A stretch of 64,000 nt of DNA from the NCBI RefSeq assembly GCF_000469585.1, contig NZ_KI273144.1, positions 46,753-110,752 of the forward strand, written 5' to 3'. The notes beneath the pieces are model-generated. The model had not been told where the DNA came from, searched no databases, and saw only the letters and a program-made list of their open reading frames with translations. Origin of the DNA: Chrysiogenes arsenatis DSM 11915. GTDB taxonomy: Bacteria > Chrysiogenota > Chrysiogenetes > Chrysiogenales > Chrysiogenaceae. This document shows, piece by piece, positions 1 to 64,000 of the stretch (position 1 is its first letter; each line of letters opens with the position of its first letter). The position numbers and the translations under genes were made by a program.

Positions 1-208
1 TCACCCCTTGCGTCACTTGATGCGCCGTAACCGTAGCGACATGCGTTCCGTCGGCCGCATAGCGTTCCATACTCAAACGATCACTGGTAAGCAATTGTGC
101 CGCACCCTGAAGTTCCTGCACGGTTGGCAGGCGACTGTGTTGCAACCACATACTTCCAAACACCAGCAAAAGTGCCACCAGGGCGATGCCATAGGCAATT
201 CGCCTCAT
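1..208 (-). CDS. lptC: LptC-like LPS export protein, N-terminal part (runs off window)
   Basis: Only the first 69 codons are inside the window. The frame opens with ATG at 208-206, overlapping the kdsC stop as ATGA. The product starts MRRIAYGIALVALLLVFGSM, a short basic start followed by one hydrophobic segment (about residues 5-20) with no lipobox. It continues as a soluble periplasmic-looking stretch containing a D-x-x-S-x-E-x-Y-A-x-D-G type sequence. LptC is a bitopic inner-membrane protein of the LPS transport bridge and often follows kdsC, so position and topology both suggest it. The diagnostic beta-jellyroll lies outside the window. Naming is therefore an inference from context plus the signal anchor. 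Confidence 0.6.
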   Translation of the reverse strand, partial: MRRIAYGIALVALLLVFGSMWLQHSRLPTVQELQGAAQLLTSDRLSMERYAADGTHVATVTAHQVTQGV

Positions 209-729
209 CTGCGGTAGCGTTCCATAATCTGTTCCCAATGGCCGGCATGGCGCAGAATCAGCTCGATAAATTCGGCAACGGCCCCATTACCGCCCGTCGC
301 TTGCGTTACATACTGCACCGATTCGCGCACCTCTTGTGGTGCTTCCGGCACACACGCCGCAAAGCCAACGCGCGCCAGCACCGGCAAATCGATATAATCA
401 TCGCCAATATAGGCAATCTCGCTATCACAAAGCGCGTGCTCGGCTTTCAACTGCTCATACACTTCAAGCTTGTCTTTCGCCCCTTGATAGAGCCAGTGAA
501 TTCCCAACTCCTTGGCGCGATGGTCAACAATCGGCGTGCTCCGTCCCGTAATGATGCCAGTGTGATATCCAGTACGATGCAACAATGTAATCCGATGCCC
601 GTCGCGGACGTGGAAATTTTTATACTCCACGCCGTGCACATCATAGGTAATTTTCCCATCGGACAGGACGCCATCCACATCAAAGATAACCGTCGTAATC
701 AAGCGAATTTTATCGGCAAGAATTCCCAT
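205..729 (-). CDS. kdsC: 3-deoxy-D-manno-octulosonate 8-phosphate phosphatase (KdsC)
   Basis: HAD-superfamily phosphatase that releases Kdo from Kdo 8-phosphate for lipid A-core synthesis in the cytoplasm. HAD motif I is VIFDVDGVLSDG near the N-terminus, with nucleophile and acid/base Asp. Motif II is IITGRST, and motif IV is YIGDDYIDLPVL. The length (174-177 residues) and absence of a large cap domain fit the tetrameric C0-type KdsC. ATG at 729 is preferred; an in-frame TTG at 738 would overlap the dapB stop by four bases. It lies between dapB and an lptC-like gene, linking lysine/DAP synthesis to envelope assembly in one transcript. The family assignment is firm. Confidence 0.93.
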   Translation of the reverse strand: MGILADKIRLITTVIFDVDGVLSDGKITYDVHGVEYKNFHVRDGHRITLLHRTGYHTGIITGRSTPIVDHRAKELGIHWLYQGAKDKLEVYEQLKAEHALCDSEIAYIGDDYIDLPVLARVGFAACVPEAPQEVRESVQYVTQATGGNGAVAEFIELILRHAGHWEQIMERYRR

Positions 730-734
730 GCTGC

Positions 735-1538
735 TCAACGCATGCCAAGAACGTCAAACATATCGTATTGCCCCGCGGGTTGGCGCGTCAGCCATTGCGC
801 TGCTTTTACCGCACCGCTAGCAAAGGTTTCGCGCGTGTGTGCGCGGTGCGTAATTTCAATCCGTTCGCCGTGGCCACAGAAGTACACGGTGTGCTCGCCA
901 ACAATGTCACCACCACGAATGGTCTGGATGCCAATTTCATTTTTCGTCCGCTCGCCGATCATCCCTTCACGGTGATAGACGGCATCGGTAGTCAGGTCGC
1001 GATCAAGCACTCGCGCCAACACTTCTGCCATCTTCATGGCGGTGCCGCTTGGAGCATCTTTCTTTTTATTGTGGTGCGCCTCAACAATTTCCACATCGAC
1101 ATCGTTGCCTAAAATACCAGCGGCCACTTCAAGTAACTTCCACGTGACATTCACGCCGGTACTCATGTTCGGCGCATACACGATAGGGATCTTCGTTGCG
1201 GCTTCTCCAACCAACGCTTTTTGCGCTGGATTTAATCCAGTCGTACCAATGACCAACCCTTTGCCAGACTTCACCACGTGAGCAAGAGTAACCGGAACCG
1301 CGTCGGCAACGGTGAAATCGATGGCGACATCGGCCTCTTCCATCACCAGCGAAATGTCGTCAGTGATAATGATGCCGTTACGGCCAAAACCCGCCACTTC
1401 GCCCGAGTCAAGTCCGAGAAAAGGGGAATTTGGCGCATCAATGGCTCCCGCAAGTGTACAGGTGTCACTCGACTCAATAATGTTCATGATATAGCGACCC
1501 ATCCGGCCAACCGCACCGATTACGGCAATTCTTGTCAT
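735..1538 (-). CDS. dapB: 4-hydroxy-tetrahydrodipicolinate reductase (DapB)
   Basis: NAD(P)H-dependent reductase of the DAP/lysine pathway, acting on the DapA product. The start shows a Rossmann GAVGRMGRY motif. The catalytic block EAHHNKKKDAPSGTA carries the His pair and the Lys expected at the active site. About 267 residues, normal for the family. I chose ATG at 1538 because AAAGGA sits just upstream at good spacing. An in-frame ATG at 1553 overlaps the dapA stop as ATGA but has no convincing ribosome binding site and would add five residues. Part of the lysA-dapF-dapA-dapB-kdsC transcript. Confidence 0.96.
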   Translation of the reverse strand: MTRIAVIGAVGRMGRYIMNIIESSDTCTLAGAIDAPNSPFLGLDSGEVAGFGRNGIIITDDISLVMEEADVAIDFTVADAVPVTLAHVVKSGKGLVIGTTGLNPAQKALVGEAATKIPIVYAPNMSTGVNVTWKLLEVAAGILGNDVDVEIVEAHHNKKKDAPSGTAMKMAEVLARVLDRDLTTDAVYHREGMIGERTKNEIGIQTIRGGDIVGEHTVYFCGHGERIEITHRAHTRETFASGAVKAAQWLTRQPAGQYDMFDVLGMR

Positions 1539-1549
1539 GGTGTTTCCTT

Positions 1550-2425
1550 TCATATCAGCCCAAGCCGTTGCATCTCCGCACTCAGCTTGCCATGGTTTCC
1601 TTCATTCATACGGCAAAGCGGCAAGCGGAAATCGCCACCACATTTCCCCATCAGACTGACTGCGGTTTTTACCGGGATAGGATTCGCATCGAGATACAGC
1701 AAGTTGTTGATATGGAAATAACGGTCGTGGATCGCCACCGCACTTTGCCAGTCGCCTTTCAACGCCGCGTGGGTCATCGCACTCCATTCGCTAGGAATAA
1801 TATTCGCAATGACAGAAATCACCCCTTTACCACCCAGCAATATCTGAGGTAAGGCCGTGAAATCATCACCCGACAGAAGCGTGATGGTATCGCCGCACAA
1901 ACGGCGGATCTCTGAAGCCACGCTCATATTCCCCGTCGCATCTTTAATGGCAATAATGTTTTTCTCGACTGCCAGCCGCGCCACGGTCGCTGGAACCATA
2001 TCGACGCCACAACGACCAGGGACGTTATAGAGGACAATCGGAATACCAATTTTTGCCAACTCCATATAGTGTTGATACAACCCTTCTTGGGAAGGTTTCA
2101 CATAATATGGCGTAACCACCAGTGCCGCATCCGCACCATCTTTCATTGCATTTTCGGTCAGACTGATCGCCTCTTCAGTCGAATTCGAGCCAGTGCCAGC
2201 AATAACCGGAACGCGCCCAGCCACCTGCTCGATACAGATTTGAATCACGCGGCGATGCTCTTCGTGCGACAGGGTCGCACTTTCACCCGTCGTTCCGCAC
2301 GGTACGATCCCATCAACACCACTCGCAATCTGGAATTCGATAAGTTGGCGATAAGCAGCTTCGTCTACAGCGCCATCTTTGAATGGAGTGATAAGGGCGA
2401 CAATGGTTCCTTGCAATTGCAGCAT
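1550..2425 (-). CDS. dapA: 4-hydroxy-tetrahydrodipicolinate synthase (DapA)
   Basis: Condenses pyruvate with aspartate semialdehyde, the committed step towards DAP and lysine. A TIM-barrel of 291 residues, standard length. It shows the GTTGES loop, the catalytic-triad Tyr region VLYNVPGR, and the Schiff-base Lys in IIAIKDATGN. The start is ATG at 2425 with GAGGTG upstream, three bases after the dapF stop, so translation is probably coupled. Annotation is secure. Confidence 0.97.
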   Translation of the reverse strand: MLQLQGTIVALITPFKDGAVDEAAYRQLIEFQIASGVDGIVPCGTTGESATLSHEEHRRVIQICIEQVAGRVPVIAGTGSNSTEEAISLTENAMKDGADAALVVTPYYVKPSQEGLYQHYMELAKIGIPIVLYNVPGRCGVDMVPATVARLAVEKNIIAIKDATGNMSVASEIRRLCGDTITLLSGDDFTALPQILLGGKGVISVIANIIPSEWSAMTHAALKGDWQSAVAIHDRYFHINNLLYLDANPIPVKTAVSLMGKCGGDFRLPLCRMNEGNHGKLSAEMQRLGLI

Positions 2426-2428
2426 ACG

Positions 2429-3292
2429 TTACACCTCTACTTCTCTGATTTTTGGTCGAGCCTGTAAAAGCTCGGGGTCAATTTCACCACGGAATAGCAC
2501 GTGAGCTTCGCCGGACATGGTAACATGCTGCAGCTCGCGGTCAAACTCTATCAACAATTCGCCACCATTTGTCACCACCGTTACGCGATGAGCAACCTCT
2601 TGATCATCAAGAGAGGCCACGATGGCCGACGCGACACTCCCTGTGCCGCATGACATCGTCTCCCCCTCTACACCCCGCTCGTACGTTCGTACGCGAATAG
2701 TATCAGGAGCGATCTTTTCATAGGCATTTACATTCGTTCCGCGAGGATAGATTTCGTGAAAACGAATCTCTGGCGCGACATTCAACAGATCAAAGCTTTC
2801 GATATCGTGCACACGCAGCACGGCATGCGGCACACCCGTATTGATACTCGAAAGCAGGTATTCGGTTTTGATCGTTTTAATCGAATAATTCGAACGGTGA
2901 TCGAAGGGTTGTGTCAAGTGGAGCCGCATCAGATTTTGCCCGGCGCATTCAATCCGCACCACTCCCGCCGCCGTATGCAAATGAAACCACGGCGTTGTGA
3001 CGAGGTGATTATCAAAAACAAAGCGCGCTGCACACCGCGCACCGTTGCCGCACATTTCGGCTTCTGAACCATCAGAATTATAAAACACCCACTGCACATC
3101 ACTCCCGCCCAGACAGCGGAGAATAATCACGCCATCGGCTCCAATACCAAAATTCCGATCACAGAGTTGGTTAACATGCGGGCGGAACAGTTCGTGGTTG
3201 ACACGGCCATCCAGATCGGCAATCACGATAAAATCGTTCCCTGCCCCCGTTAGCTTGGTGAATCGGCCATCCCATCCACAGAAATCATTCAT
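2429..3292 (-). CDS. dapF: Diaminopimelate epimerase (DapF)
   Basis: PLP-independent epimerase converting LL-DAP to meso-DAP for peptidoglycan and lysine. It contains the N-terminal KLTGAGNDF signature. Both catalytic cysteines are visible, one in EMCGNGARC (first half) and one in SCGTGSVASA (second half). 287 residues, normal. It overlaps the lysA stop by four bases (ATGA), indicating translational coupling. The slightly extended N-terminus (MNDFCGWDGRF) is unusual but is fixed by the overlap. Secure call. Confidence 0.96.
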   Translation of the reverse strand: MNDFCGWDGRFTKLTGAGNDFIVIADLDGRVNHELFRPHVNQLCDRNFGIGADGVIILRCLGGSDVQWVFYNSDGSEAEMCGNGARCAARFVFDNHLVTTPWFHLHTAAGVVRIECAGQNLMRLHLTQPFDHRSNYSIKTIKTEYLLSSINTGVPHAVLRVHDIESFDLLNVAPEIRFHEIYPRGTNVNAYEKIAPDTIRVRTYERGVEGETMSCGTGSVASAIVASLDDQEVAHRVTVVTNGGELLIEFDRELQHVTMSGEAHVLFRGEIDPELLQARPKIREVEV

Positions 3293-4539
3293 ACCTCTTC
3301 CTCCAATCGAACCAAATCATCGAACGTTTCACGACGGCGCACGACACGGTACGTATCGCCATCCACCATCACTTCCGCTACTCGCGGACGACTATTATAA
3401 TTCGAACTCATTGTGAAACCATACGCCCCAGCACTCATCAGCGCCATCAGATCACCTGCGGCAAAGGGAGCCACCGATCGCTCACGCGCAAAGAAATCAC
3501 CCGTTTCGCAAATCGGCCCTACCACGTCAGCCAAAGCCGTTCCCTGCCGACCTGCGGCCTCATCTGCCGGGAGAATGTCGTGATAACTGCCGTACAGTGA
3601 CGGGCGTGCGAGGTCGTTCATAGCGCCATCGACGACAATAAACTTCCGCTCATAATTGCTTTTCGTATAAATAACGCGGGTCAGGAAAATCCCAGCATTG
3701 CCGACCAATACCCGTCCGGGCTCGAAAATCAGCTCACAACCAAGATCGGCTACAATCGGGCGGATGGCACGCGCCAGCTCTTCTGGCGAAGGTGGCGTTT
3801 CCGCGTTATACCGAATTCCAAGTCCGCCGCCCATATCAAGGTAGCGCAACACAATCCCCTGCTCACGCAAATCGAGCACCAGCTGCCGAATAATTTGCAA
3901 GGCATCAACAAAGGGCTGAATATCGGTCAATTGACTTCCAATATGGCAGTGTACGCCAACGACTTCCACATGACTCAAACCATGCGCGTACTGGTAGTCG
4001 TCCATCACTCCTTCGATACCAATGCCAAACTTATTTTGACGTAGACCAGTCGAAATATAGGGATGCGTCCCGGCATCAACGTTCGGATTCACCCGAATGG
4101 CAATCGGTGCTACCTTGCCAAGCGATTTGGCCACCTGCTGAATCACGTCCATTTCGCCACGAGATTCGACGTTAAACATCTTGATGCCGATTTCCAGCGC
4201 GCGGGCAATTTCATGCGACTGCTTGCCAACACCCGCATAGACAATCATCGCAGGGTCAATGCCAGCCTTCAGGGCACGGAATAATTCGCCACCACTGACA
4301 ATATCAGCACCAATCCCTTCGCCAGCAATCGTCCGCAAGACACTCAGATTACTATTGGCCTTTACTGCAAAACAAATCGTATGGGGAATTCCCGCAAAGG
4401 CTTCACGAAAGACGCGACAATGGCGCACCAGCGTTTGACGCGAATAGACATAGACTGGCGTTCCCACCTCATCCGCAATGCGCGAAAGCGGCACCCCTTC
4501 GCAGTGTAACTCACCGTGCTGATATGAAAAATAGTGCAT
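3289..4539 (-). CDS. lysA: Diaminopimelate decarboxylase (LysA)
   Basis: Fold-type III PLP enzyme that decarboxylates meso-DAP to L-lysine. The PLP-binding Lys is in ICFAVKANSNLSVL. Further signatures are HCHIGSQLTDI, the phosphate-binding EPGRVLVGNAG, and the cross-subunit CETGDFFARER block. 416 residues, standard. First gene of the minus-strand operon lysA-dapF-dapA-dapB-kdsC-lptC-like. The ATG at 4539 follows GTAGGGATC. The roughly 150-base divergent region shared with mtnP is too short to hold a lysine riboswitch, and I see none. Confidence 0.97.
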   Translation of the reverse strand: MHYFSYQHGELHCEGVPLSRIADEVGTPVYVYSRQTLVRHCRVFREAFAGIPHTICFAVKANSNLSVLRTIAGEGIGADIVSGGELFRALKAGIDPAMIVYAGVGKQSHEIARALEIGIKMFNVESRGEMDVIQQVAKSLGKVAPIAIRVNPNVDAGTHPYISTGLRQNKFGIGIEGVMDDYQYAHGLSHVEVVGVHCHIGSQLTDIQPFVDALQIIRQLVLDLREQGIVLRYLDMGGGLGIRYNAETPPSPEELARAIRPIVADLGCELIFEPGRVLVGNAGIFLTRVIYTKSNYERKFIVVDGAMNDLARPSLYGSYHDILPADEAAGRQGTALADVVGPICETGDFFARERSVAPFAAGDLMALMSAGAYGFTMSSNYNSRPRVAEVMVDGDTYRVVRRRETFDDLVRLEEEV

Positions 4540-4617
4540 GATCCCTACCCATAAAAGAAAAAATTGATCCGTGAAATACCCCTACCAATAAGCCAAAACA
4601 GCGTTCTATTGCCTCGA

Positions 4618-4646
4618 TTGACTTTTGCAGATCGCCACTATATAAA
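4618..4646 (+). promoter_or_regulatory. Sigma-70 type promoter of mtnP
   Basis: TTGACT at 4618-4623 and TATAAA at 4641-4646 are separated by exactly 17 bases. Each hexamer is one mismatch from consensus. The likely transcription start falls about 35 bases before the mtnP ATG, leaving room for the AGGTG ribosome binding site at 4676-4680. Confidence 0.75.
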
Positions 4647-4687
4647 CATTTTCGTGAGAGTTCAAAATAAAATTCAGGTGAAAACAA

Positions 4688-5551
4688 ATGAGAAGAATTG
4701 GAATCATCGGCGGCAGCGGCCTCTACCAGATGGAAGGACTCACAAATCGGCACGAAATAGAAATCGAAACTCCCTATGGTTCGCCCAGCGACTCCGTTCT
4801 CGTCGGCACCTTGGGCGATTGCGAACTCTGTTTTCTGCCACGACACGGGCGGACGCACACCATCGCCCCCAATGAAATTAACTTTCGCGCCAACATTTAT
4901 GCCCTGAAAACACTGGGAGTGGAAACCATCGTCAGCGTGAGCGCCGTTGGCAGCCTGCGTCAGCACATTGCGCCCGGAGATTTCGTCATCGTCAACCAGT
5001 TTATCGACTTCACCCGTAGTGGCCGCCCGTCGACTTTTTTTGAAAAAGGGATTGTCGGACACGTCAGCATGGCCGATCCCGTATGCCCATCGCTCCGAAA
5101 AAACCTGATAGAAGCCGCAACACAAACCGGCGTCAACGTCCACACAACGGGCACCTACATCTGCATGGAAGGGCCGCAGTTTTCCAGTCGCGCCGAAAGC
5201 CATGTGTACCGCCAGTGGGGAGCCGACGTGGTCGGGATGACCAATATGCCGGAAGCCAAGCTGGCGCGCGAAGCAGAAATCTGCTACGCCACCGTTGCCC
5301 TTTCCACGGATTATGATTGCTGGAAAGAAGAGGAAGAAGCGGTCAGCGTGGAAATGATTCTCGACACCATGCACCGCAACGTGGTGAATGCCAAGAAAAT
5401 GTTGGAAATTTTCGCTCACATGGCACCAAATCAAACCGCCTGCCACTGCCAAGAAGCCGCTCGCTACGCGATTATTACCCCTCGCGATGCTATCAGCGAG
5501 GAGATTCAAGCCAAGCTTGAACCGCTGTACGGGAAGTATTTCGCAATCTGA
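4688..5551 (+). CDS. mtnP: S-methyl-5'-thioadenosine phosphorylase
   Basis: Nucleoside phosphorylase of the PNP/MTAP family that splits methylthioadenosine into adenine and methylthioribose 1-phosphate (methionine salvage, polyamine by-product removal). Seen: GIIGGSGLYQMEGL at the N-terminus, the phosphate-site block LPRHGRTHTIAPNEINFRAN, MEGPQFSSRAES, and VGMTNMPEAKLAREAEICYA. STDYDCW has Asp at the purine-specificity position, typical of adenine-selective MTAP rather than guanine-selective PNP. 287 residues. No other methionine-salvage genes are adjacent. It is divergent from lysA and monocistronic, with a hairpin just after it. Confidence 0.92.
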   Translation: MRRIGIIGGSGLYQMEGLTNRHEIEIETPYGSPSDSVLVGTLGDCELCFLPRHGRTHTIAPNEINFRANIYALKTLGVETIVSVSAVGSLRQHIAPGDFVIVNQFIDFTRSGRPSTFFEKGIVGHVSMADPVCPSLRKNLIEAATQTGVNVHTTGTYICMEGPQFSSRAESHVYRQWGADVVGMTNMPEAKLAREAEICYATVALSTDYDCWKEEEEAVSVEMILDTMHRNVVNAKKMLEIFAHMAPNQTACHCQEAARYAIITPRDAISEEIQAKLEPLYGKYFAI

Positions 5552-5602
5552 AACTTCATCCATGCAGAGCACGTGTAACATACATCGGCGCATTCTAAAG
5601 AC

Positions 5603-5641
5603 AACAGGGCAATGCGACACCACCTGACGCATTGCTCTGTT
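5603..5641 (+). terminator. Hairpin after mtnP, probable weak terminator
   Basis: Fourteen-base inverted repeat, AACAGGGCAATGCG paired with CGCATTGCTCTGTT (one G-U pair), with an 11-base loop. It begins 51 bases after the mtnP stop. No U-run follows, so it could be a factor-dependent terminator or an RNA-stability element instead. Confidence 0.5.
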
Positions 5642-5684
5642 ACCCTCCTCTTCGTAGCAAAATATTCCGCAAGAGGAGGAGAAC

Positions 5685-6227
5685 ATGAGCAGAGTCTGGC
5701 AATGGATGTTTCGAGTGGGTATCGTTCTTGGCACAGTGGTTATACTCGCAGGCTGCGATAGCGCCTATGAGTCAATGGTAAGGAACGGCACGCTCGACAT
5801 GGATCCAACAATCAGCATTGATGATGCCTTCAGCAATTACCCCTATCTCAAAGCAAAATCATGGCAAGTATTTGACGATGCCCAAGGGCGAAAAGTCGTC
5901 GAGTTTACCGCAACTCCTGATTACAACGTCTATCTTGGATCAACTTTTAACCGGATGGAAATTACGGCTGACATACTTGAACGGGCAAAGTTGAAACTCG
6001 CCCCAATGCAAGTCACCTATCAAGCACAGTTTGTTATTAACAAAAACGCCAAAACCTTTTCCATCCGCTATAGCGGTATCAAAATAGTAAACACGCAAAA
6101 CCCAAATCCAGAAGCCGTGCAAGATGTGACCGATAACCGACTTGAAATGGTCGCAAACATTTACCGCAACGTGCCCGACACATCCATTTGGGGTTTACTG
6201 TATTCCGCTGGTAATAGTCAAAAATAA
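5685..6227 (+). CDS. Hypothetical lipoprotein
   Basis: A 180-residue exported lipoprotein of unknown role. The N-terminus has a basic start, a hydrophobic core and the lipobox LAGC (Cys about residue 22), followed by D-S, so inner-membrane retention is possible if Asp+2 rules apply. The mature part contains long beta-prone stretches (for example KVVEFTATPDYNVYLG and VTYQAQFVINKNAKTFSIRY) and no motif I recognise. An AGAGGAGGAG ribosome binding site precedes the ATG. It sits between mtnP and the accessory island and may be a single-gene unit. Confidence 0.8.
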   Translation: MSRVWQWMFRVGIVLGTVVILAGCDSAYESMVRNGTLDMDPTISIDDAFSNYPYLKAKSWQVFDDAQGRKVVEFTATPDYNVYLGSTFNRMEITADILERAKLKLAPMQVTYQAQFVINKNAKTFSIRYSGIKIVNTQNPNPEAVQDVTDNRLEMVANIYRNVPDTSIWGLLYSAGNSQK

Positions 6228-6245
6228 CACACTTCGAGGTGCTGC

Positions 6246-7082
6246 ATGCTACTTGCTCTCACTCGCGGTAAGGGGCGTTATTTTCAATGCGGTTATGGAT
6301 GGCACCACGATCATGGAGTCTATCTGTGTGATGAGCCAGAACTGATTTCAATGATCTTTGGGAGCTTATCGCTCCTTCCACCTGAACTTATTGCTCGTTT
6401 CTGGGTGTATTTTCTACGAACTTGCGTCGCACCAAATGTGCCGGATACGGCTCCGGCTCAGGCGCACATGAATCTGTGGCCAGAACGAAGTGACGCTCAG
6501 GGGCATACCACTATCATGCCCGATGCCCATGTGCGCCTGATATGGCCGCATGGCAAAACGTTTACCCTGTTAATCGAAACAGAATGGAACCATGCCAGAG
6601 TGCGTGATCCAAGGCAGCTCTACCGCCAATGGAGCGAATACCTGAGTGCAGAAGAACAACAGAGCGGCTGGCACCTGTATATCGGCCATGATACCAGCGC
6701 GGCATTGCGCGAGCAACGCTTAGGCAATATCTGGGCAGGACGCCTGATCGCCATTAACTGGTTCGCATTTCTTGGAATGTTACTCAGAGTCGAAACCATC
6801 ATCCAGCAGTGCTTCGACACACAGCACGAACTCACTCATTTGCTGCCGTGGACAAGCAACGTTATCGCTTTGTTAGAGCGTCTTGGCGTGAGGACGTTTG
6901 AAGGATTTCGCGACTTGCCTGAAGGCGGCGTGATCGTTCACCAAAGCTCATCCCTGTTTTGGCGCGAGTATTCTGGCTTTGCATGGTTGCGTCATGCTAA
7001 TCGCAACACTCTCCTGCCAACAGGCATTTTCTTTACGTCAAAATCAAAGAAAGGGATCACCGATGAACGTAAAAACTATTAG
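6246..7082 (+). CDS. Uncharacterised protein with a PD-(D/E)XK-like core
   Basis: A 278-residue protein, first gene of a tightly packed trio. GAGGTG lies upstream of the ATG. The middle holds a candidate nuclease core. Asp93 is in MPDAHVRLIW, then a hydrophobic strand leads to Glu111-Thr-Glu113-Trp (LLIETEW), followed by QLYRQW, whose Gln fits the post-core helix of this superfamily. The third acidic/basic position is Glu rather than Lys, a known variant (D...ExE). The 3' end overlaps the next gene by 20 bases. The nuclease fold is inferred from pattern only, and substrate and role are unknown. It could equally be an inactive relative acting as a structural partner of the downstream exonuclease. 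Confidence 0.6.
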   Translation: MLLALTRGKGRYFQCGYGWHHDHGVYLCDEPELISMIFGSLSLLPPELIARFWVYFLRTCVAPNVPDTAPAQAHMNLWPERSDAQGHTTIMPDAHVRLIWPHGKTFTLLIETEWNHARVRDPRQLYRQWSEYLSAEEQQSGWHLYIGHDTSAALREQRLGNIWAGRLIAINWFAFLGMLLRVETIIQQCFDTQHELTHLLPWTSNVIALLERLGVRTFEGFRDLPEGGVIVHQSSSLFWREYSGFAWLRHANRNTLLPTGIFFTSKSKKGITDERKNY

Positions 7083-7743
7083 TGAAAGCCTTGCCAGCAG
7101 CCTGCATATAGTGAACCTTGCGGGTCGCGAAGTGAACAGCTTGCTTGACCTTATCAAGCAATGTATGAATCTCGAAATCACCCGCCTAAGTCACATCGTA
7201 AAAATCACCCAGGCGTGGCAATCCAACAGCAGGATTTCAGAGACAGGTTGGGTGATGACCGATAAAGCCATATCGTTAGGTCTTGGCATGAGTGGTTACC
7301 CTACGGGACGCTTTTTTAATATACAGGTCAGCATGATGGGCGATGGCGTGTGCACGCAGGAGCACGAAAATACCTTCCCTTTGTTACATGTCTATCTCTC
7401 CGGCTCTGCAACATCATTTTTGAACGGGAAATGCCTCTCAATCGGTGATATTTCGGATCAAACCATGACCCTCCAAGAGGGGGTGTTTTTCAATGGAGCC
7501 GTCGATGCCGAGTGCTGGGTGGATAAATGCTGGTCATACACGCTGTATCTTGCTTCCATCAATTGCCTTGATGACATTCAATCAAACATTGTGGCACCAT
7601 TTTCTGACCTGATGACCGGAAAAGATGTTATGAGTTCCAATATCAAAAAACTTCCCGGCATTGTTCGGTACGAATCGCTCACCAATCGCATGTACCGCGT
7701 AAGGCCGATGCAGGTGAAATCGCAACTATCCGAGGAGTTATGA
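7063..7743 (+). CDS. Uncharacterised protein between two nuclease-like genes
   Basis: A 226-residue protein of no recognised family. The ATG at 7063 is chosen because AAAGGGATC precedes it; an upstream in-frame ATG at 6979 would overlap its neighbour by over 100 bases. No signal peptide or membrane segment is evident. The sequence looks like a mixed alpha/beta cytoplasmic protein (N-terminal helix, then FNIQVSMMGDGV, LLHVYLSGSATSFLNG, LQEGVFFNGAV). Its stop overlaps the start of the Cas4-like gene as ATGA, so the two are probably made in fixed proportion. Function can only be guessed from this coupling: an accessory subunit or specificity partner of the exonuclease. Confidence 0.6.
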   Translation: MNVKTISESLASSLHIVNLAGREVNSLLDLIKQCMNLEITRLSHIVKITQAWQSNSRISETGWVMTDKAISLGLGMSGYPTGRFFNIQVSMMGDGVCTQEHENTFPLLHVYLSGSATSFLNGKCLSIGDISDQTMTLQEGVFFNGAVDAECWVDKCWSYTLYLASINCLDDIQSNIVAPFSDLMTGKDVMSSNIKKLPGIVRYESLTNRMYRVRPMQVKSQLSEEL

Positions 7744-9203
7744 CCACACTGTCAAAATCGCGCCTCATTGCATATCGTCAATGTCCCAAACGGCTGTGGC
7801 TCAGCGTTCACGCGCCCGAACGTGCCAATGAATCAGAAACGGGAAATCGTATGGCGATGGGAATCGGAGCTGGCGAGGTTGCTCGCACCCTATTCCCTTC
7901 GGGTGTACTGATACATGCCGGAACCATTGCAGAAGCGCTGCAACAAAGCGCTCAGCTTGTCGAACGCAAACCAAAAACCCCACTCTTTGAAGCCACCTTT
8001 TGCCATAAAAACGTGCGGGTGCAGGTTGATATCCTGCGCCCTGCACGTGGTGGCTTTGACATCGTGGAAGTCAAATCTTCAACAGAACCCAAAGAGTACC
8101 ATACTGAAGACGCCGCCATCCAAACGTGGGTGTGCCAACAAGCTGGTATTGCTGTCAAGAAAACGCACCTTGCCACTCTCAATAAATCCTTTATCTATCC
8201 TGGAAAGCAACAGTACGACGGGCTCTTTACCTTTACTGATATCACCAGCGAAGTCGAAGCCCTGCAAAAAGAGGTTCCCCGTTGGGTGCGAGCCGCCCGA
8301 AAAACGCTCACCACAGCGAATGCACCGGAGATTGAACCCGGTGCGCAGTGTCACGCTCCCTTTGCATGCCCGTATATTGACTTCTGCACTGAAGGGCTGC
8401 CACAAGAAAAGTACCCTCCAGAACTTTTTGGCACGCGAGGAACATTTGCAACAGACCTGCGTAAGCAAGGGTATACCGACATTCGGAAAGTTCCCAAATC
8501 ACTGCTGGGCGAGTGCCCCAAACGCTTGCGCATCTGGCGAGCTACCCGCAGTGGCAAAGCAGAACTTGACCCCGCCGCCGGTGAATACCTGCAAACCCTT
8601 TCCTATCCGCGCTACTATATTGATTTTGAAACTATCTCGCTTGCCGTCCCCATCTGGAAAGGAACAAGCCCCTTTCAACAAATCCCTTTCCAATGGTCGT
8701 GCCATAAACAAAGCGCCAGCGGCACAATGCACCACCGTGAATTTCTGGATATCAGTGGCAAAGATCCCAGCAAGCAGTTCCTTGAAAGCCTCATCAAAGA
8801 GCTTGGAAAACGTGGTTGCATCTTCGTGTATAACCAGTCATTTGAAGCCGGAAGACTAAAAGAACTCGCAATGCGCTTTCCTGAATATGCCGAGCAAGTT
8901 GCTGCCATTATTGAGCGCATGGTAGACCTGCTTCCCCTTGCCCGTGATAACTACTACCACCGCGACATGCGCGGGAGCTGGTCAATTAAAGCGGTGCTAC
9001 CCACCATCGCGCCCGATCTTGACTATGCGCAACTGAGTGACGTGCAGGATGGCAAACAGGCGGGGGTGGCATACATGGAAGCGATTAATCCAGTAACAAC
9101 GGCTGCGCGTCGCAATGAATTGTGGCGCGCCATGGTAGGGTATTGTAAGCTGGACACAGAGGCAATGGTGAGGTTGGTGGCGTTTTTTGAGGCTCGTTAT
9201 TAG
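7740..9203 (+). CDS. Cas4-like RecB nuclease fused to a DEDD exonuclease domain (DUF2779 type)
   Basis: A 487-residue two-domain protein. The N-terminal half is Cas4/RecB-like. Cys15 (RQCPKRLW) together with Cys204, Cys210 and Cys216 (CHAPFACPYIDFC) could hold a 4Fe-4S cluster. Asp97, Glu110 and Lys112 (VDIL...VEVKSS) and a later Gln in AAIQTW form a PD-(D/E)XK active site. The C-terminal half matches DUF2779 as I know it and reads as a DnaQ-like exonuclease: Asp295 and Glu297 in YYIDFET, an N-x-x-F-E motif in FVYNQSFEAG, and Tyr468-x3-Asp472 in YCKLDTE (DEDDy type). Two nuclease sites in one chain imply processing of DNA ends or structured nucleic acid. The biological role of the family is not established to my knowledge. 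No cas genes are nearby. Confidence 0.82.
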   Translation: MTTLSKSRLIAYRQCPKRLWLSVHAPERANESETGNRMAMGIGAGEVARTLFPSGVLIHAGTIAEALQQSAQLVERKPKTPLFEATFCHKNVRVQVDILRPARGGFDIVEVKSSTEPKEYHTEDAAIQTWVCQQAGIAVKKTHLATLNKSFIYPGKQQYDGLFTFTDITSEVEALQKEVPRWVRAARKTLTTANAPEIEPGAQCHAPFACPYIDFCTEGLPQEKYPPELFGTRGTFATDLRKQGYTDIRKVPKSLLGECPKRLRIWRATRSGKAELDPAAGEYLQTLSYPRYYIDFETISLAVPIWKGTSPFQQIPFQWSCHKQSASGTMHHREFLDISGKDPSKQFLESLIKELGKRGCIFVYNQSFEAGRLKELAMRFPEYAEQVAAIIERMVDLLPLARDNYYHRDMRGSWSIKAVLPTIAPDLDYAQLSDVQDGKQAGVAYMEAINPVTTAARRNELWRAMVGYCKLDTEAMVRLVAFFEARY

Positions 9204-9271
9204 TTCAAAAAGTTTTAGACCATCTTTAATCGCCTCAACACATGTAATTAATAAACACACATGGAGGGAAC

Positions 9272-9922
9272 ATGGCTAATCGACTATCTATGCAGGTAAT
9301 TGTCGAACAAGTTTTGGTAGGCATTGAAGAAGCCCAAAAATCATATCAGGAGTGGACGGGTGGATCGTGGCTTTGGGAGGCTCCCGAATATTTAATCACG
9401 TGCTCTATCGCTAAGCGGATAGCCGAAGCTGATGGAGCTAAATATTTAACCCTTGAGAATGGTTCTACAAATGCGCTCAAGGATGCAGGAGCCCTAGGTA
9501 GGGGGAAGCTATCGCATAAGATACGTGAAAAAGGGCGTGTTGATATACTGGTTTGGTGGGGAAATGGACACCCTCGGGGGATAATAGAAGTGAAAAACCA
9601 GATTTATTCAAAAGATTCATACGCAAAAGATATTGAGCGAATAAAAGGATTTTTATTACGAAAAGGAAACGACTCGTCGTTGCAATTCGGAGCCTTCGCG
9701 TTTTATGAGTCAGCAGTCTCTGGCTCACGGAAAACAGCACAACAGAAAATAGATGGTCGTATCCAGACAATCTTTAGCCGTGCAAAAGAAATATGTGGCG
9801 ATACGCTTAGCTTGTCACTTCATGAAACAGATTACCATGAAGACATTCAGGATAATGCTTGGGCCGCAGCTTGTATTTTAATAAAAAAGATTTCAACTGG
9901 AACTGATATTAGCGAGGAATAG
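9272..9922 (+). CDS. Standalone PD-(D/E)XK nuclease-like protein
   Basis: A 216-residue protein with GGAGGG before its ATG, 68 bases after the previous gene. A compact PD-(D/E)XK core is visible: Asp91 in GRVDILVWW, then Glu106-Val-Lys108 in GIIEVKNQIY, preceded by an N-terminal helix with an acidic residue. The core resembles restriction-endonuclease-like or nuclease-associated domains. The codons are noticeably AT-richer than the flanks (many AAA, AAT and ATA), a sign of separate acquisition. No methyltransferase accompanies it, so an ordinary restriction-modification pair is not supported. Function unknown; the nuclease fold is an inference from the motif. Confidence 0.72.
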   Translation: MANRLSMQVIVEQVLVGIEEAQKSYQEWTGGSWLWEAPEYLITCSIAKRIAEADGAKYLTLENGSTNALKDAGALGRGKLSHKIREKGRVDILVWWGNGHPRGIIEVKNQIYSKDSYAKDIERIKGFLLRKGNDSSLQFGAFAFYESAVSGSRKTAQQKIDGRIQTIFSRAKEICGDTLSLSLHETDYHEDIQDNAWAAACILIKKISTGTDISEE

Positions 9923-9935
9923 TTCCCTCCTGCCA

Positions 9936-9956
9936 ATGCGACATATCTTGTCGTAC
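9936..9956 (+). promoter_or_regulatory. Operator-like motif A, ATRCGAC-N7-GTCGYAC, upstream of the AAA+ gene
   Basis: The 21 bases contain CGAC (9939-9942) and GTCG (9950-9953) separated by 7 bases. The same pattern with matching flanks occurs at 12111-12131, upstream of the WYL regulator gene. Here it ends 44 bases before the AAA+ ATG at 10001. Dyad symmetry and the shared spacing fit a dimeric regulator; the WYL protein is the obvious candidate, which is inference. Confidence 0.55.
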
Positions 9957-10000
9957 CACCGCGCTACACTTTGGACATACCAACCGTAGCGAGGTGCAAT

Positions 10001-12085
10001 ATGTCCAAGTTAGAGCAGTACGAACAAAGTATCATGTGTTTCTACCTTTACAATGCGTTGCGTAAAGCCGATAGCGGAATCAACAGAGTGATTTCTGAGT
10101 TTGTTACCTATGTGTATCGCAACTCCGTCTTGCTTGGGGTTGAATTGCCGGACGAGCTTGTGGAACACACTCAGGATTTTACTGGAAAGCGATTGCCACT
10201 CAGGGTATGCATTGAAACGAAAGTTGCGCTGATTGAACTCCTTGAACCGCAAGTGGCACGGTTGCCATCAGTGCCACTCAGCGAATTAGAAAAAACCTTG
10301 CGTAATTTATCCGACATTGTCGAGCTTGATCCACTTGACCACCGTATTTTCGGCTTCTTTGTACGTATGGAACGTTACAAATTACACGAAGACCCATTCG
10401 CCTATTTCAGAAATTGTTGTGATCATGCACGAACTGCTTTTGCATGTATTCTTGATATGTCGATATCTGAGATAACCAAACGAATTCATCTCGCTGGAGA
10501 GCTGTATCTTACTGGTTTGTTTAAAGATGCTATCAACTGGAATCATCAGTTCATTCAAGACACTTGCTCGTTCAGTGACCAAGTGTTGCAGGCTATTGAA
10601 GATGCCCCTCAAACAAGAAAGGGACTCCGCGCTGCGCTACTGGGCGCTTCGTCAACTCCGAGATTGCGATGGGATGACTTTGCCCATATAGCAGAATTGC
10701 GTGATAATCTTGCAAAATTCTTGCAGCACGCATTGCAGACTGGCGAGCGCGGCATTAACATTTTGCTGTATGGCCCTCCGGGAACGGGTAAAACAGAGAT
10801 TTGCAAATCACTTGCAAAAAATCTGCACGCCCAGCTTTATCCTGTTATGGAAATGAACAATGATGGTGAAGAACCTAACCGCAATGATCGCTTGAGTTCG
10901 TATCGCATACTCCAGCGCCTGCTGAGCAAGCAACAGAATTCATTGATCATGTTTGACGAAATTGACGATGTTTTTAGCTCTAGAGACATCTTGGCGTATA
11001 GCGGAAAAAGGATCGGGTCGCTTTCAACATCGAAAGTTTATATGAATCGTTTGCTGGAAGGGAACCGAGTACCGACATTCTGGATTATAAATGATGTCAG
11101 CAATATCAGCAGTGCCATTATCCGCCGTATGACACTGGCAGTAGAGATGCCGGTTCCACCCATCGATGCGCGGCAGAAGATATGGAAGCGGATTACACGC
11201 AAGCGCGGCATTACACTCACCAATGCAGATGCCACAGCGCTAGCGGCCTTCGATGCGTCTCCGGCGATTGCCGAAAGCGCCACGATTTATGCCAAAGCGA
11301 TGGGGAATTCCCTTGATGATTTTCGTTTTGCAACGTTTGGCCTTTTAAAGGCGATGCACGGCAAAGAGGTTGTGGAAGATTCCTTTCACGTTGGTGCCGA
11401 TCATTACCTGCCGCAGTTAGTTCACCACGATTCCGGTATTGCTGGCATCGAAAGCAATCTGAGCAAGCTCCGTCAGCATCCATTTTCGTTGTGTTTGTAC
11501 GGTGCTCCCGGAACGGGGAAAACGGCCTATGTGCGCCATCTCGCCAAACAGCTTGGTATGCCGGTATTGCAAAAGCGAGCGTCTGATTTGCTGGGTATGT
11601 TTGTTGGGGAAACGGAAAAGCAAATTTCCGAAGCGTTTCGCGAAGCGGCGAACAGTAAAAGCTTTCTGGTGTTTGACGAAGCGGACTCATTTCTGGCGGA
11701 TCGTCGCCATGCGGTACGTCAGTGGGAAGTAAGTCAAGTCAATGAGATGCTTACGTGGATGGAGCGCCATCCGCTCCCGTTTGCTTGCACAACAAATCTG
11801 ATTGAACGGATTGATCCTGCGTCGCTGCGTCGTTTTACGTTCAAGTGTCGCTTCGATTTTATGAAGCCAGAGCAGGTGAAACTCGCATTCCGGCACTTCT
11901 TTCGGATAACGGTGGACGATCGGCATATACGCGAACTTACCATGCTGACGCCGGGTGATTTTGCCTTGGTGCAGCGTAAAGCTGAGCTTACTGGTGCAAA
12001 ACACGAAATTACTTCGCTGGTCGCGTTGCTGAAAAATGAAATGGTAGCGAAACAGTTGACGCAATCAAATCCCATTGGTTTTTGA
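10001..12085 (+). CDS. Tandem AAA+ ATPase of an accessory island
   Basis: A 694-residue protein with an unrecognised, mostly helical N-terminal domain (about 1-230) and two AAA+ modules. Module 1 has Walker A GPPGTGKTE near residue 257 and Walker B LIMFDEIDD near 315, with an IIRRM segment that could supply arginine fingers. Module 2 has Walker A GAPGTGKTA near 501 and Walker B FLVFDEAD near 555, with sensor-like CTTNLIERIDPASLRRF. Both sites keep the catalytic Glu, so both are probably active. The architecture resembles Cdc48/p97-type unfoldases more than Clp or MoxR. ATG at 10001 is chosen for GAGGTG upstream; a TTG at 9971 lacks a site. It is followed by a WYL regulator, and both genes carry the same operator-like motif. 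Client and role unknown; defence is plausible. Confidence 0.8.
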   Translation: MSKLEQYEQSIMCFYLYNALRKADSGINRVISEFVTYVYRNSVLLGVELPDELVEHTQDFTGKRLPLRVCIETKVALIELLEPQVARLPSVPLSELEKTLRNLSDIVELDPLDHRIFGFFVRMERYKLHEDPFAYFRNCCDHARTAFACILDMSISEITKRIHLAGELYLTGLFKDAINWNHQFIQDTCSFSDQVLQAIEDAPQTRKGLRAALLGASSTPRLRWDDFAHIAELRDNLAKFLQHALQTGERGINILLYGPPGTGKTEICKSLAKNLHAQLYPVMEMNNDGEEPNRNDRLSSYRILQRLLSKQQNSLIMFDEIDDVFSSRDILAYSGKRIGSLSTSKVYMNRLLEGNRVPTFWIINDVSNISSAIIRRMTLAVEMPVPPIDARQKIWKRITRKRGITLTNADATALAAFDASPAIAESATIYAKAMGNSLDDFRFATFGLLKAMHGKEVVEDSFHVGADHYLPQLVHHDSGIAGIESNLSKLRQHPFSLCLYGAPGTGKTAYVRHLAKQLGMPVLQKRASDLLGMFVGETEKQISEAFREAANSKSFLVFDEADSFLADRRHAVRQWEVSQVNEMLTWMERHPLPFACTTNLIERIDPASLRRFTFKCRFDFMKPEQVKLAFRHFFRITVDDRHIRELTMLTPGDFALVQRKAELTGAKHEITSLVALLKNEMVAKQLTQSNPIGF

Positions 12086-12088
12086 TTC

Positions 12089-12117
12089 TTGACAATGGTG
12101 GCGGAACTTTATACGAC
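12089..12117 (+). promoter_or_regulatory. Possible promoter of the WYL regulator gene
   Basis: A perfect TTGACA at 12089-12094 lies 17 bases before TACGAC (12112-12117), a weak -10 that overlaps the shared operator motif. The -35 is convincing and the -10 is not, so treat this as tentative. If real, a protein bound to the motif would block RNA polymerase. Confidence 0.35.
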
Positions 12118-12131
12118 CCTCCATGTCGCAC
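12111..12131 (+). promoter_or_regulatory. Operator-like motif B, ATRCGAC-N7-GTCGYAC, upstream of the WYL gene
   Basis: CGAC at 12114-12117 and GTCG at 12125-12128 are again 7 bases apart, with AT-R before and Y-AC after, as in motif A at 9936-9956. It ends 42 bases before the preferred WYL start at 12174, against 44 bases for motif A and the AAA+ gene. The matching placement supports one regulator acting on both promoters. Confidence 0.55.
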
Positions 12132-12173
12132 GCATCGGTATGCTTGGTGTTATTTGACAGGGGGTGTGGTGAT

Positions 12174-13178
12174 ATGGAAAAGAATTTTGACACGCTCTTG
12201 CGCCAATGGGCAATGTTGCAGATGCTCAGCACTCGCCGTTATGTTGCAGCGCGTGAGATTCTGGAAAGGCTTCAGGACGCCGGATACCGCACGACCATCC
12301 GTACGGTTCAACGTGACTTGCAAAGTCTTTCAACGGTATTTCCGATAGAAAGTAATAACTGCAAGCCAATCGGATGGCGTTGGGTAAAGGATGGTCAGAT
12401 TTTCAGTATTCCTGGCATGGATACAGCCACCGCGCTCACGCTCCGTTTGGTTGAGAGTTACCTCCAGAACATACTGCCGCATAGTTGCATGGAAACGCTG
12501 GCACCACACATGCTACACGCCAAGGAGGTGCTCAGTGCACATGCTGGGAATGCCTTTGTGCAGTGGCCGGAAAAAATCCGGGTTATCTCCCGCGCATTTC
12601 CGCTTATCCCACCGGCAATTAACCCCGAAATCATGGAGACCGTATATCAGGCGCTGCTTGAAGAGCGCCAGATAGAAGCCCACTATCGGCGGCGTGGCGA
12701 GAAAGCGCATCAAGTCTACACCATTCACCCTTTAGGTATTGTGGTGAACGACCACATCCTCTACTTGGTCTGTACGCTGTTTGATGAGCAAGAGCCAAAG
12801 TTGCTGGCGCTTCACCGTTTTTTAGAAGCACACAAGACTGACGCGCCAAGCCTGCGATCGGCAGGGTTTACGCTTGATGGCTACATTGCCAGTGGCGCCA
12901 TCGGATTCGCTGACGCTGACGCGAAAATGATTACGTTGAAAGTGATATTTGCGCACCACGCAGCTGGTCATCTGCAAGAAACTCCACTATCGGAGAACCA
13001 AAAGCTGACGCCACTGGCTGATGGCCGTGTTGCGCTGAGCGCCAAAGTGGTTGACACCAGACAATTGCGCTGGTGGCTTCTGGGATTCGGATCGCAGGTT
13101 GAAGTTATCGCTCCGAAAAGGTTGCGCCAAGAGTTTGCTGGCATAGCGCAGGAAATGGTGTGTCGGTACACAGAGTAG
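12174..13178 (+). CDS. WYL-domain transcriptional regulator
   Basis: A 334-residue regulator. The N-terminus (about 1-60) is a winged helix-turn-helix, with RYVAAREILERL and TIRTVQRDLQSL as recognition elements. The central part is a WYL-type domain, seen as IHPLGIVVNDHILYLVC and LLALHRF, where the motif residues are degenerate. The C-terminus resembles the WCX extension (WWLLGFGSQVEVIAPKRLR). WYL proteins sense nucleic acids or nucleotides and often control phage-defence loci such as BREX and CBASS. The start at 12174 follows GGGGGTGTGGTGAT; ATG at 12123 is also in frame but overlaps the operator-like motif. It probably controls itself and the AAA+ gene. Confidence 0.85.
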   Translation: MEKNFDTLLRQWAMLQMLSTRRYVAAREILERLQDAGYRTTIRTVQRDLQSLSTVFPIESNNCKPIGWRWVKDGQIFSIPGMDTATALTLRLVESYLQNILPHSCMETLAPHMLHAKEVLSAHAGNAFVQWPEKIRVISRAFPLIPPAINPEIMETVYQALLEERQIEAHYRRRGEKAHQVYTIHPLGIVVNDHILYLVCTLFDEQEPKLLALHRFLEAHKTDAPSLRSAGFTLDGYIASGAIGFADADAKMITLKVIFAHHAAGHLQETPLSENQKLTPLADGRVALSAKVVDTRQLRWWLLGFGSQVEVIAPKRLRQEFAGIAQEMVCRYTE

Positions 13179-13198
13179 GCACTCGTCTGTTCTGCCAC

Positions 13199-14350
13199 TT
13201 ACCGCAAGGCCTCTGTTGCGCTCACCATACGGGTAAAATTCAACCCATCGCCGATACCAACGACCGCCCTTGTTATATCAGCCCCTTCTAACGTGTACTC
13301 CGACATGAGTCCAAGGATTTCCGCCCCGCCACTCGTTGCGGCCAGAAAGGCTTTTTCCCACCCCACTTGCGCAGCAACCAAACGGTAGTCGCGCAGAAAA
13401 TCAAGATCGGGATGGGAGCATTTTCCATCCGTACCAATGGCATAGCGTATGCCGCGTGCTTCCAGTTTTGCCAGCTCCACATGCGGAGCATACAAATAGT
13501 GGTTGCTGACAGGACACGTAATGACCTTCGCACCTGACGCCGCCACGAGGTCAAGATCATCGTCACTTGCCATCCCCATATGTACGAGCAGCGATTGCGA
13601 CGTCAAAAGCCCGAGTGACTCGAGTAAGCGTACTGGCGAAAGCGGCTCGCCAAGGTAGCGCCGCACCTGAAAGCGTGCCAAATAGGTATCGTAAAAATGA
13701 TCTCCGCTTGGTTCGTGCAGAAAATATCCCGTTTCTCCCGGCGATTCGGCCACGTGCATTTGGAACAGCGAGCGGTTATCGAGCGCAAAACGGCGCAGAA
13801 AATCATGTGGCACCGTGTAAAGCGCATGAGGCGAATAGTGAAGTTGCGGACGAATATACTCGGGATAGCGGTTGATAAACTCACAAAAATTACGAATATA
13901 ACAACGCCCTTGCATGCGATCGGGCGAAAAGTGTAATGGCTCCTCACCGGTAATGACATGACGTAACTTGTTTATGGGTGATATATTGGCGCAACAAGGA
14001 CTCCCCGGAATCGGGCGTGCAATATCGCCAATAAAGCGCACTCCTGATTGCTCCAGCAACGCTAGAGACGCATGGATCCCATCAGCCTGACTATAATCAG
14101 TCAGAATTTTTTCGATCAACAGAGGAACCCATTGCTCAAAAGGGAGCGATGGGAGATCAAAAAACAAATCAAGATGCGCGTGCGCGTTGACAAAACCAGG
14201 GAAAAGCACGCCATCGAGCACAATTTCGCGATCAAAGCGCGCGCAATCGGCAAATGTCAAACGTCCATCTTCAACTATACCCGCATGACGCCAAGCGAAA
14301 CCATCGTATATTCTTCCGCAAACCCGTAGTCGCATACCCTCACCATTCAC
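13199..14350 (-). CDS. ATZ/TRZ-type amidohydrolase, possibly an aminofutalosine deaminase
   Basis: A metal-dependent hydrolase of the amidohydrolase superfamily, 383 residues. Visible metal and catalytic positions are HAHLD near the N-terminus, QMHVAESPGE, LLVHMGMA and GTDGKCSHPDLD. The domain edges (short N-terminal beta sandwich, then the barrel) fit the nucleoside/aminohydrolase branch. The same subfamily contains 6-amino-6-deoxyfutalosine deaminase of menaquinone synthesis; that function is a guess, and no mqn gene lies beside it. Start is uncertain: ATG at 14350, or ATG at 14335 just after GGTGAGG. It is convergent with the WYL gene and divergent from the hook operon. Confidence 0.7.
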   Translation of the reverse strand: MNGEGMRLRVCGRIYDGFAWRHAGIVEDGRLTFADCARFDREIVLDGVLFPGFVNAHAHLDLFFDLPSLPFEQWVPLLIEKILTDYSQADGIHASLALLEQSGVRFIGDIARPIPGSPCCANISPINKLRHVITGEEPLHFSPDRMQGRCYIRNFCEFINRYPEYIRPQLHYSPHALYTVPHDFLRRFALDNRSLFQMHVAESPGETGYFLHEPSGDHFYDTYLARFQVRRYLGEPLSPVRLLESLGLLTSQSLLVHMGMASDDDLDLVAASGAKVITCPVSNHYLYAPHVELAKLEARGIRYAIGTDGKCSHPDLDFLRDYRLVAAQVGWEKAFLAATSGGAEILGLMSEYTLEGADITRAVVGIGDGLNFTRMVSATEALR

Positions 14351-14364
14351 TCAAAATAGTCGCG

Positions 14365-14380
14365 TGGCACTAAATCTGCA
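14365..14380 (+). promoter_or_regulatory. Sigma-54 promoter of the flagellar hook operon
   Basis: TGGCAC-N5-CTGCA, with GG and GC separated by ten bases, the spacing required for the -24/-12 elements of RpoN promoters. It ends 27 bases before the fliK start, leaving room for the AGGAGG site. RpoN control of rod/hook genes is common in polar flagellates, which fits fliK-flgD-flgE downstream. Confidence 0.75.
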
Positions 14381-14407
14381 TAAATCGACTTCCGCAGGAG
14401 GTGCCAC

Positions 14408-17077
14408 ATGCTTACATTCGCCACAGGATTCCCAACACTTGACCTTGGCAACACCATAAAAAGCGGTAATAGTCGCACCGGAACTCCCTCTGAATCAGGG
14501 TTTTTCGGCCTACTCAATAGTATGCTGCAACGCAGCACTCCGATAAGCGGAACCGCCACCACATTTTCATCCGAACAGCGCCAAGCACTCCTCAGCGGTG
14601 CGCGCGATCAGCTTGGCCAGCAACTCAAACTCGCCGGCATTGACGACGCCACGCTGAGTGCGTTCTATACCGCAGAACCGGAAACCATGCAACTCACCCA
14701 CCTGTTGGAACAGATCGCGGGGCAACTGCTCCCTGCATCTCCTATGCAGCAGGCAACGCAGTGGCTCGCCGAAGCCAATAGCGCACTTGTCGAAGCAAAC
14801 ACGACTGAATCCAATACGCTGAACCCCGACCAATGGCGCGAGTGGTTTTTACTGATGGAAAAATTTTCGACCTCGTCCGCACAGAAAAAACCCCAAGAGA
14901 ATGATGGCGAAAAGGGGTTTACTCATCTGCGACAATCACTCCTGCTAGGCGCGATGGCTCAAAGCGTAACTACTGAAAAAGACAAGCAAAAACCTGAATT
15001 AAATGGCGCTGAAATACAAACAGAAAACCTCTTTGCACTTCAACAGATACCAGAATCACTTCCTGAAATAGATGAGAGCGAAACGGAGACGCTCGCCGCG
15101 CTGCGACAAATCGTTCAATCGTTGCAAGAAGCATTGCGCGAAATGAATCAACTCACCGAGTCCATGGGCATTAACCCCAACGACTACCCCACCGCATTCG
15201 CGCAAATTTTCCAGTCAATCGACGCCATGAAAGATCAGCAAAAGGCGTTGACCGAAATGCTCACCGCTGTCATGGAAAGTTTTTCCCAACCGCTAGGCGA
15301 AGGGGCAAACGCAACACCTCTCGGGCAACTCCCACTTTCTGAAACGGGGAAGGCACTCCTTGATACGCTGACACAAACCAACTTCGATCTCCGCCAGCTT
15401 CTGCAAAACTGGCAGAATACTGGCGCAATGAATCCCACCGAAGCGCTGCCGCAACTCGCACAATCACTGGCCAGCATCCAAATGGGACTGAGCCGCGCCG
15501 TTGCCATTCCGGCGGCTGACGGCGCAAGCGTCTTGCAAATCGTGCAGCGCGACTATCACGCCCTTTTATTTGGCACCGTCAGCGCCGTGGAAAATCTGCC
15601 GCAAGATACGCTTTTCTCTAACTTTAAAGAGCAACAACCGCGCCGTGACAATCCACTTGCTACCCCGCCGGAAACTACCGCCAAAACAGGTGAAACCGCA
15701 GTGAAAAATTTTGCCGTGGCCGAAACTTCTGAAAGCGAAGCAAATAAAGCTCCGCTAGTGGCAACTTCCACAAAAACAGATCCTGCTTCCCAAGCAATGA
15801 ATGCTCACCTTCAGGCCACAGAAAAAGACCCCAAAGCTATGACCGAAGCAACGGTAGAAAAAGCCCCTGTCCATGAACCTAAAAACATAGCCGATGGGTC
15901 GACTCCGGCGAAGGCCACCGACAGTGACGTAAAAGCATCGACTGAGCCTAAGGGTAACACAGAGCCCAAAACTACTGTTGAGCCAAAAACGGTTGAGCCA
16001 AAAACACCTTTGCCAACGAATACCCCTGCCGATCCCAAAATAGTCACACTCACGCAGACAAAAAGTGATCTACCTGTTGACGCCGCGTTGAGCGAAACCG
16101 ACGACGATGCAGAAAACACCATCCCCATGGCGACCGCACTGAAGAAAGATATCTCCAAAGAATCTGACACGATCTCTCATCGCACGCAACTCAAAGAACC
16201 TGAAAAAATTGCCGATCCCCTTGCGCCAAAGACGAGCGAAGAGCGCGAACGGATCGCACAGGCGGCACGTATCGCTGCTATGGAACAACCAACATCAGAT
16301 ACCGGAAAATCTATCGCACCACCATCAACCGCAATCGTTGCGCCGAATAGTGAAGTTGGTACCGAAAAAATTGCCGCTCCACCCATACCAAACAATACTC
16401 CCGCACCAAGCACTGCGGCAACACCAAGCAGTAAGGAGCAGGCCGAACCAACATCTCTTATGATGAGCAGCGGCAGCCAAAACGGCCAAACCCAAGACCA
16501 GAATAGTCAGGATACACCGCAGCAACAACAGAGCGGACGTGAATGGATGAGTCGCGAAACCGTCGCACCCCGCACCACCAGCGAGACGCCCGCCACCCCG
16601 CTCACCACCCGTGAAATCGAAGACGCCACCGATCAAATCATCCGTAAAGTCACCATGAGCACCCGTGGCGAACTCAAAACACTTACGATTGCCCTCAGAC
16701 CAGAATACATGGGGAAAGTAAATATCCGCCTCAGCGTCGAAGCCGGCGTTCTCACGGCACGGGTTATGGTGGAAAACCCTTCGCTGCGGCACGGTTTGGA
16801 ACAAACTTCCACGCGCATACAGGAAGCTATTTCTTCTCTTGGACTGAAAGTAGAGCGCTTTGATATCGTACAACCATTTGCAGAATCACAGTCTAACCAC
16901 AACGGCAACCAGTTTGCTAATACTCAGTTCCAGCAAGGACAGGAAAACCAACAGCGAAAGAATCGCTCCCTGTCATCAGACCAAAGGGGCGCGCCCCAGA
17001 AAAACGAAGATGAGCCACAAGGAGGAGAGAATCAGTACCACTATCGTACGTCTCAATCTCTGAACCTCATAGCATAA
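14408..17077 (+). CDS. fliK: Flagellar hook-length control protein FliK
   Basis: Secreted molecular ruler that switches the flagellar export apparatus from hook to filament substrates. The C-terminal Flg_hook domain is clear at about 745-820 (LTIALRPEYMGKVNIRLS and GVLTARVMVENPSLRHGLEQ). It is followed by a Gln/Asn/Ser-rich tail. The rest is a low-complexity, Pro/Thr/Glu/Ala-rich region with short repeats (EPKTTVEPKTVEPKT near residue 520). At 889 residues it is about twice the length of enteric FliK. First gene after the sigma-54 promoter, with AGGAGG before the ATG, and directly upstream of flgD and an exceptionally large flgE. Confidence 0.9.
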   Translation: MLTFATGFPTLDLGNTIKSGNSRTGTPSESGFFGLLNSMLQRSTPISGTATTFSSEQRQALLSGARDQLGQQLKLAGIDDATLSAFYTAEPETMQLTHLLEQIAGQLLPASPMQQATQWLAEANSALVEANTTESNTLNPDQWREWFLLMEKFSTSSAQKKPQENDGEKGFTHLRQSLLLGAMAQSVTTEKDKQKPELNGAEIQTENLFALQQIPESLPEIDESETETLAALRQIVQSLQEALREMNQLTESMGINPNDYPTAFAQIFQSIDAMKDQQKALTEMLTAVMESFSQPLGEGANATPLGQLPLSETGKALLDTLTQTNFDLRQLLQNWQNTGAMNPTEALPQLAQSLASIQMGLSRAVAIPAADGASVLQIVQRDYHALLFGTVSAVENLPQDTLFSNFKEQQPRRDNPLATPPETTAKTGETAVKNFAVAETSESEANKAPLVATSTKTDPASQAMNAHLQATEKDPKAMTEATVEKAPVHEPKNIADGSTPAKATDSDVKASTEPKGNTEPKTTVEPKTVEPKTPLPTNTPADPKIVTLTQTKSDLPVDAALSETDDDAENTIPMATALKKDISKESDTISHRTQLKEPEKIADPLAPKTSEERERIAQAARIAAMEQPTSDTGKSIAPPSTAIVAPNSEVGTEKIAAPPIPNNTPAPSTAATPSSKEQAEPTSLMMSSGSQNGQTQDQNSQDTPQQQQSGREWMSRETVAPRTTSETPATPLTTREIEDATDQIIRKVTMSTRGELKTLTIALRPEYMGKVNIRLSVEAGVLTARVMVENPSLRHGLEQTSTRIQEAISSLGLKVERFDIVQPFAESQSNHNGNQFANTQFQQGQENQQRKNRSLSSDQRGAPQKNEDEPQGGENQYHYRTSQSLNLIA

Positions 17078-17100
17078 CAACCCCACTTGGGAGGGATACC

Positions 17101-17847
17101 GTGAACGACGTAAATATTATCAAAAACATAGGCAACATTGATGACTGGCAGACACTCAAACCTGCACTGCCAAAACAAGAAATGGGGAAAGACGAATTCC
17201 TCAAGCTCCTTATCACCCAAATGCAACAACAGGATCCCACCAATCCGATGGACAACGCTCAGATGATTGCGCAAACCGCGCAGTTCTCCTCGCTCGAACA
17301 AATGAGCAACATGGCCAAATCCATGGATAAGCTGGTGGATATGCAAAACCAACTCCTGACCTTTGGTGCCGCCTCGTATGTCGGGATGGAAACCAAAGCC
17401 GCCGGTGATGCGCTGGTGGTGTTCGGCGGTAATACCGAACCCATCGAGTTCAATCTCGCCGCCGATGCCAAAGAAGTGAAAGTAAGTATTTACAACGATA
17501 AAAGTGAACTTGTGCGGATTATCGATCCGGGCGGACTCGATAAGGGGTCGCAAACCCTTTACTGGGAAGCGATCAACAGCGGCGGCGATCCGCTGAAAGA
17601 CGGCAACTACCGCTTTCAGGTAAGCGCAACCGATCAACTCGGCGAAGCTGTCGGAGTTGACACTTTCACCGTCGGACGGATTATGGCCATTCGCTACGAT
17701 GCCGATGGCGTGAAGTTTGTCGTCAACGGGAAAGATTTCCAAATGAAAGACCTACAGTCCATCTTCCCACCATCCGCACCATATGTGCCTGATGATGAAG
17801 ATGCCGAAGCAGAAAATACTGAACAACCAGAAACAAGTACAACCTGA
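17101..17847 (+). CDS. flgD: Flagellar hook assembly scaffold protein FlgD
   Basis: Cap protein that assists FlgE polymerisation at the growing hook tip and is then discarded. The N-terminal export/capping region carries the signature FLKLLITQMQQQDPTNPMDN and AQFSSLEQM. The C-terminal half matches FlgD Ig-like and tudor-like folds (VKVSIYNDKSELVR, DGNYRFQVSATDQLG). 248 residues with an acidic tail. The start is GTG at 17101 with GGGAGGG upstream, 23 bases after fliK. Confidence 0.94.
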   Translation: MNDVNIIKNIGNIDDWQTLKPALPKQEMGKDEFLKLLITQMQQQDPTNPMDNAQMIAQTAQFSSLEQMSNMAKSMDKLVDMQNQLLTFGAASYVGMETKAAGDALVVFGGNTEPIEFNLAADAKEVKVSIYNDKSELVRIIDPGGLDKGSQTLYWEAINSGGDPLKDGNYRFQVSATDQLGEAVGVDTFTVGRIMAIRYDADGVKFVVNGKDFQMKDLQSIFPPSAPYVPDDEDAEAENTEQPETSTT

Positions 17848-17868
17848 AAATAGAAGAGAGGCGCTATC

Positions 17869-20800
17869 ATGTTACAGTCACTCTATGCCGGCGTATCCGG
17901 CCTGATCAATCACCAACGCAGTATGGACGTCATTGGTAACAACATCTCGAACGTCAACACCGTCGGTTATAAGAAATCACAAGCAGGATTTGCCGACATC
18001 ATGAGTATGAATATCGGTGGCTCCTCCGTTAATCCTATGCAGGTTGGTCTTGGGACACGGGTCAACTCGACGAACCTCATCTTCTCGCAAGGTGGTATCG
18101 AAGCAACCAATAAAGCCACTGACCTTGCGATTTCTGGGCGCGGCTTCTTTGTCGTGAGTAACGGTGTCATGGATTATTATAGCCGCAACGGGAACTTCAT
18201 CTTTAATAACGCAGGGAAACTCGTTACTCCAGAAGGGTTGGTTGCTCAAGGGCGCTTGGCGACTCAGGATAAATACGGCGATTTCTTCATCAACCAAACC
18301 GGTGAAATTGTTGACATTCAAATCCCTGTTGGCGTTAAAAGCCCAGCCAAAGCCACCACGAACGTTGAGCTTGGCGGTAACTTGAACTCCGTTGCACTCG
18401 GGACTATCCTTGAAACACCAGAACTGCGCGCCATGGTTGATGGGACTGACGACATTTCGCAACTCTACAATCAGACTGGCACCCATATTTCACTCCTGAA
18501 CGATCAGCCGGTTATTTTGAAGGCACATGGCACGTCCATTACGAACATTGGACAGTTGTATAACTCGGGGGATGAAAACCTTGGCATTCGAGACGGGGAT
18601 ACTTTTAAGATTACCCTTACCAAAGATGGTGCCAGCCCGGCTCCCCTTGTATTAACCTACCGCGCAAAGTCTGGTGATGAATACTCCATCAATGGCATTC
18701 CGCGCGATCTTGATCCGAGCGATACGAACTTCAGCACCCTTGGTGGACTAGCAGACAAAATAAAATCGGCCTTTGCCTCAGATATTGCAGAGTTGACCAT
18801 TGTTGAAGGGAAGTTACAAATGAAGGCGTCAAACCCCATTGCCTCCTTCTCGTTGGACTCCAACACGGTTCCCTCGAATTCTAAATTCAACAACATCATG
18901 GCCGGAGTCGAAGGCTCCTATGCTACAGGAGATATTAAAACCTCTGGCGAACTGTTTTTTCAATCCAAGTACGTCAAAGGTGATGACTTCAACTCGCTTG
19001 CCGAACTCACTGGACGACTTGAAAGTGGCATGAAAAATATTAGCCAAGCGGCCAAAGTCTACTTAGGTGATGTGGGGGCATTTGAATTCAAAGACAACAA
19101 TGACCGGATTCGCGTCTCCATGAATGTAGCCGGCACGACTGTCACACAAGAATACTACTACTCAACCGCCTCTAACCCTGAAGGGCGCGATGCTTCCAAT
19201 GAAGGTGGTGTTGACAGTTTTGCCAAACCATTTTCAACCCTTGATGAGCTGATACAAGCTATCAATAGTGACTTTGCGCCGGGGAATAATACTATAACTA
19301 TGACTGACGGCGATATTATTGGGGCTGCATCAAGCGCTATTGTAAATGGGAAAATTGCTACACTCGCTGCGCCGCTTGTAGAAAACACAATTATTACAAA
19401 CACTACCGCAGCTGAAATTATCTTGAGAGATGGAAAAAAAGATGCCAATAACCAGTATCGAACCTTAACAATACCTGGAACCGTCCCAGGCCCAGCTGGT
19501 GTAGTTACAATTCTGGCTAATGGAAAAGTAGATGTAAATGGAACAGAATACGACTTTACCTTCCCCAAAGGAATGCAACTTCCAAATGGCCTGCAAATTG
19601 ATAATCAAGATACTAAATTTTACTACACTGCCATTGGATCGACTACCGGCGGCACACTTGACACGGTTCAACATAACTTGATTCGCGCCAGTAATGACGG
19701 TGGCCGCATCCGTTTTGAAAACATTTCTGGGGTGGAATTGCAAGATGTGCAGGTGGTTTACAGTGGCGTCAACATTGGCAACGATAAAAAAGTCAATGAA
19801 CTCCTTGATGACCTGAATGGAGTCTACACCGCCGATTCTGACCCAAAAATATCTGATCCCCTTGGCGGCAAAATTGTTTACGACAACAACAACGACGGCG
19901 GATTTAGCCTTACTGCTATGGGCTTTGCAGATACCAGAGACAGCTTTAGCATCTTACTTTCGAATGCGCCTATTGCAGCAAATAATGCCCCAGTAATGGC
20001 GACGTTTGTCTACGACCCAACGAACCAACTCCCAGAGGTCACGAGCGATGGCTCCTATACTTTTAGCTCACTTGATGAATTGCTTGCAGTTATTCAAGAG
20101 GCGCAAGGAACCCTTGTTACCGCGCCTGCTGAAAGAATTGCCTACTCCATTACCGCTGATGGGCGAATTAAAGCAACCACGGCTGTTGCTATTGATCCCA
20201 GCAGTGACGGCAGCCCTGAGACCTTCTTCAATATTAACACTATTGCACCTTCACTGGTACCCAACTCAATTGGGGACGGAGCAGTAGCGCCCGGCAATCT
20301 TCCGCTTACCCTTAACCTTACCAAACGGGGAGAATCGACGCCAACTACATTAAACTTAAACCTTAACGCTATCGCTACGTTCGATATGGATGGAATTGCA
20401 AAATATCTTGAAGACGAAATTGTCGCTCAAGGGGTCACTGGCTTTAAGGTAGAATGGACAGGAAAAGACTTTCTTTTCAAAAACCCGAGTAGTGGCGGCT
20501 TGACCAAGCTTGAGATCACCTTTGACGATACAAATAACTTTGATAACATTTTGAATCCACTCTTTGCACCAGTCAATAGCACGATTTTTTCGGAAGGGGT
20601 ACATGCCCGAACCCGACAAATTGGATATGAAGAGTCGCCAATAGTCTATAGCGGTACCAATATTACGACACGCTACCTGCTCAACGCGGCTCCATCGGCT
20701 CCATTTAATACCGCAAACGGGTTGAGCTTCGCAGGTACTGGCGAGTCAGGGATCCTCCGCGCAAACTTCTCGCACAACATTACGGGAGCAGAAATCATAT

Positions 20801-21975
20801 CTTCGCCATCGCTGGAGCAAGCACTTGCCCTCGCGAATACCATCAATAGAGGGTCAGTTGCTACTTCGCAAACGCTACTGACCATTGCCACCGCAGACGA
20901 CAAACTCGCCAACCTCTACAACAGTACGGGCGCATGGCTCGGTCTGCAAACCAACGACAAAATAGCGGTATCCGCCTTGGTAAATGATAAAAAATTTGAA
21001 TCAAATATGGTGGTTTCCAACAACCTTGGCTACCCCAGTGACACCACGTTAGGCGACTTAGTTCAGGCACTGACCACAACATTAGAGTTGAAAAACCCAG
21101 TTGGCGCGTATGTTAGCTCAAATGGTTCAATTATCGTTAATGGCGACGATGGTGAAAACTACGCTATCCTTGATATGAGCTTACGCGCTGCGGGACGCGA
21201 CCAATTCAACTCGCTTTCGACCTTTACCATCCAACAACAGGCTTCAGGCGGCTTCCATTCTACGACGATTCCAATCATCGACTCGGAAGGGCATGAGCAC
21301 TCAGTGGTCATTGAATTTGAAAAAGATTCTGACCCACGGAACGTCAACCAGTGGAAGTGGAAAGCAACCATTCCCCGCCCAGCACAAGTTACTGGTGGCG
21401 CGGGTTCAACACTCCTTCCATCAGGGGTTGTTACTTTCACGCCTGACGGCGGATTAGGGGTCGTGGTTGGTTCGCCCATCAACATTGTCCCGAACAACGG
21501 TGCCAATCCGCTTGAGATTCGGCTAGACTTTGGGACTATCGGCGGCGGATTCGACGGATTTACACAGTACGCCAGTAAGTCCATCACCACGAAGCAGCGG
21601 CAGAACGGCTATAAAGAAGGGTCACTCGAAGATTACGTGATCGACGATCGTGGGGTTATTAGTGGGCTCTTCAGTAACGGCCAGTCACGCCAGCTTGCGC
21701 AAATCGTTATGGCAGACTTCACCAACCCGCAAGGGCTACAAAAAGTCGGTGGCTCGCTCTACGCGGCCAACGATTCGAGCGGTAAGCCAACCATCACTGA
21801 GCCTGGCGAAGGTGGCTTAGGCTTTGTGGTCAGCTCTTCGCTTGAAATGTCGAACGTCGACCTTTCGATGGAAATCACGCAAATGATCACCATTGAGCGG
21901 GGCTTCCAAGCGAACTCGAAAATCATTACGACTTCCGATGCCATGATCCAAGAGCTTTTGGCGATGAAACGGTAA
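17869..21975 (+). CDS. flgE: Flagellar hook protein FlgE, unusually large
   Basis: Structural subunit of the flagellar hook. The N-terminal D0 region is typical (MLQSLYAGVSGLINHQRSMD, GNNISNVNTVGYKKSQ). The C-terminal D0 is also typical (SNVDLSMEITQMITIERGFQ, ending QELLAMKR). Between them lie more than 1,100 residues of surface domains with recurring modules, e.g. QLYNQTGTHISLLNDQP against NLYNSTGAWLGLQTNDK and several TLxxLxxxI segments. Enteric FlgE has about 400 residues, and most large forms reach 700-900, so 1,368 is extreme. One stretch (about 19,250-19,620) is visibly AT-richer than its flanks, which suggests an inserted or recombined domain. RBS AGAGAGG. Third gene of the sigma-54 operon. 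Confidence 0.95.
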   Translation: MLQSLYAGVSGLINHQRSMDVIGNNISNVNTVGYKKSQAGFADIMSMNIGGSSVNPMQVGLGTRVNSTNLIFSQGGIEATNKATDLAISGRGFFVVSNGVMDYYSRNGNFIFNNAGKLVTPEGLVAQGRLATQDKYGDFFINQTGEIVDIQIPVGVKSPAKATTNVELGGNLNSVALGTILETPELRAMVDGTDDISQLYNQTGTHISLLNDQPVILKAHGTSITNIGQLYNSGDENLGIRDGDTFKITLTKDGASPAPLVLTYRAKSGDEYSINGIPRDLDPSDTNFSTLGGLADKIKSAFASDIAELTIVEGKLQMKASNPIASFSLDSNTVPSNSKFNNIMAGVEGSYATGDIKTSGELFFQSKYVKGDDFNSLAELTGRLESGMKNISQAAKVYLGDVGAFEFKDNNDRIRVSMNVAGTTVTQEYYYSTASNPEGRDASNEGGVDSFAKPFSTLDELIQAINSDFAPGNNTITMTDGDIIGAASSAIVNGKIATLAAPLVENTIITNTTAAEIILRDGKKDANNQYRTLTIPGTVPGPAGVVTILANGKVDVNGTEYDFTFPKGMQLPNGLQIDNQDTKFYYTAIGSTTGGTLDTVQHNLIRASNDGGRIRFENISGVELQDVQVVYSGVNIGNDKKVNELLDDLNGVYTADSDPKISDPLGGKIVYDNNNDGGFSLTAMGFADTRDSFSILLSNAPIAANNAPVMATFVYDPTNQLPEVTSDGSYTFSSLDELLAVIQEAQGTLVTAPAERIAYSITADGRIKATTAVAIDPSSDGSPETFFNINTIAPSLVPNSIGDGAVAPGNLPLTLNLTKRGESTPTTLNLNLNAIATFDMDGIAKYLEDEIVAQGVTGFKVEWTGKDFLFKNPSSGGLTKLEITFDDTNNFDNILNPLFAPVNSTIFSEGVHARTRQIGYEESPIVYSGTNITTRYLLNAAPSAPFNTANGLSFAGTGESGILRANFSHNITGAEIISSPSLEQALALANTINRGSVATSQTLLTIATADDKLANLYNSTGAWLGLQTNDKIAVSALVNDKKFESNMVVSNNLGYPSDTTLGDLVQALTTTLELKNPVGAYVSSNGSIIVNGDDGENYAILDMSLRAAGRDQFNSLSTFTIQQQASGGFHSTTIPIIDSEGHEHSVVIEFEKDSDPRNVNQWKWKATIPRPAQVTGGAGSTLLPSGVVTFTPDGGLGVVVGSPINIVPNNGANPLEIRLDFGTIGGGFDGFTQYASKSITTKQRQNGYKEGSLEDYVIDDRGVISGLFSNGQSRQLAQIVMADFTNPQGLQKVGGSLYAANDSSGKPTITEPGEGGLGFVVSSSLEMSNVDLSMEITQMITIERGFQANSKIITTSDAMIQELLAMKR

Positions 21976-21987
21976 TACAACTTAACG

Positions 21988-22012
21988 CCGCGCTAGCCTA
22001 CGGCTAGCGCGG
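21988..22012. other. Perfect 11-bp hairpin after flgE
   Basis: CCGCGCTAGCC and GGCTAGCGCGG flank a three-base loop, starting 12 bases after the flgE stop. No U-run follows, so it is not a standard intrinsic terminator. A 3'-end stabiliser of the hook mRNA or a partial terminator are the likely roles. Confidence 0.7.
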
Positions 22013-22019
22013 TAATACT

Positions 22020-22072
22020 CGCGGGACATGGGAGTCGATGGCGATACGCGCCTTCGCCTGCCATGTCCTGCG
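22020..22072. other. Nested stem-loop leader upstream of a small membrane-protein gene
   Basis: Twelve-base arms at 22020-22031 and 22061-22072 (core GGACATGG/CCATGTCC, one G-U pair) enclose an inner stem GGCGA (22040-22044)/TCGCC (22054-22058). GCGGGACAT also occurs twice as a direct repeat, at 22021-22029 and 22070-22078. The structure ends about 12 bases before the AAAGGAGG of the next gene, so it may act as a translational or attenuation control element. Confidence 0.6.
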
Positions 22073-22102
22073 GGACATTGTACGAAAGGAGGCAACACGC
22101 AG

Positions 22103-22249
22103 ATGCAACCCTATTCCGTTGCCCCGTCCGGCGAGAGTACCAGCCTTGCCAGTACGGATGACTCTACCCCTTTGTGGCTTATTGGAGCGAAAGCTGCCAT
22201 TGAGTGGAGTGCGATGTTTTTCCTTCTCGTGATCCTTTTAGCCCTGTAA
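22103..22249 (+). CDS. Small single-pass membrane protein (48 aa)
   Basis: Starts at ATG 22103, with AAAGGAGG ten bases upstream. The first 25 residues are polar and Ser/Thr-rich (MQPYSVAPSGESTSLASTDD). A hydrophobic segment runs to the C-terminus (IEWSAMFFLLVILLAL), giving a tail-anchored look. A canonical terminator follows at 22319. No family is recognised. It comes after the hook operon and a structured leader, so it may be read through from flgE or have its own start. Strong RBS plus terminator make it a likely real gene. Confidence 0.6.
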   Translation: MQPYSVAPSGESTSLASTDDSTPLWLIGAKAAIEWSAMFFLLVILLAL

Positions 22250-22318
22250 TAGCTACGCGATCAACAGGGACTCATGACAGTATCCTTCCAACCTGTTTTG
22301 TTTTTCGCTCCATATTGG

Positions 22319-22340
22319 CCCGCTTCGGCGGGTTTTTTTT
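22319..22340 (+). terminator. Intrinsic terminator closing the hook/small-protein region
   Basis: CCCGC-TTCG-GCGGG followed by eight T residues: a GC-rich stem with an ultra-stable tetraloop and a U-run, on the plus strand. It separates this unit from the convergent mobB. Confidence 0.92.
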
Positions 22341-22361
22341 ATTTTCAGCGTGTCAGTGAAG

Positions 22362-22886
22362 TTATCTTTGCAAAGAGGTGAGAATACATTCAGCGATGGC
22401 GGGGGCATTGTCCAGATCAAGAACGGGCAAAGAAAGTTCATGGCTCGATTCAGGGATCAATCCCTTCGGCGTAGCAAGAGCAATAACATGCTCAAATACT
22501 GGCCACAGGAATGGATGCCCAAGCTCTGGGCGATGCACTTCTATCTTGGGGTGTGGGCCAGCTTTATGCCCTTCGACAAGGATAATATCTTCATCAACAA
22601 AAAGATCGAGCAGATCAGCGAGTGGAGTTTCTTCCGCTGTCCGTCGTTGCAACACAATGAGTTCGGCACTGGAAATAACGGTCGTTTGTGCGCCCGCTTC
22701 GCGAAATCGCCAAGAATCTTTACCGGGTTTATCTACTTCAAAGCGATGCGCATCGTGCTTCAGCGCGCCGACGCGCATTCCGCGGCCATGCAATAACAGA
22801 ACAACCTGTTCCATGAGTGTGGTTTTTCCCGACCCTGAATAGCCGATAAAGCCCAGAACAGGGATCTTATGGCTGTTGAAATACAC
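22362..22886 (-). CDS. mobB: Molybdopterin-guanine dinucleotide biosynthesis adaptor MobB
   Basis: P-loop GTPase that assists attachment of GMP to molybdopterin. Walker A is GYSGSGKTTL near the N-terminus. Downstream conserved segments are GALKHDAHRFEVDKPGKDSW and DIILVEGHKAGPHPKIEV. I chose GTG at 22886 because a G-rich ribosome binding site precedes it and it nearly removes the overlap with moaC. An ATG at 22922 would overlap moaC by 56 bases. About 174 residues, normal. Last gene of the birA-coaX-rodZ-moaA-moaC-mobB run; Moco supply implies molybdoenzymes elsewhere in the genome. Confidence 0.9.
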   Translation of the reverse strand: MYFNSHKIPVLGFIGYSGSGKTTLMEQVVLLLHGRGMRVGALKHDAHRFEVDKPGKDSWRFREAGAQTTVISSAELIVLQRRTAEETPLADLLDLFVDEDIILVEGHKAGPHPKIEVHRPELGHPFLWPVFEHVIALATPKGLIPESSHELSLPVLDLDNAPAIAECILTSLQR

Positions 22887-23334
22887 CCGACTTGCCCCCC
22901 GATTTGTAGGTAAGCCGCACATCGGTAATCGTCATGCCTCGGTCGACCGCTTTACACATGTCGTAAATGGTACACGCCGCGATATTCGCCGCCACAATGG
23001 CTTCCATCTCAATGCCAGTTTTATACGTTGTACGCAGCTCGGTCGTGATAATAACGCGATCATCTTGAATATCAAAGTCAACGCTGACCCCTTCCAGCGG
23101 AATAGGATGACACATCGGGATCAGGTCAGCCGTCCGCTTGGCGGCCATAATGCCCGCGACACGCGCGACACCAAGCACATCGCCCTTTTTGTGTGTCCCC
23201 TGACGAATCATATCGATCGTATTGTGTTGGGCACATATGGTGGCAGTGGCGCGAGCGATACGAACCGTTTCGTCCTTGGTGGAAACATCCACCATGATGG
23301 CGTTCCCTTGGGAGTCAAAATGAGTCAGTTCCAT
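22867..23334 (-). CDS. moaC: Cyclic pyranopterin monophosphate synthase (MoaC)
   Basis: Second step of molybdopterin synthesis, converting the MoaA product to cPMP. The signature block KGDVLGVARVAGIMAAKRTA is followed by DLIPMCHPIPL, and GIEMEAIVAANIAACTIYDM carries further active-site residues. 155 residues, normal. It lies immediately downstream of moaA, so the two consecutive pathway enzymes are co-expressed. Secure call. Confidence 0.97.
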   Translation of the reverse strand: MELTHFDSQGNAIMVDVSTKDETVRIARATATICAQHNTIDMIRQGTHKKGDVLGVARVAGIMAAKRTADLIPMCHPIPLEGVSVDFDIQDDRVIITTELRTTYKTGIEMEAIVAANIAACTIYDMCKAVDRGMTITDVRLTYKSGGKSGVFQQP

Positions 23335-23360
23335 GCTGGTTCCTTTTGTGTAGTATTCCG

Positions 23361-24353
23361 TCAGCCGCCGATACGGGTCATATTGCGCGAACTGCTGTAT
23401 TTATCATCGATTTCTGATGCCTTCCGTGCTACCGACTGGCAAAGATAGTCGGCAATCTCACGATCGCCATACTTCCCGCGCAGCCATGGGAGAAGATCGT
23501 ATTCTTCGCGCGAAAAGAGACAGGTTTTAATCTTCCCGTCTGAGGTTATCCGTAACCGGTTACAGTCATTGCAGAAATGTTGCGTCATGGGAGAGATAAA
23601 GCCAAATTTCCCTTTGCCTCCGACTACGCGATACATGCGCGCTGGCGCACCGGGGTCGTCAGGTGTCAACGCTTCCACGATATAACGCTCTTTGACCCGC
23701 CCAAGCATTTCCGCAACACTGACGAGTTTTTCATCACGATACCCTTGACCAACGCCAATGGGCATATATTCGATGAAGCGAACTTCGATATCGTCCTGCT
23801 CGGCGCTCATCTGTACAAAGTCGCAGATTTCATCATCATTGACACCGCGAACGATGACGGCGTTCATTTTAATCGGCGTTAACCCTACGCTGCGAGCCGC
23901 AGCCAACCCTTTTATGACCGCATCGTAATAATCACGTCCAGTAATCGTATGAAAGCGATCCGGCCGCAAGGAATCAAGACTCAGGTTAATTCGATGCAGC
24001 CCGGCTTCACGCAACAGCGGAGCAAACTTATGCAGCAAAACCCCATTCGTTGTCATCGCAATATCGCGAAAACCAATTTTACCAATTTCGCGCACCATGC
24101 GGCCTATGCCGCGCCGTGCCAATGGTTCGCCACCTGTCAAGCGGACTTTATTCACCCCGCATAAATGAGCAATTTGCAACAAACGGATAATTTCTTCGGT
24201 ACGAAGTAACTCCTCTTGCGTGCTTTGGCAAATCCCCTCTTCAGGAACACAATAAAAACAACGTAAATTACAACGATCAGTAACACTTAATCGTAAATAG
24301 GTAACGGGATTCCCCGAAGCATCGCAGAGTTTTGGAAAAGACATAGTAGGCAT
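23361..24353 (-). CDS. moaA: GTP 3',8-cyclase (MoaA), radical SAM
   Basis: Radical-SAM enzyme starting Moco synthesis from GTP. The SAM-cluster motif is CNLRCFYC (CxxxCxxC) near residue 28. The second C-terminal cluster is supplied by CNDCNRLRIT and a later Cys in KIKTCLF. The conserved C-terminal Gly-Gly (TRIGG) is present. 330 residues, standard. ATG at 24353 or ATG three codons later are both possible. A 15-base gap to rodZ suggests co-transcription. Confidence 0.97.
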   Translation of the reverse strand: MPTMSFPKLCDASGNPVTYLRLSVTDRCNLRCFYCVPEEGICQSTQEELLRTEEIIRLLQIAHLCGVNKVRLTGGEPLARRGIGRMVREIGKIGFRDIAMTTNGVLLHKFAPLLREAGLHRINLSLDSLRPDRFHTITGRDYYDAVIKGLAAARSVGLTPIKMNAVIVRGVNDDEICDFVQMSAEQDDIEVRFIEYMPIGVGQGYRDEKLVSVAEMLGRVKERYIVEALTPDDPGAPARMYRVVGGKGKFGFISPMTQHFCNDCNRLRITSDGKIKTCLFSREEYDLLPWLRGKYGDREIADYLCQSVARKASEIDDKYSSSRNMTRIGG

Positions 24354-24368
24354 CTCGTTTCAATAAGC

Positions 24369-25451
24369 TTACTCAGGAACCCCAAGGGCACTGAGAATCA
24401 CAAGGTACTCGGCACGTGTCAGAAACTCAAGCGAACGGTCATTGCGTACAATGAATCGCCTCACCTCACCGCGCGTCCCGACAGGTTCTTGGCGCTGCCC
24501 ATCAATGGAAACTTCGACCAGAGCAGCGTTACCAAGCGAAACAATAACTTCATGTCCGGACAGAATTTCAAGCGTTCCCCCTTGATTTAGGGTTGTCGTC
24601 CGAACAGTTTTCCCTTTATCGCCGACCATCTTCACCCAAACGAGCCCTTTGCCACGGAGCACGACACGAATCGCATCTGAAACCGCATGAATCTCATGTC
24701 GGGTAGGTTCTTCTGCCATCGGTTGTGGCTCTACTGCGGAAGCTACTGGTGGTGCGAGTGGCGCAGAAGGGATCGTACTCTCCTGCCGTGAATCGGCCAC
24801 CGCCGGCTCGCTGGCAACGCTTGGGAGAACTGGCGCAGTCTCGCGCGTTTCAGAAAGAGGTGTCGCCATTGACACAGCCGCTGCAGCATCTGGCGAATCG
24901 GTCGATTCAACCGGAAACAGTGGCACTTCTTCGCTATCATCAGCAACCACGTCAAGTACAACCGAGTTCCGGCGCACCTCTTCTATAATATTCAACCCTG
25001 CCGATGTTTGTTGTGGACGCGGGTCTGACGCATAGAGATACACGGCAACGACAAGGAGCGCCACCACGATAACGCCGAAGATATACGGTGAAAGCGATAT
25101 GTTACGTCCCATAACTTCGCGCGTTTCGGCGGAAGGCTGCGGTTCTTTATTGGCTGCCGCACGTTGCTGCGTATACATCTCGACAACATCATTGCTGAGA
25201 ATAAAATATAACTGCTTTGCCTGATTATAATCGCCATTCAACTCCATACACAGCGAGCGCAAAAAACCCAGCGAAAAGGATTTCGGAGGAAGTCCACTGA
25301 GATTATTCTGCTCAAACGACTCAAGCTGAGCTAAAGTTATTTTTGTCCGCTCAGACAAATCGGCAAGGCTCATCCCTTTTTTTTCGCGAAGCTCCGAAAG
25401 ATAGCGGCCAAGGGTCAGGGTCTGCTCAGTGGTTGCGTGTGTCTTATCCAT
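24369..25451 (-). CDS. rodZ: RodZ-like cell-shape/helix-turn-helix membrane protein
   Basis: Cytoskeletal adaptor linking MreB to the envelope. The N-terminal Cro/C1-type HTH (about 10-75) contains REKKGMSLADLSERTKI and LPPKSFSLGFLRSL, the latter typical of RodZ. One membrane segment lies near 125-145 (IFGVIVVALLVVAVYLYA). A Pro/Ala/Ser-rich linker is followed by a C-terminal DUF4115-like beta domain (LVWVKMVGDKGKTVRTTTLN). 360 residues. The gene overlaps coaX by 8 bases. No mre genes are in the window. Confidence 0.85.
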   Translation of the reverse strand: MDKTHATTEQTLTLGRYLSELREKKGMSLADLSERTKITLAQLESFEQNNLSGLPPKSFSLGFLRSLCMELNGDYNQAKQLYFILSNDVVEMYTQQRAAANKEPQPSAETREVMGRNISLSPYIFGVIVVALLVVAVYLYASDPRPQQTSAGLNIIEEVRRNSVVLDVVADDSEEVPLFPVESTDSPDAAAAVSMATPLSETRETAPVLPSVASEPAVADSRQESTIPSAPLAPPVASAVEPQPMAEEPTRHEIHAVSDAIRVVLRGKGLVWVKMVGDKGKTVRTTTLNQGGTLEILSGHEVIVSLGNAALVEVSIDGQRQEPVGTRGEVRRFIVRNDRSLEFLTRAEYLVILSALGVPE

Positions 25452-26220
25452 GGCGGTTCCTTTCGTACAATATTTTTAGCCCTTGCAAGGTAAGATCATG
25501 TAAGTATTCATGAAACAGGCCCTCTTCTTGGTGAAATAATGAACCAAGGCCACCTGTTGCAACAACGAGTGGCGTCAGCTCCATTTCCTTCGCAATACGA
25601 CGCACAATCCCTTCGATCAAGCCGACATATCCGAAATATATCCCTGACTGAATGGAGCTTACCGTGTTTTTCCCGATAACTCGTGCTGGTTTGACTATTT
25701 CAACAGGGGGCAATTTATCGGTACGATTCACCAGCGCATCAAGCGAGATACCAATACCCGGCACGATACATCCACCTAAATAACACCCATCGGCAGAAAC
25801 GACATCGAAGGTTGTTGCCGTGCCGAAATCAACCACAATCAGCGCTTGGCGGTGGCGTTCATACGCCGCCACAGCATTGACAATCCGGTCAGCACCAACC
25901 TCTTTCGGGTTTTCCATACGGATAGGCATACCGGTGCGAATGCCAGCAGAAACAATAACTGGCTCAGTCGTAAAGAGGAGTTGTGAAAGCTTGCGAAATA
26001 CGCGAGTGAGCGGGGTCACCACACTCGAAATAACCACACCACTCACCGTGTCGGGACAAAGTCCCTCATGTTCAAGGAGAGAGGTGATCAGTGCCATATA
26101 CTCATCCGTCGTTCTTTGTGTGTTCGATTGAAGGCGCCACTTGACCCGCAGATCCGAAGAGCCCGCGTGAAACACGCCAAGCACTACGTTTGTGTTGCCA
26201 ATATCAATAGCTACGAGCAA
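25444..26220 (-). CDS. coaX: Type III pantothenate kinase
   Basis: Phosphorylates pantothenate, the first step of CoA synthesis. It belongs to the ASKHA-fold CoaX type, which is not feedback-inhibited by CoA. Seen: phosphate-1 motif DIGNTNVVLGV at the N-terminus, VGADRIVNAVAAYER, and the phosphate-2 motif VVDFGTATTFDVV. 258 residues, normal. It overlaps birA by 10 bases and rodZ by 8, so it is translationally coupled at both ends. BirA followed by CoaX is a widespread pairing. Confidence 0.96.
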   Translation of the reverse strand: MLVAIDIGNTNVVLGVFHAGSSDLRVKWRLQSNTQRTTDEYMALITSLLEHEGLCPDTVSGVVISSVVTPLTRVFRKLSQLLFTTEPVIVSAGIRTGMPIRMENPKEVGADRIVNAVAAYERHRQALIVVDFGTATTFDVVSADGCYLGGCIVPGIGISLDALVNRTDKLPPVEIVKPARVIGKNTVSSIQSGIYFGYVGLIEGIVRRIAKEMELTPLVVATGGLGSLFHQEEGLFHEYLHDLTLQGLKILYERNRHG

Positions 26221-27026
26221 ACCTCTACCACCTCTCCGGAGTTGAGTATCCCTATTGAGCCGTCGTTGTAGCGCACCACAAGCGAGCCATCAACATCAAG
26301 ATCAACCGGAACACAAAGGGTGCCAGTTGTTTTGTACCAGTATGGCTTACCAAACATCCGACACCGCTGTTTCCATGCGTCTCTCACTGCCCCCTTCTGG
26401 CCTGCCAGAAAGGCATTATAGCGAGCCTGAAAAGCATAGATGATTTCCTTGATTACTGCAACTTTTCTATACCTGACGCCGCCAGAGATACAGAACAAGC
26501 TGGTCGCAAGAGCAGAGATCTCCCCTTCGAATGACGACTGGTTCACATTGACGCCAACACCAATGACAAGCGCACGTAATTGCGCGACATCGGCCTTCAT
26601 TTCGGTAAGGATACCACACAGTTTTTTCCCGTCGGCATCAACGACATCATTTGGCCATTTCAAATAAACCTGACATCCCAATGCCTCAAGCCCTTCCGCA
26701 ACGGCTACAGCAGTTAACAGTGGCAAAAGAAGGGTCTCCATCGGTGCCAGAGGCGGATGAAGTAGGAGCGAAAAATACACACCATCACCATCGCCCTGCC
26801 ACACTCGCCCCATCCGACCCCGACCAGCATACTGCCGCCCAGCAACAATCAGAGAACGATCGGGGAGGTCGTCACTTTGATCATACGCATAGCGATTCGT
26901 GGAATCTATTTCCGGAAAAAAAATGAGCTGCGAGAAACTCGAAGCACTCACCGCCGCGCAAAGTTCCTGTGGATCAACTCGCTCATAATCGTTACTCATT
27001 GAAACCTTCCTGAAAAAGAATATCAA
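26211..27026 (-). CDS. birA: Biotin--[acetyl-CoA-carboxylase] ligase
   Basis: Attaches biotin to AccB, which is encoded in this window at about 52.5 kb. Catalytic segments are STNRYAYD, the biotinyl-AMP loop GRGRMGRVW, and LKWPNDVVDADGKKLCGIL. No N-terminal HTH is present, so this is a monofunctional class I enzyme without repressor activity. 271 residues. The initial MIFFFRKVSMSND may be overlong; ATG at the tenth codon is an alternative start. First gene of the minus-strand Moco/CoA operon. Confidence 0.95.
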   Translation of the reverse strand: MIFFFRKVSMSNDYERVDPQELCAAVSASSFSQLIFFPEIDSTNRYAYDQSDDLPDRSLIVAGRQYAGRGRMGRVWQGDGDGVYFSLLLHPPLAPMETLLLPLLTAVAVAEGLEALGCQVYLKWPNDVVDADGKKLCGILTEMKADVAQLRALVIGVGVNVNQSSFEGEISALATSLFCISGGVRYRKVAVIKEIIYAFQARYNAFLAGQKGAVRDAWKQRCRMFGKPYWYKTTGTLCVPVDLDVDGSLVVRYNDGSIGILNSGEVVEVCS

Positions 27027-27111
27027 TATATTTCCCTATAATGCCGATACGTATAACAGCGGATAGGCGCTCTCGGCTCCTAGTGTAAAGCGACTCGACA
27101 GGAGGTGCAAC

Positions 27112-27276
27112 ATGCGAATGCCAGACAAAAACAGACAACTTCTCTCTTTATTTTTTATGTTGGCATTTTTCTTTGCCGTGGTGCTCCTGTTGAATCAATA
27201 CGTAAAAACAGTTGATAAGCCCTACGGCTTCGTAACCACGTTCTTTGGTGACGGGAAAAATCCGCCTGAGCCATAA
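27112..27276 (+). CDS. Small membrane protein (54 aa)
   Basis: ATG at 27112 follows a strong GGAGGTGCAAC site. The product is MRMPDKNRQLLSLFFMLAFF followed by a hydrophobic stretch (to about residue 27) and a short polar tail ending GKNPPEP. It is one N-terminal membrane helix with a basic start and no lipobox. An intrinsic terminator starts 27 bases after the stop. A TATAAT lies upstream at 27037-27042, without a clear -35. No family recognised. RBS, hydrophobic pattern and terminator together support a real gene. Confidence 0.65.
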   Translation: MRMPDKNRQLLSLFFMLAFFFAVVLLLNQYVKTVDKPYGFVTTFFGDGKNPPEP

Positions 27277-27302
27277 CGTGTCGCACAAAAAATGCCTTTA
27301 CC

Positions 27303-27347
27303 ATTGCCATGCGCACACTTCGCACCGTGCCGCATGGCAATTTTGTT
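27303..27347 (+). terminator. Intrinsic terminator after the 54-aa protein gene
   Basis: ATTGCCATGCG and CGCATGGCAAT form an 11-bp stem around a 17-base loop, followed by TTTGTT. It ends the small-gene transcript and directly abuts the promoter-like sequence of the next gene. Confidence 0.8.
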
Positions 27348-27375
27348 GATAACTCGCAATAAAATCGTTTATATC
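27346..27375 (+). promoter_or_regulatory. Possible promoter of the LytTR response regulator
   Basis: TTGATA at 27346-27351 and TATATC at 27370-27375 with an 18-base spacer. The -35 overlaps the tail of the preceding terminator. Moderate match only. Confidence 0.45.
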
Positions 27376-27415
27376 TACCCTTCTATTCGAATGCTAAAGC
27401 AAAGAAGGAGCCCAT

Positions 27416-28168
27416 ATGCGAGTTGTACTCATTGAAGATGAAGCACTAGCACTTGAAGAGCTGCGTTATATCCTTGACCAAGTTGATGATGTTGAAATTG
27501 CCGGCTACTCGCAAAGCGGAGTAAAAGGGTTAGAATTGGTCAAGAAACTCAAACCTGACGTGGTTTTTCTGGATATAGAAATTCCCGACCTCGGTGGGTT
27601 TGAAATAGCTCTCGAAAGCATGAACCTCGCCCAACAGCCGCTCATCGTCTTCTGCACCGCATACGATGAACACGCCACGCGCGCTTTTGAAGTCAACGCC
27701 ATTGACTATGTCCTCAAGCCCTATAATGACGAGCGGATTTTTCAAACACTCGAACGCCTGAAAGAGCGGCTTGAAGAGAAAAAAGTTTATTCCGAACAAC
27801 TGCGCGGCGCCATGGGGCAAATCGCCTCACACCGTATTCGCAAAATCGTGGTTGAATCTCGCGGGCGCTTGAAAGTGATCGATCAAGAGAAAATCTACTG
27901 GATTGGGGCATCGGTCGGAAAAACCGAATTTCATACCTTCGACGAAGTGTATCACTCAAATCATACCTTGCAAAACCTTGAAAAAATGCTCGACTCCAAA
28001 CTCTTCCTACGCATTCACCGCTCCCATATTATCAACCTTAACCACGTGCGGGAACTTATTCCGTGGTTCAGCGGTTCGTTTCAGGTTGGTATGGATGATA
28101 AAGAAAAAACCAACCTAGCTGTCGGACGCGACAAAGTCAAACTTCTCAAAAGCATACTCAACTACTAA
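27416..28168 (+). CDS. LytR/AlgR-family response regulator (REC-LytTR), orphan
   Basis: A 250-residue two-domain regulator. The N-terminal receiver has the acidic pair IEDE, phospho-acceptor Asp in VVFLDIEIPD and the conserved Thr/Lys positions (FCTAYDEHA, YVLKPYN). The C-terminal LytTR DNA-binding domain (about 140-250) contains RIRKIVVESRG, IYWIGASVGK and FLRIHRSHIINLNHV. No histidine kinase lies beside it, so the partner and regulon are unknown. It has its own ribosome binding site (AAGGAG) and is bounded by terminators on both sides, so it is monocistronic. Confidence 0.93.
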   Translation: MRVVLIEDEALALEELRYILDQVDDVEIAGYSQSGVKGLELVKKLKPDVVFLDIEIPDLGGFEIALESMNLAQQPLIVFCTAYDEHATRAFEVNAIDYVLKPYNDERIFQTLERLKERLEEKKVYSEQLRGAMGQIASHRIRKIVVESRGRLKVIDQEKIYWIGASVGKTEFHTFDEVYHSNHTLQNLEKMLDSKLFLRIHRSHIINLNHVRELIPWFSGSFQVGMDDKEKTNLAVGRDKVKLLKSILNY

Positions 28169-28177
28169 TGCATGTAC

Positions 28178-28215
28178 TCCGCGAGTTACCGACCACGTCA
28201 CTCGCGGATTTTTTT
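28178..28215 (+). terminator. Intrinsic terminator of the LytTR gene
   Basis: TCCGCGAGT and ACTCGCGGA form a 9-bp stem with a 13-base loop, then seven T residues. The right arm overlaps the last codons of the convergent DUF342 gene on the other strand. Confidence 0.85.
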
Positions 28216-29076
28216 ATGTTCGATCTTGCCCGCTTCATTCAGGAAGAATTCTGAACGGTGCATGGGCTCTTTCACGATAAAAACTTCATCCTTAATACGG
28301 AACGTAACGCCAGGATGGATCGCGCCGTAGCATTGAATCTTCGGCGTTTGACTGACATCTTCCATTTTGGCTTGCAATAACTCTTGCTGCGCGTCAATCT
28401 TTTTCCGCTCTGTATTCAGTTCAATATATTTTTGATACGCTGCCATAAGTTTTGTACGCGTCTCCACAGGGAGCAGGTTAATCTTTTTTCCCAGTTGCGT
28501 CACCTTAGCGACCGGTTCGCGCAATTTTGTCAACAGTGGCGCCATCTTATTGGCTTTCATCGCATTCAAATTACGCAGCATAATAAGCTTTTGCAGGGAA
28601 AATTCCTGCAGACTAATCAGCGTTCGCGTATGCTCTTCACTACCGACATTGCCCAATTTAATCTTTTCGCAGGCATTCACGCAGCAACCATAAATTTCAC
28701 CCTGCACGGTTAGTTTGCCGTGCGCGCTCAGGTGCGAATACGGCAAAATATCTTCCTTCACATTGACTTCCCCAGCCACCAACAGGCGCGAGTGGGAGTC
28801 GATATATCCATTCACTACCAACCCCGCATCAAGCTTGACACTCCCATGCTGCTGCTCTACCACGTCGACATAATAGAGTCCCGACTTCTTTTCAAATTCG
28901 CAAATAGTTCCATCGTCGACAAACACCCGCAAATTACGCAGGTTACGATCAGCAATGGTACGCAGCAGCGCTTCGTCAACCAAGTAACCTTTGGCAAGCA
29001 AAAGCGTACGATCTTTATAAAGATTCCGCCCGACGCGAACGCCAGGACGAAGCGCGCGGATATCAATGATTCGCAT
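28198..29076 (-). CDS. DUF342/FapA-type polymer-forming protein, short form
   Basis: A 292-residue protein with repeated beta-helix-like segments (VKLDAGLVVNGYIDSHSRLL, VAGEVNVKEDILPYSHL, AHGKLTVQGEIYG) typical of the DUF342 family. A coiled-coil stretch follows at about 175-245, then a C-terminal segment (YGAIHPGVTFRIKDEVF). ATG at 29076 is chosen for AAAGGGG upstream; an ATG at 29091 would enlarge the overlap. It overlaps the longer DUF342 gene by 14 bases. FapA proteins are linked to flagellar and surface functions in some bacteria; the role here is not shown by the sequence. Confidence 0.75.
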   Translation of the reverse strand: MRIIDIRALRPGVRVGRNLYKDRTLLLAKGYLVDEALLRTIADRNLRNLRVFVDDGTICEFEKKSGLYYVDVVEQQHGSVKLDAGLVVNGYIDSHSRLLVAGEVNVKEDILPYSHLSAHGKLTVQGEIYGCCVNACEKIKLGNVGSEEHTRTLISLQEFSLQKLIMLRNLNAMKANKMAPLLTKLREPVAKVTQLGKKINLLPVETRTKLMAAYQKYIELNTERKKIDAQQELLQAKMEDVSQTPKIQCYGAIHPGVTFRIKDEVFIVKEPMHRSEFFLNEAGKIEHKKIRE

Positions 29077-30457
29077 GATCGCCCCTTTCACAGATGCTCT
29101 TTCTCTCTTTATCGTACGAGAAAGTCACCTTCTGCTTTTCATTATAGAGCTGTACTTCTTTCCCGTACAAATTGATGACAGTAAAATTATCGGCTCGCCC
29201 AAGGTTAATCCGCCCATCGCACCGGCCAGCCATCTCGGCAATCGCCGCCTTAAAGCGACTGGCAAGCTTCAAGTCGCGCAAGAACGTATGTGCCTCTTTC
29301 GCCGCATCAGCCGGAACATCGCTTGGAATACGCTGCGATTCAATGAGTTCAGTAAGTTGTACACCCGAATTACTTAAGTAGGCTTTATTGAGATCAATCC
29401 GAAAGCGGATCAACGCATATTCACTTTTAAATTGGTTGATAATATCAAGCACGGAAGGGAGATACTGCACCTCAAGCGACGAGGGATTGCTTTTGGGGGA
29501 AATAACTTCGGCTATAGCAATATCTTCATAGGCCACCGCTTTGCTGGCAGAAAATTTATTGACCCCAATGTGCGAACCAATCAGTTGGGAACGATTGACC
29601 GTCTTAATCCCGACCGATTTTCCCGCTCGCACCATGGCATTTTCCGCAAACTCGGCTTGCACATTGCGTTCCGCATTTACCTGGCCGTAGCAGCCCTTCA
29701 TGATAACAACATTCGATCCCGTAACCTTGGAGTCCGGCTCCACAAACCCTTCAATCGTCACATCGCCTTTTGCAATAACCTCGAAACCCGTTTTGACGCT
29801 CCCTTTGACGACCACTGTACCCTTATAACGGACATTGCCTGACTTGAAGTCAATATCGCCATCAATCGTGAGCACATCACTCACCGAAAGGACTTTCCCT
29901 TGCGTGACAATAACGCCCGACGCAAGCGCATGAAAAATCTGCGTCCCGCTCTCATCGGTAACGCCAATTCCTTCGCCCGCAACATACTGCGTAACCCATG
30001 CCCCATCAGCACCTATAGCCGGATTGCCAAAAACATCAAAACCGTTTTCCCCTTTTGTTGGGGGAATCAGCTTGAGGATAATATCCTCTTCTTTAACCTG
30101 TTTGACAATGTCGCGTTCGCGGAAGTCCATCTGCCCCGTTTCGGGATCGACCGTTCCCGGCTTTGTTCTCAGGTCGATAATATATTCCACCTGGGAATCC
30201 GCTCCAGGCTTTGGGGGAATACCGCGCGCTAGGTCTATTCGTGCCGGAAACGCCGTTGGAGGTTTTCCTGAAAGTTCTTTTAAGTTCCGATTCACCGGCT
30301 CTAACACATACACTTCGGAGATTTTTCCCGCTGCCACGGCATCGGCTACCAGCGAGGCACTCAGCCCTTCTGGTTTCTTGATAATCAACGTGGCACTCAC
30401 TCGATCTGCCGACACTTCGAGTGAAACCATTTTATTGATTTCGATGACCTCTGACAT
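29063..30457 (-). CDS. fapA: FapA-family protein (DUF342)
   Basis: A 464-residue DUF342 protein. The N-terminal FapA region (VSATLIIKKPEGLSASLVAD, GIPPKPGADSQVEYIID) is followed by a right-handed beta-helix with hexapeptide-like repeats (LTIDGDIDFKSGNVRYKGTV, VVKGSVKTGFEVIAKGDVTI, MKGCYGQVNAERNVQAEFAE). A C-terminal helical part follows. Upstream of and coupled to the shorter DUF342 gene. FapA has been linked to flagellar placement in Vibrio, and the homologue may do similarly in this flagellate; that is inference. Confidence 0.85.
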   Translation of the reverse strand: MSEVIEINKMVSLEVSADRVSATLIIKKPEGLSASLVADAVAAGKISEVYVLEPVNRNLKELSGKPPTAFPARIDLARGIPPKPGADSQVEYIIDLRTKPGTVDPETGQMDFRERDIVKQVKEEDIILKLIPPTKGENGFDVFGNPAIGADGAWVTQYVAGEGIGVTDESGTQIFHALASGVIVTQGKVLSVSDVLTIDGDIDFKSGNVRYKGTVVVKGSVKTGFEVIAKGDVTIEGFVEPDSKVTGSNVVIMKGCYGQVNAERNVQAEFAENAMVRAGKSVGIKTVNRSQLIGSHIGVNKFSASKAVAYEDIAIAEVISPKSNPSSLEVQYLPSVLDIINQFKSEYALIRFRIDLNKAYLSNSGVQLTELIESQRIPSDVPADAAKEAHTFLRDLKLASRFKAAIAEMAGRCDGRINLGRADNFTVINLYGKEVQLYNEKQKVTFSYDKERKSICERGDHANH

Positions 30458-30738
30458 GGCAAACTCCTGACATTAAGCTTGCAAAATGCTATTTATCCTA
30501 TTTCAGGCTTTTCGACTAACACACACCTGAACATAAGAAATAACTTACAAAATCTGCTTACGCAAAGCATCTACATCAACGCGTAACCGCTCAATAGTCA
30601 CGATGGTAGTATCATAGCGTTATTTTGTTGCGAAATAAATAGCAATCTAAAATCACTTCACCCCTTTAGCAAGCAAGCGGATTTGTGCTACTATTACCGC
30701 GTTACAAAGAGATAGTAAAAAATAAGGAGACAAAAGCC

Positions 30739-31185
30739 GTGCGCAAACGAGAGTGTGTTCAAAAATTTTCGAAGGGCTTTACGCTCATCGAGATCATGGT
30801 AGTCGTTATCATCCTTGGAGTCTTGGCAACCTTTGTGGTTCCGAAAATCCTTGATCGCCCAGATCAGGCTCGCGTCACCAAAGCACAGGCCGACATCAAA
30901 GCCATTGAAGCTGCGCTGAAACTCTATCGACTCGACAATGGATTCTACCCGACCACCGAACAAGGCCTGGTCGCATTGGTCAGGAAACCGGAGATTTCTC
31001 CGTTACCGCGCAACTGGAAAAGTGGCGGCTACCTTGACCGCCGCGAAGAACCGAAAGACCCCTGGGGAAACCCTTTTGCATATCGCTCACCAGCTGAAGA
31101 CGGACGAGACTATGAAATCACCTCCTACGGTGCCGATGGCGAACTGGGCGGAGAAGGGGTAAATGCCGACATCCGGAATGAATAA
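30739..31185 (+). CDS. gspG: Type II secretion major pseudopilin GspG
   Basis: Main subunit of the T2SS pseudopilus. The class III signal is [20 protein letters not shown], with cleavage after Gly and Glu at +5. The mature domain has the GspG hallmarks [41 protein letters not shown] and the C-terminal calcium-loop region [11 protein letters not shown]. The GTG start at 30739 with AAGGAG upstream gives a short leader; ATG at 30685 has no site. First gene of gspGHIJKLMN. The cluster lacks gspC, D, E and F, which must lie elsewhere. Confidence 0.95.
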
Positions 31186-31657
31186 TCCATTCCCACGTCA
31201 TATTATGCTACGCCACCACGCCGCTTTTACTTTGGTAGAGTTGCTGGTGGCGCTCGTTATGGTGGTTATCCTCGGAGCGGCAAGCTATTATGGGTTTCGT
31301 GGCGGCAGCGATAATCTTGGATCGTTGCGCCACGAATTGCAGCAAATCCTTGCCGAAGCGCGTCAAATATCGTACCGCGATACGCAACAAATCATTATCA
31401 CACTCGAACCAAACAATAAGCGCCTCTTGTGGGACACCACTATCAAACCACTCCCGCAGTCGTTACGCTATCGCGCAAAAACACTCTTACAAAGCGACTT
31501 CCGGGAAGAAAAAATCGAAATACGGATACTCCCTGTTGGATACATTGAGCCCTTCTGGCTCGAAGCAATCAACGAAAAAGGAGAGCGGGTAGTATATACA
31601 CTTGTCCCATTAACAGCAGAGGTGTACGTTGACGAGGTGCTCAGTGAACGTCCATAA
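31163..31657 (+). CDS. gspH: Type II secretion minor pseudopilin GspH-like
   Basis: A 164-residue prepilin-like protein overlapping gspG by 23 bases, with GGAGAAGGGG before ATG 31163. The N-terminal processing region reads [20 protein letters not shown]: hydrophobic helix and Glu+5 are normal, but the residue before the cleavage site is Ala rather than the usual Gly. The rest matches the GspH/FimT layout (short helix, then a beta-rich domain). GspH is a minor subunit near the base of the pseudopilus. The order in the operon supports the name. Confidence 0.82.
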
Positions 31658-31976
31658 CCAAAGCGGATTCAGCTTAATCGAGGCCATTGTCGCACTCGCC
31701 CTTGCCGGAATGGGAGCCGCAATTCTGACCTCTTACCTTTTTACCGCCGTCAACCTTGAACAGGCCTACCGCGACACCTTGCAGGCCAGTTCGATTGCCC
31801 AAGAACGCTTAGCAGCAGACCGCAACAATCAACCACTCAATGCTCCTCTCCCCGACGGATTTACCTTTGAAAAAAAAGTACTCAGCAACGCCATGCCCTT
31901 TGCCGACCTGCACAGCTACGAAGTAACCGTCCCTGGAGGGCGCAAAGTGATACTGAATGACTACCGCCAACAATAA
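31644..31976 (+). CDS. gspI: Type II secretion minor pseudopilin GspI
   Basis: A 110-residue minor pseudopilin of the tip complex. The start is GTG 31644 with GAGGTG a few bases upstream, giving the leader VNVHNQSG before FSLIEAIVALALAGMGAAIL (Gly-1, Glu+5). SSIAQERLAADRN matches the GspI helix after the membrane part. It overlaps gspH and gspJ, consistent with equimolar assembly of the I-J-K tip. Confidence 0.87.
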   Translation: MNVHNQSGFSLIEAIVALALAGMGAAILTSYLFTAVNLEQAYRDTLQASSIAQERLAADRNNQPLNAPLPDGFTFEKKVLSNAMPFADLHSYEVTVPGGRKVILNDYRQQ

Positions 31977-32517
31977 ATCATCCACCAAGAAAGGGTTCAC
32001 CCTCATTGAAGTTATGGTGGCGTCGATTGTTGGCGCCGTCGCCATCATGACACTCTGGAGCGTCGCTTCCGCTATTCAGCGCGGCTATGCTTCGCTCGAA
32101 GAAGGCGAAAATCGCTTCGACCAAATCGCTGCGCTTGACTATTTTTTTAGCCACGATATGCGTCAACTAAGCGGTCGCGCCGTCTTTGTCGGCGGCAAGC
32201 TGGAAATATCTACCGACAACTCCTTTCTGGATGTGCCACCTCCTCTCACCGTAAGTTACTACGTTGAAAAAGTGCGTGAAGAAAACTGGCTTTTTAGACG
32301 CGAACAGGGCAATCTCCTTGAAGCACCCATCGCCATTCCGCTCGCCAGTGGCATTCAAGAAGTAAAAATATTCTTTCATCGCGGCAATCGAACCTTTACT
32401 GGTTGGGGATACAATAACCTTGCTCCAGACAAAATCGAAATGGTACTGACTGACGAAAGTGATCGCGAGTATCGCCTTCAGGCATTTCCATTCCTTGGCA
32501 CCACCTATGAACGATAA
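31957..32517 (+). CDS. gspJ: Type II secretion minor pseudopilin GspJ
   Basis: A 186-residue minor pseudopilin. Leader STKKG, then FTLIEVMVASIVGAVAIMTL with Glu+5. The mature part has features of GspJ (FDQIAALDYFFSHDMRQL, then a beta-rich domain with SGIQEVKIFFHRG). It overlaps gspI by 20 bases and gspK by 11. It forms the tip complex with GspI and GspK. Confidence 0.87.
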   Translation: MTTANNKSSTKKGFTLIEVMVASIVGAVAIMTLWSVASAIQRGYASLEEGENRFDQIAALDYFFSHDMRQLSGRAVFVGGKLEISTDNSFLDVPPPLTVSYYVEKVREENWLFRREQGNLLEAPIAIPLASGIQEVKIFFHRGNRTFTGWGYNNLAPDKIEMVLTDESDREYRLQAFPFLGTTYER

Positions 32518-33418
32518 AACCAAAAAAGGGTTTGCCCTCTTTAGCGTCATGATGCTCCTCGTCGCCATTATGCCATTTGCGGTGTACCTCGTTGCGAAAC
32601 GGGAAGATGCCGTCGCACGCGTCACCCTTTCCATCTGGCAACGTCAAGCGGCTCAATACGCCCTGAATATCACCGAAGGGTTTATGCGTGCCATTGTGCT
32701 CGACGATAACCTCTATGATGCCACGACCGACTGGTGGTTTTTCGGATTTCCCCGCTACATGACGACTCCTGATCATTACGATATTTCGTTTCGCGTTACC
32801 CCGTCCAATGCACGCATCAACCTCACCCAACTGCTGGGAAGACCGGGATATGAAGAGTTTCTGACACAGCAAACCGAGCGCGATCCCGAAGAGCCCCCGT
32901 TTCCGCTGGCCACTTTTTTAGACTGGGTTGATAGCGACGACACCACGCGACCGGGCGGTGCCGAAAAAGACGAATACCTCCGTGCCGATAAAAATTATCG
33001 CCCTCGAAACGCTCCTCTGGTACGATACGCCGAAGCACGCATGATTCAGGGATTCACGCAGCGCGATGTCGACCTCCTACGCGAGGTTGTTAGTATCGGC
33101 CAAACCGAAAAACTCAACATAAACTTTGCGGACGAAGAGCAAATCGCTTTTTTGACCGATCGCCCATCGTTGGCAGCACAAATCGTCGGCGAACGGACCA
33201 GTGGCCCCATTCAAGCGGTGGTCGATATCCTCAATCTCGATCCAACTATCGAGGCCGATGAATATGCTGCTATCGAAGGGGTGCTGGGAGTCCGTTCTGA
33301 CCGTTTTGAACTTGATATGGAAGTTGTCCGTAGCGGAATCATCTTTCGCTACTTTATTATTGTCGAAAGAACCTTTAACCGGAGCGCCAGGATAGTACTA
33401 TGGCAGGAAATCAGATAA
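32507..33418 (+). CDS. gspK: Type II secretion minor pseudopilin GspK
   Basis: The largest minor pseudopilin, capping the pseudopilus tip. Leader MNDKTKKG, followed by FALFSVMMLLVAIMPFAVYL, lacking Glu+5 as is normal for GspK. The inserted alpha domain contains FLDWVDSDD and the metal-site-like residues following it; LNINFADEEQIAFLTD and QAVVDILNLDP are typical of the helix-hairpin region. ATG 32507 overlaps gspJ; 303 residues. Confidence 0.93.
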   Translation: MNDKTKKGFALFSVMMLLVAIMPFAVYLVAKREDAVARVTLSIWQRQAAQYALNITEGFMRAIVLDDNLYDATTDWWFFGFPRYMTTPDHYDISFRVTPSNARINLTQLLGRPGYEEFLTQQTERDPEEPPFPLATFLDWVDSDDTTRPGGAEKDEYLRADKNYRPRNAPLVRYAEARMIQGFTQRDVDLLREVVSIGQTEKLNINFADEEQIAFLTDRPSLAAQIVGERTSGPIQAVVDILNLDPTIEADEYAAIEGVLGVRSDRFELDMEVVRSGIIFRYFIIVERTFNRSARIVLWQEIR

Positions 33419-34455
33419 CTCTCGACCGCTACCCCCACCTCGGCTGGTATGACGGTCGCCGCGAAAATGAACGTGGCATTCTGCGCGACACCGGATCACG
33501 CGAAGTGATCATGGTGCTTGCTGATCACCTTTTCTTTCCCATCATACTCACCTTGCCACCGGTGGAAAAAAGCCGCCGTGAAGCGATTGCACGGAGCGAA
33601 CTGCGCGCCCAATATCCCATCACGCCACAGCACGCCGTCATGCTGTTTAGTATGAATAACGTCGACCTCGCATTTGTGTCGGACACCTCACTGATTCGCA
33701 CCGAAGAGCGTGTGGCTCGCTCCAGCGGCTATCGCCCCGTTGCCGTACTGTGCAACGCCGCAACGTGGTTACTGCAACAGGTACAACTCCTTCCTGCAGG
33801 GCAGCGCGCCGAATATCGCGGTGGCGTCACTATGGTCGTGGAACGTCATGAAACAGGGAAATTCCAGATTGTTACTTGGCAACCCCTGTTTGAAGCAGAA
33901 TCGCCCCTTGATCACCTAACAACCTCTAAACCGATTCCTGATTTCTCTGTGGCTCTGGAAAAGCGCCCAAGCTTTTTGAGCCGCCTCCCAAAAGGGAATC
34001 AAATCATCAGCGGAGTTGCCATTGCGGCGGTGTGCTTGCTCGTCAGCTTCGGGCTCAGCGGGTATGCCGGAGCATTAGTGAATGACGCCAGCAAAAAACA
34101 GATCGAAACCCTCTGGAGTGGTGCCTTCCCCGGAGAACGAGTTCCCGTCGACCCCGTTGGCATTCTCCTCTCGCGCATCCGTAGTGCCAGTGGTAATGCC
34201 GCTGGCAGCATCGCGCCTCATACCTCACTGAGCACCCTTTCACTGGCCTTTAGCGGACTGGAAGGGATTACATTGCAAGAAGTGACTCTCGAAGATGGGA
34301 AAGTGGAACTGGTCGGTCGCAGTGCGACCCTTGTTCTGGTCGATGCGCTCATGGAAAAACTCGCTCAACTCGACATCCCCTTGCACTGGAGACTCTTACG
34401 CGCGGACAGTACCAGTGAGCAAATAGAATTCCGCATCACGGGAGGACGCTCATGA
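33400..34455 (+). CDS. gspL: Type II secretion inner-membrane protein GspL-like
   Basis: A 351-residue protein in the gspL position. The N-terminal two-thirds is a cytoplasmic actin-like domain, poorly conserved (REVIMVLADHLFFPIILTL, ELRAQYPITPQHAVML). One membrane helix lies near 205-230 (IISGVAIAAVCLLVSFGLSG), and a periplasmic ferredoxin-like domain ends the protein. GspL recruits the GspE ATPase to the membrane. Overlaps gspK by 19 bases and gspM by 4. Assignment rests on topology and order more than on sequence motifs. Confidence 0.78.
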   Translation: MAGNQITLDRYPHLGWYDGRRENERGILRDTGSREVIMVLADHLFFPIILTLPPVEKSRREAIARSELRAQYPITPQHAVMLFSMNNVDLAFVSDTSLIRTEERVARSSGYRPVAVLCNAATWLLQQVQLLPAGQRAEYRGGVTMVVERHETGKFQIVTWQPLFEAESPLDHLTTSKPIPDFSVALEKRPSFLSRLPKGNQIISGVAIAAVCLLVSFGLSGYAGALVNDASKKQIETLWSGAFPGERVPVDPVGILLSRIRSASGNAAGSIAPHTSLSTLSLAFSGLEGITLQEVTLEDGKVELVGRSATLVLVDALMEKLAQLDIPLHWRLLRADSTSEQIEFRITGGRS

Positions 34456-34955
34456 AAAAGTCATTCGCGCACTTAAACCAGAAATATCAGGCACTCAATG
34501 TCCGTGAACAAAAAATTCTGCTCTGGGGCGGGGTCTTTCTTGCACTTCTCATCCTGTGGCAAATCTGGGAAACGTCAGCGTCCGCCATCGGTAACTCTGA
34601 ACAACGCTCACAACGAACACTGCAAACACAAATACGAGTGGAACAACTCCTTAGCGAATATCGCCACATCTCAACACAACTGAAAACGAATGTTGACACT
34701 TCTCAGGTATCTTACATCGAACGACTCGCAAGCCGACTCAATCTCCAGCCCCGCTTTGTCAGTGCACGCCCCATAAATTACGGCACTCAGCAAGCCTACG
34801 AAGCACGCTTTGAGGGCTTGTATGCCGAAGAAGTGGACACACTGTTGCAGACACTTCAGGCAGAACGAGCAGCAGTGCTACGCATGCATCTGGCGCGTCG
34901 CTTTGACAACGCCACCCGCGCTGATCTCGTGATCATCATTCAGCGGGGGGCATAA
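34452..34955 (+). CDS. gspM: Type II secretion protein GspM-like
   Basis: A 167-residue bitopic protein. The short N-terminal cytoplasmic part (YQALNVREQKILLWGG) is typical of GspM, followed by one membrane helix (VFLALLILWQIW) and a periplasmic coiled coil with a ferredoxin-like end. It starts at ATGA overlapping gspL. GspM pairs with GspL in the inner-membrane platform. Confidence 0.83.
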   Translation: MKKSFAHLNQKYQALNVREQKILLWGGVFLALLILWQIWETSASAIGNSEQRSQRTLQTQIRVEQLLSEYRHISTQLKTNVDTSQVSYIERLASRLNLQPRFVSARPINYGTQQAYEARFEGLYAEEVDTLLQTLQAERAAVLRMHLARRFDNATRADLVIIIQRGA

Positions 34956-34958
34956 CCG

Positions 34959-35726
34959 ATGATGCAGCGTGCACTAAAAATTCTCGCCTTTGCCGGGATA
35001 ACCCTGCTTTTTCTGTTGATACTCATGCCGTGGCACCGCATTGCGAACTACGGAGCGACAAAAATTCCCGGACTCCGTTTTGTGGCCTACGACTCGCATC
35101 TTTCGCTGAGTGGCATCAAGCTCAACCCCGTCGATATTTCCTGGCAAGGGTATCGCGTACAACTCGACACCCTGACACTCGGATTTTCGCCGTTTCAGTG
35201 GAGTGCCAAAATCGCTGCCGGCCTTGCTCCAGCCGGCGAAGCGGCATTTCAGATTCCGCTTGGTAACCGCCAAGGCAATGGCACGATTGACACCATTCCG
35301 CTCGGCTCTATTTTCAGCCTATTCCAGCTCCCACTCACGGGAGGTGAACTTTTTGGAACTGCCACCTTCCACCCCACACAACAACATGGGAGCGCCACCC
35401 TGCGCATCCTCGGGCCGGTATACCCCATTGCCGGATTAAAAATGGTCTTGCAAGATTTACAACTGCGCGATGGGGTCACACGGATAGCCTTTGAAGGCGG
35501 CAAAGGGACACTCGACAATATTGAACTGACCACGAACCAAGGGCGGATCACCGGCACTGGCGAGTTCGATCAGCAAGGGATGTTTCGCCTGCGCCTTGCG
35601 ATTACCGGTGACGGCTTAACCCAAACGATTACCAGCCTCACGGGTGTTATGCCCGGCGCAGACGGCACCATAAAACTCCAGCTTAGTGGCGGCAATCAGC
35701 CGCTGCAATACAGTGAATGGAACTAA
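34959..35726 (+). CDS. gspN: Type II secretion protein GspN-like
   Basis: A 255-residue protein with one N-terminal membrane anchor (ILAFAGITLLFLLILMPW) and a beta-rich, AsmA/GspN-like periplasmic part (GIKLNPVDISWQGYRVQLDT, GEFDQQGMFRLRLAITGDG). Three bases after gspM. GspN is accessory and absent from many T2SS. The C-terminus is followed directly by an oxidoreductase gene of unrelated function. Named by position, anchor and repeated beta pattern. Confidence 0.75.
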   Translation: MMQRALKILAFAGITLLFLLILMPWHRIANYGATKIPGLRFVAYDSHLSLSGIKLNPVDISWQGYRVQLDTLTLGFSPFQWSAKIAAGLAPAGEAAFQIPLGNRQGNGTIDTIPLGSIFSLFQLPLTGGELFGTATFHPTQQHGSATLRILGPVYPIAGLKMVLQDLQLRDGVTRIAFEGGKGTLDNIELTTNQGRITGTGEFDQQGMFRLRLAITGDGLTQTITSLTGVMPGADGTIKLQLSGGNQPLQYSEWN

Positions 35727-35766
35727 CCCACTTTACAAACCTCAAAACAACAACAGGGGGAAAACC

Positions 35767-36753
35767 ATGTCTAACTTCCAAGCCTTCCGTGTATTTGAAG
35801 AAGACAATCAGTTTTCTTCGCGCGTCGTTGAGAGAACGACAGAAGAACTGCCCGATGGCGACGTTCTCATCCGCGTCCACTACTCATCACTCAACTACAA
35901 AGATGCCCTGTCAACAACCGGCAATAAGGGCGTTACCAAACAGTATCCACACACGCCCGGCATTGATGTTGTCGGCGAAGTGGTGGACGACCGCACTGGC
36001 ACCTTCGCCCCACAGAACCCGGTACTCGTCACTGGCTTTGACCTTGGCATGAACACCGATGGAGGATTTGGCGAATACGTCCGCGTTCCCGCGAACTGGG
36101 TAATGCCGCTTCCGGCGGAGCTAACACCACCAGAATCCATGATTTTTGGTACGGCGGGACTCACCGCCGGACTGATGGTGCAGGCGCTGCTTGAACACGG
36201 AGTGCCGACCAATGAAGGTGAGATTCTCGTCACCGGCGCCACAGGCGGCGTCGGCTCGCTCGCGGTGGCCATCCTCGCGAAACTTGGCTATCAGGTTGTG
36301 GCCGTGAGTGGCAAAAGCGACGCGGTTGATTGGTTAAAAGCACTTGGAGCACAAGAAGTGATTGGGCGTGATGCGCTTGGCGACCCCAATCGCCCGCTCT
36401 TGAAAGAACGGTGGCGCGGCGTGGTCGATGTCGTCGGCGGCACAACGCTGGCAGCCGCTATCAAGTCAACCCGCTACGGCGGAACCGTCACGTGCAGCGG
36501 TCTCGCCGGTTCGGCTGATTTGCCACTCAACGTTTTTCCGTTCATTCTCCGTGGCGTACAGCTTATCGGCATTGACTCCGTGCAATGCCCAATGCCGAAG
36601 CGCCAGCAGATCTGGCAAAAGCTCAGCCGCGAATGGAAACCCGCCAACCTCGACGCTCTCAGCAGCACCATCACATTGAGCGATATTGCCGCGCGCGTCG
36701 AAGCGATGCTGGCGGGTAGTGTGCGGGGCAGAACCGTCGTATCGCTTATCTGA
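35767..36753 (+). CDS. YhdH/AcuI-type quinone oxidoreductase (acryloyl-CoA reductase-like)
   Basis: A 328-residue NADPH-dependent MDR-family enzyme. The start is ATG 35767 after a G-rich site. Signature residues are SSLNYKDALSTTG, PHTPGIDVVGEVV, FGTAGLTAGLMVQALLEHG, VTGATGGVGSLAVAILAKLG and PFILRGVQLIGIDSVQCPM, typical of the YhdH/AcuI subgroup that reduces acryloyl-CoA to propionyl-CoA. It shares the strand of the gsp genes (40 bases after gspN). Its 3' end overlaps the convergent DUF5706 gene by 8 bases. Real substrate not shown by the sequence. Confidence 0.92.
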   Translation: MSNFQAFRVFEEDNQFSSRVVERTTEELPDGDVLIRVHYSSLNYKDALSTTGNKGVTKQYPHTPGIDVVGEVVDDRTGTFAPQNPVLVTGFDLGMNTDGGFGEYVRVPANWVMPLPAELTPPESMIFGTAGLTAGLMVQALLEHGVPTNEGEILVTGATGGVGSLAVAILAKLGYQVVAVSGKSDAVDWLKALGAQEVIGRDALGDPNRPLLKERWRGVVDVVGGTTLAAAIKSTRYGGTVTCSGLAGSADLPLNVFPFILRGVQLIGIDSVQCPMPKRQQIWQKLSREWKPANLDALSSTITLSDIAARVEAMLAGSVRGRTVVSLI

Positions 36754-37279
36754 CGAGAGTAACCCCACCAGCCGCCACTAATCCCGCCAACAACGCCCAC
36801 TTACCGTACATCAGCTTGCGATATTTACTCTTCAGCCGAAACGAGCCGAGGTAGTAAATATCGCGCAAGTACGCTTCGTAGAGCGCTTCGCGGTCGTTGA
36901 TTAGCTTTTTCCCAAGCGCAATGTACTCTTGTTCTGAAATTTTCGAAAAACTCTGGTAGTGAAAAATATCAATGCCGCTGACATCTCGAACCTGTGGCAC
37001 AATCGTCAACAAGCTAAAGTAGATCGCCACCACACTCGTCAGCAATAGTATTTCGGGGACAAAACGATCCATCCGATCATACTGCGCCAGCGTGATGGTA
37101 ATAATCACCGTCGAAACCGTCAGCAGTGCGCTGGCCTTATGGTCAGCCATCTTATTGTAATCCATATGCTTTACCAAATTAGCATTGAGCACATTGGTTG
37201 CCAGCAGCCGTGGTAAGAGTGGCTCTTCGGCTGGCGCTGGACTTGTGGTTGGTGTTATGGGCGTATCTAAATCTGACAT
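36746..37279 (-). CDS. Pycsar-effector-like membrane protein (DUF5706), no cyclase nearby
   Basis: A 177-residue protein with an N-terminal Pro/Thr-rich stretch, then HMDYNKMADHKASALLTVST leading into a membrane helix. A second helix follows (FVPEILLLTSVVAIYFSLL), then a helical region (SEQEYIALGKKLINDREALY, LRDIYYLGSFRLKSKYRKLM) and a final helix (WALLAGLVAAGGVTL). The D-x-K-A start of the first helix and the order helix-helix-linker-helix match the PycTM/DUF5706 family as I know it. It follows kdsB by only 3 bases, so it rides in a housekeeping operon without a uridylate or cytidylate cyclase beside it. A conserved non-defence role is as likely as toxin function. Confidence 0.72.
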   Translation of the reverse strand: MSDLDTPITPTTSPAPAEEPLLPRLLATNVLNANLVKHMDYNKMADHKASALLTVSTVIITITLAQYDRMDRFVPEILLLTSVVAIYFSLLTIVPQVRDVSGIDIFHYQSFSKISEQEYIALGKKLINDREALYEAYLRDIYYLGSFRLKSKYRKLMYGKWALLAGLVAAGGVTLVR

Positions 37280-37282
37280 CGC

Positions 37283-38002
37283 TTATACTCCTTTTTCACG
37301 CAAAAGCCGCTCCACCCGTTCACGATCTTCCGGCACATCCACTCCGATAGTTGTATATTCGGTGGTCGGCACACTAATCGCGTATCCGCGCTCCAGCGCC
37401 CGCAATTGTTCCAGCTCTTCCGCTTGCTCCAGTGGCGAGCGTGGCCACGTCACAAAATCGAGCAAAAACGGGCGACGATACACGTACAACCCAACATGGG
37501 CGAAGTAATCCGTGTAGGCCAAGCGGTTAAACGGCAGTCGCGAACGGCTGAAGTAGAGCGCGCGGTCGGTATGTCCGACGACAACTTTGACGATATTCGG
37601 GTTATCAGGATTTTCCTCAGCATCAAACGGACGCTTTAGACTGCCCATCATCAGCGTGTGATCGCGCAGCAGCGGCGCAACCGCTTGCTCGATCATCAGC
37701 GGATTGATGAGCGGTTCGTCGCCCTGCACATTGACAATAATCTCGTCGTCCACCTTCGCCGCCACTTCGGCCACGCGATCCGTCCCGGTCGCGCACTCCG
37801 GCGAGGTCAACGCGACATTCCCCCCAAAGCCCCGCACCACATCGGCAATCCGTTCATCATCGGTTGCAACCGTTACCGTAGCGTTTGGCACCAGTAAACA
37901 CTGCTCATAGACCCATTGGATCATTGGTTTGCCCGCAATGATGACGAGCGGTTTCCCCGGAAAACGGGTTGAAGCGTACCGCGCTGGGATAATGATGTGC
38001 AT
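37283..38002 (-). CDS. kdsB: 3-deoxy-manno-octulosonate cytidylyltransferase (KdsB)
   Basis: Activates Kdo as CMP-Kdo for LPS core synthesis. N-terminal MHIIIPARYASTRFPGKPL contains the nucleotide-binding R-x(2)-S-T-R-x-P-G-K-P-L. Further signatures are ALTSPECATGTDRVAEVA, VNVQGDEPLI and HVGLYVYRRPFL. ATG 38002 is preferred because AAGGGAG precedes it; an ATG at 38032 would overlap clpA by 20 bases. 239 residues. A second Kdo gene, kdsC, is at the left end of this window. Confidence 0.95.
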   Translation of the reverse strand: MHIIIPARYASTRFPGKPLVIIAGKPMIQWVYEQCLLVPNATVTVATDDERIADVVRGFGGNVALTSPECATGTDRVAEVAAKVDDEIIVNVQGDEPLINPLMIEQAVAPLLRDHTLMMGSLKRPFDAEENPDNPNIVKVVVGHTDRALYFSRSRLPFNRLAYTDYFAHVGLYVYRRPFLLDFVTWPRSPLEQAEELEQLRALERGYAISVPTTEYTTIGVDVPEDRERVERLLREKGV

Positions 38003-38012
38003 AGCAACTCCC

Positions 38013-40250
38013 TTATGTGGTGGAATAGGCAAACGTCAACGTGCCTTCATCGTCCAAGTCAACCGCAACCGACCCACCTTTTTCCAAGGCGCCAAAAAGG
38101 ATTTCATCCGCCAGTACGTCGTGCACTTCCTGCTGGATTAAATTCGCCAGCGGACGCGCGCCATACTGCGGACTGTATCCCTTTTTCGCTAGATAGCCGC
38201 AGGCCGCAGGGCTCAGCGCAATTTTTACTTTTTTCTCTTCCAGCTGCCGTTCCAGATCAAGCACAAACTTTTCGACAATCCGCTCCATCACCGTCGCTTC
38301 CAGCGGCGCAAACGGCACAATCGCATCGAGTCGATTGCGGAACTCCGGCGAAAAGAACCGCTCGACTGCCTCTTTGGAACGGGGCAGCAGGTCAGAACCA
38401 AAACCAAGCTGTGCCGACTCGCGCGCGCCACAGTTGCTCGTCATAATAATGACTGTATTGCGAAAGTCCGCACTCACACCCGTGTTATCCGTCAGCGTCG
38501 CATGGTCAAAAACCTGCAACAATAGGTTAATCAGGTCAGGGTGCGCCTTTTCAATTTCGTCGAGGAGCAAGACAGTATGCGGATTTTTGCGAATCGCTTC
38601 GGTTAACAGTCCACCCTGCTCAAAACCAACGTACCCTGGCGGCGCACCAATAAGGCGCGAAACCGCGTGTTTTTCCATGTACTCGCTCATATCAAAGCGG
38701 GTGAAATTGATTCCGAGCGCGAACGCTAACTGCCGCGCCACTTCGGTTTTCCCCACTCCCGTTGGGCCAGTAAACAGGAAAGAGCCCATCGGTTTGCGCG
38801 GATTCCCCAGTCCGGCACGCGAACGCTTGATCGAGCGGGAAAGCAGGCGGATGGCGTCATCCTGCCCAAATACCACCCGTTGCAGTTCTGACTCTAACGT
38901 CCGCAATACTTCGCGGTCATCGCTCGGCACCGTCCGTGCCGGAATTTTGGCCATCGTGGCCAGGCACCGTTCGATATCCGCCACTGTCACACTGCTGCGC
39001 TGGCGCGAAGGAGGGAGTAGCCGAAACGATGCCCCCACTTCGTCGATCAAGTCGATGGCTTTATCCGGCAAAAAGCGGTCGTTTAAGTAGCGGTGCGAAA
39101 GCTCGGCCGCCGCACGGAGCACCGCTTCGCTGTAGCGCACCTGATGATGCTCTTCGTAATGGCGACGCAGTCCCATTAAAATTTTGACCGTCTCGTCAAC
39201 CGAAGGCTCGTTCACATCGATATTCTGAAAGCGGCGGTTGAGCGCCACATCTTTTTTAAAGTGCGTCCGGTATTCCTGAAACGTCGTCGCGCCAATGCAG
39301 CGCAATTTTCCTGACGCCAGCGCAGGCTTCAGGATATTGGCCGCATCCACCGAACCGCCGCTGGTCGCCCCGGCACCAACGATCGTATGGATTTCGTCGA
39401 TAAACAGAATCGTTGTGTGGGTTGCATTCAGTAGCTCTTGCACGATCCCTTTCAGCCGCTTTTCGAAGTCGCCACGATAGCGCGTACCCGCTAACAACGA
39501 CCCGACATCGAGCGAATATATACGTGCATCGCGCAACATTTGCGGCACATTGCCATCAGCAATGCGGCTGGCAATCCCCTCGACAATCGCGGTTTTACCA
39601 ACACCGGGATCGCCGACAAAAATCGGATTATTTTTCTTACGGCGACACAACACCTGAATAGCGCGGCGCACTTCGGGATCGCGCCCAATCAACGGATCAA
39701 GTCCACCGTCACGGGCTTTTTCTACTAACTCTTCGGTAAACGCTTTCAGCAGCGATTTCTTTGCGCCACTTTCTCCGGAAACATCATCGGACGGTGCTGC
39801 GGCAGTGTGCTCGTCATCCTCGCGCAAAATACCGTGCGAAATGATTTCTAACACATCGGCGCGTTCAACACCTTGCGAACGGAGGATAAACGTCGCCATG
39901 GTATCCGTTTCGACCAGCAGTGACGCGAGCAGATCAGTCGTTTCGGCTTCGTTTTTCCCCGCGCTTTGCAGATGCAGAATCATCCGCTGCATCACCCGCT
40001 GAAACGCCACCGTCTGCACGGGCTCTTCGCGCGTATTTTCGGGGAGTGCTTCGAGCGAATCAAGGTAGATAAGCACCTGATTGCGAATCACCCGCGGGTC
40101 AGCCTGACAACCGGAAAGTACTTGTAAAATAAGTGTATCGGTCAACATCGCCAGTAGCAGGTGGTCGAGCGTTAAGTATTCGTGGCGCCGTTCCGTTGCC
40201 TCCTGAAACGCAAGGGCAATTACCTGATTAAGCCGTTTACTGAGCATCAT
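38013..40250 (-). CDS. clpA: ATP-dependent Clp protease ATP-binding subunit ClpA
   Basis: Class I Hsp100 unfoldase feeding ClpP, 745 residues. N-terminal Clp repeats (about 1-145, [16 protein letters not shown]). AAA+ module 1 has GDPGVGKTA and [15 protein letters not shown]; module 2 has GPTGVGKTE and [25 protein letters not shown] carries the sensor 1 region. No middle coiled-coil, so ClpA not ClpB/ClpC. It starts at the ATGA overlap with clpS, its adaptor. ClpP is not in the window. Confidence 0.96.
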
Positions 40251-40555
40251 TCCACCTCACGCATGGTGCAGCGCAGGGGAAAGCCTCGCTTTTTTGCCAG
40301 CTGGTGCACCTGTGCCACTTTCGTCTGAGCAATTTCCAGAGGATACACACCGCACATCCCTTCGCCGTTGCGATGAACATGGCTGGTAATGAGTTCGGCA
40401 TCCGCCTGAGCTTTACGGAAGATGCGCATCAGCACTTCCACCACAAAATCCCACGTGCTGTAATCGTCGTTCAAAAGAATCACCACGTAGTTCCGTGGCT
40501 GGCGAATTTCTAACGCCACATCATCATGTGGCTGAAACTGATCGTGTAATGACAT
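40247..40555 (-). CDS. clpS: ClpA adaptor protein ClpS
   Basis: A 102-residue N-recognin adaptor that delivers N-degron substrates to ClpA. The conserved core YVVILLNDDYSTWDFVVEVL contains the N-D-D-Y binding motif, and AHVHRNGEGMCGVYPLEIAQ-like sequence (here SHVHRNGEGMCGVYPLEIAQ) forms the second half. Overlaps clpA by four bases, fixing the stoichiometric pair. Confidence 0.97.
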   Translation of the reverse strand: MSLHDQFQPHDDVALEIRQPRNYVVILLNDDYSTWDFVVEVLMRIFRKAQADAELITSHVHRNGEGMCGVYPLEIAQTKVAQVHQLAKKRGFPLRCTMREVE

Positions 40556-40588
40556 ACAAATACCTATTCAATTGAGTCAGAGTAATCA

Positions 40589-41050
40589 CTATTTTAAGGA
40601 AATTTCGACCGCAATTTCGTCGCATTCGGGAAACTTCGAACACTTAATGCAATCCGCCCAAATTTTATGCGGCAATTGATTTTTATCGATTTCCACAAAT
40701 CCCATCTTTTCAAAAAATCCAAGTTGATATGTGAGGGCAAACACCCGTGCAATACCCAGCGAGCGCGCTTCTTCTAAACAGGCGCTGACAATCAACGCCC
40801 CCATCCGCTGCCCCTGAAATTCGCGGTGCACCGCGAGCGAGCACACTTCGGCTAAGTCTTCCCAAATAATCCGTAGCGCGCCGCACGCCACAACATCGCC
40901 ATTCGCACTCCGCGCCACAAAAAAATCACGAATATTTTCGTACACATCGGTGAGCGACTTTGGCAGCATCAACCCTTCACCAGCGAAACTGTTAATCAGT
41001 GTATGAATGGTGCGTGCGTCGCTAATCAATCCTTTTTCAATAACAATCAT
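40589..41050 (-). CDS. GNAT-family N-acetyltransferase, likely class III N-acetylglutamate synthase
   Basis: A 153-residue GNAT enzyme. Acetyl-CoA site: REFQGQRMGALIVSACLEEA. The C-terminal segment LPHKIWADCIKCSKFPECDE, with three cysteines, is characteristic of short amino-acid N-acetyltransferases that make N-acetylglutamate for arginine synthesis. VEVCSLAV-like strand (here DLAEVCSLAVHREFQG) fits too. It sits between lepB and clpS with gaps of 9 and 33 bases; no other arg gene is near. The exact substrate is inferred from family resemblance. Confidence 0.82.
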   Translation of the reverse strand: MIVIEKGLISDARTIHTLINSFAGEGLMLPKSLTDVYENIRDFFVARSANGDVVACGALRIIWEDLAEVCSLAVHREFQGQRMGALIVSACLEEARSLGIARVFALTYQLGFFEKMGFVEIDKNQLPHKIWADCIKCSKFPECDEIAVEISLK

Positions 41051-41059
41051 GGCGTTACC

Positions 41060-41833
41060 TCACCGAATCAAATTGCCTATCCGCGACAAACGAACATTGC
41101 CGGCCTCTGAATCCCACGAAAAATAAATAATAAATGCTTTGCCTAAAATGGCTTCTTCGGGAACCGTACCCCAAAAACGACCATCAAAAGAGTTATCGCG
41201 ATTGTCTCCCAAGGTAAAGTAATGACCTTCCGGCACCACAAACTCCGGCATGAAATCGCGCGCATCGCGCAGAATCATCGGATCAATAAACTGCTCATAT
41301 CCGGTGTGATACGGCTTTCCGTTGACCAGCAATTCTTTGGCGCGAATTTCCACGCGGTCGCCCGGCAGTGCCACAACGCGCTTAATGTAATCCACCGAAG
41401 GATCGGGGGGAAATTTGAATACCACAATATCGCCCTGATCAATCCCCGTAAAATGGTGGATAAATTTATTCACCAGTAAATGATCACCAATTTGGAGCGT
41501 TTCCAGCATCGAACCAGAAGGAATCTTAAATGCTTGTGCAATAAACAAAATGATCACCAGCGCCATCGCCAGTGTTTGCGAAATTCCCTGCACTGCTTCG
41601 TAAAATTTCCCTGAAGGACGCAGCTTTTTCCAGTGCCACACGAAAAAGACCCGCGCGTGAAAAATCGCCAAGGAAAGTAAAATGATAATCATCGGGATAG
41701 AAACCGTTGATTTGCCAAGCTTCAGTGGCATTTCATCAGCCCACAACAAAACGGCCAGCAGATAAAAGACGGCAATAATGCCGTCGAGATATTCGAGTTC
41801 AATTTTCTGTTTTAACTGTTCAAAGCGAGACAT
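41060..41833 (-). CDS. lepB: Signal peptidase I (LepB)
   Basis: Membrane peptidase that removes Sec/Tat signal peptides. Catalytic Ser is in KIPSGSMLETL, general-base Lys in DYIKRVVALPGD, and box D/E in LGDNRDNSFDGRFWG. Three hydrophobic segments precede the catalytic part (about 17-35, 43-62, 84-103), more than the usual one or two. 257 residues. Located right after lepA, as in many bacteria. Confidence 0.95.
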   Translation of the reverse strand: MSRFEQLKQKIELEYLDGIIAVFYLLAVLLWADEMPLKLGKSTVSIPMIIILLSLAIFHARVFFVWHWKKLRPSGKFYEAVQGISQTLAMALVIILFIAQAFKIPSGSMLETLQIGDHLLVNKFIHHFTGIDQGDIVVFKFPPDPSVDYIKRVVALPGDRVEIRAKELLVNGKPYHTGYEQFIDPMILRDARDFMPEFVVPEGHYFTLGDNRDNSFDGRFWGTVPEEAILGKAFIIYFSWDSEAGNVRLSRIGNLIR

Positions 41834-41860
41834 GCGCCATTCCTTTATGTTTTCTCAAAA

Positions 41861-43651
41861 TCAAACCTTCAAGACCGCCATAAAGGCCTCTTGCGGCACT
41901 TCTACCGACCCTACCTGCTTCATCCGCTTCTTGCCCTCTTTTTGCTTTTCGAGGAGCTTCTTTTTCCGCGAAATATCGCCACCGTAGCACTTGGCAAGAA
42001 CGTTTTTGCGCATCGCTTTGACCGTTTCCCGCGCAATGACACGGTTGCCAATTGCCGCTTGAATCGCCACTTCAAACATCTGGCGCGGAATAATTTCCTT
42101 CATCTTTATCGTCAAATCACGCCCGCGCATATTGGCCTGATCGTTATGCACAATCAGCGACAGCGCATCGACCATATCGCCATTAAGCAGCACGTCGAGC
42201 TTGACCAATCGGCCTGGGCGGTAGTCCAGAAATTCATAATCAAGCGACGCATAGCCGCGTGTCATACTCTTTAGTTGATCGTAAAAATCGAGAACAATTT
42301 CGTTGAGCGGCAATTCATACGTGATCATGGCGCGATCCGAACCAATATACTGAATCGACTTCTGAATGCCGCGCTTGGTCTGGCACAGGGTGATAATTTG
42401 CCCGATATACTCTTCGGGGCACATCATCGTCCCCGTGATAAACGGCTCTTCGATCCGATCAATATGTTGCGGTTCTGGGAGCTGACTGGGGTTATCGACG
42501 CGCAACATATCGCCGCTGGTCGTGTAAACGTGGTATGTTACCGTCGGCGCCGTCGTAATCAAGCTCAGTTTATATTCACGCTCCAAACGCTCCTGAATGA
42601 TTTCCATGTGCAAAAGCCCTAAGAAACCACAGCGGAAACCAAACCCCAACGCGACCGATGTTTCCGGCTCAAACGTAAACGATGAGTCGTTCAAAATCAG
42701 CTTATCCATCGCATCGCGCAAGTCGTCGTAGTCGGCACTATCGACAGGATAGAGCCCACTGAACACCATCGGCTTCACTTCTTTATAGCCTTCCAGCGGC
42801 GTCGTTGGACGCGAAGTCTGGAAGAACGTATCGCCCACCTTAACATCGTGAATATCTTTTATCCCCGCCACAATAAACCCAACACTCCCCGCCGCCAACT
42901 CATCTGTTTCGCGGGGAAACGGGTCAAAATAGCCAATCTGAAGCACTTCGTAATCGCGCGAACTGCGGTAGCCACGGATTTTCATACCGCGGCGCAGCGT
43001 CCCATTCACAATGCGCGACATGATAATAACCCCTTGATAGGAGTCGTACCACGAGTCAAAAATCAAAGCCTGCAACGGAGCTTCCGGATCACCTTCTGGA
43101 GCCGGAATGCGAACGGCAATCGCCTCCAAAATCTCACGAATGCCGATTCCCGCCTTGGCCGAAGCCAGCACCGCATCCGAAGCATCAATCCCGATCACTT
43201 CTTCGATTTGAGCCCGAATCCGCTCCGGTTCTGCCGAAGGGAGATCGATTTTATTCAACACCGGCACCAGCGCCAAATCGTTATCGACCGCCAAGTACAC
43301 GTTTGCCAACGTTTGCGCTTCTACCCCTTGCGACGCATCAACGACGAGCAGCGCCCCTTCGCACGAAGCGAGCGAGCGGGAAACTTCATACGAAAAATCC
43401 ACGTGCCCCGGAGTGTCGATAATGTTGTATTCATACACCTGACCATCAAGCGCCTCATACCGCAGCGTCACCGCTTGCGCCTTGATCGTAATCCCCCGTT
43501 CGCGCTCCAGCTCCATCTTATCCAGAATCTGATCCTTTTTTTCGCGATCCTGTACGCCGCCACAGAACTCGATAATACGGTCGGCCAGAGTCGATTTTCC
43601 ATGGTCGATGTGGGCAATAATCGAAAAATTCCGTTTAAACTTCATGTCCAT
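41861..43651 (-). CDS. lepA: Elongation factor 4 (LepA)
   Basis: Ribosome-associated GTPase that remodels elongating or initiating ribosomes. G1 is [13 protein letters not shown], switch elements include [14 protein letters not shown]3 is DTPGHVDFS and G4 is NKIDLP. The C-terminal LepA-specific domain ends [17 protein letters not shown]. 596 residues. First gene of the lepA-lepB-NAT-clpS-clpA-kdsB-DUF5706 run, with roughly 400 non-coding bases behind it. Confidence 0.98.
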
Positions 43652-43972
43652 AGGTATCTAAATTCCTTCTACAAAGAGTGAATTAACGTGTATTTCCGCA
43701 AACAGACTATATATCATTACTCAGCAGCGAAGTCCTTGCAAAAAATTTTACGCGGGGAGGAAAAGGGAAAATCATGCTTCATGATATCGACTTGAAGCGG
43801 CTTGATAACGGGAAGGAATTGTGAAAAAAGAGGGTTGGAACGACAACGCTAATCGGCAGTCATAGAGCGAAGCGGAATTGCTCCGGCGATGAGAATGAAG
43901 CAAGCGGCAGCTTAATGTAAATGTCTACACCACCTCTACGCTAATATGGGTGATTTCCTTTCTCTGCCAGAG
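43652..43972. other. Intergenic region between lepA and the yceI terminator
   Basis: About 320 bases without a supported gene. It must contain the lepA promoter on the minus strand, but I cannot pick it with confidence. One minor item is a 16-codon open frame, ATG 43773 to TGA at 43821-43823 (MLHDIDLKRLDNGKEL), preceded by GGGGAGGAAAAGGG. It is too short to call a gene. Confidence 0.4.
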
Positions 43973-44010
43973 AAAAACCCCCTCGCATCCGTTTACGTTC
44001 GGCGAGGGGG
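43973..44010 (-). terminator. Intrinsic terminator of the yceI gene
   Basis: On the minus strand, a CCCCCTCGC/GCGAGGGGG stem (9 bp) with a 15-base loop is followed by TTTTT. It lies 43 bases after the yceI stop. Confidence 0.88.
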
Positions 44011-44053
44011 TCAGAAAAAGCTACGCTTATGTCATTGCCGGAGGGTTATTTCC

Positions 44054-44638
44054 TTATTCAGCCGCTTGAACCTCAAGAACAATGGTCACATCATTCCCTA
44101 CCACAATGCCCCCAGTTTCCAGCGCGCGATTCCACGTCAGGCCGAAATCGCGACGGTCAATCACCCCCCGCGCTTCAAAACCAACTACTTTTTTGCCCAT
44201 CATATTCGTTGCCGAACCAACAAATTTCCCCTGAAGGGTTATTTCGCGGGAAACCCCACGAATAGTCAACACACCGCGTACCGTAATCGCCTCGCCAAGC
44301 CCTTCAGCCGTAAGCGACTGAAACGTCATTGTCGGGTGATTGGCAACATCAAAAAAATCCGCACTGCGCAAGTGATCATCGCGCTTCACCACCCGCGTAT
44401 CGATAGAGGCCACCTGAATCGTCGCCGTCGCTTCTGTGAGCGCACCTGTAGCCGCATCGACTCCTACCGTACCCACAAAGTCACTGAAGCCACCCGTCAC
44501 TTTGAACACTCCCATGTGAGGAATGACGAAAGAAACTTGCGAGTGCGCAGGATCAACCTGAAATGTCTGTACTGCACCGAATGCTGTGGCAACACCGAGA
44601 GAAACAACCGCTAGACAAAGTACCAGTATGCGTCGCAT
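44054..44638 (-). CDS. YceI-family periplasmic protein
   Basis: A 194-residue exported lipocalin-like protein. The start is ATG 44638, with GGAGGTGAAG before it. The signal peptide is MRRILVLCLAVVSLGVATAFGA (cut near residue 22). The YceI fold is shown by VQTFQVDPAHSQVSFVIPHM, RSADFFDVANHPTMTFQS, LTIRGVSREITL and GFEARGVIDRRDFGLTWN. Members bind polyisoprenoid-like lipids, and the physiological role varies. A terminator follows. Upstream is a YjdM-type gene. Confidence 0.93.
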   Translation of the reverse strand: MRRILVLCLAVVSLGVATAFGAVQTFQVDPAHSQVSFVIPHMGVFKVTGGFSDFVGTVGVDAATGALTEATATIQVASIDTRVVKRDDHLRSADFFDVANHPTMTFQSLTAEGLGEAITVRGVLTIRGVSREITLQGKFVGSATNMMGKKVVGFEARGVIDRRDFGLTWNRALETGGIVVGNDVTIVLEVQAAE

Positions 44639-44780
44639 GATCTTCACCTCCAACCAAACTGCTTTTTGGCAGAATTTAGAATGATTACTGTTTTTGTCAA
44701 GATTATCTTCTGCAAAACCAGTGCGGGCAGAATGCCACCGCCGCGAAGAGCACCTGTGCTGTGAGAGTGAAGAGAGTCGC

Positions 44781-45110
44781 CTACACCTTTTTGACAAACT
44801 CCGATTTGAGCTTCATCGGGCCGATGCCATCAATTTTGCAATCAATATTGTGATCGCTATCGACAAGTTTAATATTTTTGACCTTCGTTCCTACTTTCAC
44901 CACAAGGGATGAACCTTTCACCTTCAAGTCTTTTATGACCGTGATAGTGTCTCCGTCGGCCAACACGTTTCCGTTTGAATCTTTCACTACCAGCTCGTCG
45001 CCCGGCACGCCAACCTTCCATTCGTGCGCACATTCTGGACAAACCAGCATTCCCATATCTTCATAGGTATACGTTGAATTACAACTGGGACAATTTGGCA
45101 AAGTACTCAT
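44781..45110 (-). CDS. YjdM/PhnA-family zinc-ribbon protein
   Basis: A 109-residue cytoplasmic protein. The N-terminal zinc ribbon is formed by CPSC and CPEC (CxxC pairs about 18 residues apart). The rest is the PhnA beta domain ([40 protein letters not shown]). Despite the old phn label the family is not required for phosphonate use, and its function is unknown. It is upstream of yceI with 142 bases between, so separate transcripts are likely. Confidence 0.93.
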
Positions 45111-45427
45111 GCAAGGAACCTCTAAATTTTTCGATTACGGTTTGGTAACCCGCGTAGCGGACTCCACACCTTTCTTATTATCACTTGCCCAACATATTCA
45201 CAAGAGAACGCAGGGAGGTCAGGTGATTTGAACTTCCGAAGATCCTGTCGATAAATCGTGTTGGTGAAAACAACTTTTCCCCGTACAATTTTTTCTTTGC
45301 CTATCGTGCGGTACTTCTTTACAAAGACTACGGAGATTTCTCCTCGCTGCCACTTGTTCGCAATAACGCGGTGGCGCAGTCAATCCATCGTGTTTCACAA
45401 GAACAACTTACGGAGCAAAGAGAATTC
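45111..45427. other. Divergent intergenic region between yjdM and the M23 peptidase gene
   Basis: No gene or strong hairpin seen. A tentative plus-strand promoter is TTGCCT (45297-45302) with TACAAA (45320-45325) at 17 bases, four of six matches in each box. Confidence 0.35.
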
Positions 45428-46297
45428 ATGAAACTGTTCCTGCGTTTTTGTACCATCGGCATACTCAGCCTTCTCAGCGCCTCGTTAGTCTACGCATTTC
45501 CCCGCTCGCTGGCCGTTCCTGGCGGGGTGGTGATTATCGACCTTCCGGCAAAAACCATCGAATCGGTGCGCTTCGGCGATTCCCTCGGTGCGGTGGTTGC
45601 AGCGCCATCCCAATCGCAAGGCATTGTGCCAATTCCGCTGAATACACCCCCTGGCGCACATTCCATCACGCTTATGTTCACCGATGGCACGCGGGAACTG
45701 CGTCAGGTTGTCATTACCGCCAAGGAATATCCTTCACAACACATCACGCTCAAAAGCAATGAAGCCGTCTCCCTGTCGCCGGAAAATCTGGCGCGCTTTG
45801 AGCGGGAAAAACCAAAGATTCAACAGGCATTCAGCACGTGGACGCCAAAGGAAATCGTCCCCGCCAGTCTCTTTTTCACTTTGCCGACTCCGGGTCGCAT
45901 GAGCAGCCCGTTTGGTTTTCGTCGCTTTTTTAATGGCGAACCACGCAGCCCGCACAGTGGCATCGACATTGCTGCCCCGCAAGGGACGCCAGTGATCAGT
46001 GCAGCAAGCGGAACAGTCATCCGTACCGGCGACTATTTTTTCAACGGCAAGTCGATTTTTATCGACCACGGACAGGGAATTATCACCATGTATTGCCATC
46101 TGCACACGATAGACGTCAATCCCGGCGATCAAGTAGTGCGCGGCGAAAAAATCGGCACTGTCGGTTCCACCGGACGCTCCACTGGGCCGCACCTGCATTT
46201 CACCGTGAGTATCGGCAACGTGCGGGTTGATCCGCTACTCTTTCTGAGCGACACTGACCTGAGCGCCATCGGCGCGAAACTCGAAGAGGGAAAGTAG
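45428..46297 (+). CDS. Secreted M23 (LytM-type) metallopeptidase
   Basis: A 289-residue exported cell-wall hydrolase or activator. The start at ATG 45428 gives a normal signal peptide, MKLFLRFCTIGILSLLSASL ending near VYA; an ATG at 45371 would bury it. The catalytic domain at the C-terminus has the zinc ligands in PHSGIDIAAPQGTP and GPHLHFTVSIG, plus FIDHGQGIITMYCHL. The N-terminal 130 residues are beta-rich, resembling the stalk of related peptidases. Active-site residues are complete, so it is probably a true endopeptidase. Confidence 0.93.
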   Translation: MKLFLRFCTIGILSLLSASLVYAFPRSLAVPGGVVIIDLPAKTIESVRFGDSLGAVVAAPSQSQGIVPIPLNTPPGAHSITLMFTDGTRELRQVVITAKEYPSQHITLKSNEAVSLSPENLARFEREKPKIQQAFSTWTPKEIVPASLFFTLPTPGRMSSPFGFRRFFNGEPRSPHSGIDIAAPQGTPVISAASGTVIRTGDYFFNGKSIFIDHGQGIITMYCHLHTIDVNPGDQVVRGEKIGTVGSTGRSTGPHLHFTVSIGNVRVDPLLFLSDTDLSAIGAKLEEGK

Positions 46298-46412
46298 TGT
46301 CGCTACCAGTCACTTTTTGCTGGACAGTTGATCTGAGTTGACTATAACGGCTCCAATGGGATATCGCTTTTAATAAACTTGAAAACTGACTTAACCTTCG
46401 CGGAGGGGAAAC

Positions 46413-46589
46413 ATGCTGCTCGATGAGTTGCGCACCAAAAAATCAGCCATCATCAGCGTAGCAGCTCGATACGGAGCCCGACGGATTCGCATCTTTGGCT
46501 CAGTTGCCCGTGGCGAAGAGCGACCAGACAGTGATGTTGATTTCTTAGTGGACTTTCCGCGCTCGAAAATTGCATCAAAGCAATGCTGA
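46413..46589 (+). pseudogene. Truncated MNT-type nucleotidyltransferase (MntA antitoxin remnant)
   Basis: ATG 46413 with GGAGGGG upstream encodes 58 residues: an N-terminal helix, then IRIFGSVARGEERPDSDVDF and LVDFPRSK before a premature TGA. The GSxARG-x(5)-SDxD nucleotidyltransferase active site is intact, but the second half of the domain (usually another 40-80 residues) is missing, and no HEPN toxin gene follows. The downstream sequence passes straight into the guanine deaminase region. Most likely the relic of a HEPN-MNT toxin-antitoxin pair; a functional mini-protein is possible but less likely. Confidence 0.65.
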
Positions 46590-46601
46590 CACAGGACTCT
46601 C

Positions 46602-47108
46602 ATGCACTTGACAAATAAAAATGCCGGCAGTGATGCCATGAACCACCAATACTTCATGAAAATCGCCATTGAATTGGCGCAGAACAACATATTGCAAGGC
46701 CGTGGCGGCCCTTTTGGTGCTATAGTCGTGCAGAACGGTATAATTATTGGCCGTGGCGTGAACACCGTCACCAGCGATTGCGACCCAACGGCACACGCCG
46801 AAATTGCAGCGATACGACAAGCCTGCCGCTCACTCGGAGCATTTCATCTGCATGAATGCGACCTGTACACCACCTGCGAACCTTGCCCCATGTGCCTTGG
46901 CGCCATCTACTGGGCGCATATTCGCCACATTTACTACGGCGCCACCCGCAAGGAAGCATCACTCGCCCGTTTTGATGACGAATATATCTACCGCGAAATC
47001 CCATTAACCCCGGATACGCGTTCGATTGCTGCTACACAAATTATTGACACAGAAGCGAATACCCTCTTTAACCTCTGGAACTCACTCGACGAGAAAGTGC
47101 AATACTAA
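46602..47108 (+). CDS. guaD: Guanine deaminase (GuaD, cytidine-deaminase fold)
   Basis: Zinc-dependent deaminase converting guanine to xanthine. Zinc motif 1 is PTAHAEIAAIRQACR, motif 2 CEPCPMCLGAIYWA. GRGGPFGAIVV and the C-terminal FDDEYIYREI match the Bacillus-type GuaD as I recall it. ATG 46602 has AGGA seven bases upstream; ATG 46638 would give 156 residues, the length of the Bacillus enzyme, and is an alternative start. Followed by tag with a TAATG overlap. Confidence 0.88.
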   Translation: MHLTNKNAGSDAMNHQYFMKIAIELAQNNILQGRGGPFGAIVVQNGIIIGRGVNTVTSDCDPTAHAEIAAIRQACRSLGAFHLHECDLYTTCEPCPMCLGAIYWAHIRHIYYGATRKEASLARFDDEYIYREIPLTPDTRSIAATQIIDTEANTLFNLWNSLDEKVQY

Positions 47109-47677
47109 TGAAAAATAACCAACTCATCCGCTGCCCATGGTGCGAAAAAGACGACCTCTATCGCCGCTACCACGACGAAGAATGGGGCGTGCCGCTCCAT
47201 TACGACAATCAACTCTTTGAACTCCTTTGCCTCGAAGGATTTCAAGCCGGACTGAGTTGGCACACCGTCCTGAAAAAGCGCGAACACTACCGCGAAGTGT
47301 GCGACCACTGGGATCCCGCCAAAATCGCCGCTTATACCCAGAAAAAAATCGCCACGCTCCTCGACGACCCCGGCGTCATCCGCAATCGACTCAAACTTGC
47401 GGCAATGGTCAGCAACGCGCAAGCCTTCTTGGCTGTCCAGCAAGAACACGGCACTTTTTCCGAATTTATTTGGCATTACGTGGACGATACCCCCATCGTC
47501 AATCACTGGGAAACCCTGTCAGAAGTTCCCGCCCGTACCGACCTGAGCGACCGCATCAGCCGTGATTTGCAAAAACTGGGCTTTAAGTTCGTTGGCAGCA
47601 CCATCTGCTACGCATTTATGCAGGCCGCCGGACTGGTAGATGACCACTTGCTGAGCTGTTGGAAGCGGAAGGGGTAA
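47108..47677 (+). CDS. tag: DNA-3-methyladenine glycosylase I (Tag)
   Basis: Base-excision enzyme removing 3-methyladenine. It resembles E. coli Tag along its whole length: YHDEEWGVPLHYDNQLFELL, LEGFQAGLSWHTVLKKRE, LGFKFVGSTICYAFMQA. Zinc-snap ligands appear kept (Cys in IRCPWC, His in YHDEEW, and His and Cys in DDHLLSC). 189 residues. Starts by overlapping the guaD stop by one base. Confidence 0.96.
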   Translation: MKNNQLIRCPWCEKDDLYRRYHDEEWGVPLHYDNQLFELLCLEGFQAGLSWHTVLKKREHYREVCDHWDPAKIAAYTQKKIATLLDDPGVIRNRLKLAAMVSNAQAFLAVQQEHGTFSEFIWHYVDDTPIVNHWETLSEVPARTDLSDRISRDLQKLGFKFVGSTICYAFMQAAGLVDDHLLSCWKRKG

Positions 47678-47728
47678 GTGGATTTGTGCTCGTGTTTGAT
47701 CTGATCTCATCCGTTAATCGGCATGCTT

Positions 47729-47773
47729 TAACTCGACAAAAGGTGACATAAATTGCAACCTTTTGTTGAGTTA
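47729..47773. repeat. 16-bp inverted repeat between tag and the EF-hand/membrane protein gene
   Basis: TAACTCGACAAAAGGT and ACCTTTTGTTGAGTTA pair over 16 bases with a single G-U, around a 13-base loop (GACATAAATTGCA). No U-run follows, so it is not a simple terminator. It lies about 178 bases before the 715-residue gene. It could be an operator, an RNA element or a small mobile-element end. Confidence 0.65.
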
Positions 47774-47950
47774 GATATTCGCAACTTCGTGCCTTAGCAT
47801 TCAGACTCTCCGTCAGTGAGCGGTTTTGGTATAGTAAAACTTCTCACACCGCAACCACACTCCAAAATTTTCCTACTGACAGATGACGAATTTTGGCCTA
47901 TGAATCGAACGGATTCTTTCGCGCCGTATGCCGAAAATTGAGGAGGGTGT

Positions 47951-50098
47951 ATGTCGACAACACAAACCGCATCTGCCACACATCGCTGGCGTTTTTTCCG
48001 TTCTGGTGGTTTTGATCAGGTCAGAATTGAAACAGCTGATGATCTGCGCCATCTCGGCGAGTTGGATCAAAAACTCTGGTCAGTTTTGGGATGCCCTACG
48101 TCGGGGCTGGAGTTTGACACCCGCACACTGCAAATGATTGACAGCGAAGGTGATGGCCAGATTCGTAGCCCCGAGCTGATTGCCGCAGTCAACTGGACGT
48201 GCAAGGTCTTGAAAGATCCCGCGGTGCTTTTTGATAATCCACAAGGATTGCCGCTCCGCGCCATCGACGATTCACACCCTGAAGGGGTGAAATTACTGGC
48301 CACGGCGCGTCAGGTTTTGCAGAACCTTGGGGCGGCGGATGCTGATATGGTTACGTTGGCCGATCTTTCCGATCCAACTCGCCTCTTTGAGCCACATCAT
48401 TATAACGGCGACGGGATTATTCCCGCAGCGCTCTGTCGTGATCCCGCGCTGGCCAACGTGGTCGAGCAGATCATGGCGTGCTGTGGTTCTGAAACCGACC
48501 GCAGCGGGGTGCCGGGAATCAGCGAAGCGTTGCTGGAAGCGTTCTTTGCTCAAGCAAATTGCTATCTTGAATGGTGCACTGTGGGCGCGGATAATGCCGC
48601 CGATATCCTCCCTTTGGGCGAAAATACGGCGGTGGCCGCCGCGCTGTTTACGTCAGTTGAGGCGAAAGTAGAAGATTTCTTTACCCGTTGCCGCCTGGCC
48701 GCATTTGATGCCCGCGCCACCGATCCACTCAACCCCAGCGAACCGAGTTATGTCGCGCTCAGCACGCAAACCTTGGCGACAACAGGCAGCGATATTGCGG
48801 CGTTACCCTTGGCGCTGGTTGGAGCCGACAAACCGCTGCCGCTGAATGAAGGGTTGAATCCTGCGTGGGCAGAGCGCATGGCCGTGTTGCAAATACAGGT
48901 AATTGAGCCATTACTTGGCAAGCGCGATCACATAACGCCGCAGGAGTGGGCGACTATCGCCGCAAAGTTTGTGGCCTATGCGGCGTGGATGGCAACCAAA
49001 CCGGTAACAACCGTCGAAACCATTCCGACCGACACGCTCCGCACACTCGCCACAGAAGCCAATCGTCAGCAGTTGCAAACCCTAATCGAAACGGATCGGA
49101 ACGATGCGACCGCCGCAGATGCCATTGATCAACTGGAACGAGCCGTGCGCTACACACGCGACTTGGTGACCCTGTTGCGAAACTTTGTCACGCTCAGTGA
49201 TTTCTATAACAGCGATAACAAAGCGATTTTTCAGGCGGGTACGTTGTACCTCGATCAACGGAGTTGCATCCTCTGCATGCGGGTAAACGACATGGCCAAA
49301 CATGCCAAGTTGGCACCGCTCAGTGGGGCGTTCTTACTTTACTGCGAGTGTTCGCGCAAAGGTGAAAAGCCGTTCCAGATTGTGGCCGCGATGACGGGTG
49401 GCGATGTTGATGACATGCTGGTTGCGGGGCGTAACGGCGTGTTTTACGACCGCCAAGGGCGCGACTGGAACGCGACCGTTGTCAAAGTAGTGGAAAATCC
49501 CGTAAGTGTGCGCCAAGCCTTCTGGTCGCCGTACAAACGCATTGCGCGGATGATCAGCGATCAAATTCAAAAGTTTGCCGCTTCGCGCGACAAGGCCGTA
49601 GAAAGCAAAGGGGCTGCCGCGGTGGCAGACGGCGCGACAAAAGCGAGCAGTGGAACGGCTCCTGCTGTGCCGCAACCATTTGATATCGCCAAGTTTGCCG
49701 GTATTTTTGCGGCGATTGGCCTTGCTCTTGGTGCGATTGGAACAGCGTTGGCGGCGGTGGTGTCGGGCTTGATTTCACTGCCTTTCTGGCAAATCCCGTT
49801 GGTCTTTGTGGGCGTTATGCTGCTGATTTCCGGGCCATCAATGCTCCTTGCATGGTTCAAACTACGGCAGCGCAACCTTGGGCCGCTGCTGGACGCCAAT
49901 GGCTGGGCGGTCAACACGCGTGCGCGGATCAATATTCCCTTTGGTGCATCATTGACCGGGATTCCACGATTACCCGCGGGGGCGAGTCGCACAGTGGAAG
50001 ATCGCTATGCCGAAAAAGGACTCCATTGGGTACGCTACATCTTTCTTGTTGCTGCCATTATCGCTTTCCTCGCACTCTGGCAGAGAAATCTCCTGTGA
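47951..50098 (+). CDS. Large uncharacterised protein with an EF-hand-like loop and C-terminal membrane anchor
   Basis: A 715-residue protein that I cannot assign to a family of known function. An EF-hand-like loop is near residue 63 (DSEGDGQIRSPE, with Asp1, Asp5 and Glu12). A weaker NGDGII loop follows near residue 150. The middle is helical, with scattered Cys (CILCMRVNDMAKHA, LLYCECSRKG). After an Ala/Lys-rich linker there are three membrane helices (about 580-605, 615-640, 690-710), each with a strong hydrophobic core. No signal peptide, so the large N-terminal part is predicted to face the cytoplasm. RBS GAGGAGGG. Calcium or metal sensing at the membrane is a guess from the loop. Confidence 0.75.
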   Translation: MSTTQTASATHRWRFFRSGGFDQVRIETADDLRHLGELDQKLWSVLGCPTSGLEFDTRTLQMIDSEGDGQIRSPELIAAVNWTCKVLKDPAVLFDNPQGLPLRAIDDSHPEGVKLLATARQVLQNLGAADADMVTLADLSDPTRLFEPHHYNGDGIIPAALCRDPALANVVEQIMACCGSETDRSGVPGISEALLEAFFAQANCYLEWCTVGADNAADILPLGENTAVAAALFTSVEAKVEDFFTRCRLAAFDARATDPLNPSEPSYVALSTQTLATTGSDIAALPLALVGADKPLPLNEGLNPAWAERMAVLQIQVIEPLLGKRDHITPQEWATIAAKFVAYAAWMATKPVTTVETIPTDTLRTLATEANRQQLQTLIETDRNDATAADAIDQLERAVRYTRDLVTLLRNFVTLSDFYNSDNKAIFQAGTLYLDQRSCILCMRVNDMAKHAKLAPLSGAFLLYCECSRKGEKPFQIVAAMTGGDVDDMLVAGRNGVFYDRQGRDWNATVVKVVENPVSVRQAFWSPYKRIARMISDQIQKFAASRDKAVESKGAAAVADGATKASSGTAPAVPQPFDIAKFAGIFAAIGLALGAIGTALAAVVSGLISLPFWQIPLVFVGVMLLISGPSMLLAWFKLRQRNLGPLLDANGWAVNTRARINIPFGASLTGIPRLPAGASRTVEDRYAEKGLHWVRYIFLVAAIIAFLALWQRNLL

Positions 50099-50144
50099 AT
50101 GGCAAGAGTCGAGTCGCTGCTTAATAGGAAAGATTATCATTTTT

Positions 50145-50173
50145 TTGACTTGATATTCATTACCATTCATAGT
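50145..50173 (+). promoter_or_regulatory. Promoter of the peroxiredoxin gene with a Fur/PerR-like box in its spacer
   Basis: TTGACT (50145-50150) and CATAGT (50168-50173) are 17 bases apart. The spacer holds TGATATT-C-ATTACCA (50151-50165), which matches the 7-1-7 Fur-family box TGATAAT-N-ATTATCA at 12 of 14 positions. Binding there would block polymerase. PerR- or Fur-dependent control of a peroxidase gene is common, so the placement makes sense. Confidence 0.65.
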
Positions 50174-50219
50174 AACAATAACGACATCGCATCAATAAAT
50201 CATTCTTACGGAGGACACT

Positions 50220-50807
50220 ATGAGTCTTGTTACCAAGTCAGCACCCGTGTTTCAAGCAGAAGCTGTTGCCAATATGGCCTTTACCAACATTAACCTTGAA
50301 GAGTACCGCGGTAAGTGGGTCGTACTTTTCTTTTACCCGCTCGACTTCACCTTTGTCTGTCCGACCGAAATAACTGCCTTTTCTGACCGCGCGGCTGAAT
50401 TTACCGAGCGTGGCGTGCAAATCTTGGGCGTTTCGACCGACAGTAAGTTTTCCCACCTTGCTTGGGAAAATCAGCCCCGCGCCGAAGGCGGACTTGGCAA
50501 AATCGAATATCCACTGATCGCCGACTTTACCAAACAGATCAGCACCGACTACGGCGTGCTGCTCCCCGGCGGAATGGCGCTCAGAGCGACCTTCATTATC
50601 GACCCAGAAGGGGTTGTGCAGTATGAACTCGTCCACGCCCTTGGCATTGGCCGCAACGTGGATGAAATCCTACGCAGTATTGACGCGCTGCAGTTCACCC
50701 GCCAACACGGCGAAGTGTGCCCGGCTGGCTGGAGCAAGGGAGCGGCGACTATCGTTCCGGACGTTGCTAAATCAAAAGATTACTTCCAGAAACACGGCAA
50801 TAAATAA
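50220..50807 (+). CDS. Typical 2-Cys peroxiredoxin (AhpC/Prx1 type)
   Basis: A 195-residue thiol peroxidase that reduces hydrogen and organic peroxides. Peroxidatic Cys is in FVCPTEITAFSD, resolving Cys in EVCPAGWSKG. PLIADFTKQISTDYGVLL and ATFIIDPEGVVQYELVHALG are typical. The ATG follows CGGAGGAC. It has its own promoter and a terminator; no AhpF lies beside it, so a thioredoxin-type donor is likely. Confidence 0.96.
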   Translation: MSLVTKSAPVFQAEAVANMAFTNINLEEYRGKWVVLFFYPLDFTFVCPTEITAFSDRAAEFTERGVQILGVSTDSKFSHLAWENQPRAEGGLGKIEYPLIADFTKQISTDYGVLLPGGMALRATFIIDPEGVVQYELVHALGIGRNVDEILRSIDALQFTRQHGEVCPAGWSKGAATIVPDVAKSKDYFQKHGNK

Positions 50808-50820
50808 TCGCGTATAACGC

Positions 50821-50860
50821 AAAAAAGCCGCGAGGAGATCAGCTCTTCGCGGCTTTTTTG
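50821..50860. terminator. Bidirectional terminator between the peroxiredoxin and accC genes
   Basis: AAAAAAGCCGCGA ... TCGCGGCTTTTTT: a 13-base symmetric structure with A-run and U-run, serving both the plus-strand peroxiredoxin and the minus-strand acc operon. Confidence 0.93.
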
Positions 50861-50873
50861 TATGCGTAATGTG

Positions 50874-52226
50874 CTATTTCTGCTTCTGCTCCAGTTTTTC
50901 CAGGAAGCTTGTGGTGACATTGCCACCGACAAAGTCGGAATCGCCGAGCACACGGCGATGGAAGTCGATGGTGGTTTTGATCCCTTCAACTTTCATTTCC
51001 CCCAGCGCCCGCTGCATCCGGTCGATGGCTTCCAAGCGATCCTTGCCGTGGACGATCAGTTTGCCGATCATAGAATCGTAATAGGGCGGAACATTCCAGC
51101 CAGCATACGCAGCTGAATCAACCCGCACTCCATAGCCGCCAGGCACGTGATAGCCCGTGATTTTCCCCGGACATGGGGTGAATTTCACGGGGTCTTCGGC
51201 GTTGATGCGGCACTCCATCGCGTGACCGGTAATCTTGATCTGCTCCTGCGTAAAGGAGAGTTTTTCGCCGGATGCCACGCGCAGTTGTTCCTTGATCAGG
51301 TCGTATCCGGTAACCATTTCGGTGACGGGATGCTCTACCTGAATGCGAGTGTTCATTTCGATAAAGAAGAATTCGCCGTACTTATCGACCAGAAATTCAA
51401 TTGTTCCGGCGTTTTCGTACTGAATGTGCGTGACGGCTTTCACGGCGGCTTCTCCCATTTTTTGGCGCAGTTCCGGGGTCAAAAATGGGCTTGGCGCTTC
51501 TTCAATCAGTTTTTGGTGGCGGCGTTGTACGGAACAGTCGCGTTCGCCAAGGTGGACGGCGTTACCGTGGGCGTCGCCAAATACCTGAAACTCGATGTGG
51601 CGCGGATCTTCGATGTACTTTTCAATGTACACCGAGGCATCGCCAAAGGCACTTTTGGCTTCGTTGCGCGCCATGTTAAAGCCGGATTGCAACGAGGCAT
51701 CGTTACGCGCAATGCGCATCCCTTTGCCTCCACCACCGGCTGACGCTTTAATGATAACGGGATAGCCGATGCTCCGCGCAATTTCGAGTGCTTCCATTTC
51801 GTCGTTAATCACGCCATAACTGCCCTGAATTACTGGCACTCCGGCTTCCATCATGGTTTGCTTAGCGCGCGCTTTATCGCCCATCAGTTTAATGTGGTTG
51901 GAGGTTGGCCCGATAAACTTGATGTTACAATCTTCGCAGATTTGGGCAAAGCTGGCATTTTCGGCCAGAAAGCCGTAACCGGGATGGATGGCATCGACGT
52001 TTTTCAGTTCTGCGCTGGCAATGATGTTTTTGATATTGAGATACGATAGCGAGCTGGGAGCAGGGCCGATACAGACGGATTCATCCGCGAGTTTGACGTG
52101 CAACGCTTCACGGTCGGCTTCGGAATAGACGGCTACCGTTTCGATCCCCATTTCACGACAAGCTCGGATGATCCGCACGGCAATTTCGCCGCGATTGGCG
52201 ACGAGAACTTTCTGTATCATGGGCAT
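50874..52226 (-). CDS. accC: Acetyl-CoA carboxylase, biotin carboxylase subunit (AccC)
   Basis: Carboxylates biotin on AccB using ATP and bicarbonate, the first half of malonyl-CoA synthesis. ATP-grasp motifs: [20 protein letters not shown] at the N-terminus, [52 protein letters not shown]. 450 residues, normal. It overlaps the accB stop by one base (TAATG); an ATG two codons later is also possible. Confidence 0.98.
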
Positions 52227-52690
52227 TACGCTTCGTCGATCAGGAACAGGGTTTGCCCGAACTCGACCGGCTTACTGTTCTCCCCAAGGATTTTGACGAC
52301 GGTACCGCTGACATCAGATTCGATTTCGTTCATGATCTTCATCGCTTCCACGATGCAGAGCACATCACCCTTCTTCACTTTTGAGCCGACGGCCACATAA
52401 GGCGAGCTTTCGGGAGTTGGCGCTGCATAGAATGTACCGACGATGGGTGATTTTACTTCGGCATAATTAACATCCGGAGTCGCTGCTGGAGCTGCCGCGG
52501 GAGCTGGCGCTATCGCGGTGTTTGCGGCCGGAGCGGGAGCGCTCACATACGCTACTGCTGGAGCGGCTTGAGCTGCGACAAGTGACCCTTTGCGAATGGT
52601 CAGCTTAAATGTTTCCTGTTCAAGTTTGAGCTCAGAAATAGAAGAAGCATCAACTTGAGCGACTAACGCTTTAATGTCATCAATGTGCAT
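52226..52690 (-). CDS. accB: Biotin carboxyl carrier protein (AccB)
   Basis: Carries biotin between AccC and the transcarboxylase. The C-terminal biotinyl domain has the attachment Lys in [13 protein letters not shown] (here A-M-K-I rather than the usual A-M-K-M). The middle is an Ala/Pro-rich linker. 154 residues. Between efp (2-base gap) and accC. BirA, which adds the biotin, is encoded at about 26.6 kb. Confidence 0.97.
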
Positions 52691-52692
52691 AA

Positions 52693-53256
52693 TTATACCC
52701 TTTCTAGATAGTCGGCGGTGCGGGTATCAACGCGGATAACCTCGCCTTGGTTGACGAAGAGGGGCACCATGACCCGCTTGCCGGTTTCAAGAATAGCTGG
52801 TTTCGAACCACCCGTGACGGTATCGCCGCGAATGCCTGGTTCGGTTTCGATAATTTCGAGTTCCATAAACATGGGGGGTTCAACGGATATAACTTTGCCG
52901 TTGAAGGACATCAAACGGTATACAGCGTTTTCTTTCATATAGTCGCCCGCGAGTCCGAGTTGATCCTGATTGATGGTCACTTGTTCGTAGGTTCCATTAT
53001 CCATAAAGTTGAAGGCATCCCCTTCGCGATAGAGATACTGAAACTCTTTTTCTTCTAAGTCGGGGCGTTTGACTTTTTCGCCGCTGCGCCACGTAATTTC
53101 GACCGTTTTTCCATTGATGAGATTTTTGACGGTAGCACGAACAAACGCGCCCCCTTTACCAGGCTTATAGTGGACAAAATCAACGATCAAATACGGTTCA
53201 CCCTCGTGCTCAATTTTCAATCCTTTACGAAAATCGCTGGTACTCACGATGCTCAT
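52693..53256 (-). CDS. efp: Translation elongation factor P
   Basis: Relieves ribosome stalling at polyproline. Domain I carries the loop [18 protein letters not shown] with the modifiable Lys in GK-G-G. The C-terminal signature-like region includes [20 protein letters not shown]. 187 residues. Part of pepP-efp-accB-accC, a widespread gene order. No epmA/B or ymfI modification gene is nearby. Confidence 0.97.
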
Positions 53257-53266
53257 ATATGCCTCC

Positions 53267-54364
53267 TCACAAAATCATGCTCTCAAAATCTTTGACAAGC
53301 GGTGCCGTTACTATTTCAAGTCGATCGTCATGGACGATGATTAAATCTTCGATTCGCACTCCGCCAACTCCGGGCACGTAAATCCCCGGCTCAACAGTTA
53401 CGACCATCCCCGCTTCGGCTATCGCCTCTTGAGAGCGGGGAGAGAGCACTGGCGCTTCGTGAATTTGAATCCCAACGCCATGTCCCGTACCATGTCCGAA
53501 AAATTCACCGAAACCGGCGTTGTGTATCACACTACGGGCTATCTGGTCTACTTCCAACAATCTAACGCCGCATTTCAGGGCGTCGATGGCACGTAATTGC
53601 GCCTCAAGTACGGTGCGGTAGATGCGTTCGAGTTCTTTGGAAGGGGTGCCGATAAAAACCGTGCGCGTCATATCGGAGCAGTATGTGGCGCGCGCTCCCC
53701 AGTCAATAACGACGCTATCGCCCGCTTCAAGCATTTTTAAGCTCGTTGAATGGTGGGGCAACGCGCTGTTGCCCCCAGAGGCCACTATTGTGGGAAACGC
53801 TTGGGTCGAGGCACCCATCTTGCGACATTGATATTCGAGTTCGGCGGCCACGTCGAGTTCACTGACCCCGTTCCGGATATGCTGGCGTATCGCCAGAAAA
53901 GCATCGATGGAAATGCGCGTACTGCGGCGGATTTCATCCAACTCCACATGGTCTTTCTTGGTACGGAGTGCGCTTAATGAAGGCGTTATCCAACGTGACT
54001 CGATGCTGGCGGATAGGCGCGTAGAGAGCAGATGCCACCGCTCGCAGCTCATGCTCTCTTCCAGCCACAGACGTTTCACCCCTTTTGCGTGCACGGTATC
54101 AGCAAGAAATCCATCCATATCTGACGGGCTTTGCAAGATTTCATGGTAAGCGCACTGCGTGCTGGAGCGGATAAAATAGCGCGCGTCAGTAATGAGCACT
54201 AACTGATTGGCGCAAACAATAACCGCGGCGCATGTGCCGCGGTAACCGGTAACGTATTGAATATTCGGAAGCGATGTCAACAAAGCGGCTTCATCTTCTG
54301 CCAAAGAAAGCGCTTGCAGCAATGCGCCAAAACGCGTGTCGTAAGGAGCCGTTAGAGGTGTCAT
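53267..54364 (-). CDS. Xaa-Pro peptidase (M24B family)
   Basis: A 365-residue dimetal pita-bread peptidase that releases N-terminal residues before proline or splits Xaa-Pro dipeptides. Metal ligands: Asp in VVIDWGARATYCSDMTRTVF (two Asp), His in GHGTGHGVGIQIHEAP, Glu in VVTVEPGIYV and Glu in GGVRIEDLIIV. The N-terminal creatinase-like domain is present. Ten bases upstream of efp. PepP versus PepQ cannot be separated from sequence alone. Confidence 0.92.
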   Translation of the reverse strand: MTPLTAPYDTRFGALLQALSLAEDEAALLTSLPNIQYVTGYRGTCAAVIVCANQLVLITDARYFIRSSTQCAYHEILQSPSDMDGFLADTVHAKGVKRLWLEESMSCERWHLLSTRLSASIESRWITPSLSALRTKKDHVELDEIRRSTRISIDAFLAIRQHIRNGVSELDVAAELEYQCRKMGASTQAFPTIVASGGNSALPHHSTSLKMLEAGDSVVIDWGARATYCSDMTRTVFIGTPSKELERIYRTVLEAQLRAIDALKCGVRLLEVDQIARSVIHNAGFGEFFGHGTGHGVGIQIHEAPVLSPRSQEAIAEAGMVVTVEPGIYVPGVGGVRIEDLIIVHDDRLEIVTAPLVKDFESMIL

Positions 54365-54383
54365 GCGATAGTCTCGGTATAGG

Positions 54384-55028
54384 TTATTTTTTTGCGAACG
54401 TGATTTTACTAATCATGACACCGCGTCGGTCTTTCTGATCAATCAACACATCGACAAAAATATCGTTGCGTTGGTTGTTGTGCGCTGCCTGAATCAGACT
54501 TTCGACATGCTTGGCACGGGTCAGCGCTAAGCCATATTGCTTGAGATCAGCAAAGGGCGGTGCGTATGGGCGCTCATCCGCAATGCCGACGATGAGGTAA
54601 ATAACGTCCGGCGATGGTGCGGCAATGCGCGTCAGAATGGCATCAATTTCTTTTTTCGGAAGCCGCACTTGGCCAACTGGCATTTGATAAAATTCGTAGC
54701 GTACAGAAGAAATGCGTCGCAACGCCGAACTTGCCATCCCCGCCAGTTTGCGTTCCATTTCGGCCATCTCTTCGGGAGTGCCGTCGCGCACTTCCAAAAT
54801 AGCACCGCCCGCATACTCCTGCGGATTTTGTGCATTGCGCAGCAGCTCATACTCCGCGAATAGCTCACGGTATTCATTGCGCAACGTCGTCAATTCACCC
54901 TGAAACGTTGTATTGCTTTCAGCCAAACGTCGAGCATCATCCGGCGAAATACTGTTGCGCGGCATCACCCAAAACACAATGAGAGCTACCAGGAAACTGG
55001 CGGCAGCACCAAGGAGAAATGACTTCAT
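54384..55028 (-). CDS. Hypothetical membrane-anchored protein with a coiled coil
   Basis: A 214-residue protein with one N-terminal hydrophobic segment (FLLGAAASFLVALIVFWVM), then a predicted coiled coil (about 35-70, LAESNTTFQGELTTLRNEYR), and a C-terminal alpha/beta domain. The pattern GIADERPYAP...LALTRAKHVESLIQAA...VDVLIDQKDRRG recalls an OmpA-like peptidoglycan-binding fold in spacing, but I do not see the full signature. It sits between hemC and pepP with gaps under 20 bases. Role unknown. Confidence 0.7.
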   Translation of the reverse strand: MKSFLLGAAASFLVALIVFWVMPRNSISPDDARRLAESNTTFQGELTTLRNEYRELFAEYELLRNAQNPQEYAGGAILEVRDGTPEEMAEMERKLAGMASSALRRISSVRYEFYQMPVGQVRLPKKEIDAILTRIAAPSPDVIYLIVGIADERPYAPPFADLKQYGLALTRAKHVESLIQAAHNNQRNDIFVDVLIDQKDRRGVMISKITFAKK

Positions 55029-55046
55029 AGAACCTCCTAAATACGC

Positions 55047-55967
55047 TTATTGGTTATACACTACGTCCAGAATTTCACGTGCCCCGTTATCCAATAGGGT
55101 TTGCGCGACGGCGTTGCCGAGTGCTTCGGGGTCATTTCCACGAGCGGAGTGGCGAATAACTTCTTGCCCGTCAAGACTCGCAACGATCCCTTCGAGTGCA
55201 ATATTTCCAGCCGCATCGGAAGTTGCATAGCCACCGATTGGCACTTGGCATCCCCCTTCAAGGGTGCGCAACAATGTGCGCTCGGCACGAACACAACGCG
55301 AAGTGGTTTCGTCTGCCAAAAAGGCAATCATTTCGGCAACCGCACTGTCGTTTTCACGAATTTCTATCCCCAGCGCCCCTTGGCCTATAGCGGGAATCAT
55401 CGTGGCGGGTTCGATATATTCGGTGATCAAATGCGCCAGCTCAAGACGGCGCAAACCGGCAGCGGCGAGGATAATCCCATCAAGTTGCAGTTCTTCCATC
55501 TTATTCAGGCGCGTCTGTACATTACCGCGAATAGAAACAATTTCCCACTCAGGATAGTGCGCCAAAAGCTGTGCCTGACGACGCAGTGAACTGGTGCCAA
55601 TGCGCGCTTTTGGGCCAATTTCGGCCATCGTTTTTCCGGTGCGGCTGACAAACGCATCGCGCGGATCATCGCGTTCTGTGATTACCGACAGGGTCAACCC
55701 TTCAGGGAAAACAGTGGGAACATCCTTCATAGAATGGACGGCAAGGTCGATGGTTCCTTCAAGGAGAGCTGTTTCAAGCTCTTTGACAAATAACCCTTTG
55801 CCACCGACCAGCGCCAAAGGAGTATCGAGAATTTTATCCCCTTGGGTAGTGATTTTTTCGAGGACAACTTCCAAACTTGGGTAGCGTTTTTCAAGGCATG
55901 CTTGAATGTGTTCCGCCTGCCACAGGGCAAGTTTGCTAGCACGAGTTCCGATAACGATTTTTTTCAT
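55047..55967 (-). CDS. hemC: Porphobilinogen deaminase (HemC)
   Basis: Polymerises four porphobilinogens into hydroxymethylbilane. The dipyrromethane-cofactor Cys is in LEGGCQVPIGGYA. Other signatures are IGTRASKLALWQAEHIQA, VHSMKDVPT and GTSSLRRQAQLLAHYP. 306 residues, normal. Overlaps hemA by four bases. Confidence 0.98.
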   Translation of the reverse strand: MKKIVIGTRASKLALWQAEHIQACLEKRYPSLEVVLEKITTQGDKILDTPLALVGGKGLFVKELETALLEGTIDLAVHSMKDVPTVFPEGLTLSVITERDDPRDAFVSRTGKTMAEIGPKARIGTSSLRRQAQLLAHYPEWEIVSIRGNVQTRLNKMEELQLDGIILAAAGLRRLELAHLITEYIEPATMIPAIGQGALGIEIRENDSAVAEMIAFLADETTSRCVRAERTLLRTLEGGCQVPIGGYATSDAAGNIALEGIVASLDGQEVIRHSARGNDPEALGNAVAQTLLDNGAREILDVVYNQ

Positions 55968-57208
55968 GATTGCTCCAAATCATAGAGTTTTTTGAAGGCG
56001 TCCACATAGGTGGCTCCATCTTCTTGTAAAGCCAGCTTTTTTAAGTTGGCACTGGGGATATGCAAAAATTTATTCATCAGCGCACGCCCGAAAGCGGCTA
56101 ACTGCTCATCAGATCCTTTACCCGCAAAGCGTTGCAACTCATTATGTAGAACCCCTTCAAATTCACGGCGAAATCCAACGATAATTGGCGCAATATCATG
56201 GGTTTCAATCCAACGAAAATATCCGTCAACTTCTTCTTCTATCAAAGCAAGGGCAACGTCCAACTCTTTGATGCGCGACTGTTTGTTTTCTTCCACCACC
56301 TGCTGCAAGTCGTCAATATCGTAACAATACACCATGTCGATTTGATTGACAGATTCTTCCACGTCACGCGGCACGGCAATATCGATAAAAAACATGGGCG
56401 CATCGTACCCCCGCTTGCGCATCGCCCGTTTTACCATCGCATGCGTAATCACTGGCTCATTGGCGCCAGTGGATGAAATCACAATATCGCATCCTGAAAG
56501 GTGATCGCCAAGGTCATCCAGTGTGATCCCTTTGCCGCCAAACATCAGGGCTAACTTTTCCGCCCGCGCTAACGTGCGGTTCGCCACGACAAAGTCCTGA
56601 ACACCGTTCGTGTGGAGGTGTTTCGCAGCCAGTTCGCACATTTCGCCCGCGCCAATCAGCATACAACGCTTCCCTTGCAGATCGCCGAATATTTTCCGTG
56701 CCAGTTCTACCGCAGCAAACGAAACGCTGACCGCGTTTTCCGCTATTTTCGTCTCATTGCGCACCCGCTTGGCAGCCATAAAGGCGCGCATAAAGACTTT
56801 TTCTAGCCGCTTTAACTTCAGGTGTTTGCGTGCCGCTTCATAAGAATCTTTCACCTGCCCCAGAATCTGCGGCTCGCCCAATACCATCGACTCCAGCGCT
56901 GAACTGACACGAAACAGATGCGCAACGGCATCTCGCCCAGTAAAAGCTTGTAGACACTGCTGTAAAAGTTCGCGCTTCAGCCCAAGCTTATCGCGCAAAG
57001 CATCAAAGAGAGCGTCGATCGTACGACTCAAATCGCGTGATAGGAAAACAAATTCAACGCGGTTGCACGTCGATATAATGACAAGTTCACTCATTTCAAA
57101 GTGGTCAATGTGTTGGTAGATATCAGCAATATGTTCGGGCGCTAGCGCCAATTTTTCGCGAAATTCCACCGGAGTTGTTTTATAGCTAAAGCTCAGTACA
57201 CCAATCAT
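55964..57208 (-). CDS. hemA: Glutamyl-tRNA reductase (HemA)
   Basis: Makes glutamate-1-semialdehyde for heme by the C5 route. Catalytic Cys in ISTCNRVEFVF, the GEPQILGQVKDSYE block, NADPH site MLIGAGEMCELAAKHL, and IDIAVPRDVEESVNQIDMVY. 414 residues, normal. Overlaps hemX by four bases. Confidence 0.98.
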   Translation of the reverse strand: MIGVLSFSYKTTPVEFREKLALAPEHIADIYQHIDHFEMSELVIISTCNRVEFVFLSRDLSRTIDALFDALRDKLGLKRELLQQCLQAFTGRDAVAHLFRVSSALESMVLGEPQILGQVKDSYEAARKHLKLKRLEKVFMRAFMAAKRVRNETKIAENAVSVSFAAVELARKIFGDLQGKRCMLIGAGEMCELAAKHLHTNGVQDFVVANRTLARAEKLALMFGGKGITLDDLGDHLSGCDIVISSTGANEPVITHAMVKRAMRKRGYDAPMFFIDIAVPRDVEESVNQIDMVYCYDIDDLQQVVEENKQSRIKELDVALALIEEEVDGYFRWIETHDIAPIIVGFRREFEGVLHNELQRFAGKGSDEQLAAFGRALMNKFLHIPSANLKKLALQEDGATYVDAFKKLYDLEQS

Positions 57209-58023
57209 GAGGGTTCACCGCTCGGGAAAAAGTGTCCTATCCCCGTCATCGTGATAAGCGCGAGTATAATCGCACAGATGATTCCATACGCATTTTGGCG
57301 CGGCGTAATCAAGTTGAGACGCGATAGAACCGCTAAAACAGCATACAACAGCCACGTAAAGAGTGATGCGATGGTTTTAGGATCCTGCAAAATCAGCAAT
57401 TGCCCGTAAATTTGATAACTCCAGAGGATTGACACGGCAAGCCCCAAGGTAAAAACGATCAGTCCAAAATAGAGCGTCGCCCGCTGAATACGGATTAACG
57501 ATGAGAGATTTGGAATGCGCTGGAAAAAGACTCCTTGCACATCCTTACTCTTCAGCTTCCGCTCAATCACTAAATAGAGCGTTGCCGTGCTGACTGCCAG
57601 AAAAAATGACGCGAAAGCCAACACAATCAAAATGATGTGCGCGCTAAAGAAATGTGACCGAAGCTCAGGAGGGAGTGTTGCCGTAATTTCCGGTAGGATC
57701 ACGCGGCTGCTCATTCCAACGAAAGCAAGTGGCATCACGAAGGCGCCAGACAGGGCAAAACGGTAGCGCCACGAGAGCGTCAAAAAGAGCGCCACGGTGC
57801 TGAAAGCGAAAAGTGCCAGCGTTACGTACGGTTTTTCGAGTGGCAGATACCCATACTCGCGATACTCAATGCCAAGCACCAGAAAATTCAGCAATACGCC
57901 AAATGTAGCGCTAAAATAGGCCGCGTTCTTATTGCGTTCCGTATCATCATTGATAAAGCGGAAAAAATACCATGACGCGACAAGGTAGAGCGCTAAACTC
58001 AGATGATAAATAATAAATTCCAT
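57205..58023 (-). CDS. hemX: HemX/CcsA-type cytochrome c assembly membrane protein
   Basis: A 272-residue polytopic protein with about eight hydrophobic segments. The conserved region has SYQIYGQLLILQDPKTIASL in place of the strict WGxYWxWDPKE heme-handling motif of CcsA, so it is closer to HemX. It sits directly before hemA, the classic HemX position, where it is thought to control GluTR level. Overlaps hemA by four bases and the CheB-like gene by one. Confidence 0.85.
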   Translation of the reverse strand: MEFIIYHLSLALYLVASWYFFRFINDDTERNKNAAYFSATFGVLLNFLVLGIEYREYGYLPLEKPYVTLALFAFSTVALFLTLSWRYRFALSGAFVMPLAFVGMSSRVILPEITATLPPELRSHFFSAHIILIVLAFASFFLAVSTATLYLVIERKLKSKDVQGVFFQRIPNLSSLIRIQRATLYFGLIVFTLGLAVSILWSYQIYGQLLILQDPKTIASLFTWLLYAVLAVLSRLNLITPRQNAYGIICAIILALITMTGIGHFFPSGEPS

Positions 58024-58790
58024 TATGAGACTCCTCTTGGACGTACAAGCAACTGTGGTGCCGCAAAACGCTTCGTAATCGCTGCTGCAATCGCTTCCAG
58101 CGGAAGAATATCGTCAATCGCACCACGCCGAACCGCTTCTTTGGGCATCCCATAGACCACGCAGGTTTCTTCGTTCTGCGCAATCGTATAACCACCCGCC
58201 TGCTTGATTTCAGACATACCGAGTGCTCCGTCATCACCCATGCCTGTCAAAATCACCGCTGTCGCATACATTCCCACCGCTTGCGCTACCGAACGAAAGA
58301 GCACATCGACGGAAGGGCAGTGGCGTGTCACGGGTGGACCTGCAACAACATTAACAAAATACCCACTTCCATCGGCACGTACAACAAGGTGACTGCCGCC
58401 AATGGCAATTAACACCTCTCCATGGCGCACACGATCACCATCCGCTGCCTCTTTCACACGCATAGCGCACAGCGAATCAAGTCGCTGTGCAAAGCGAGCC
58501 GTAAAGATCGGTGGCATATGTTGCACAACAACAATACCGGGCGTATCCGCTGGAAGCGCGCTGAGTACAATACGCAAGGCATCGGTTCCCCCGGTAGAAG
58601 AGCCTATCGCTATTATAGGCTCTGAATGTTTTCCTGCCTTGTAAGGAGCAGGGGGAAGTATGACATCAGGAAGCAACTTCGGCGCGGCATGCGCGGCTTT
58701 CCGTTGCGACGGCGTTTTCCCGGAAGAAGATCGAGAGGGTGAGAGTGGCACGCGGTTCTGTTGACCTCCACAGGTATAAATAGACCGCAA
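58023..58790 (-). CDS. CheB-type protein-glutamate methylesterase lacking a receiver domain
   Basis: A chemoreceptor methylesterase domain on its own. The catalytic triad is seen as Ser in IAIGSSTGGTDAL, His in VVQHMPPIFTARFA and Asp in LTGMGDDGALGM. About 35 residues of Ser/Pro/Lys-rich linker precede it, the kind that normally joins REC to the esterase domain, but no receiver exists upstream: an in-frame TAG lies just before the TTG at 58790. GTG 58751 is another start, 12 bases after GGAGGT. The domain is complete, so it may act without phosphorylation control, or be a remnant. It heads the heme operon, with no chemotaxis gene beside it. Confidence 0.85.
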   Translation of the reverse strand: MRSIYTCGGQQNRVPLSPSRSSSGKTPSQRKAAHAAPKLLPDVILPPAPYKAGKHSEPIIAIGSSTGGTDALRIVLSALPADTPGIVVVQHMPPIFTARFAQRLDSLCAMRVKEAADGDRVRHGEVLIAIGGSHLVVRADGSGYFVNVVAGPPVTRHCPSVDVLFRSVAQAVGMYATAVILTGMGDDGALGMSEIKQAGGYTIAQNEETCVVYGMPKEAVRRGAIDDILPLEAIAAAITKRFAAPQLLVRPRGVS

Positions 58791-58938
58791 AATCTACCAC
58801 GCCTCGCCCAAATCTGCAAACGCTTCTCGGTGCAACTCACATCAAAGTTGCTTGCAGCCCCGCACCAGAAATTATGCTGGGCAATAAAAAATCGCTCCAC
58901 CGTTCTGTATATTTTTTACGCAAAAGCAGCCTTTGCCC

Positions 58939-58968
58939 TTGACAAGATATTCCCCTGAAGAATAGTAT
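58939..58968 (+). promoter_or_regulatory. Promoter of the hrcA-grpE-dnaK-dnaJ operon
   Basis: Perfect TTGACA at 58939-58944 and TAGTAT at 58963-58968 with an 18-base spacer. The expected start point falls at or beside the CIRCE element, so HrcA binding would block initiation. Confidence 0.7.
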
Positions 58969-58975
58969 TCCGGTG

Positions 58976-59002
58976 TTGGCACTCTCTTTCGTGGAGTGCC
59001 AA
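58976..59002. promoter_or_regulatory. CIRCE operator for HrcA
   Basis: TTGGCACTC-N9-GAGTGCCAA, a perfect inverted repeat with the 9-base spacer that defines CIRCE (consensus TTAGCACTC-N9-GAGTGCTAA; one symmetric change in each arm). It lies between the promoter and the hrcA start. Confidence 0.96.
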
Positions 59003-59019
59003 TTGTAATGGAGCGTACT

Positions 59020-60051
59020 ATGCATGTGTTTGATGAAAGAAGCCAGGTCATCCTGAATGATATTGTCAAGCTCTACATTGAGTCGGGCGAACCAGTTGGA
59101 TCGCGGACGCTATCGCGCAGCTCGGGTTTAAACCTGAGTGCTTCTTCAATTCGCAATATCATGAGCGATTTGGAGTACATGGGCTTTATTGCTCAGCCGC
59201 ATACCTCCGCAGGGCGCATTCCAACCGATGCAGGCTATAGGTTCTTTGTCGATACCCTCATCACGCATCGAGGAAAATCGACCACCGAACCCGGCATGCG
59301 CAATGAGATCCGTCTCCGCTTGGAGCAACAGGCGGGCGATAAGCAAAAGCTTTTTCATGAAGCAAGCCGCCTCCTCTCCTCGCTGACCTCGTGCATGGCG
59401 ATTGTCAGCGCTCCGCGACTCTCGTCGCTGCCAGTAAAACATATCAGTTTTATGGCGCTCGGCGACCGCAAAATGCTGGTCGTTCTCGTTACCGCAGGCG
59501 GTATGGTGCAAAATGCCATCGTCGACACACAGCACGTCATCACTGCCGATATTCTGGAGCGGATAAACCGCTTTATGCAGGAACACATCAATGGACACTC
59601 CCTGAGTGATGCCAGAAAAAAGCTGCGTCGCCTCATGCGTCAGGAGATGGAAGAGTTCCGCACGTTGCTGGAAAAAGTGAGCGAACACAAAGATATTTGC
59701 GATAATCAACTTTTCATGGATGGCTTTCTGCAAATGTTCGATGGGCGGCAAGCTCCCTCGGGTGATATTGCTAAAATGCGCCAGCTCTTCAGCGCCTTTG
59801 AAGAGAAAAAAGTCGTCTTTGAGTTGATCGACAAATGCATCGACGCTTCTGGGGTAAAGATCTTTATTGGCACCGAGAACCCTGTGGAGTCAATGTCCGA
59901 CTATACCGTCGTCACACAGAACTACGGCTCCGACCCACTCTCCCCAATGGGAGCCATCGGCGTCATCGGCCCCAAGACCATGAACTATCATCACGTCATT
60001 GACATCATCGACATAACCGCTTCTGCGCTCGGTGCGATGGTACGTGAATAA
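59020..60051 (+). CDS. hrcA: Heat-inducible transcription repressor HrcA
   Basis: Represses chaperone genes through CIRCE; activity depends on GroEL in known cases. The N-terminal winged helix has DIVKLYIESGEPVGSRTLSR, SASSIRNIMSDLEYMGFIAQ and PHTSAGRIPTDAGYRFF. The C-terminal region carries IGTENP and GAIGVIGPKTMNY. ATG 59020 is preferred (GGAG six bases before); ATG 59008 and GTG 58996 would extend into the operator. About 343 residues. First gene of the operon that it should autoregulate. Confidence 0.96.
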   Translation: MHVFDERSQVILNDIVKLYIESGEPVGSRTLSRSSGLNLSASSIRNIMSDLEYMGFIAQPHTSAGRIPTDAGYRFFVDTLITHRGKSTTEPGMRNEIRLRLEQQAGDKQKLFHEASRLLSSLTSCMAIVSAPRLSSLPVKHISFMALGDRKMLVVLVTAGGMVQNAIVDTQHVITADILERINRFMQEHINGHSLSDARKKLRRLMRQEMEEFRTLLEKVSEHKDICDNQLFMDGFLQMFDGRQAPSGDIAKMRQLFSAFEEKKVVFELIDKCIDASGVKIFIGTENPVESMSDYTVVTQNYGSDPLSPMGAIGVIGPKTMNYHHVIDIIDITASALGAMVRE

Positions 60052-60084
60052 TACCAAAAGAACATTCAGCAAAATGGAGTGGAC

Positions 60085-60630
60085 ATGAATCAATCACATG
60101 AAGAACAACTGAACACCAACACAGAACCATTGCCGGAAAATGACGCTTCCGCAGAAACTTCCGCCGGTTCGGAAAGTATGGAGCAGGTGATCGAAAAACT
60201 CGAAGCGCGCATTGCCGCTAAGGAAGACGAACGGATGCGTTTGCTTGCCGAATTTGACAACTTCAAAAAGCGCAACACGCGCGAGCGTCACGACGCTATC
60301 CGCTACGCAAACCAAGGGCTGATCGGTGAAATGCTTGGCGTGCTCGACACGTTTGACCTTGCTGTTAACCATATTGCCGATCCCGAAGCGAATAAGTCCA
60401 TCGTCGACGGCATTGACATGATGAAGAAACAACTTATGACCGTGTTGAAAAAACACGGGCTTGAGGAAATCACCTCGTCCGGAGAGTTTGATCCGAACTT
60501 GCACGAAGCCGTGATGCAGAGTGCTTCGGACAACCATGAAGACGGCCATATTGTCGCCGTCATGCAAAAAGGCTATCGCCTACACGACCGCGTTATCCGA
60601 CCAGCAATGGTCAGTGTGTGTAAGAAATAA
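60085..60630 (+). CDS. grpE: Nucleotide exchange factor GrpE
   Basis: Releases ADP from DnaK. An acidic N-terminus is followed by a long coiled-coil helix ([40 protein letters not shown]) and the C-terminal beta wing ([36 protein letters not shown]). ATG 60085 has GGAG at good distance; a GTG two codons earlier is an alternative. 181 residues. Between hrcA and dnaK. Confidence 0.95.
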
Positions 60631-60659
60631 ACGAAACATTAAATACGGAGGACACTCTC

Positions 60660-62612
60660 ATGGCTAAAGTTATTGGAATCGACCTAGGAACCACGAATTC
60701 GTGTGTATCAATTATGGAGGGTGGCGACCCAAAAGTTATCGCCAACGCTGAAGGGAACCGCACCACCCCAAGTATCGTTGCTTTCACCGACAAAGGGGAA
60801 CGGCTGGTTGGTCAAACCGCCAAGCGTCAAGCTATCACGAACCCTGAAAACACTGTATTTGCCGTCAAGCGTTACATCGGACGGAAGTTTGATTCAGAAA
60901 TCGTACAGCGCGATCTGAAAAACCTGCCGTTTAAACTGGCTGGCGCCAGCAACGGCGACGTGAGCATCTCCGCTCAAGGAAAAAATTATTCGCCGCAGGA
61001 AGTCAGCGCAATGGTACTGCAAAAAATGAAGCAGACCGCTGAAGATTACCTTGGCGAAACCGTGACAGAAGCGGTTATCACCGTTCCCGCTTACTTTAAC
61101 GACGCCCAGCGTCAAGCGACCAAAGATGCTGGTAAAATCGCTGGACTCAATGTTCTGCGGATCATCAACGAGCCAACCGCCGCTGCGCTGGCGTATGGTT
61201 TGGAAAAGAAATCAGACGAAGTGGTTGCCGTCTACGACCTTGGCGGCGGAACTTTCGACGTTTCTATCCTTGAAATCAGTGAAGGGGTTTTTGAAGTTAA
61301 ATCCACTAACGGCGACACGCACCTTGGCGGCGAAGACTTCGACCAGCGGATCATCAATCATATTGCTGACGAATTCAAAAAAGAGAGCGGCATCGACCTG
61401 CGTAACGATAAAATGGCATTGCAGCGCTTGAAAGAAGCCGCAGAAAAAGCCAAGCATGAACTTTCCGGCTCCATGGAAACCGAAATCAACCTGCCGTTTA
61501 TTACGATGGATCAATCCGGCCCAAAACACCTGCAAATGCGTCTGAGCCGCTCAAAGCTGGAGCAATTGGTCGAAGATCTGATTGCCCGCACCATTGAGCC
61601 ATGCCGCAAAGCGCTGGCGGATGCTGGCCTGAAAGCATCGGACGTCAACGAAGTTATCCTCGTTGGCGGGATGACACGGATGCCAAAAGTACAACAAGCC
61701 GTAAAAGATTTCTTCGGTCGCGAACCGCACCGTGGTGTCAACCCCGACGAAGTAGTAGCCATCGGCGCCGCCATCCAAGGTGGTGTCCTGAAGGGCGACG
61801 TAAAAGACGTTCTCCTGCTTGACGTTACTCCGCTCAGCCTCGGGATTGAGACGCTCGGTGGCGTCATGACGAAAATCATTGAGCGCAACACCACGATTCC
61901 AACCAAAAAGTCGCAAACGTTCTCGACAGCCGCTGACAACCAGCCTTCTGTCAGCATTCACGTCCTACAAGGCGAGCGCGAAATGGCCAACGCCAACAAA
62001 TCCCTTGGCCGCTTCGACTTGATGGATATTCCACCAGCGCCACGCGGTTTGCCGCAAATCGAAGTCACCTTTGACATCGACGCCAACGGGATTGTCGCCG
62101 TTTCAGCCAAAGACCTTGGCACGGGCAAGCAGCAATCCATTGTCATCCGCGACTCTTCTGGCCTTTCTGAAGAAGAGATCGAAAAAATGGTCAAAGATGC
62201 CGAACTGCACGCCGAGGAAGATCGCAAAAAGCGCGAAGTGATTGAACTGAAAAATCAGGCCGACACACTGCTCTATTCAACCGAAAAAGCCCTTGGCGAG
62301 CATGGCGACAAGCTCCCAGCTGGCGATAAAGAAAACATTCAGTCCAAGCTAAATGCCTTGCGCGAAACGCTCAAAAGCGAAACACCCGCAAAAGAAACGA
62401 TAGAAGTACAAATCAAAGAGCTTTCCGAAGCCTCCATGAAGCTCGGCGAAATCGTCTATCAGGCCTCACAAGGTGGCGCTGAAGAGACAGCTGGAGGCGG
62501 TTGTGGTTCTGGTGGCTGCGGCACAGAATCAGCTCCGCACGAAGAGCCAAAGAAAAAAGATGATAACGTGATGGATGCAGAGTTCGAAGAGGTTGACGAG
62601 AAAAAGAAATAA
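60660..62612 (+). CDS. dnaK: Chaperone DnaK (Hsp70)
   Basis: ATP-driven Hsp70. Phosphate-1 loop [17 protein letters not shown], phosphate-2 [15 protein letters not shown], adenosine site [14 protein letters not shown], linker [18 protein letters not shown]. 650 residues. The C-terminal tail ends with the usual acidic lid-tip sequence, but just before it is an unusual Gly/Cys-rich piece, [10 protein letters not shown] (two Cys), not typical of DnaK tails. Strong CGGAGGAC site. Confidence 0.98.
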
Positions 62613-62665
62613 GGTTTATGGTGTTCCACAGAATGACCGCACCTTACGTGCCATAAACGCGCGTT

Positions 62666-62693
62666 GCCCGCAGTATAGTGTTTTACTGCGGGC
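62666..62693 (+). other. Hairpin between dnaK and dnaJ
   Basis: GCCCGCAGTA and TACTGCGGGC, a perfect 10-bp stem with an 8-base loop, then TTCG but no U-run. It probably acts as a processing or partial-termination site that lowers DnaJ relative to DnaK. Confidence 0.65.
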
Positions 62694-62721
62694 TTCGTAG
62701 CTTACTGATTAGGATAGTATC

Positions 62722-63852
62722 ATGTCAAAACGGGACTATTACGAAGTACTTGGTGTCAACAAGAACGCTTCTGATGTTGAAATCAAAAAAGCGTATCGCA
62801 AGCTTGCCATCCAGTTCCACCCCGATAAAAACCCGGGCAATGCCGAAGCCGAAGAGAAATTCAAAGAAGCAACAGAAGCGTATGAAGTCTTGAGCGACGG
62901 GCAAAAACGGGCGCAATACGACCAGTTCGGCCACTCCATGAATGGTGGCTTTGGCAACTACAAAAGCCAAGGATTCCAGAACGTTAATTTTGAAGATATT
63001 TTCGGCGACTTCGACGATATTTTCAGTGCTTTTGGTGGCGGAGGTTCGCGCCGCCGTTCTTCGCACAGTGGGCCACGTCCACAAGCCGGAAACGACCTGC
63101 TCTATACGCTCGATATCACGTTTGAAGAAGCCGCCTTTGGCGCCAGCAAAACCATCCGCGTCCCACGTAACGAAACCTGCCCCAAATGTCAGGGCTCAGG
63201 TGCGAATTCACCCGAGGATGTCGAAACCTGTCAAACCTGTGGCGGCAAAGGACAAATCCGCCGCTCGCAAGGGTTTTTCAGTATTTCTCAACCCTGCCAC
63301 TCCTGTCAGGGGCTCGGAAAAACAATCAAAAATAAATGTTCCCACTGCCGTGGACAGGGCTCAGTACGGGTTGAAAAAAGCCTCTCCGTCACCATTCCTG
63401 CCGGAGTTGAAACCGGCAACCGTCTCCGACTCACGGGAGAAGGCGAATCTGGGCGACACGGTGGCCCTGCGGGCGACCTCTATGTCGAAATGCGCGTCGC
63501 GCCGCACCCAATCTTCAGACGCGATGGCAATGATATTTTCTGCGAAGTGCCCATACCCTTTGCCACCGCGGCACTGGGTGGCTCGCTTGAAGTGCCAACC
63601 CTCACCGGCAAAGCCAAATTGAAAATCCCCGAAGGGACACAATCCAATAAGCTTTTCCGCCTGAAAAGCAAAGGAATTGCCGATGTGCGTGGGCGCGGCA
63701 TTGGCGACCAGATTATTCAGGTTGTCGTCGAAACGCCAACCAACTTGACAGAACGACAGCGGGAGCTTTTACGTGAGTTTGACGAAGCGAGCAGCGAAAA
63801 TCATCCGATGGGGAACTCTTTCTGGGAAAAAGTAAAAGGGCTGTTTCAGTAG
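62722..63852 (+). CDS. dnaJ: Chaperone DnaJ (Hsp40, type I)
   Basis: J-domain co-chaperone that stimulates DnaK ATPase. J-domain at 1-70 with the HPD motif in QFHPDKNPG. The G/F region (about 75-120) is long and contains [14 protein letters not shown]. Four CxxCxGxG zinc repeats follow: [24 protein letters not shown] and CSHCRGQG. Then the C-terminal substrate domains. 376 residues. AGGA before ATG. Last gene of the operon. Confidence 0.98.
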
Positions 63853-63901
63853 CGGATACTCGCGCCGCCTGCGCAAAAGACTATAACTACTATCAATCTA
63901 C

Positions 63902-63930
63902 TTGACTAACAAGAGGGGCTGCGCTAAATT
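63902..63930 (+). promoter_or_regulatory. Sigma-70 promoter upstream of the last, partial gene
   Basis: TTGACT at 63902-63907 and TAAATT at 63925-63930, spaced by 17 bases. It points at ATG 63971. Confidence 0.65.
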
Positions 63931-63970
63931 CCCTGCTGCTGGTATCTTTTACCCAAAACAAGGAGGCATC

Positions 63971-64000
63971 ATGTCACACAAAGCGGAAACCATTTTACTC
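63971..64000 (+). CDS. Unidentified gene, first 10 codons only
   Basis: ATG 63971 after a strong AAGGAGGC site encodes MSHKAETILL before the window ends. Ribosome binding site and upstream promoter support a real gene, but ten residues are too few to name it. Confidence 0.55.
   Translation, partial: MSHKAETILL

Follow-up and report, generated by a model that had tools for sequence, protein, structure and literature searches.

Gene content of the locus

The DNA analysed here, referred to as the window, is a stretch of 64,000 nucleotides from Chrysiogenes arsenatis DSM 11915. A first-pass annotation had described genes for a double AAA+ ATPase (10001-12085) and a WYL regulator (12174-13178), and both open reading frames were found to be correct. 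Once an upstream near-match to the operator and the operon behind it were counted, the locus widened to positions 5612-13178, with seven genes. Its features are as follows.

5612 to 5632, no strand assigned: third operator, ATGCGACACCACCTGACGCAT (TGCGACA-N5-TGACGCA), PWM score 20.3, two mismatches to the first-pass pattern
5641 to 5646, forward strand: predicted -10 element TACCCT, at offset +19 from the operator centre
5685 to 6227, forward strand: lipoprotein-like protein of 180 aa, leading a five-gene operon, 34% identical to two operator-preceded copies in the sister genome G002
6246 to 7082, forward strand: protein of 278 aa, 35% identical to G002 L109:5161-5862
7063 to 7743, forward strand: protein of 226 aa, 35% identical to G002 L109:5831-6523
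7740 to 9203, forward strand: DUF2779 protein of 487 aa, a predicted nuclease (PF11074, E=3e-48)
9272 to 9922, forward strand: nuclease-like candidate of 216 aa (PADLOC P2 Tin PDLC02359, E=1.4e-9; HSDR_N_2, E=0.24)
9936 to 9956, no strand assigned: operator before the ATPase gene, ATGCGACATATCTTGTCGTAC, recognised by pattern match, matrix and DriD consensus
9965 to 9970, forward strand: predicted -10 element TACACT (GCTACACT), from the fixed-offset analysis
10001 to 12085, forward strand: Cdc48-like double AAA+ ATPase of 694 aa, matched twice by Pfam AAA
12111 to 12131, no strand assigned: operator before the WYL gene, ATACGACCCTCCATGTCGCAC, an exact pattern match
12139 to 12144, forward strand: predicted -10 element TATGCT, at offset +18 in the fixed-offset analysis
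12174 to 13178, forward strand: DriD-like wHTH-WYL-WCX regulator of 334 aa (PF13280, PF25583)

The tightly spaced genes on the forward strand between 5685 and 9922 encode the lipoprotein, two unknown proteins, the DUF2779 protein and the Tin/HSDR_N-like protein. Pfam searches returned no match for either the lipoprotein-like protein or the 278-aa protein. The DUF2779 protein, which is 62% identical to its G002 counterpart, has a Cas4/PD-(D/E)XK-like N-terminal part followed by the DUF2779 region (RNase H-like), the Cas4, PDDEXK_1 and RNase_H_2 matches in the profile search being weak. A 31% identical homolog of the 9272-9922 product is encoded in a Burkholderiaceae ATPase-DUF2779-WYL locus (L034), and a search of viral contigs and plasmids found no homologs of this protein. 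For the ATPase, the ATG at 10001 with GAGG in front of it appears to be the better start; an in-frame TTG at 9971 was rejected because it coincides with the predicted -10 element and transcription start.

Operator sites and promoter geometry

The pattern ATRCGAC-N7-GTCGYAC that the first-pass annotation had reported at 9936-9956 and 12111-12131 occurs at both places without a mismatch and ends 44 and 42 bases upstream of the ATPase and WYL starts, respectively. These are the only two copies of the exact 21-bp motif in the whole genome of 2,825,161 bp, throughout which the same pattern read backwards, used as a control, gave 0 occurrences. The third operator, which had been overlooked, lies 52 bp upstream of the lipoprotein gene. 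In G002 an operator is again located 52 bp upstream of both lipoprotein copies (L109:661-679 and L109:4474-4492). WYL ortholog genes, too, are preceded by operators (L123:7790 and L109:15002). With three mismatches allowed, the first-pass pattern was found 14 times in the window against 15.7 expected by chance, so only exact and near-exact sites were counted. The functional core is better written as TGCGACA-N5-TGTCGCA; measured from its centre, a -10 element follows about 19 bp downstream.

Alignment of 46 operator-led promoters placed a -10-like TAnnnT at +19 from the operator centre. After removal of one near-duplicate and of some promoters of doubtful direction, 40 were kept for the test; all three letters were present at +19 in 17 of these and at least two letters in 32, whereas the best offset reached 7 at most in 2000 rounds of shuffling. 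Among later sites that had been held out, several of which are related, TAnnnT was found at +19 in 7/21 and at +18 or +19 in 14/21. The -35 hexamer falls within the operator and, in the promoters inspected, shares 0-2 of its 6 positions with TTGACA, and a conventional scan of the window (threshold of at least 9/12) found no sigma-70 promoter at the operator sites. Because the -10 offset is fixed and the -35 hexamer is non-consensus, these promoters should be weak without an activator. Operator and -10 element, searched as a single pattern, gave 14 matches in 51 genomes of the phylum compared with 0 for the reversed control, and 0 matches in 291 genomes of another phylum. Most of the 14 lie upstream of genes for the ATPase, ARG with SIR2, AddAB-like proteins, type I R-M or a WYL protein. 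Matches to the combined pattern in viral contigs were set aside as mostly one repeated marine-phage element unrelated to the locus.

The double AAA+ ATPase

The ATPase is composed of a helical N-domain (residues 1-215) and two AAA+ domains, D1 (about 224-450) and D2 (about 480-690). The Walker A/B, sensor-1 Asn and Arg-finger residues of both AAA+ domains are invariant in 25 homologs; the D2 pore loop is of the aromatic-V-G type, and D1 is without the usual aromatic pore loop. In the AlphaFold model (pLDDT 83.8) the N-domain is all-helical, and the nearest folds retrieved by Foldseek were Rix7, Cdc48 and p97. The fold searches matched the AAA+ core and returned nothing specific for the N-domain, which, as first described, also goes unrecognised by Pfam; a Cac1_C hit to it (E=0.16) was treated as noise. 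The earlier statement that the ATPase belongs to no named defence system likewise stands, as none of the PADLOC and NCBIfam defence models fits it. Its fold and conserved residues suggest an unfoldase or remodeller. PHROG 10401 matches the protein over its whole length, which places members of the family in phage or prophage proteomes as well.

Conservation across genomes

Homologs of the ATPase with 28-45% identity were found in a sister genus; many proteobacterial plasmids and genomes encode them too, as do some viral contigs. Conservation of the gene pair, which the first-pass annotation had named as a check, was borne out by a WYL gene in 31 of 47 ATPase-family loci, mostly adjoining or overlapping the ATPase gene; in the other 16 it was absent from the segment examined. 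Conservation of the motif was assessed with a matrix built from the host family (f1) alone and scored on other loci. At p<0.05 it detected an operator in 23/50 ATPase upstream regions against 2.5 expected, many of them at the floor of the test, and about half of the distant ATPase loci had no operator detectable by the matrix. Sites of the form TGCGACA-N5-TGTCGCA were located before ATPase, ARG, DUF2779, RtcB, AddB and WYL genes, and alphaproteobacterial loci carry a related, TACGTCC-N5-TCTGACGTA-like variant, which receives low scores from the matrix. The motif is a real operator-like element, conserved together with the gene pair across phyla. When each locus was searched for a palindrome common to the sequences upstream of ATPase and WYL, most gave none; the likely reason is that the WYL gene usually lies in the operon of the ATPase and needs no operator of its own.

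A DUF2779 gene accompanies the ATPase gene in seven analysed loci and in a Rhodoferax locus (L228), the latter with strong operator sites, and the other genes around the pair vary (ADP-ribosylglycohydrolase, AddAB-like nuclease-helicase, RtcB, HEPN, PLD-like protein and helicase). The sister genome G002 retains the lipoprotein, both unknown genes, DUF2779, ATPase and WYL at 34-62% identity, a SoFic gene separating WYL from ATPase there, and the Burkholderiaceae locus retains DUF2779, the Tin-like gene, ATPase and WYL. In a second sister genome, G001, the WYL gene is present (55% identity); no ATPase of this family was found in it, and its operators lie upstream of the WYL gene, of an AddAB-like pair and of an AbiE/DrmD-like helicase-methylase region. 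Plasmid loci selected by their WYL gene (L224-L227) have strong operator sites and no ATPase. In another family (f7), each of six operator-positive genomes encodes a single WYL protein, whose helix reads R(S/T)AQR, and in most of them an operator stands before the gene for it; no WYL protein was found in three operator-negative genomes.

Probable clients of the regulon

The first-pass annotation had taken the ATPase and the WYL regulator to be the module. This has to be revised, because members of the WYL clade, with their operator, are also found where the ATPase is missing, before other genes (G001 and L224-L227); the ATPase is a frequent client among several in a larger regulon. Elsewhere the operator precedes genes for AddAB-like proteins, AbiE, type I R-M, DrmD-like helicase/methylase, ADP-ribosylglycohydrolase, RtcB and SIR2, together with lipoprotein, PP2C and metallophosphoesterase genes that are not obviously defensive. 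The defence setting seen at first is retained, the locus and its relatives lying among defence-type genes.

As the regulon has clients suited to immunity and to repair, it is possible, though less likely than not, that it serves an SOS-independent programme of DNA/RNA repair and stress in which the defence genes are passengers. The ATPase, DUF2779, AddAB-like, RtcB and ADP-ribosylglycohydrolase proteins would then mend damaged nucleic acids, much as DriD itself runs a DNA-damage response. AddAB-like nuclease-helicases, RtcB and ADP-ribosylglycohydrolases are indeed among the clients, SRAP lies nearby, and Burkholderiales copies of the ATPase lie among housekeeping genes. Against a pure repair role, however, stand the clear defence genes that follow the operator or lie next to it (AbiE, type I R-M, DrmD-like helicase/methylase and SoFic) and the patchy distribution of the loci, which have variable contents and occur on plasmids and viral contigs.

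The WYL regulator

DriD ranked first in a single-sequence search of solved structures. A profile of the WYL clade aligned with the whole of DriD (E=9e-33) and matched PafC at 7e-18, while CapW (5e-6) and BrxR (8e-5) gave only partial matches in the WYL domain. Pfam and the full-length profile alignment gave the wHTH-WYL-WCX architecture of DriD-type activators, and the recognition-helix residues Arg43 and Arg47, which do not vary within the clade, are also present in DriD. Conservation of DriD Pro125 (alpha-CTD docking) was apparent by eye and disappeared in the alignment. The DriD protein of Caulobacter crescentus has the target ATACGAC-N7-GTCGTAT, which overlaps the -35 region at a fixed distance to the -10 element, and activates transcription once ssDNA binds its WYL domain (PMC12340889); DriD and PafBC are both ssDNA-driven activators (PMC12340889, PMC11804915).

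By this likeness the regulator of the locus is probably triggered by a nucleic acid, and ssDNA would be the ligand expected by analogy. In PafB the arginine pair of the RxxR motif is required for ssDNA binding, as judged from a double mutant (PMC11804915). In the WYL pocket of nearly all clade members, including the locus protein, the first of these arginines is Ala and the second is kept, so the ligand may be other than ssDNA.

The WYL protein would bind the operator and activate transcription. The first-pass annotation had called it a repressor, and repression by a BrxR/CapW-type protein, which would cover the -35 region and silence the ATPase and its cargo until released by a ligand made during infection, has precedent, since the WYL regulators known at defence islands are repressors (PMC9122601, PMC9122588, PMC9122589). 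The half-sites of BrxR are also 5 bp apart and near the -35 element (PMC9122589), so operator position alone does not prove activation, and the operator before the WYL gene suggests autoregulation, which upholds the earlier idea of self-control as probable. Repression is nevertheless the less likely reading: the operator equals the DriD consensus, the clade profile matches DriD far better than CapW or BrxR, and the fixed -10 offset with a non-consensus -35 hexamer is the geometry of promoters that depend on an activator, as those activated by DriD do. That the ATPase and WYL genes merely share a hot spot and a coincidental motif is barely credible, for although some ATPase homologs are without WYL and operator, the pairing in 31/47 loci, often directly adjacent or overlapping, and a cross-phylum operator with 0 control matches speak against it, and the held-out conservation test refutes it.

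Proposed mechanism and its implications

Locus 5612-13178 is probably a client set of the regulon of a DriD-type, nucleic-acid-triggered WYL activator, in which an unfoldase ATPase would act with nuclease-like partners. The WYL protein would bind TGCGACA-N5-TGTCGCA sites that cover the -35 region and keep a constant spacing to the -10 element, the trigger being a nucleic-acid signal, most likely ssDNA from phage replication or DNA breaks. The ligand-bound protein would recruit RNA polymerase to promoters without a consensus -35 and so switch on its own gene, the ATPase gene and the lipoprotein-to-Tin-like operon, including the DUF2779 predicted nuclease. Acting as an unfoldase or remodeller, the ATPase may pull apart protein or nucleoprotein complexes chosen by its helical N-domain, after which the nuclease-like partners would act on the nucleic acid thus exposed, perhaps to an anti-phage purpose.

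More tentatively, the DriD-type activator and its operator could be a cross-phylum, SOS-independent inducer of defence islands, with the ATPase, DUF2779 and Tin-like proteins as an undescribed defence client system and with operator plus -10 element as a pattern that can be mined. The same operator before many phage-defence genes in several phyla suggests a common switch from DNA damage to immunity; if this is true, some defence islands are turned on by a DNA-damage-like signal independently of LexA. The WYL-guarded islands known so far are mainly those of the repressors BrxR and CapW, unlike DriD-type sites in front of genes for restriction, abortive infection and nuclease-helicases. Literature searches, covering mainly openly accessible journal papers, found nothing linking DriD-type operators to defence islands and nothing on the ATPase-DUF2779 gene set. 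The 34-base promoter pattern (0/291 unrelated genomes) is specific enough to find the regulon with no more than sequence, and it opens an ATPase family without a known function to testing.

Comparison with known systems

The likeness of the 9272-9922 product to P2 Tin is weak (E=1.4e-9) and partial, covering residues 10-159 of 216, and the genomic context differs. IetA of the IetAS system is the best PADLOC match to the ATPase (E=5e-28), through AAA+ similarity; however, only one AAA+ domain is matched, the score of 89.7 bits compares with an NCBIfam cut-off of 510, and a search of the ATPase neighbours for the subtilisin-like partner IetS found no protease. With Cdc48/p97, Rix7 and VAT the ATPase has in common two catalytically intact AAA+ domains and the D2 aromatic-V-G pore loop. 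It differs from them in its unrelated, helical N-domain, which is not of the Cdc48 type, in an identity of about 18-20% in the aligned core and in the missing aromatic pore loop of D1.

Among WYL regulators, BrxR and CapW resemble the locus protein in type, with a wHTH-WYL(-WCX) architecture at defence islands and palindromic operators, the half-sites of BrxR being likewise 5 bp apart; they differ in that both repress and in the much weaker match to the clade profile (8e-5 and 5e-6 vs 9e-33 for DriD). DriD controls didA, bapE, recJ and dnaG and reportedly does not regulate itself; the WYL regulator here has a local, defence-like gene set and an operator before its own gene; the pocket reads RLDR in DriD and ALHR here, and overall identity is low. 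Nevertheless, the two are of the same wHTH-WYL-WCX type by sequence and have the recognition-helix arginines in common, the site lies over the -35 region with a fixed spacing to the -10 element (the exact Caulobacter spacing being outside the comparison), and the operator of the locus is essentially the same target consensus, ATACGAC-N7-GTCGTAT.

Genomic setting

Downstream of the seven-gene locus (5612-13178), window positions 14408-21975 have the appearance of a flagellar hook-gene cluster, with hook-length control, FlgD-like and FlgE-like genes; because these hook-like genes start there, the locus is read as an island flanked by housekeeping genes.

Related regulators, ATPases and operators

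WYL genes and the putative operator were found together on plasmid loci L225 and L226, and an operator-lipoprotein unit was present in two copies in sister genome G002.

Plasmid and sister-genome features
3831-16027 (L225, P. aeruginosa plasmid): WYL-clade gene with a Zorya-like EH-signature/helicase pair on one side and three genes of the dynamin family on the other
3456-13166 (L226, Vibrio plasmid): Hsp70 gene with a WYL gene on either side
661-1273 and 4474-5086 (L109, G002): operator-lipoprotein unit

The operator was located at 8580 on the P. aeruginosa plasmid and at 4872 and 8834 on the Vibrio plasmid, the latter two with a predicted -10 at +19, and genes for an AbaSI-family endonuclease and a TerB-ATPase adjoin the WYL-Hsp70-WYL set. 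The two lipoprotein copies are separated by a stretch that includes a gene from a HipA-like family (cluster c36).

A second WYL regulator (G000, contig C3, 93155-94021), with the recognition helix RTA(H/Q)RR and relatives in G001, G002, G006 and G019, recurs in the phylum and may be a housekeeping DriD-like protein.

In genome G047, a single 1176-aa reading frame (L110, contig C24, 8605-12135) gave two overlapping ATPase-family matches and is apparently a fusion of two ATPase copies; the genome has another, full-length copy at L111, 8374-10512.

The element TGCGACA(N5)TGTCGCA(C)CGTGTAAGTAAGAT recurred in dozens of viral contigs (L130-L173), sometimes with a MoxR-like ATPase gene downstream, and is possibly a phage promoter or hairpin. 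Its palindrome is identical to that of the locus operator, but the sequence downstream differs.
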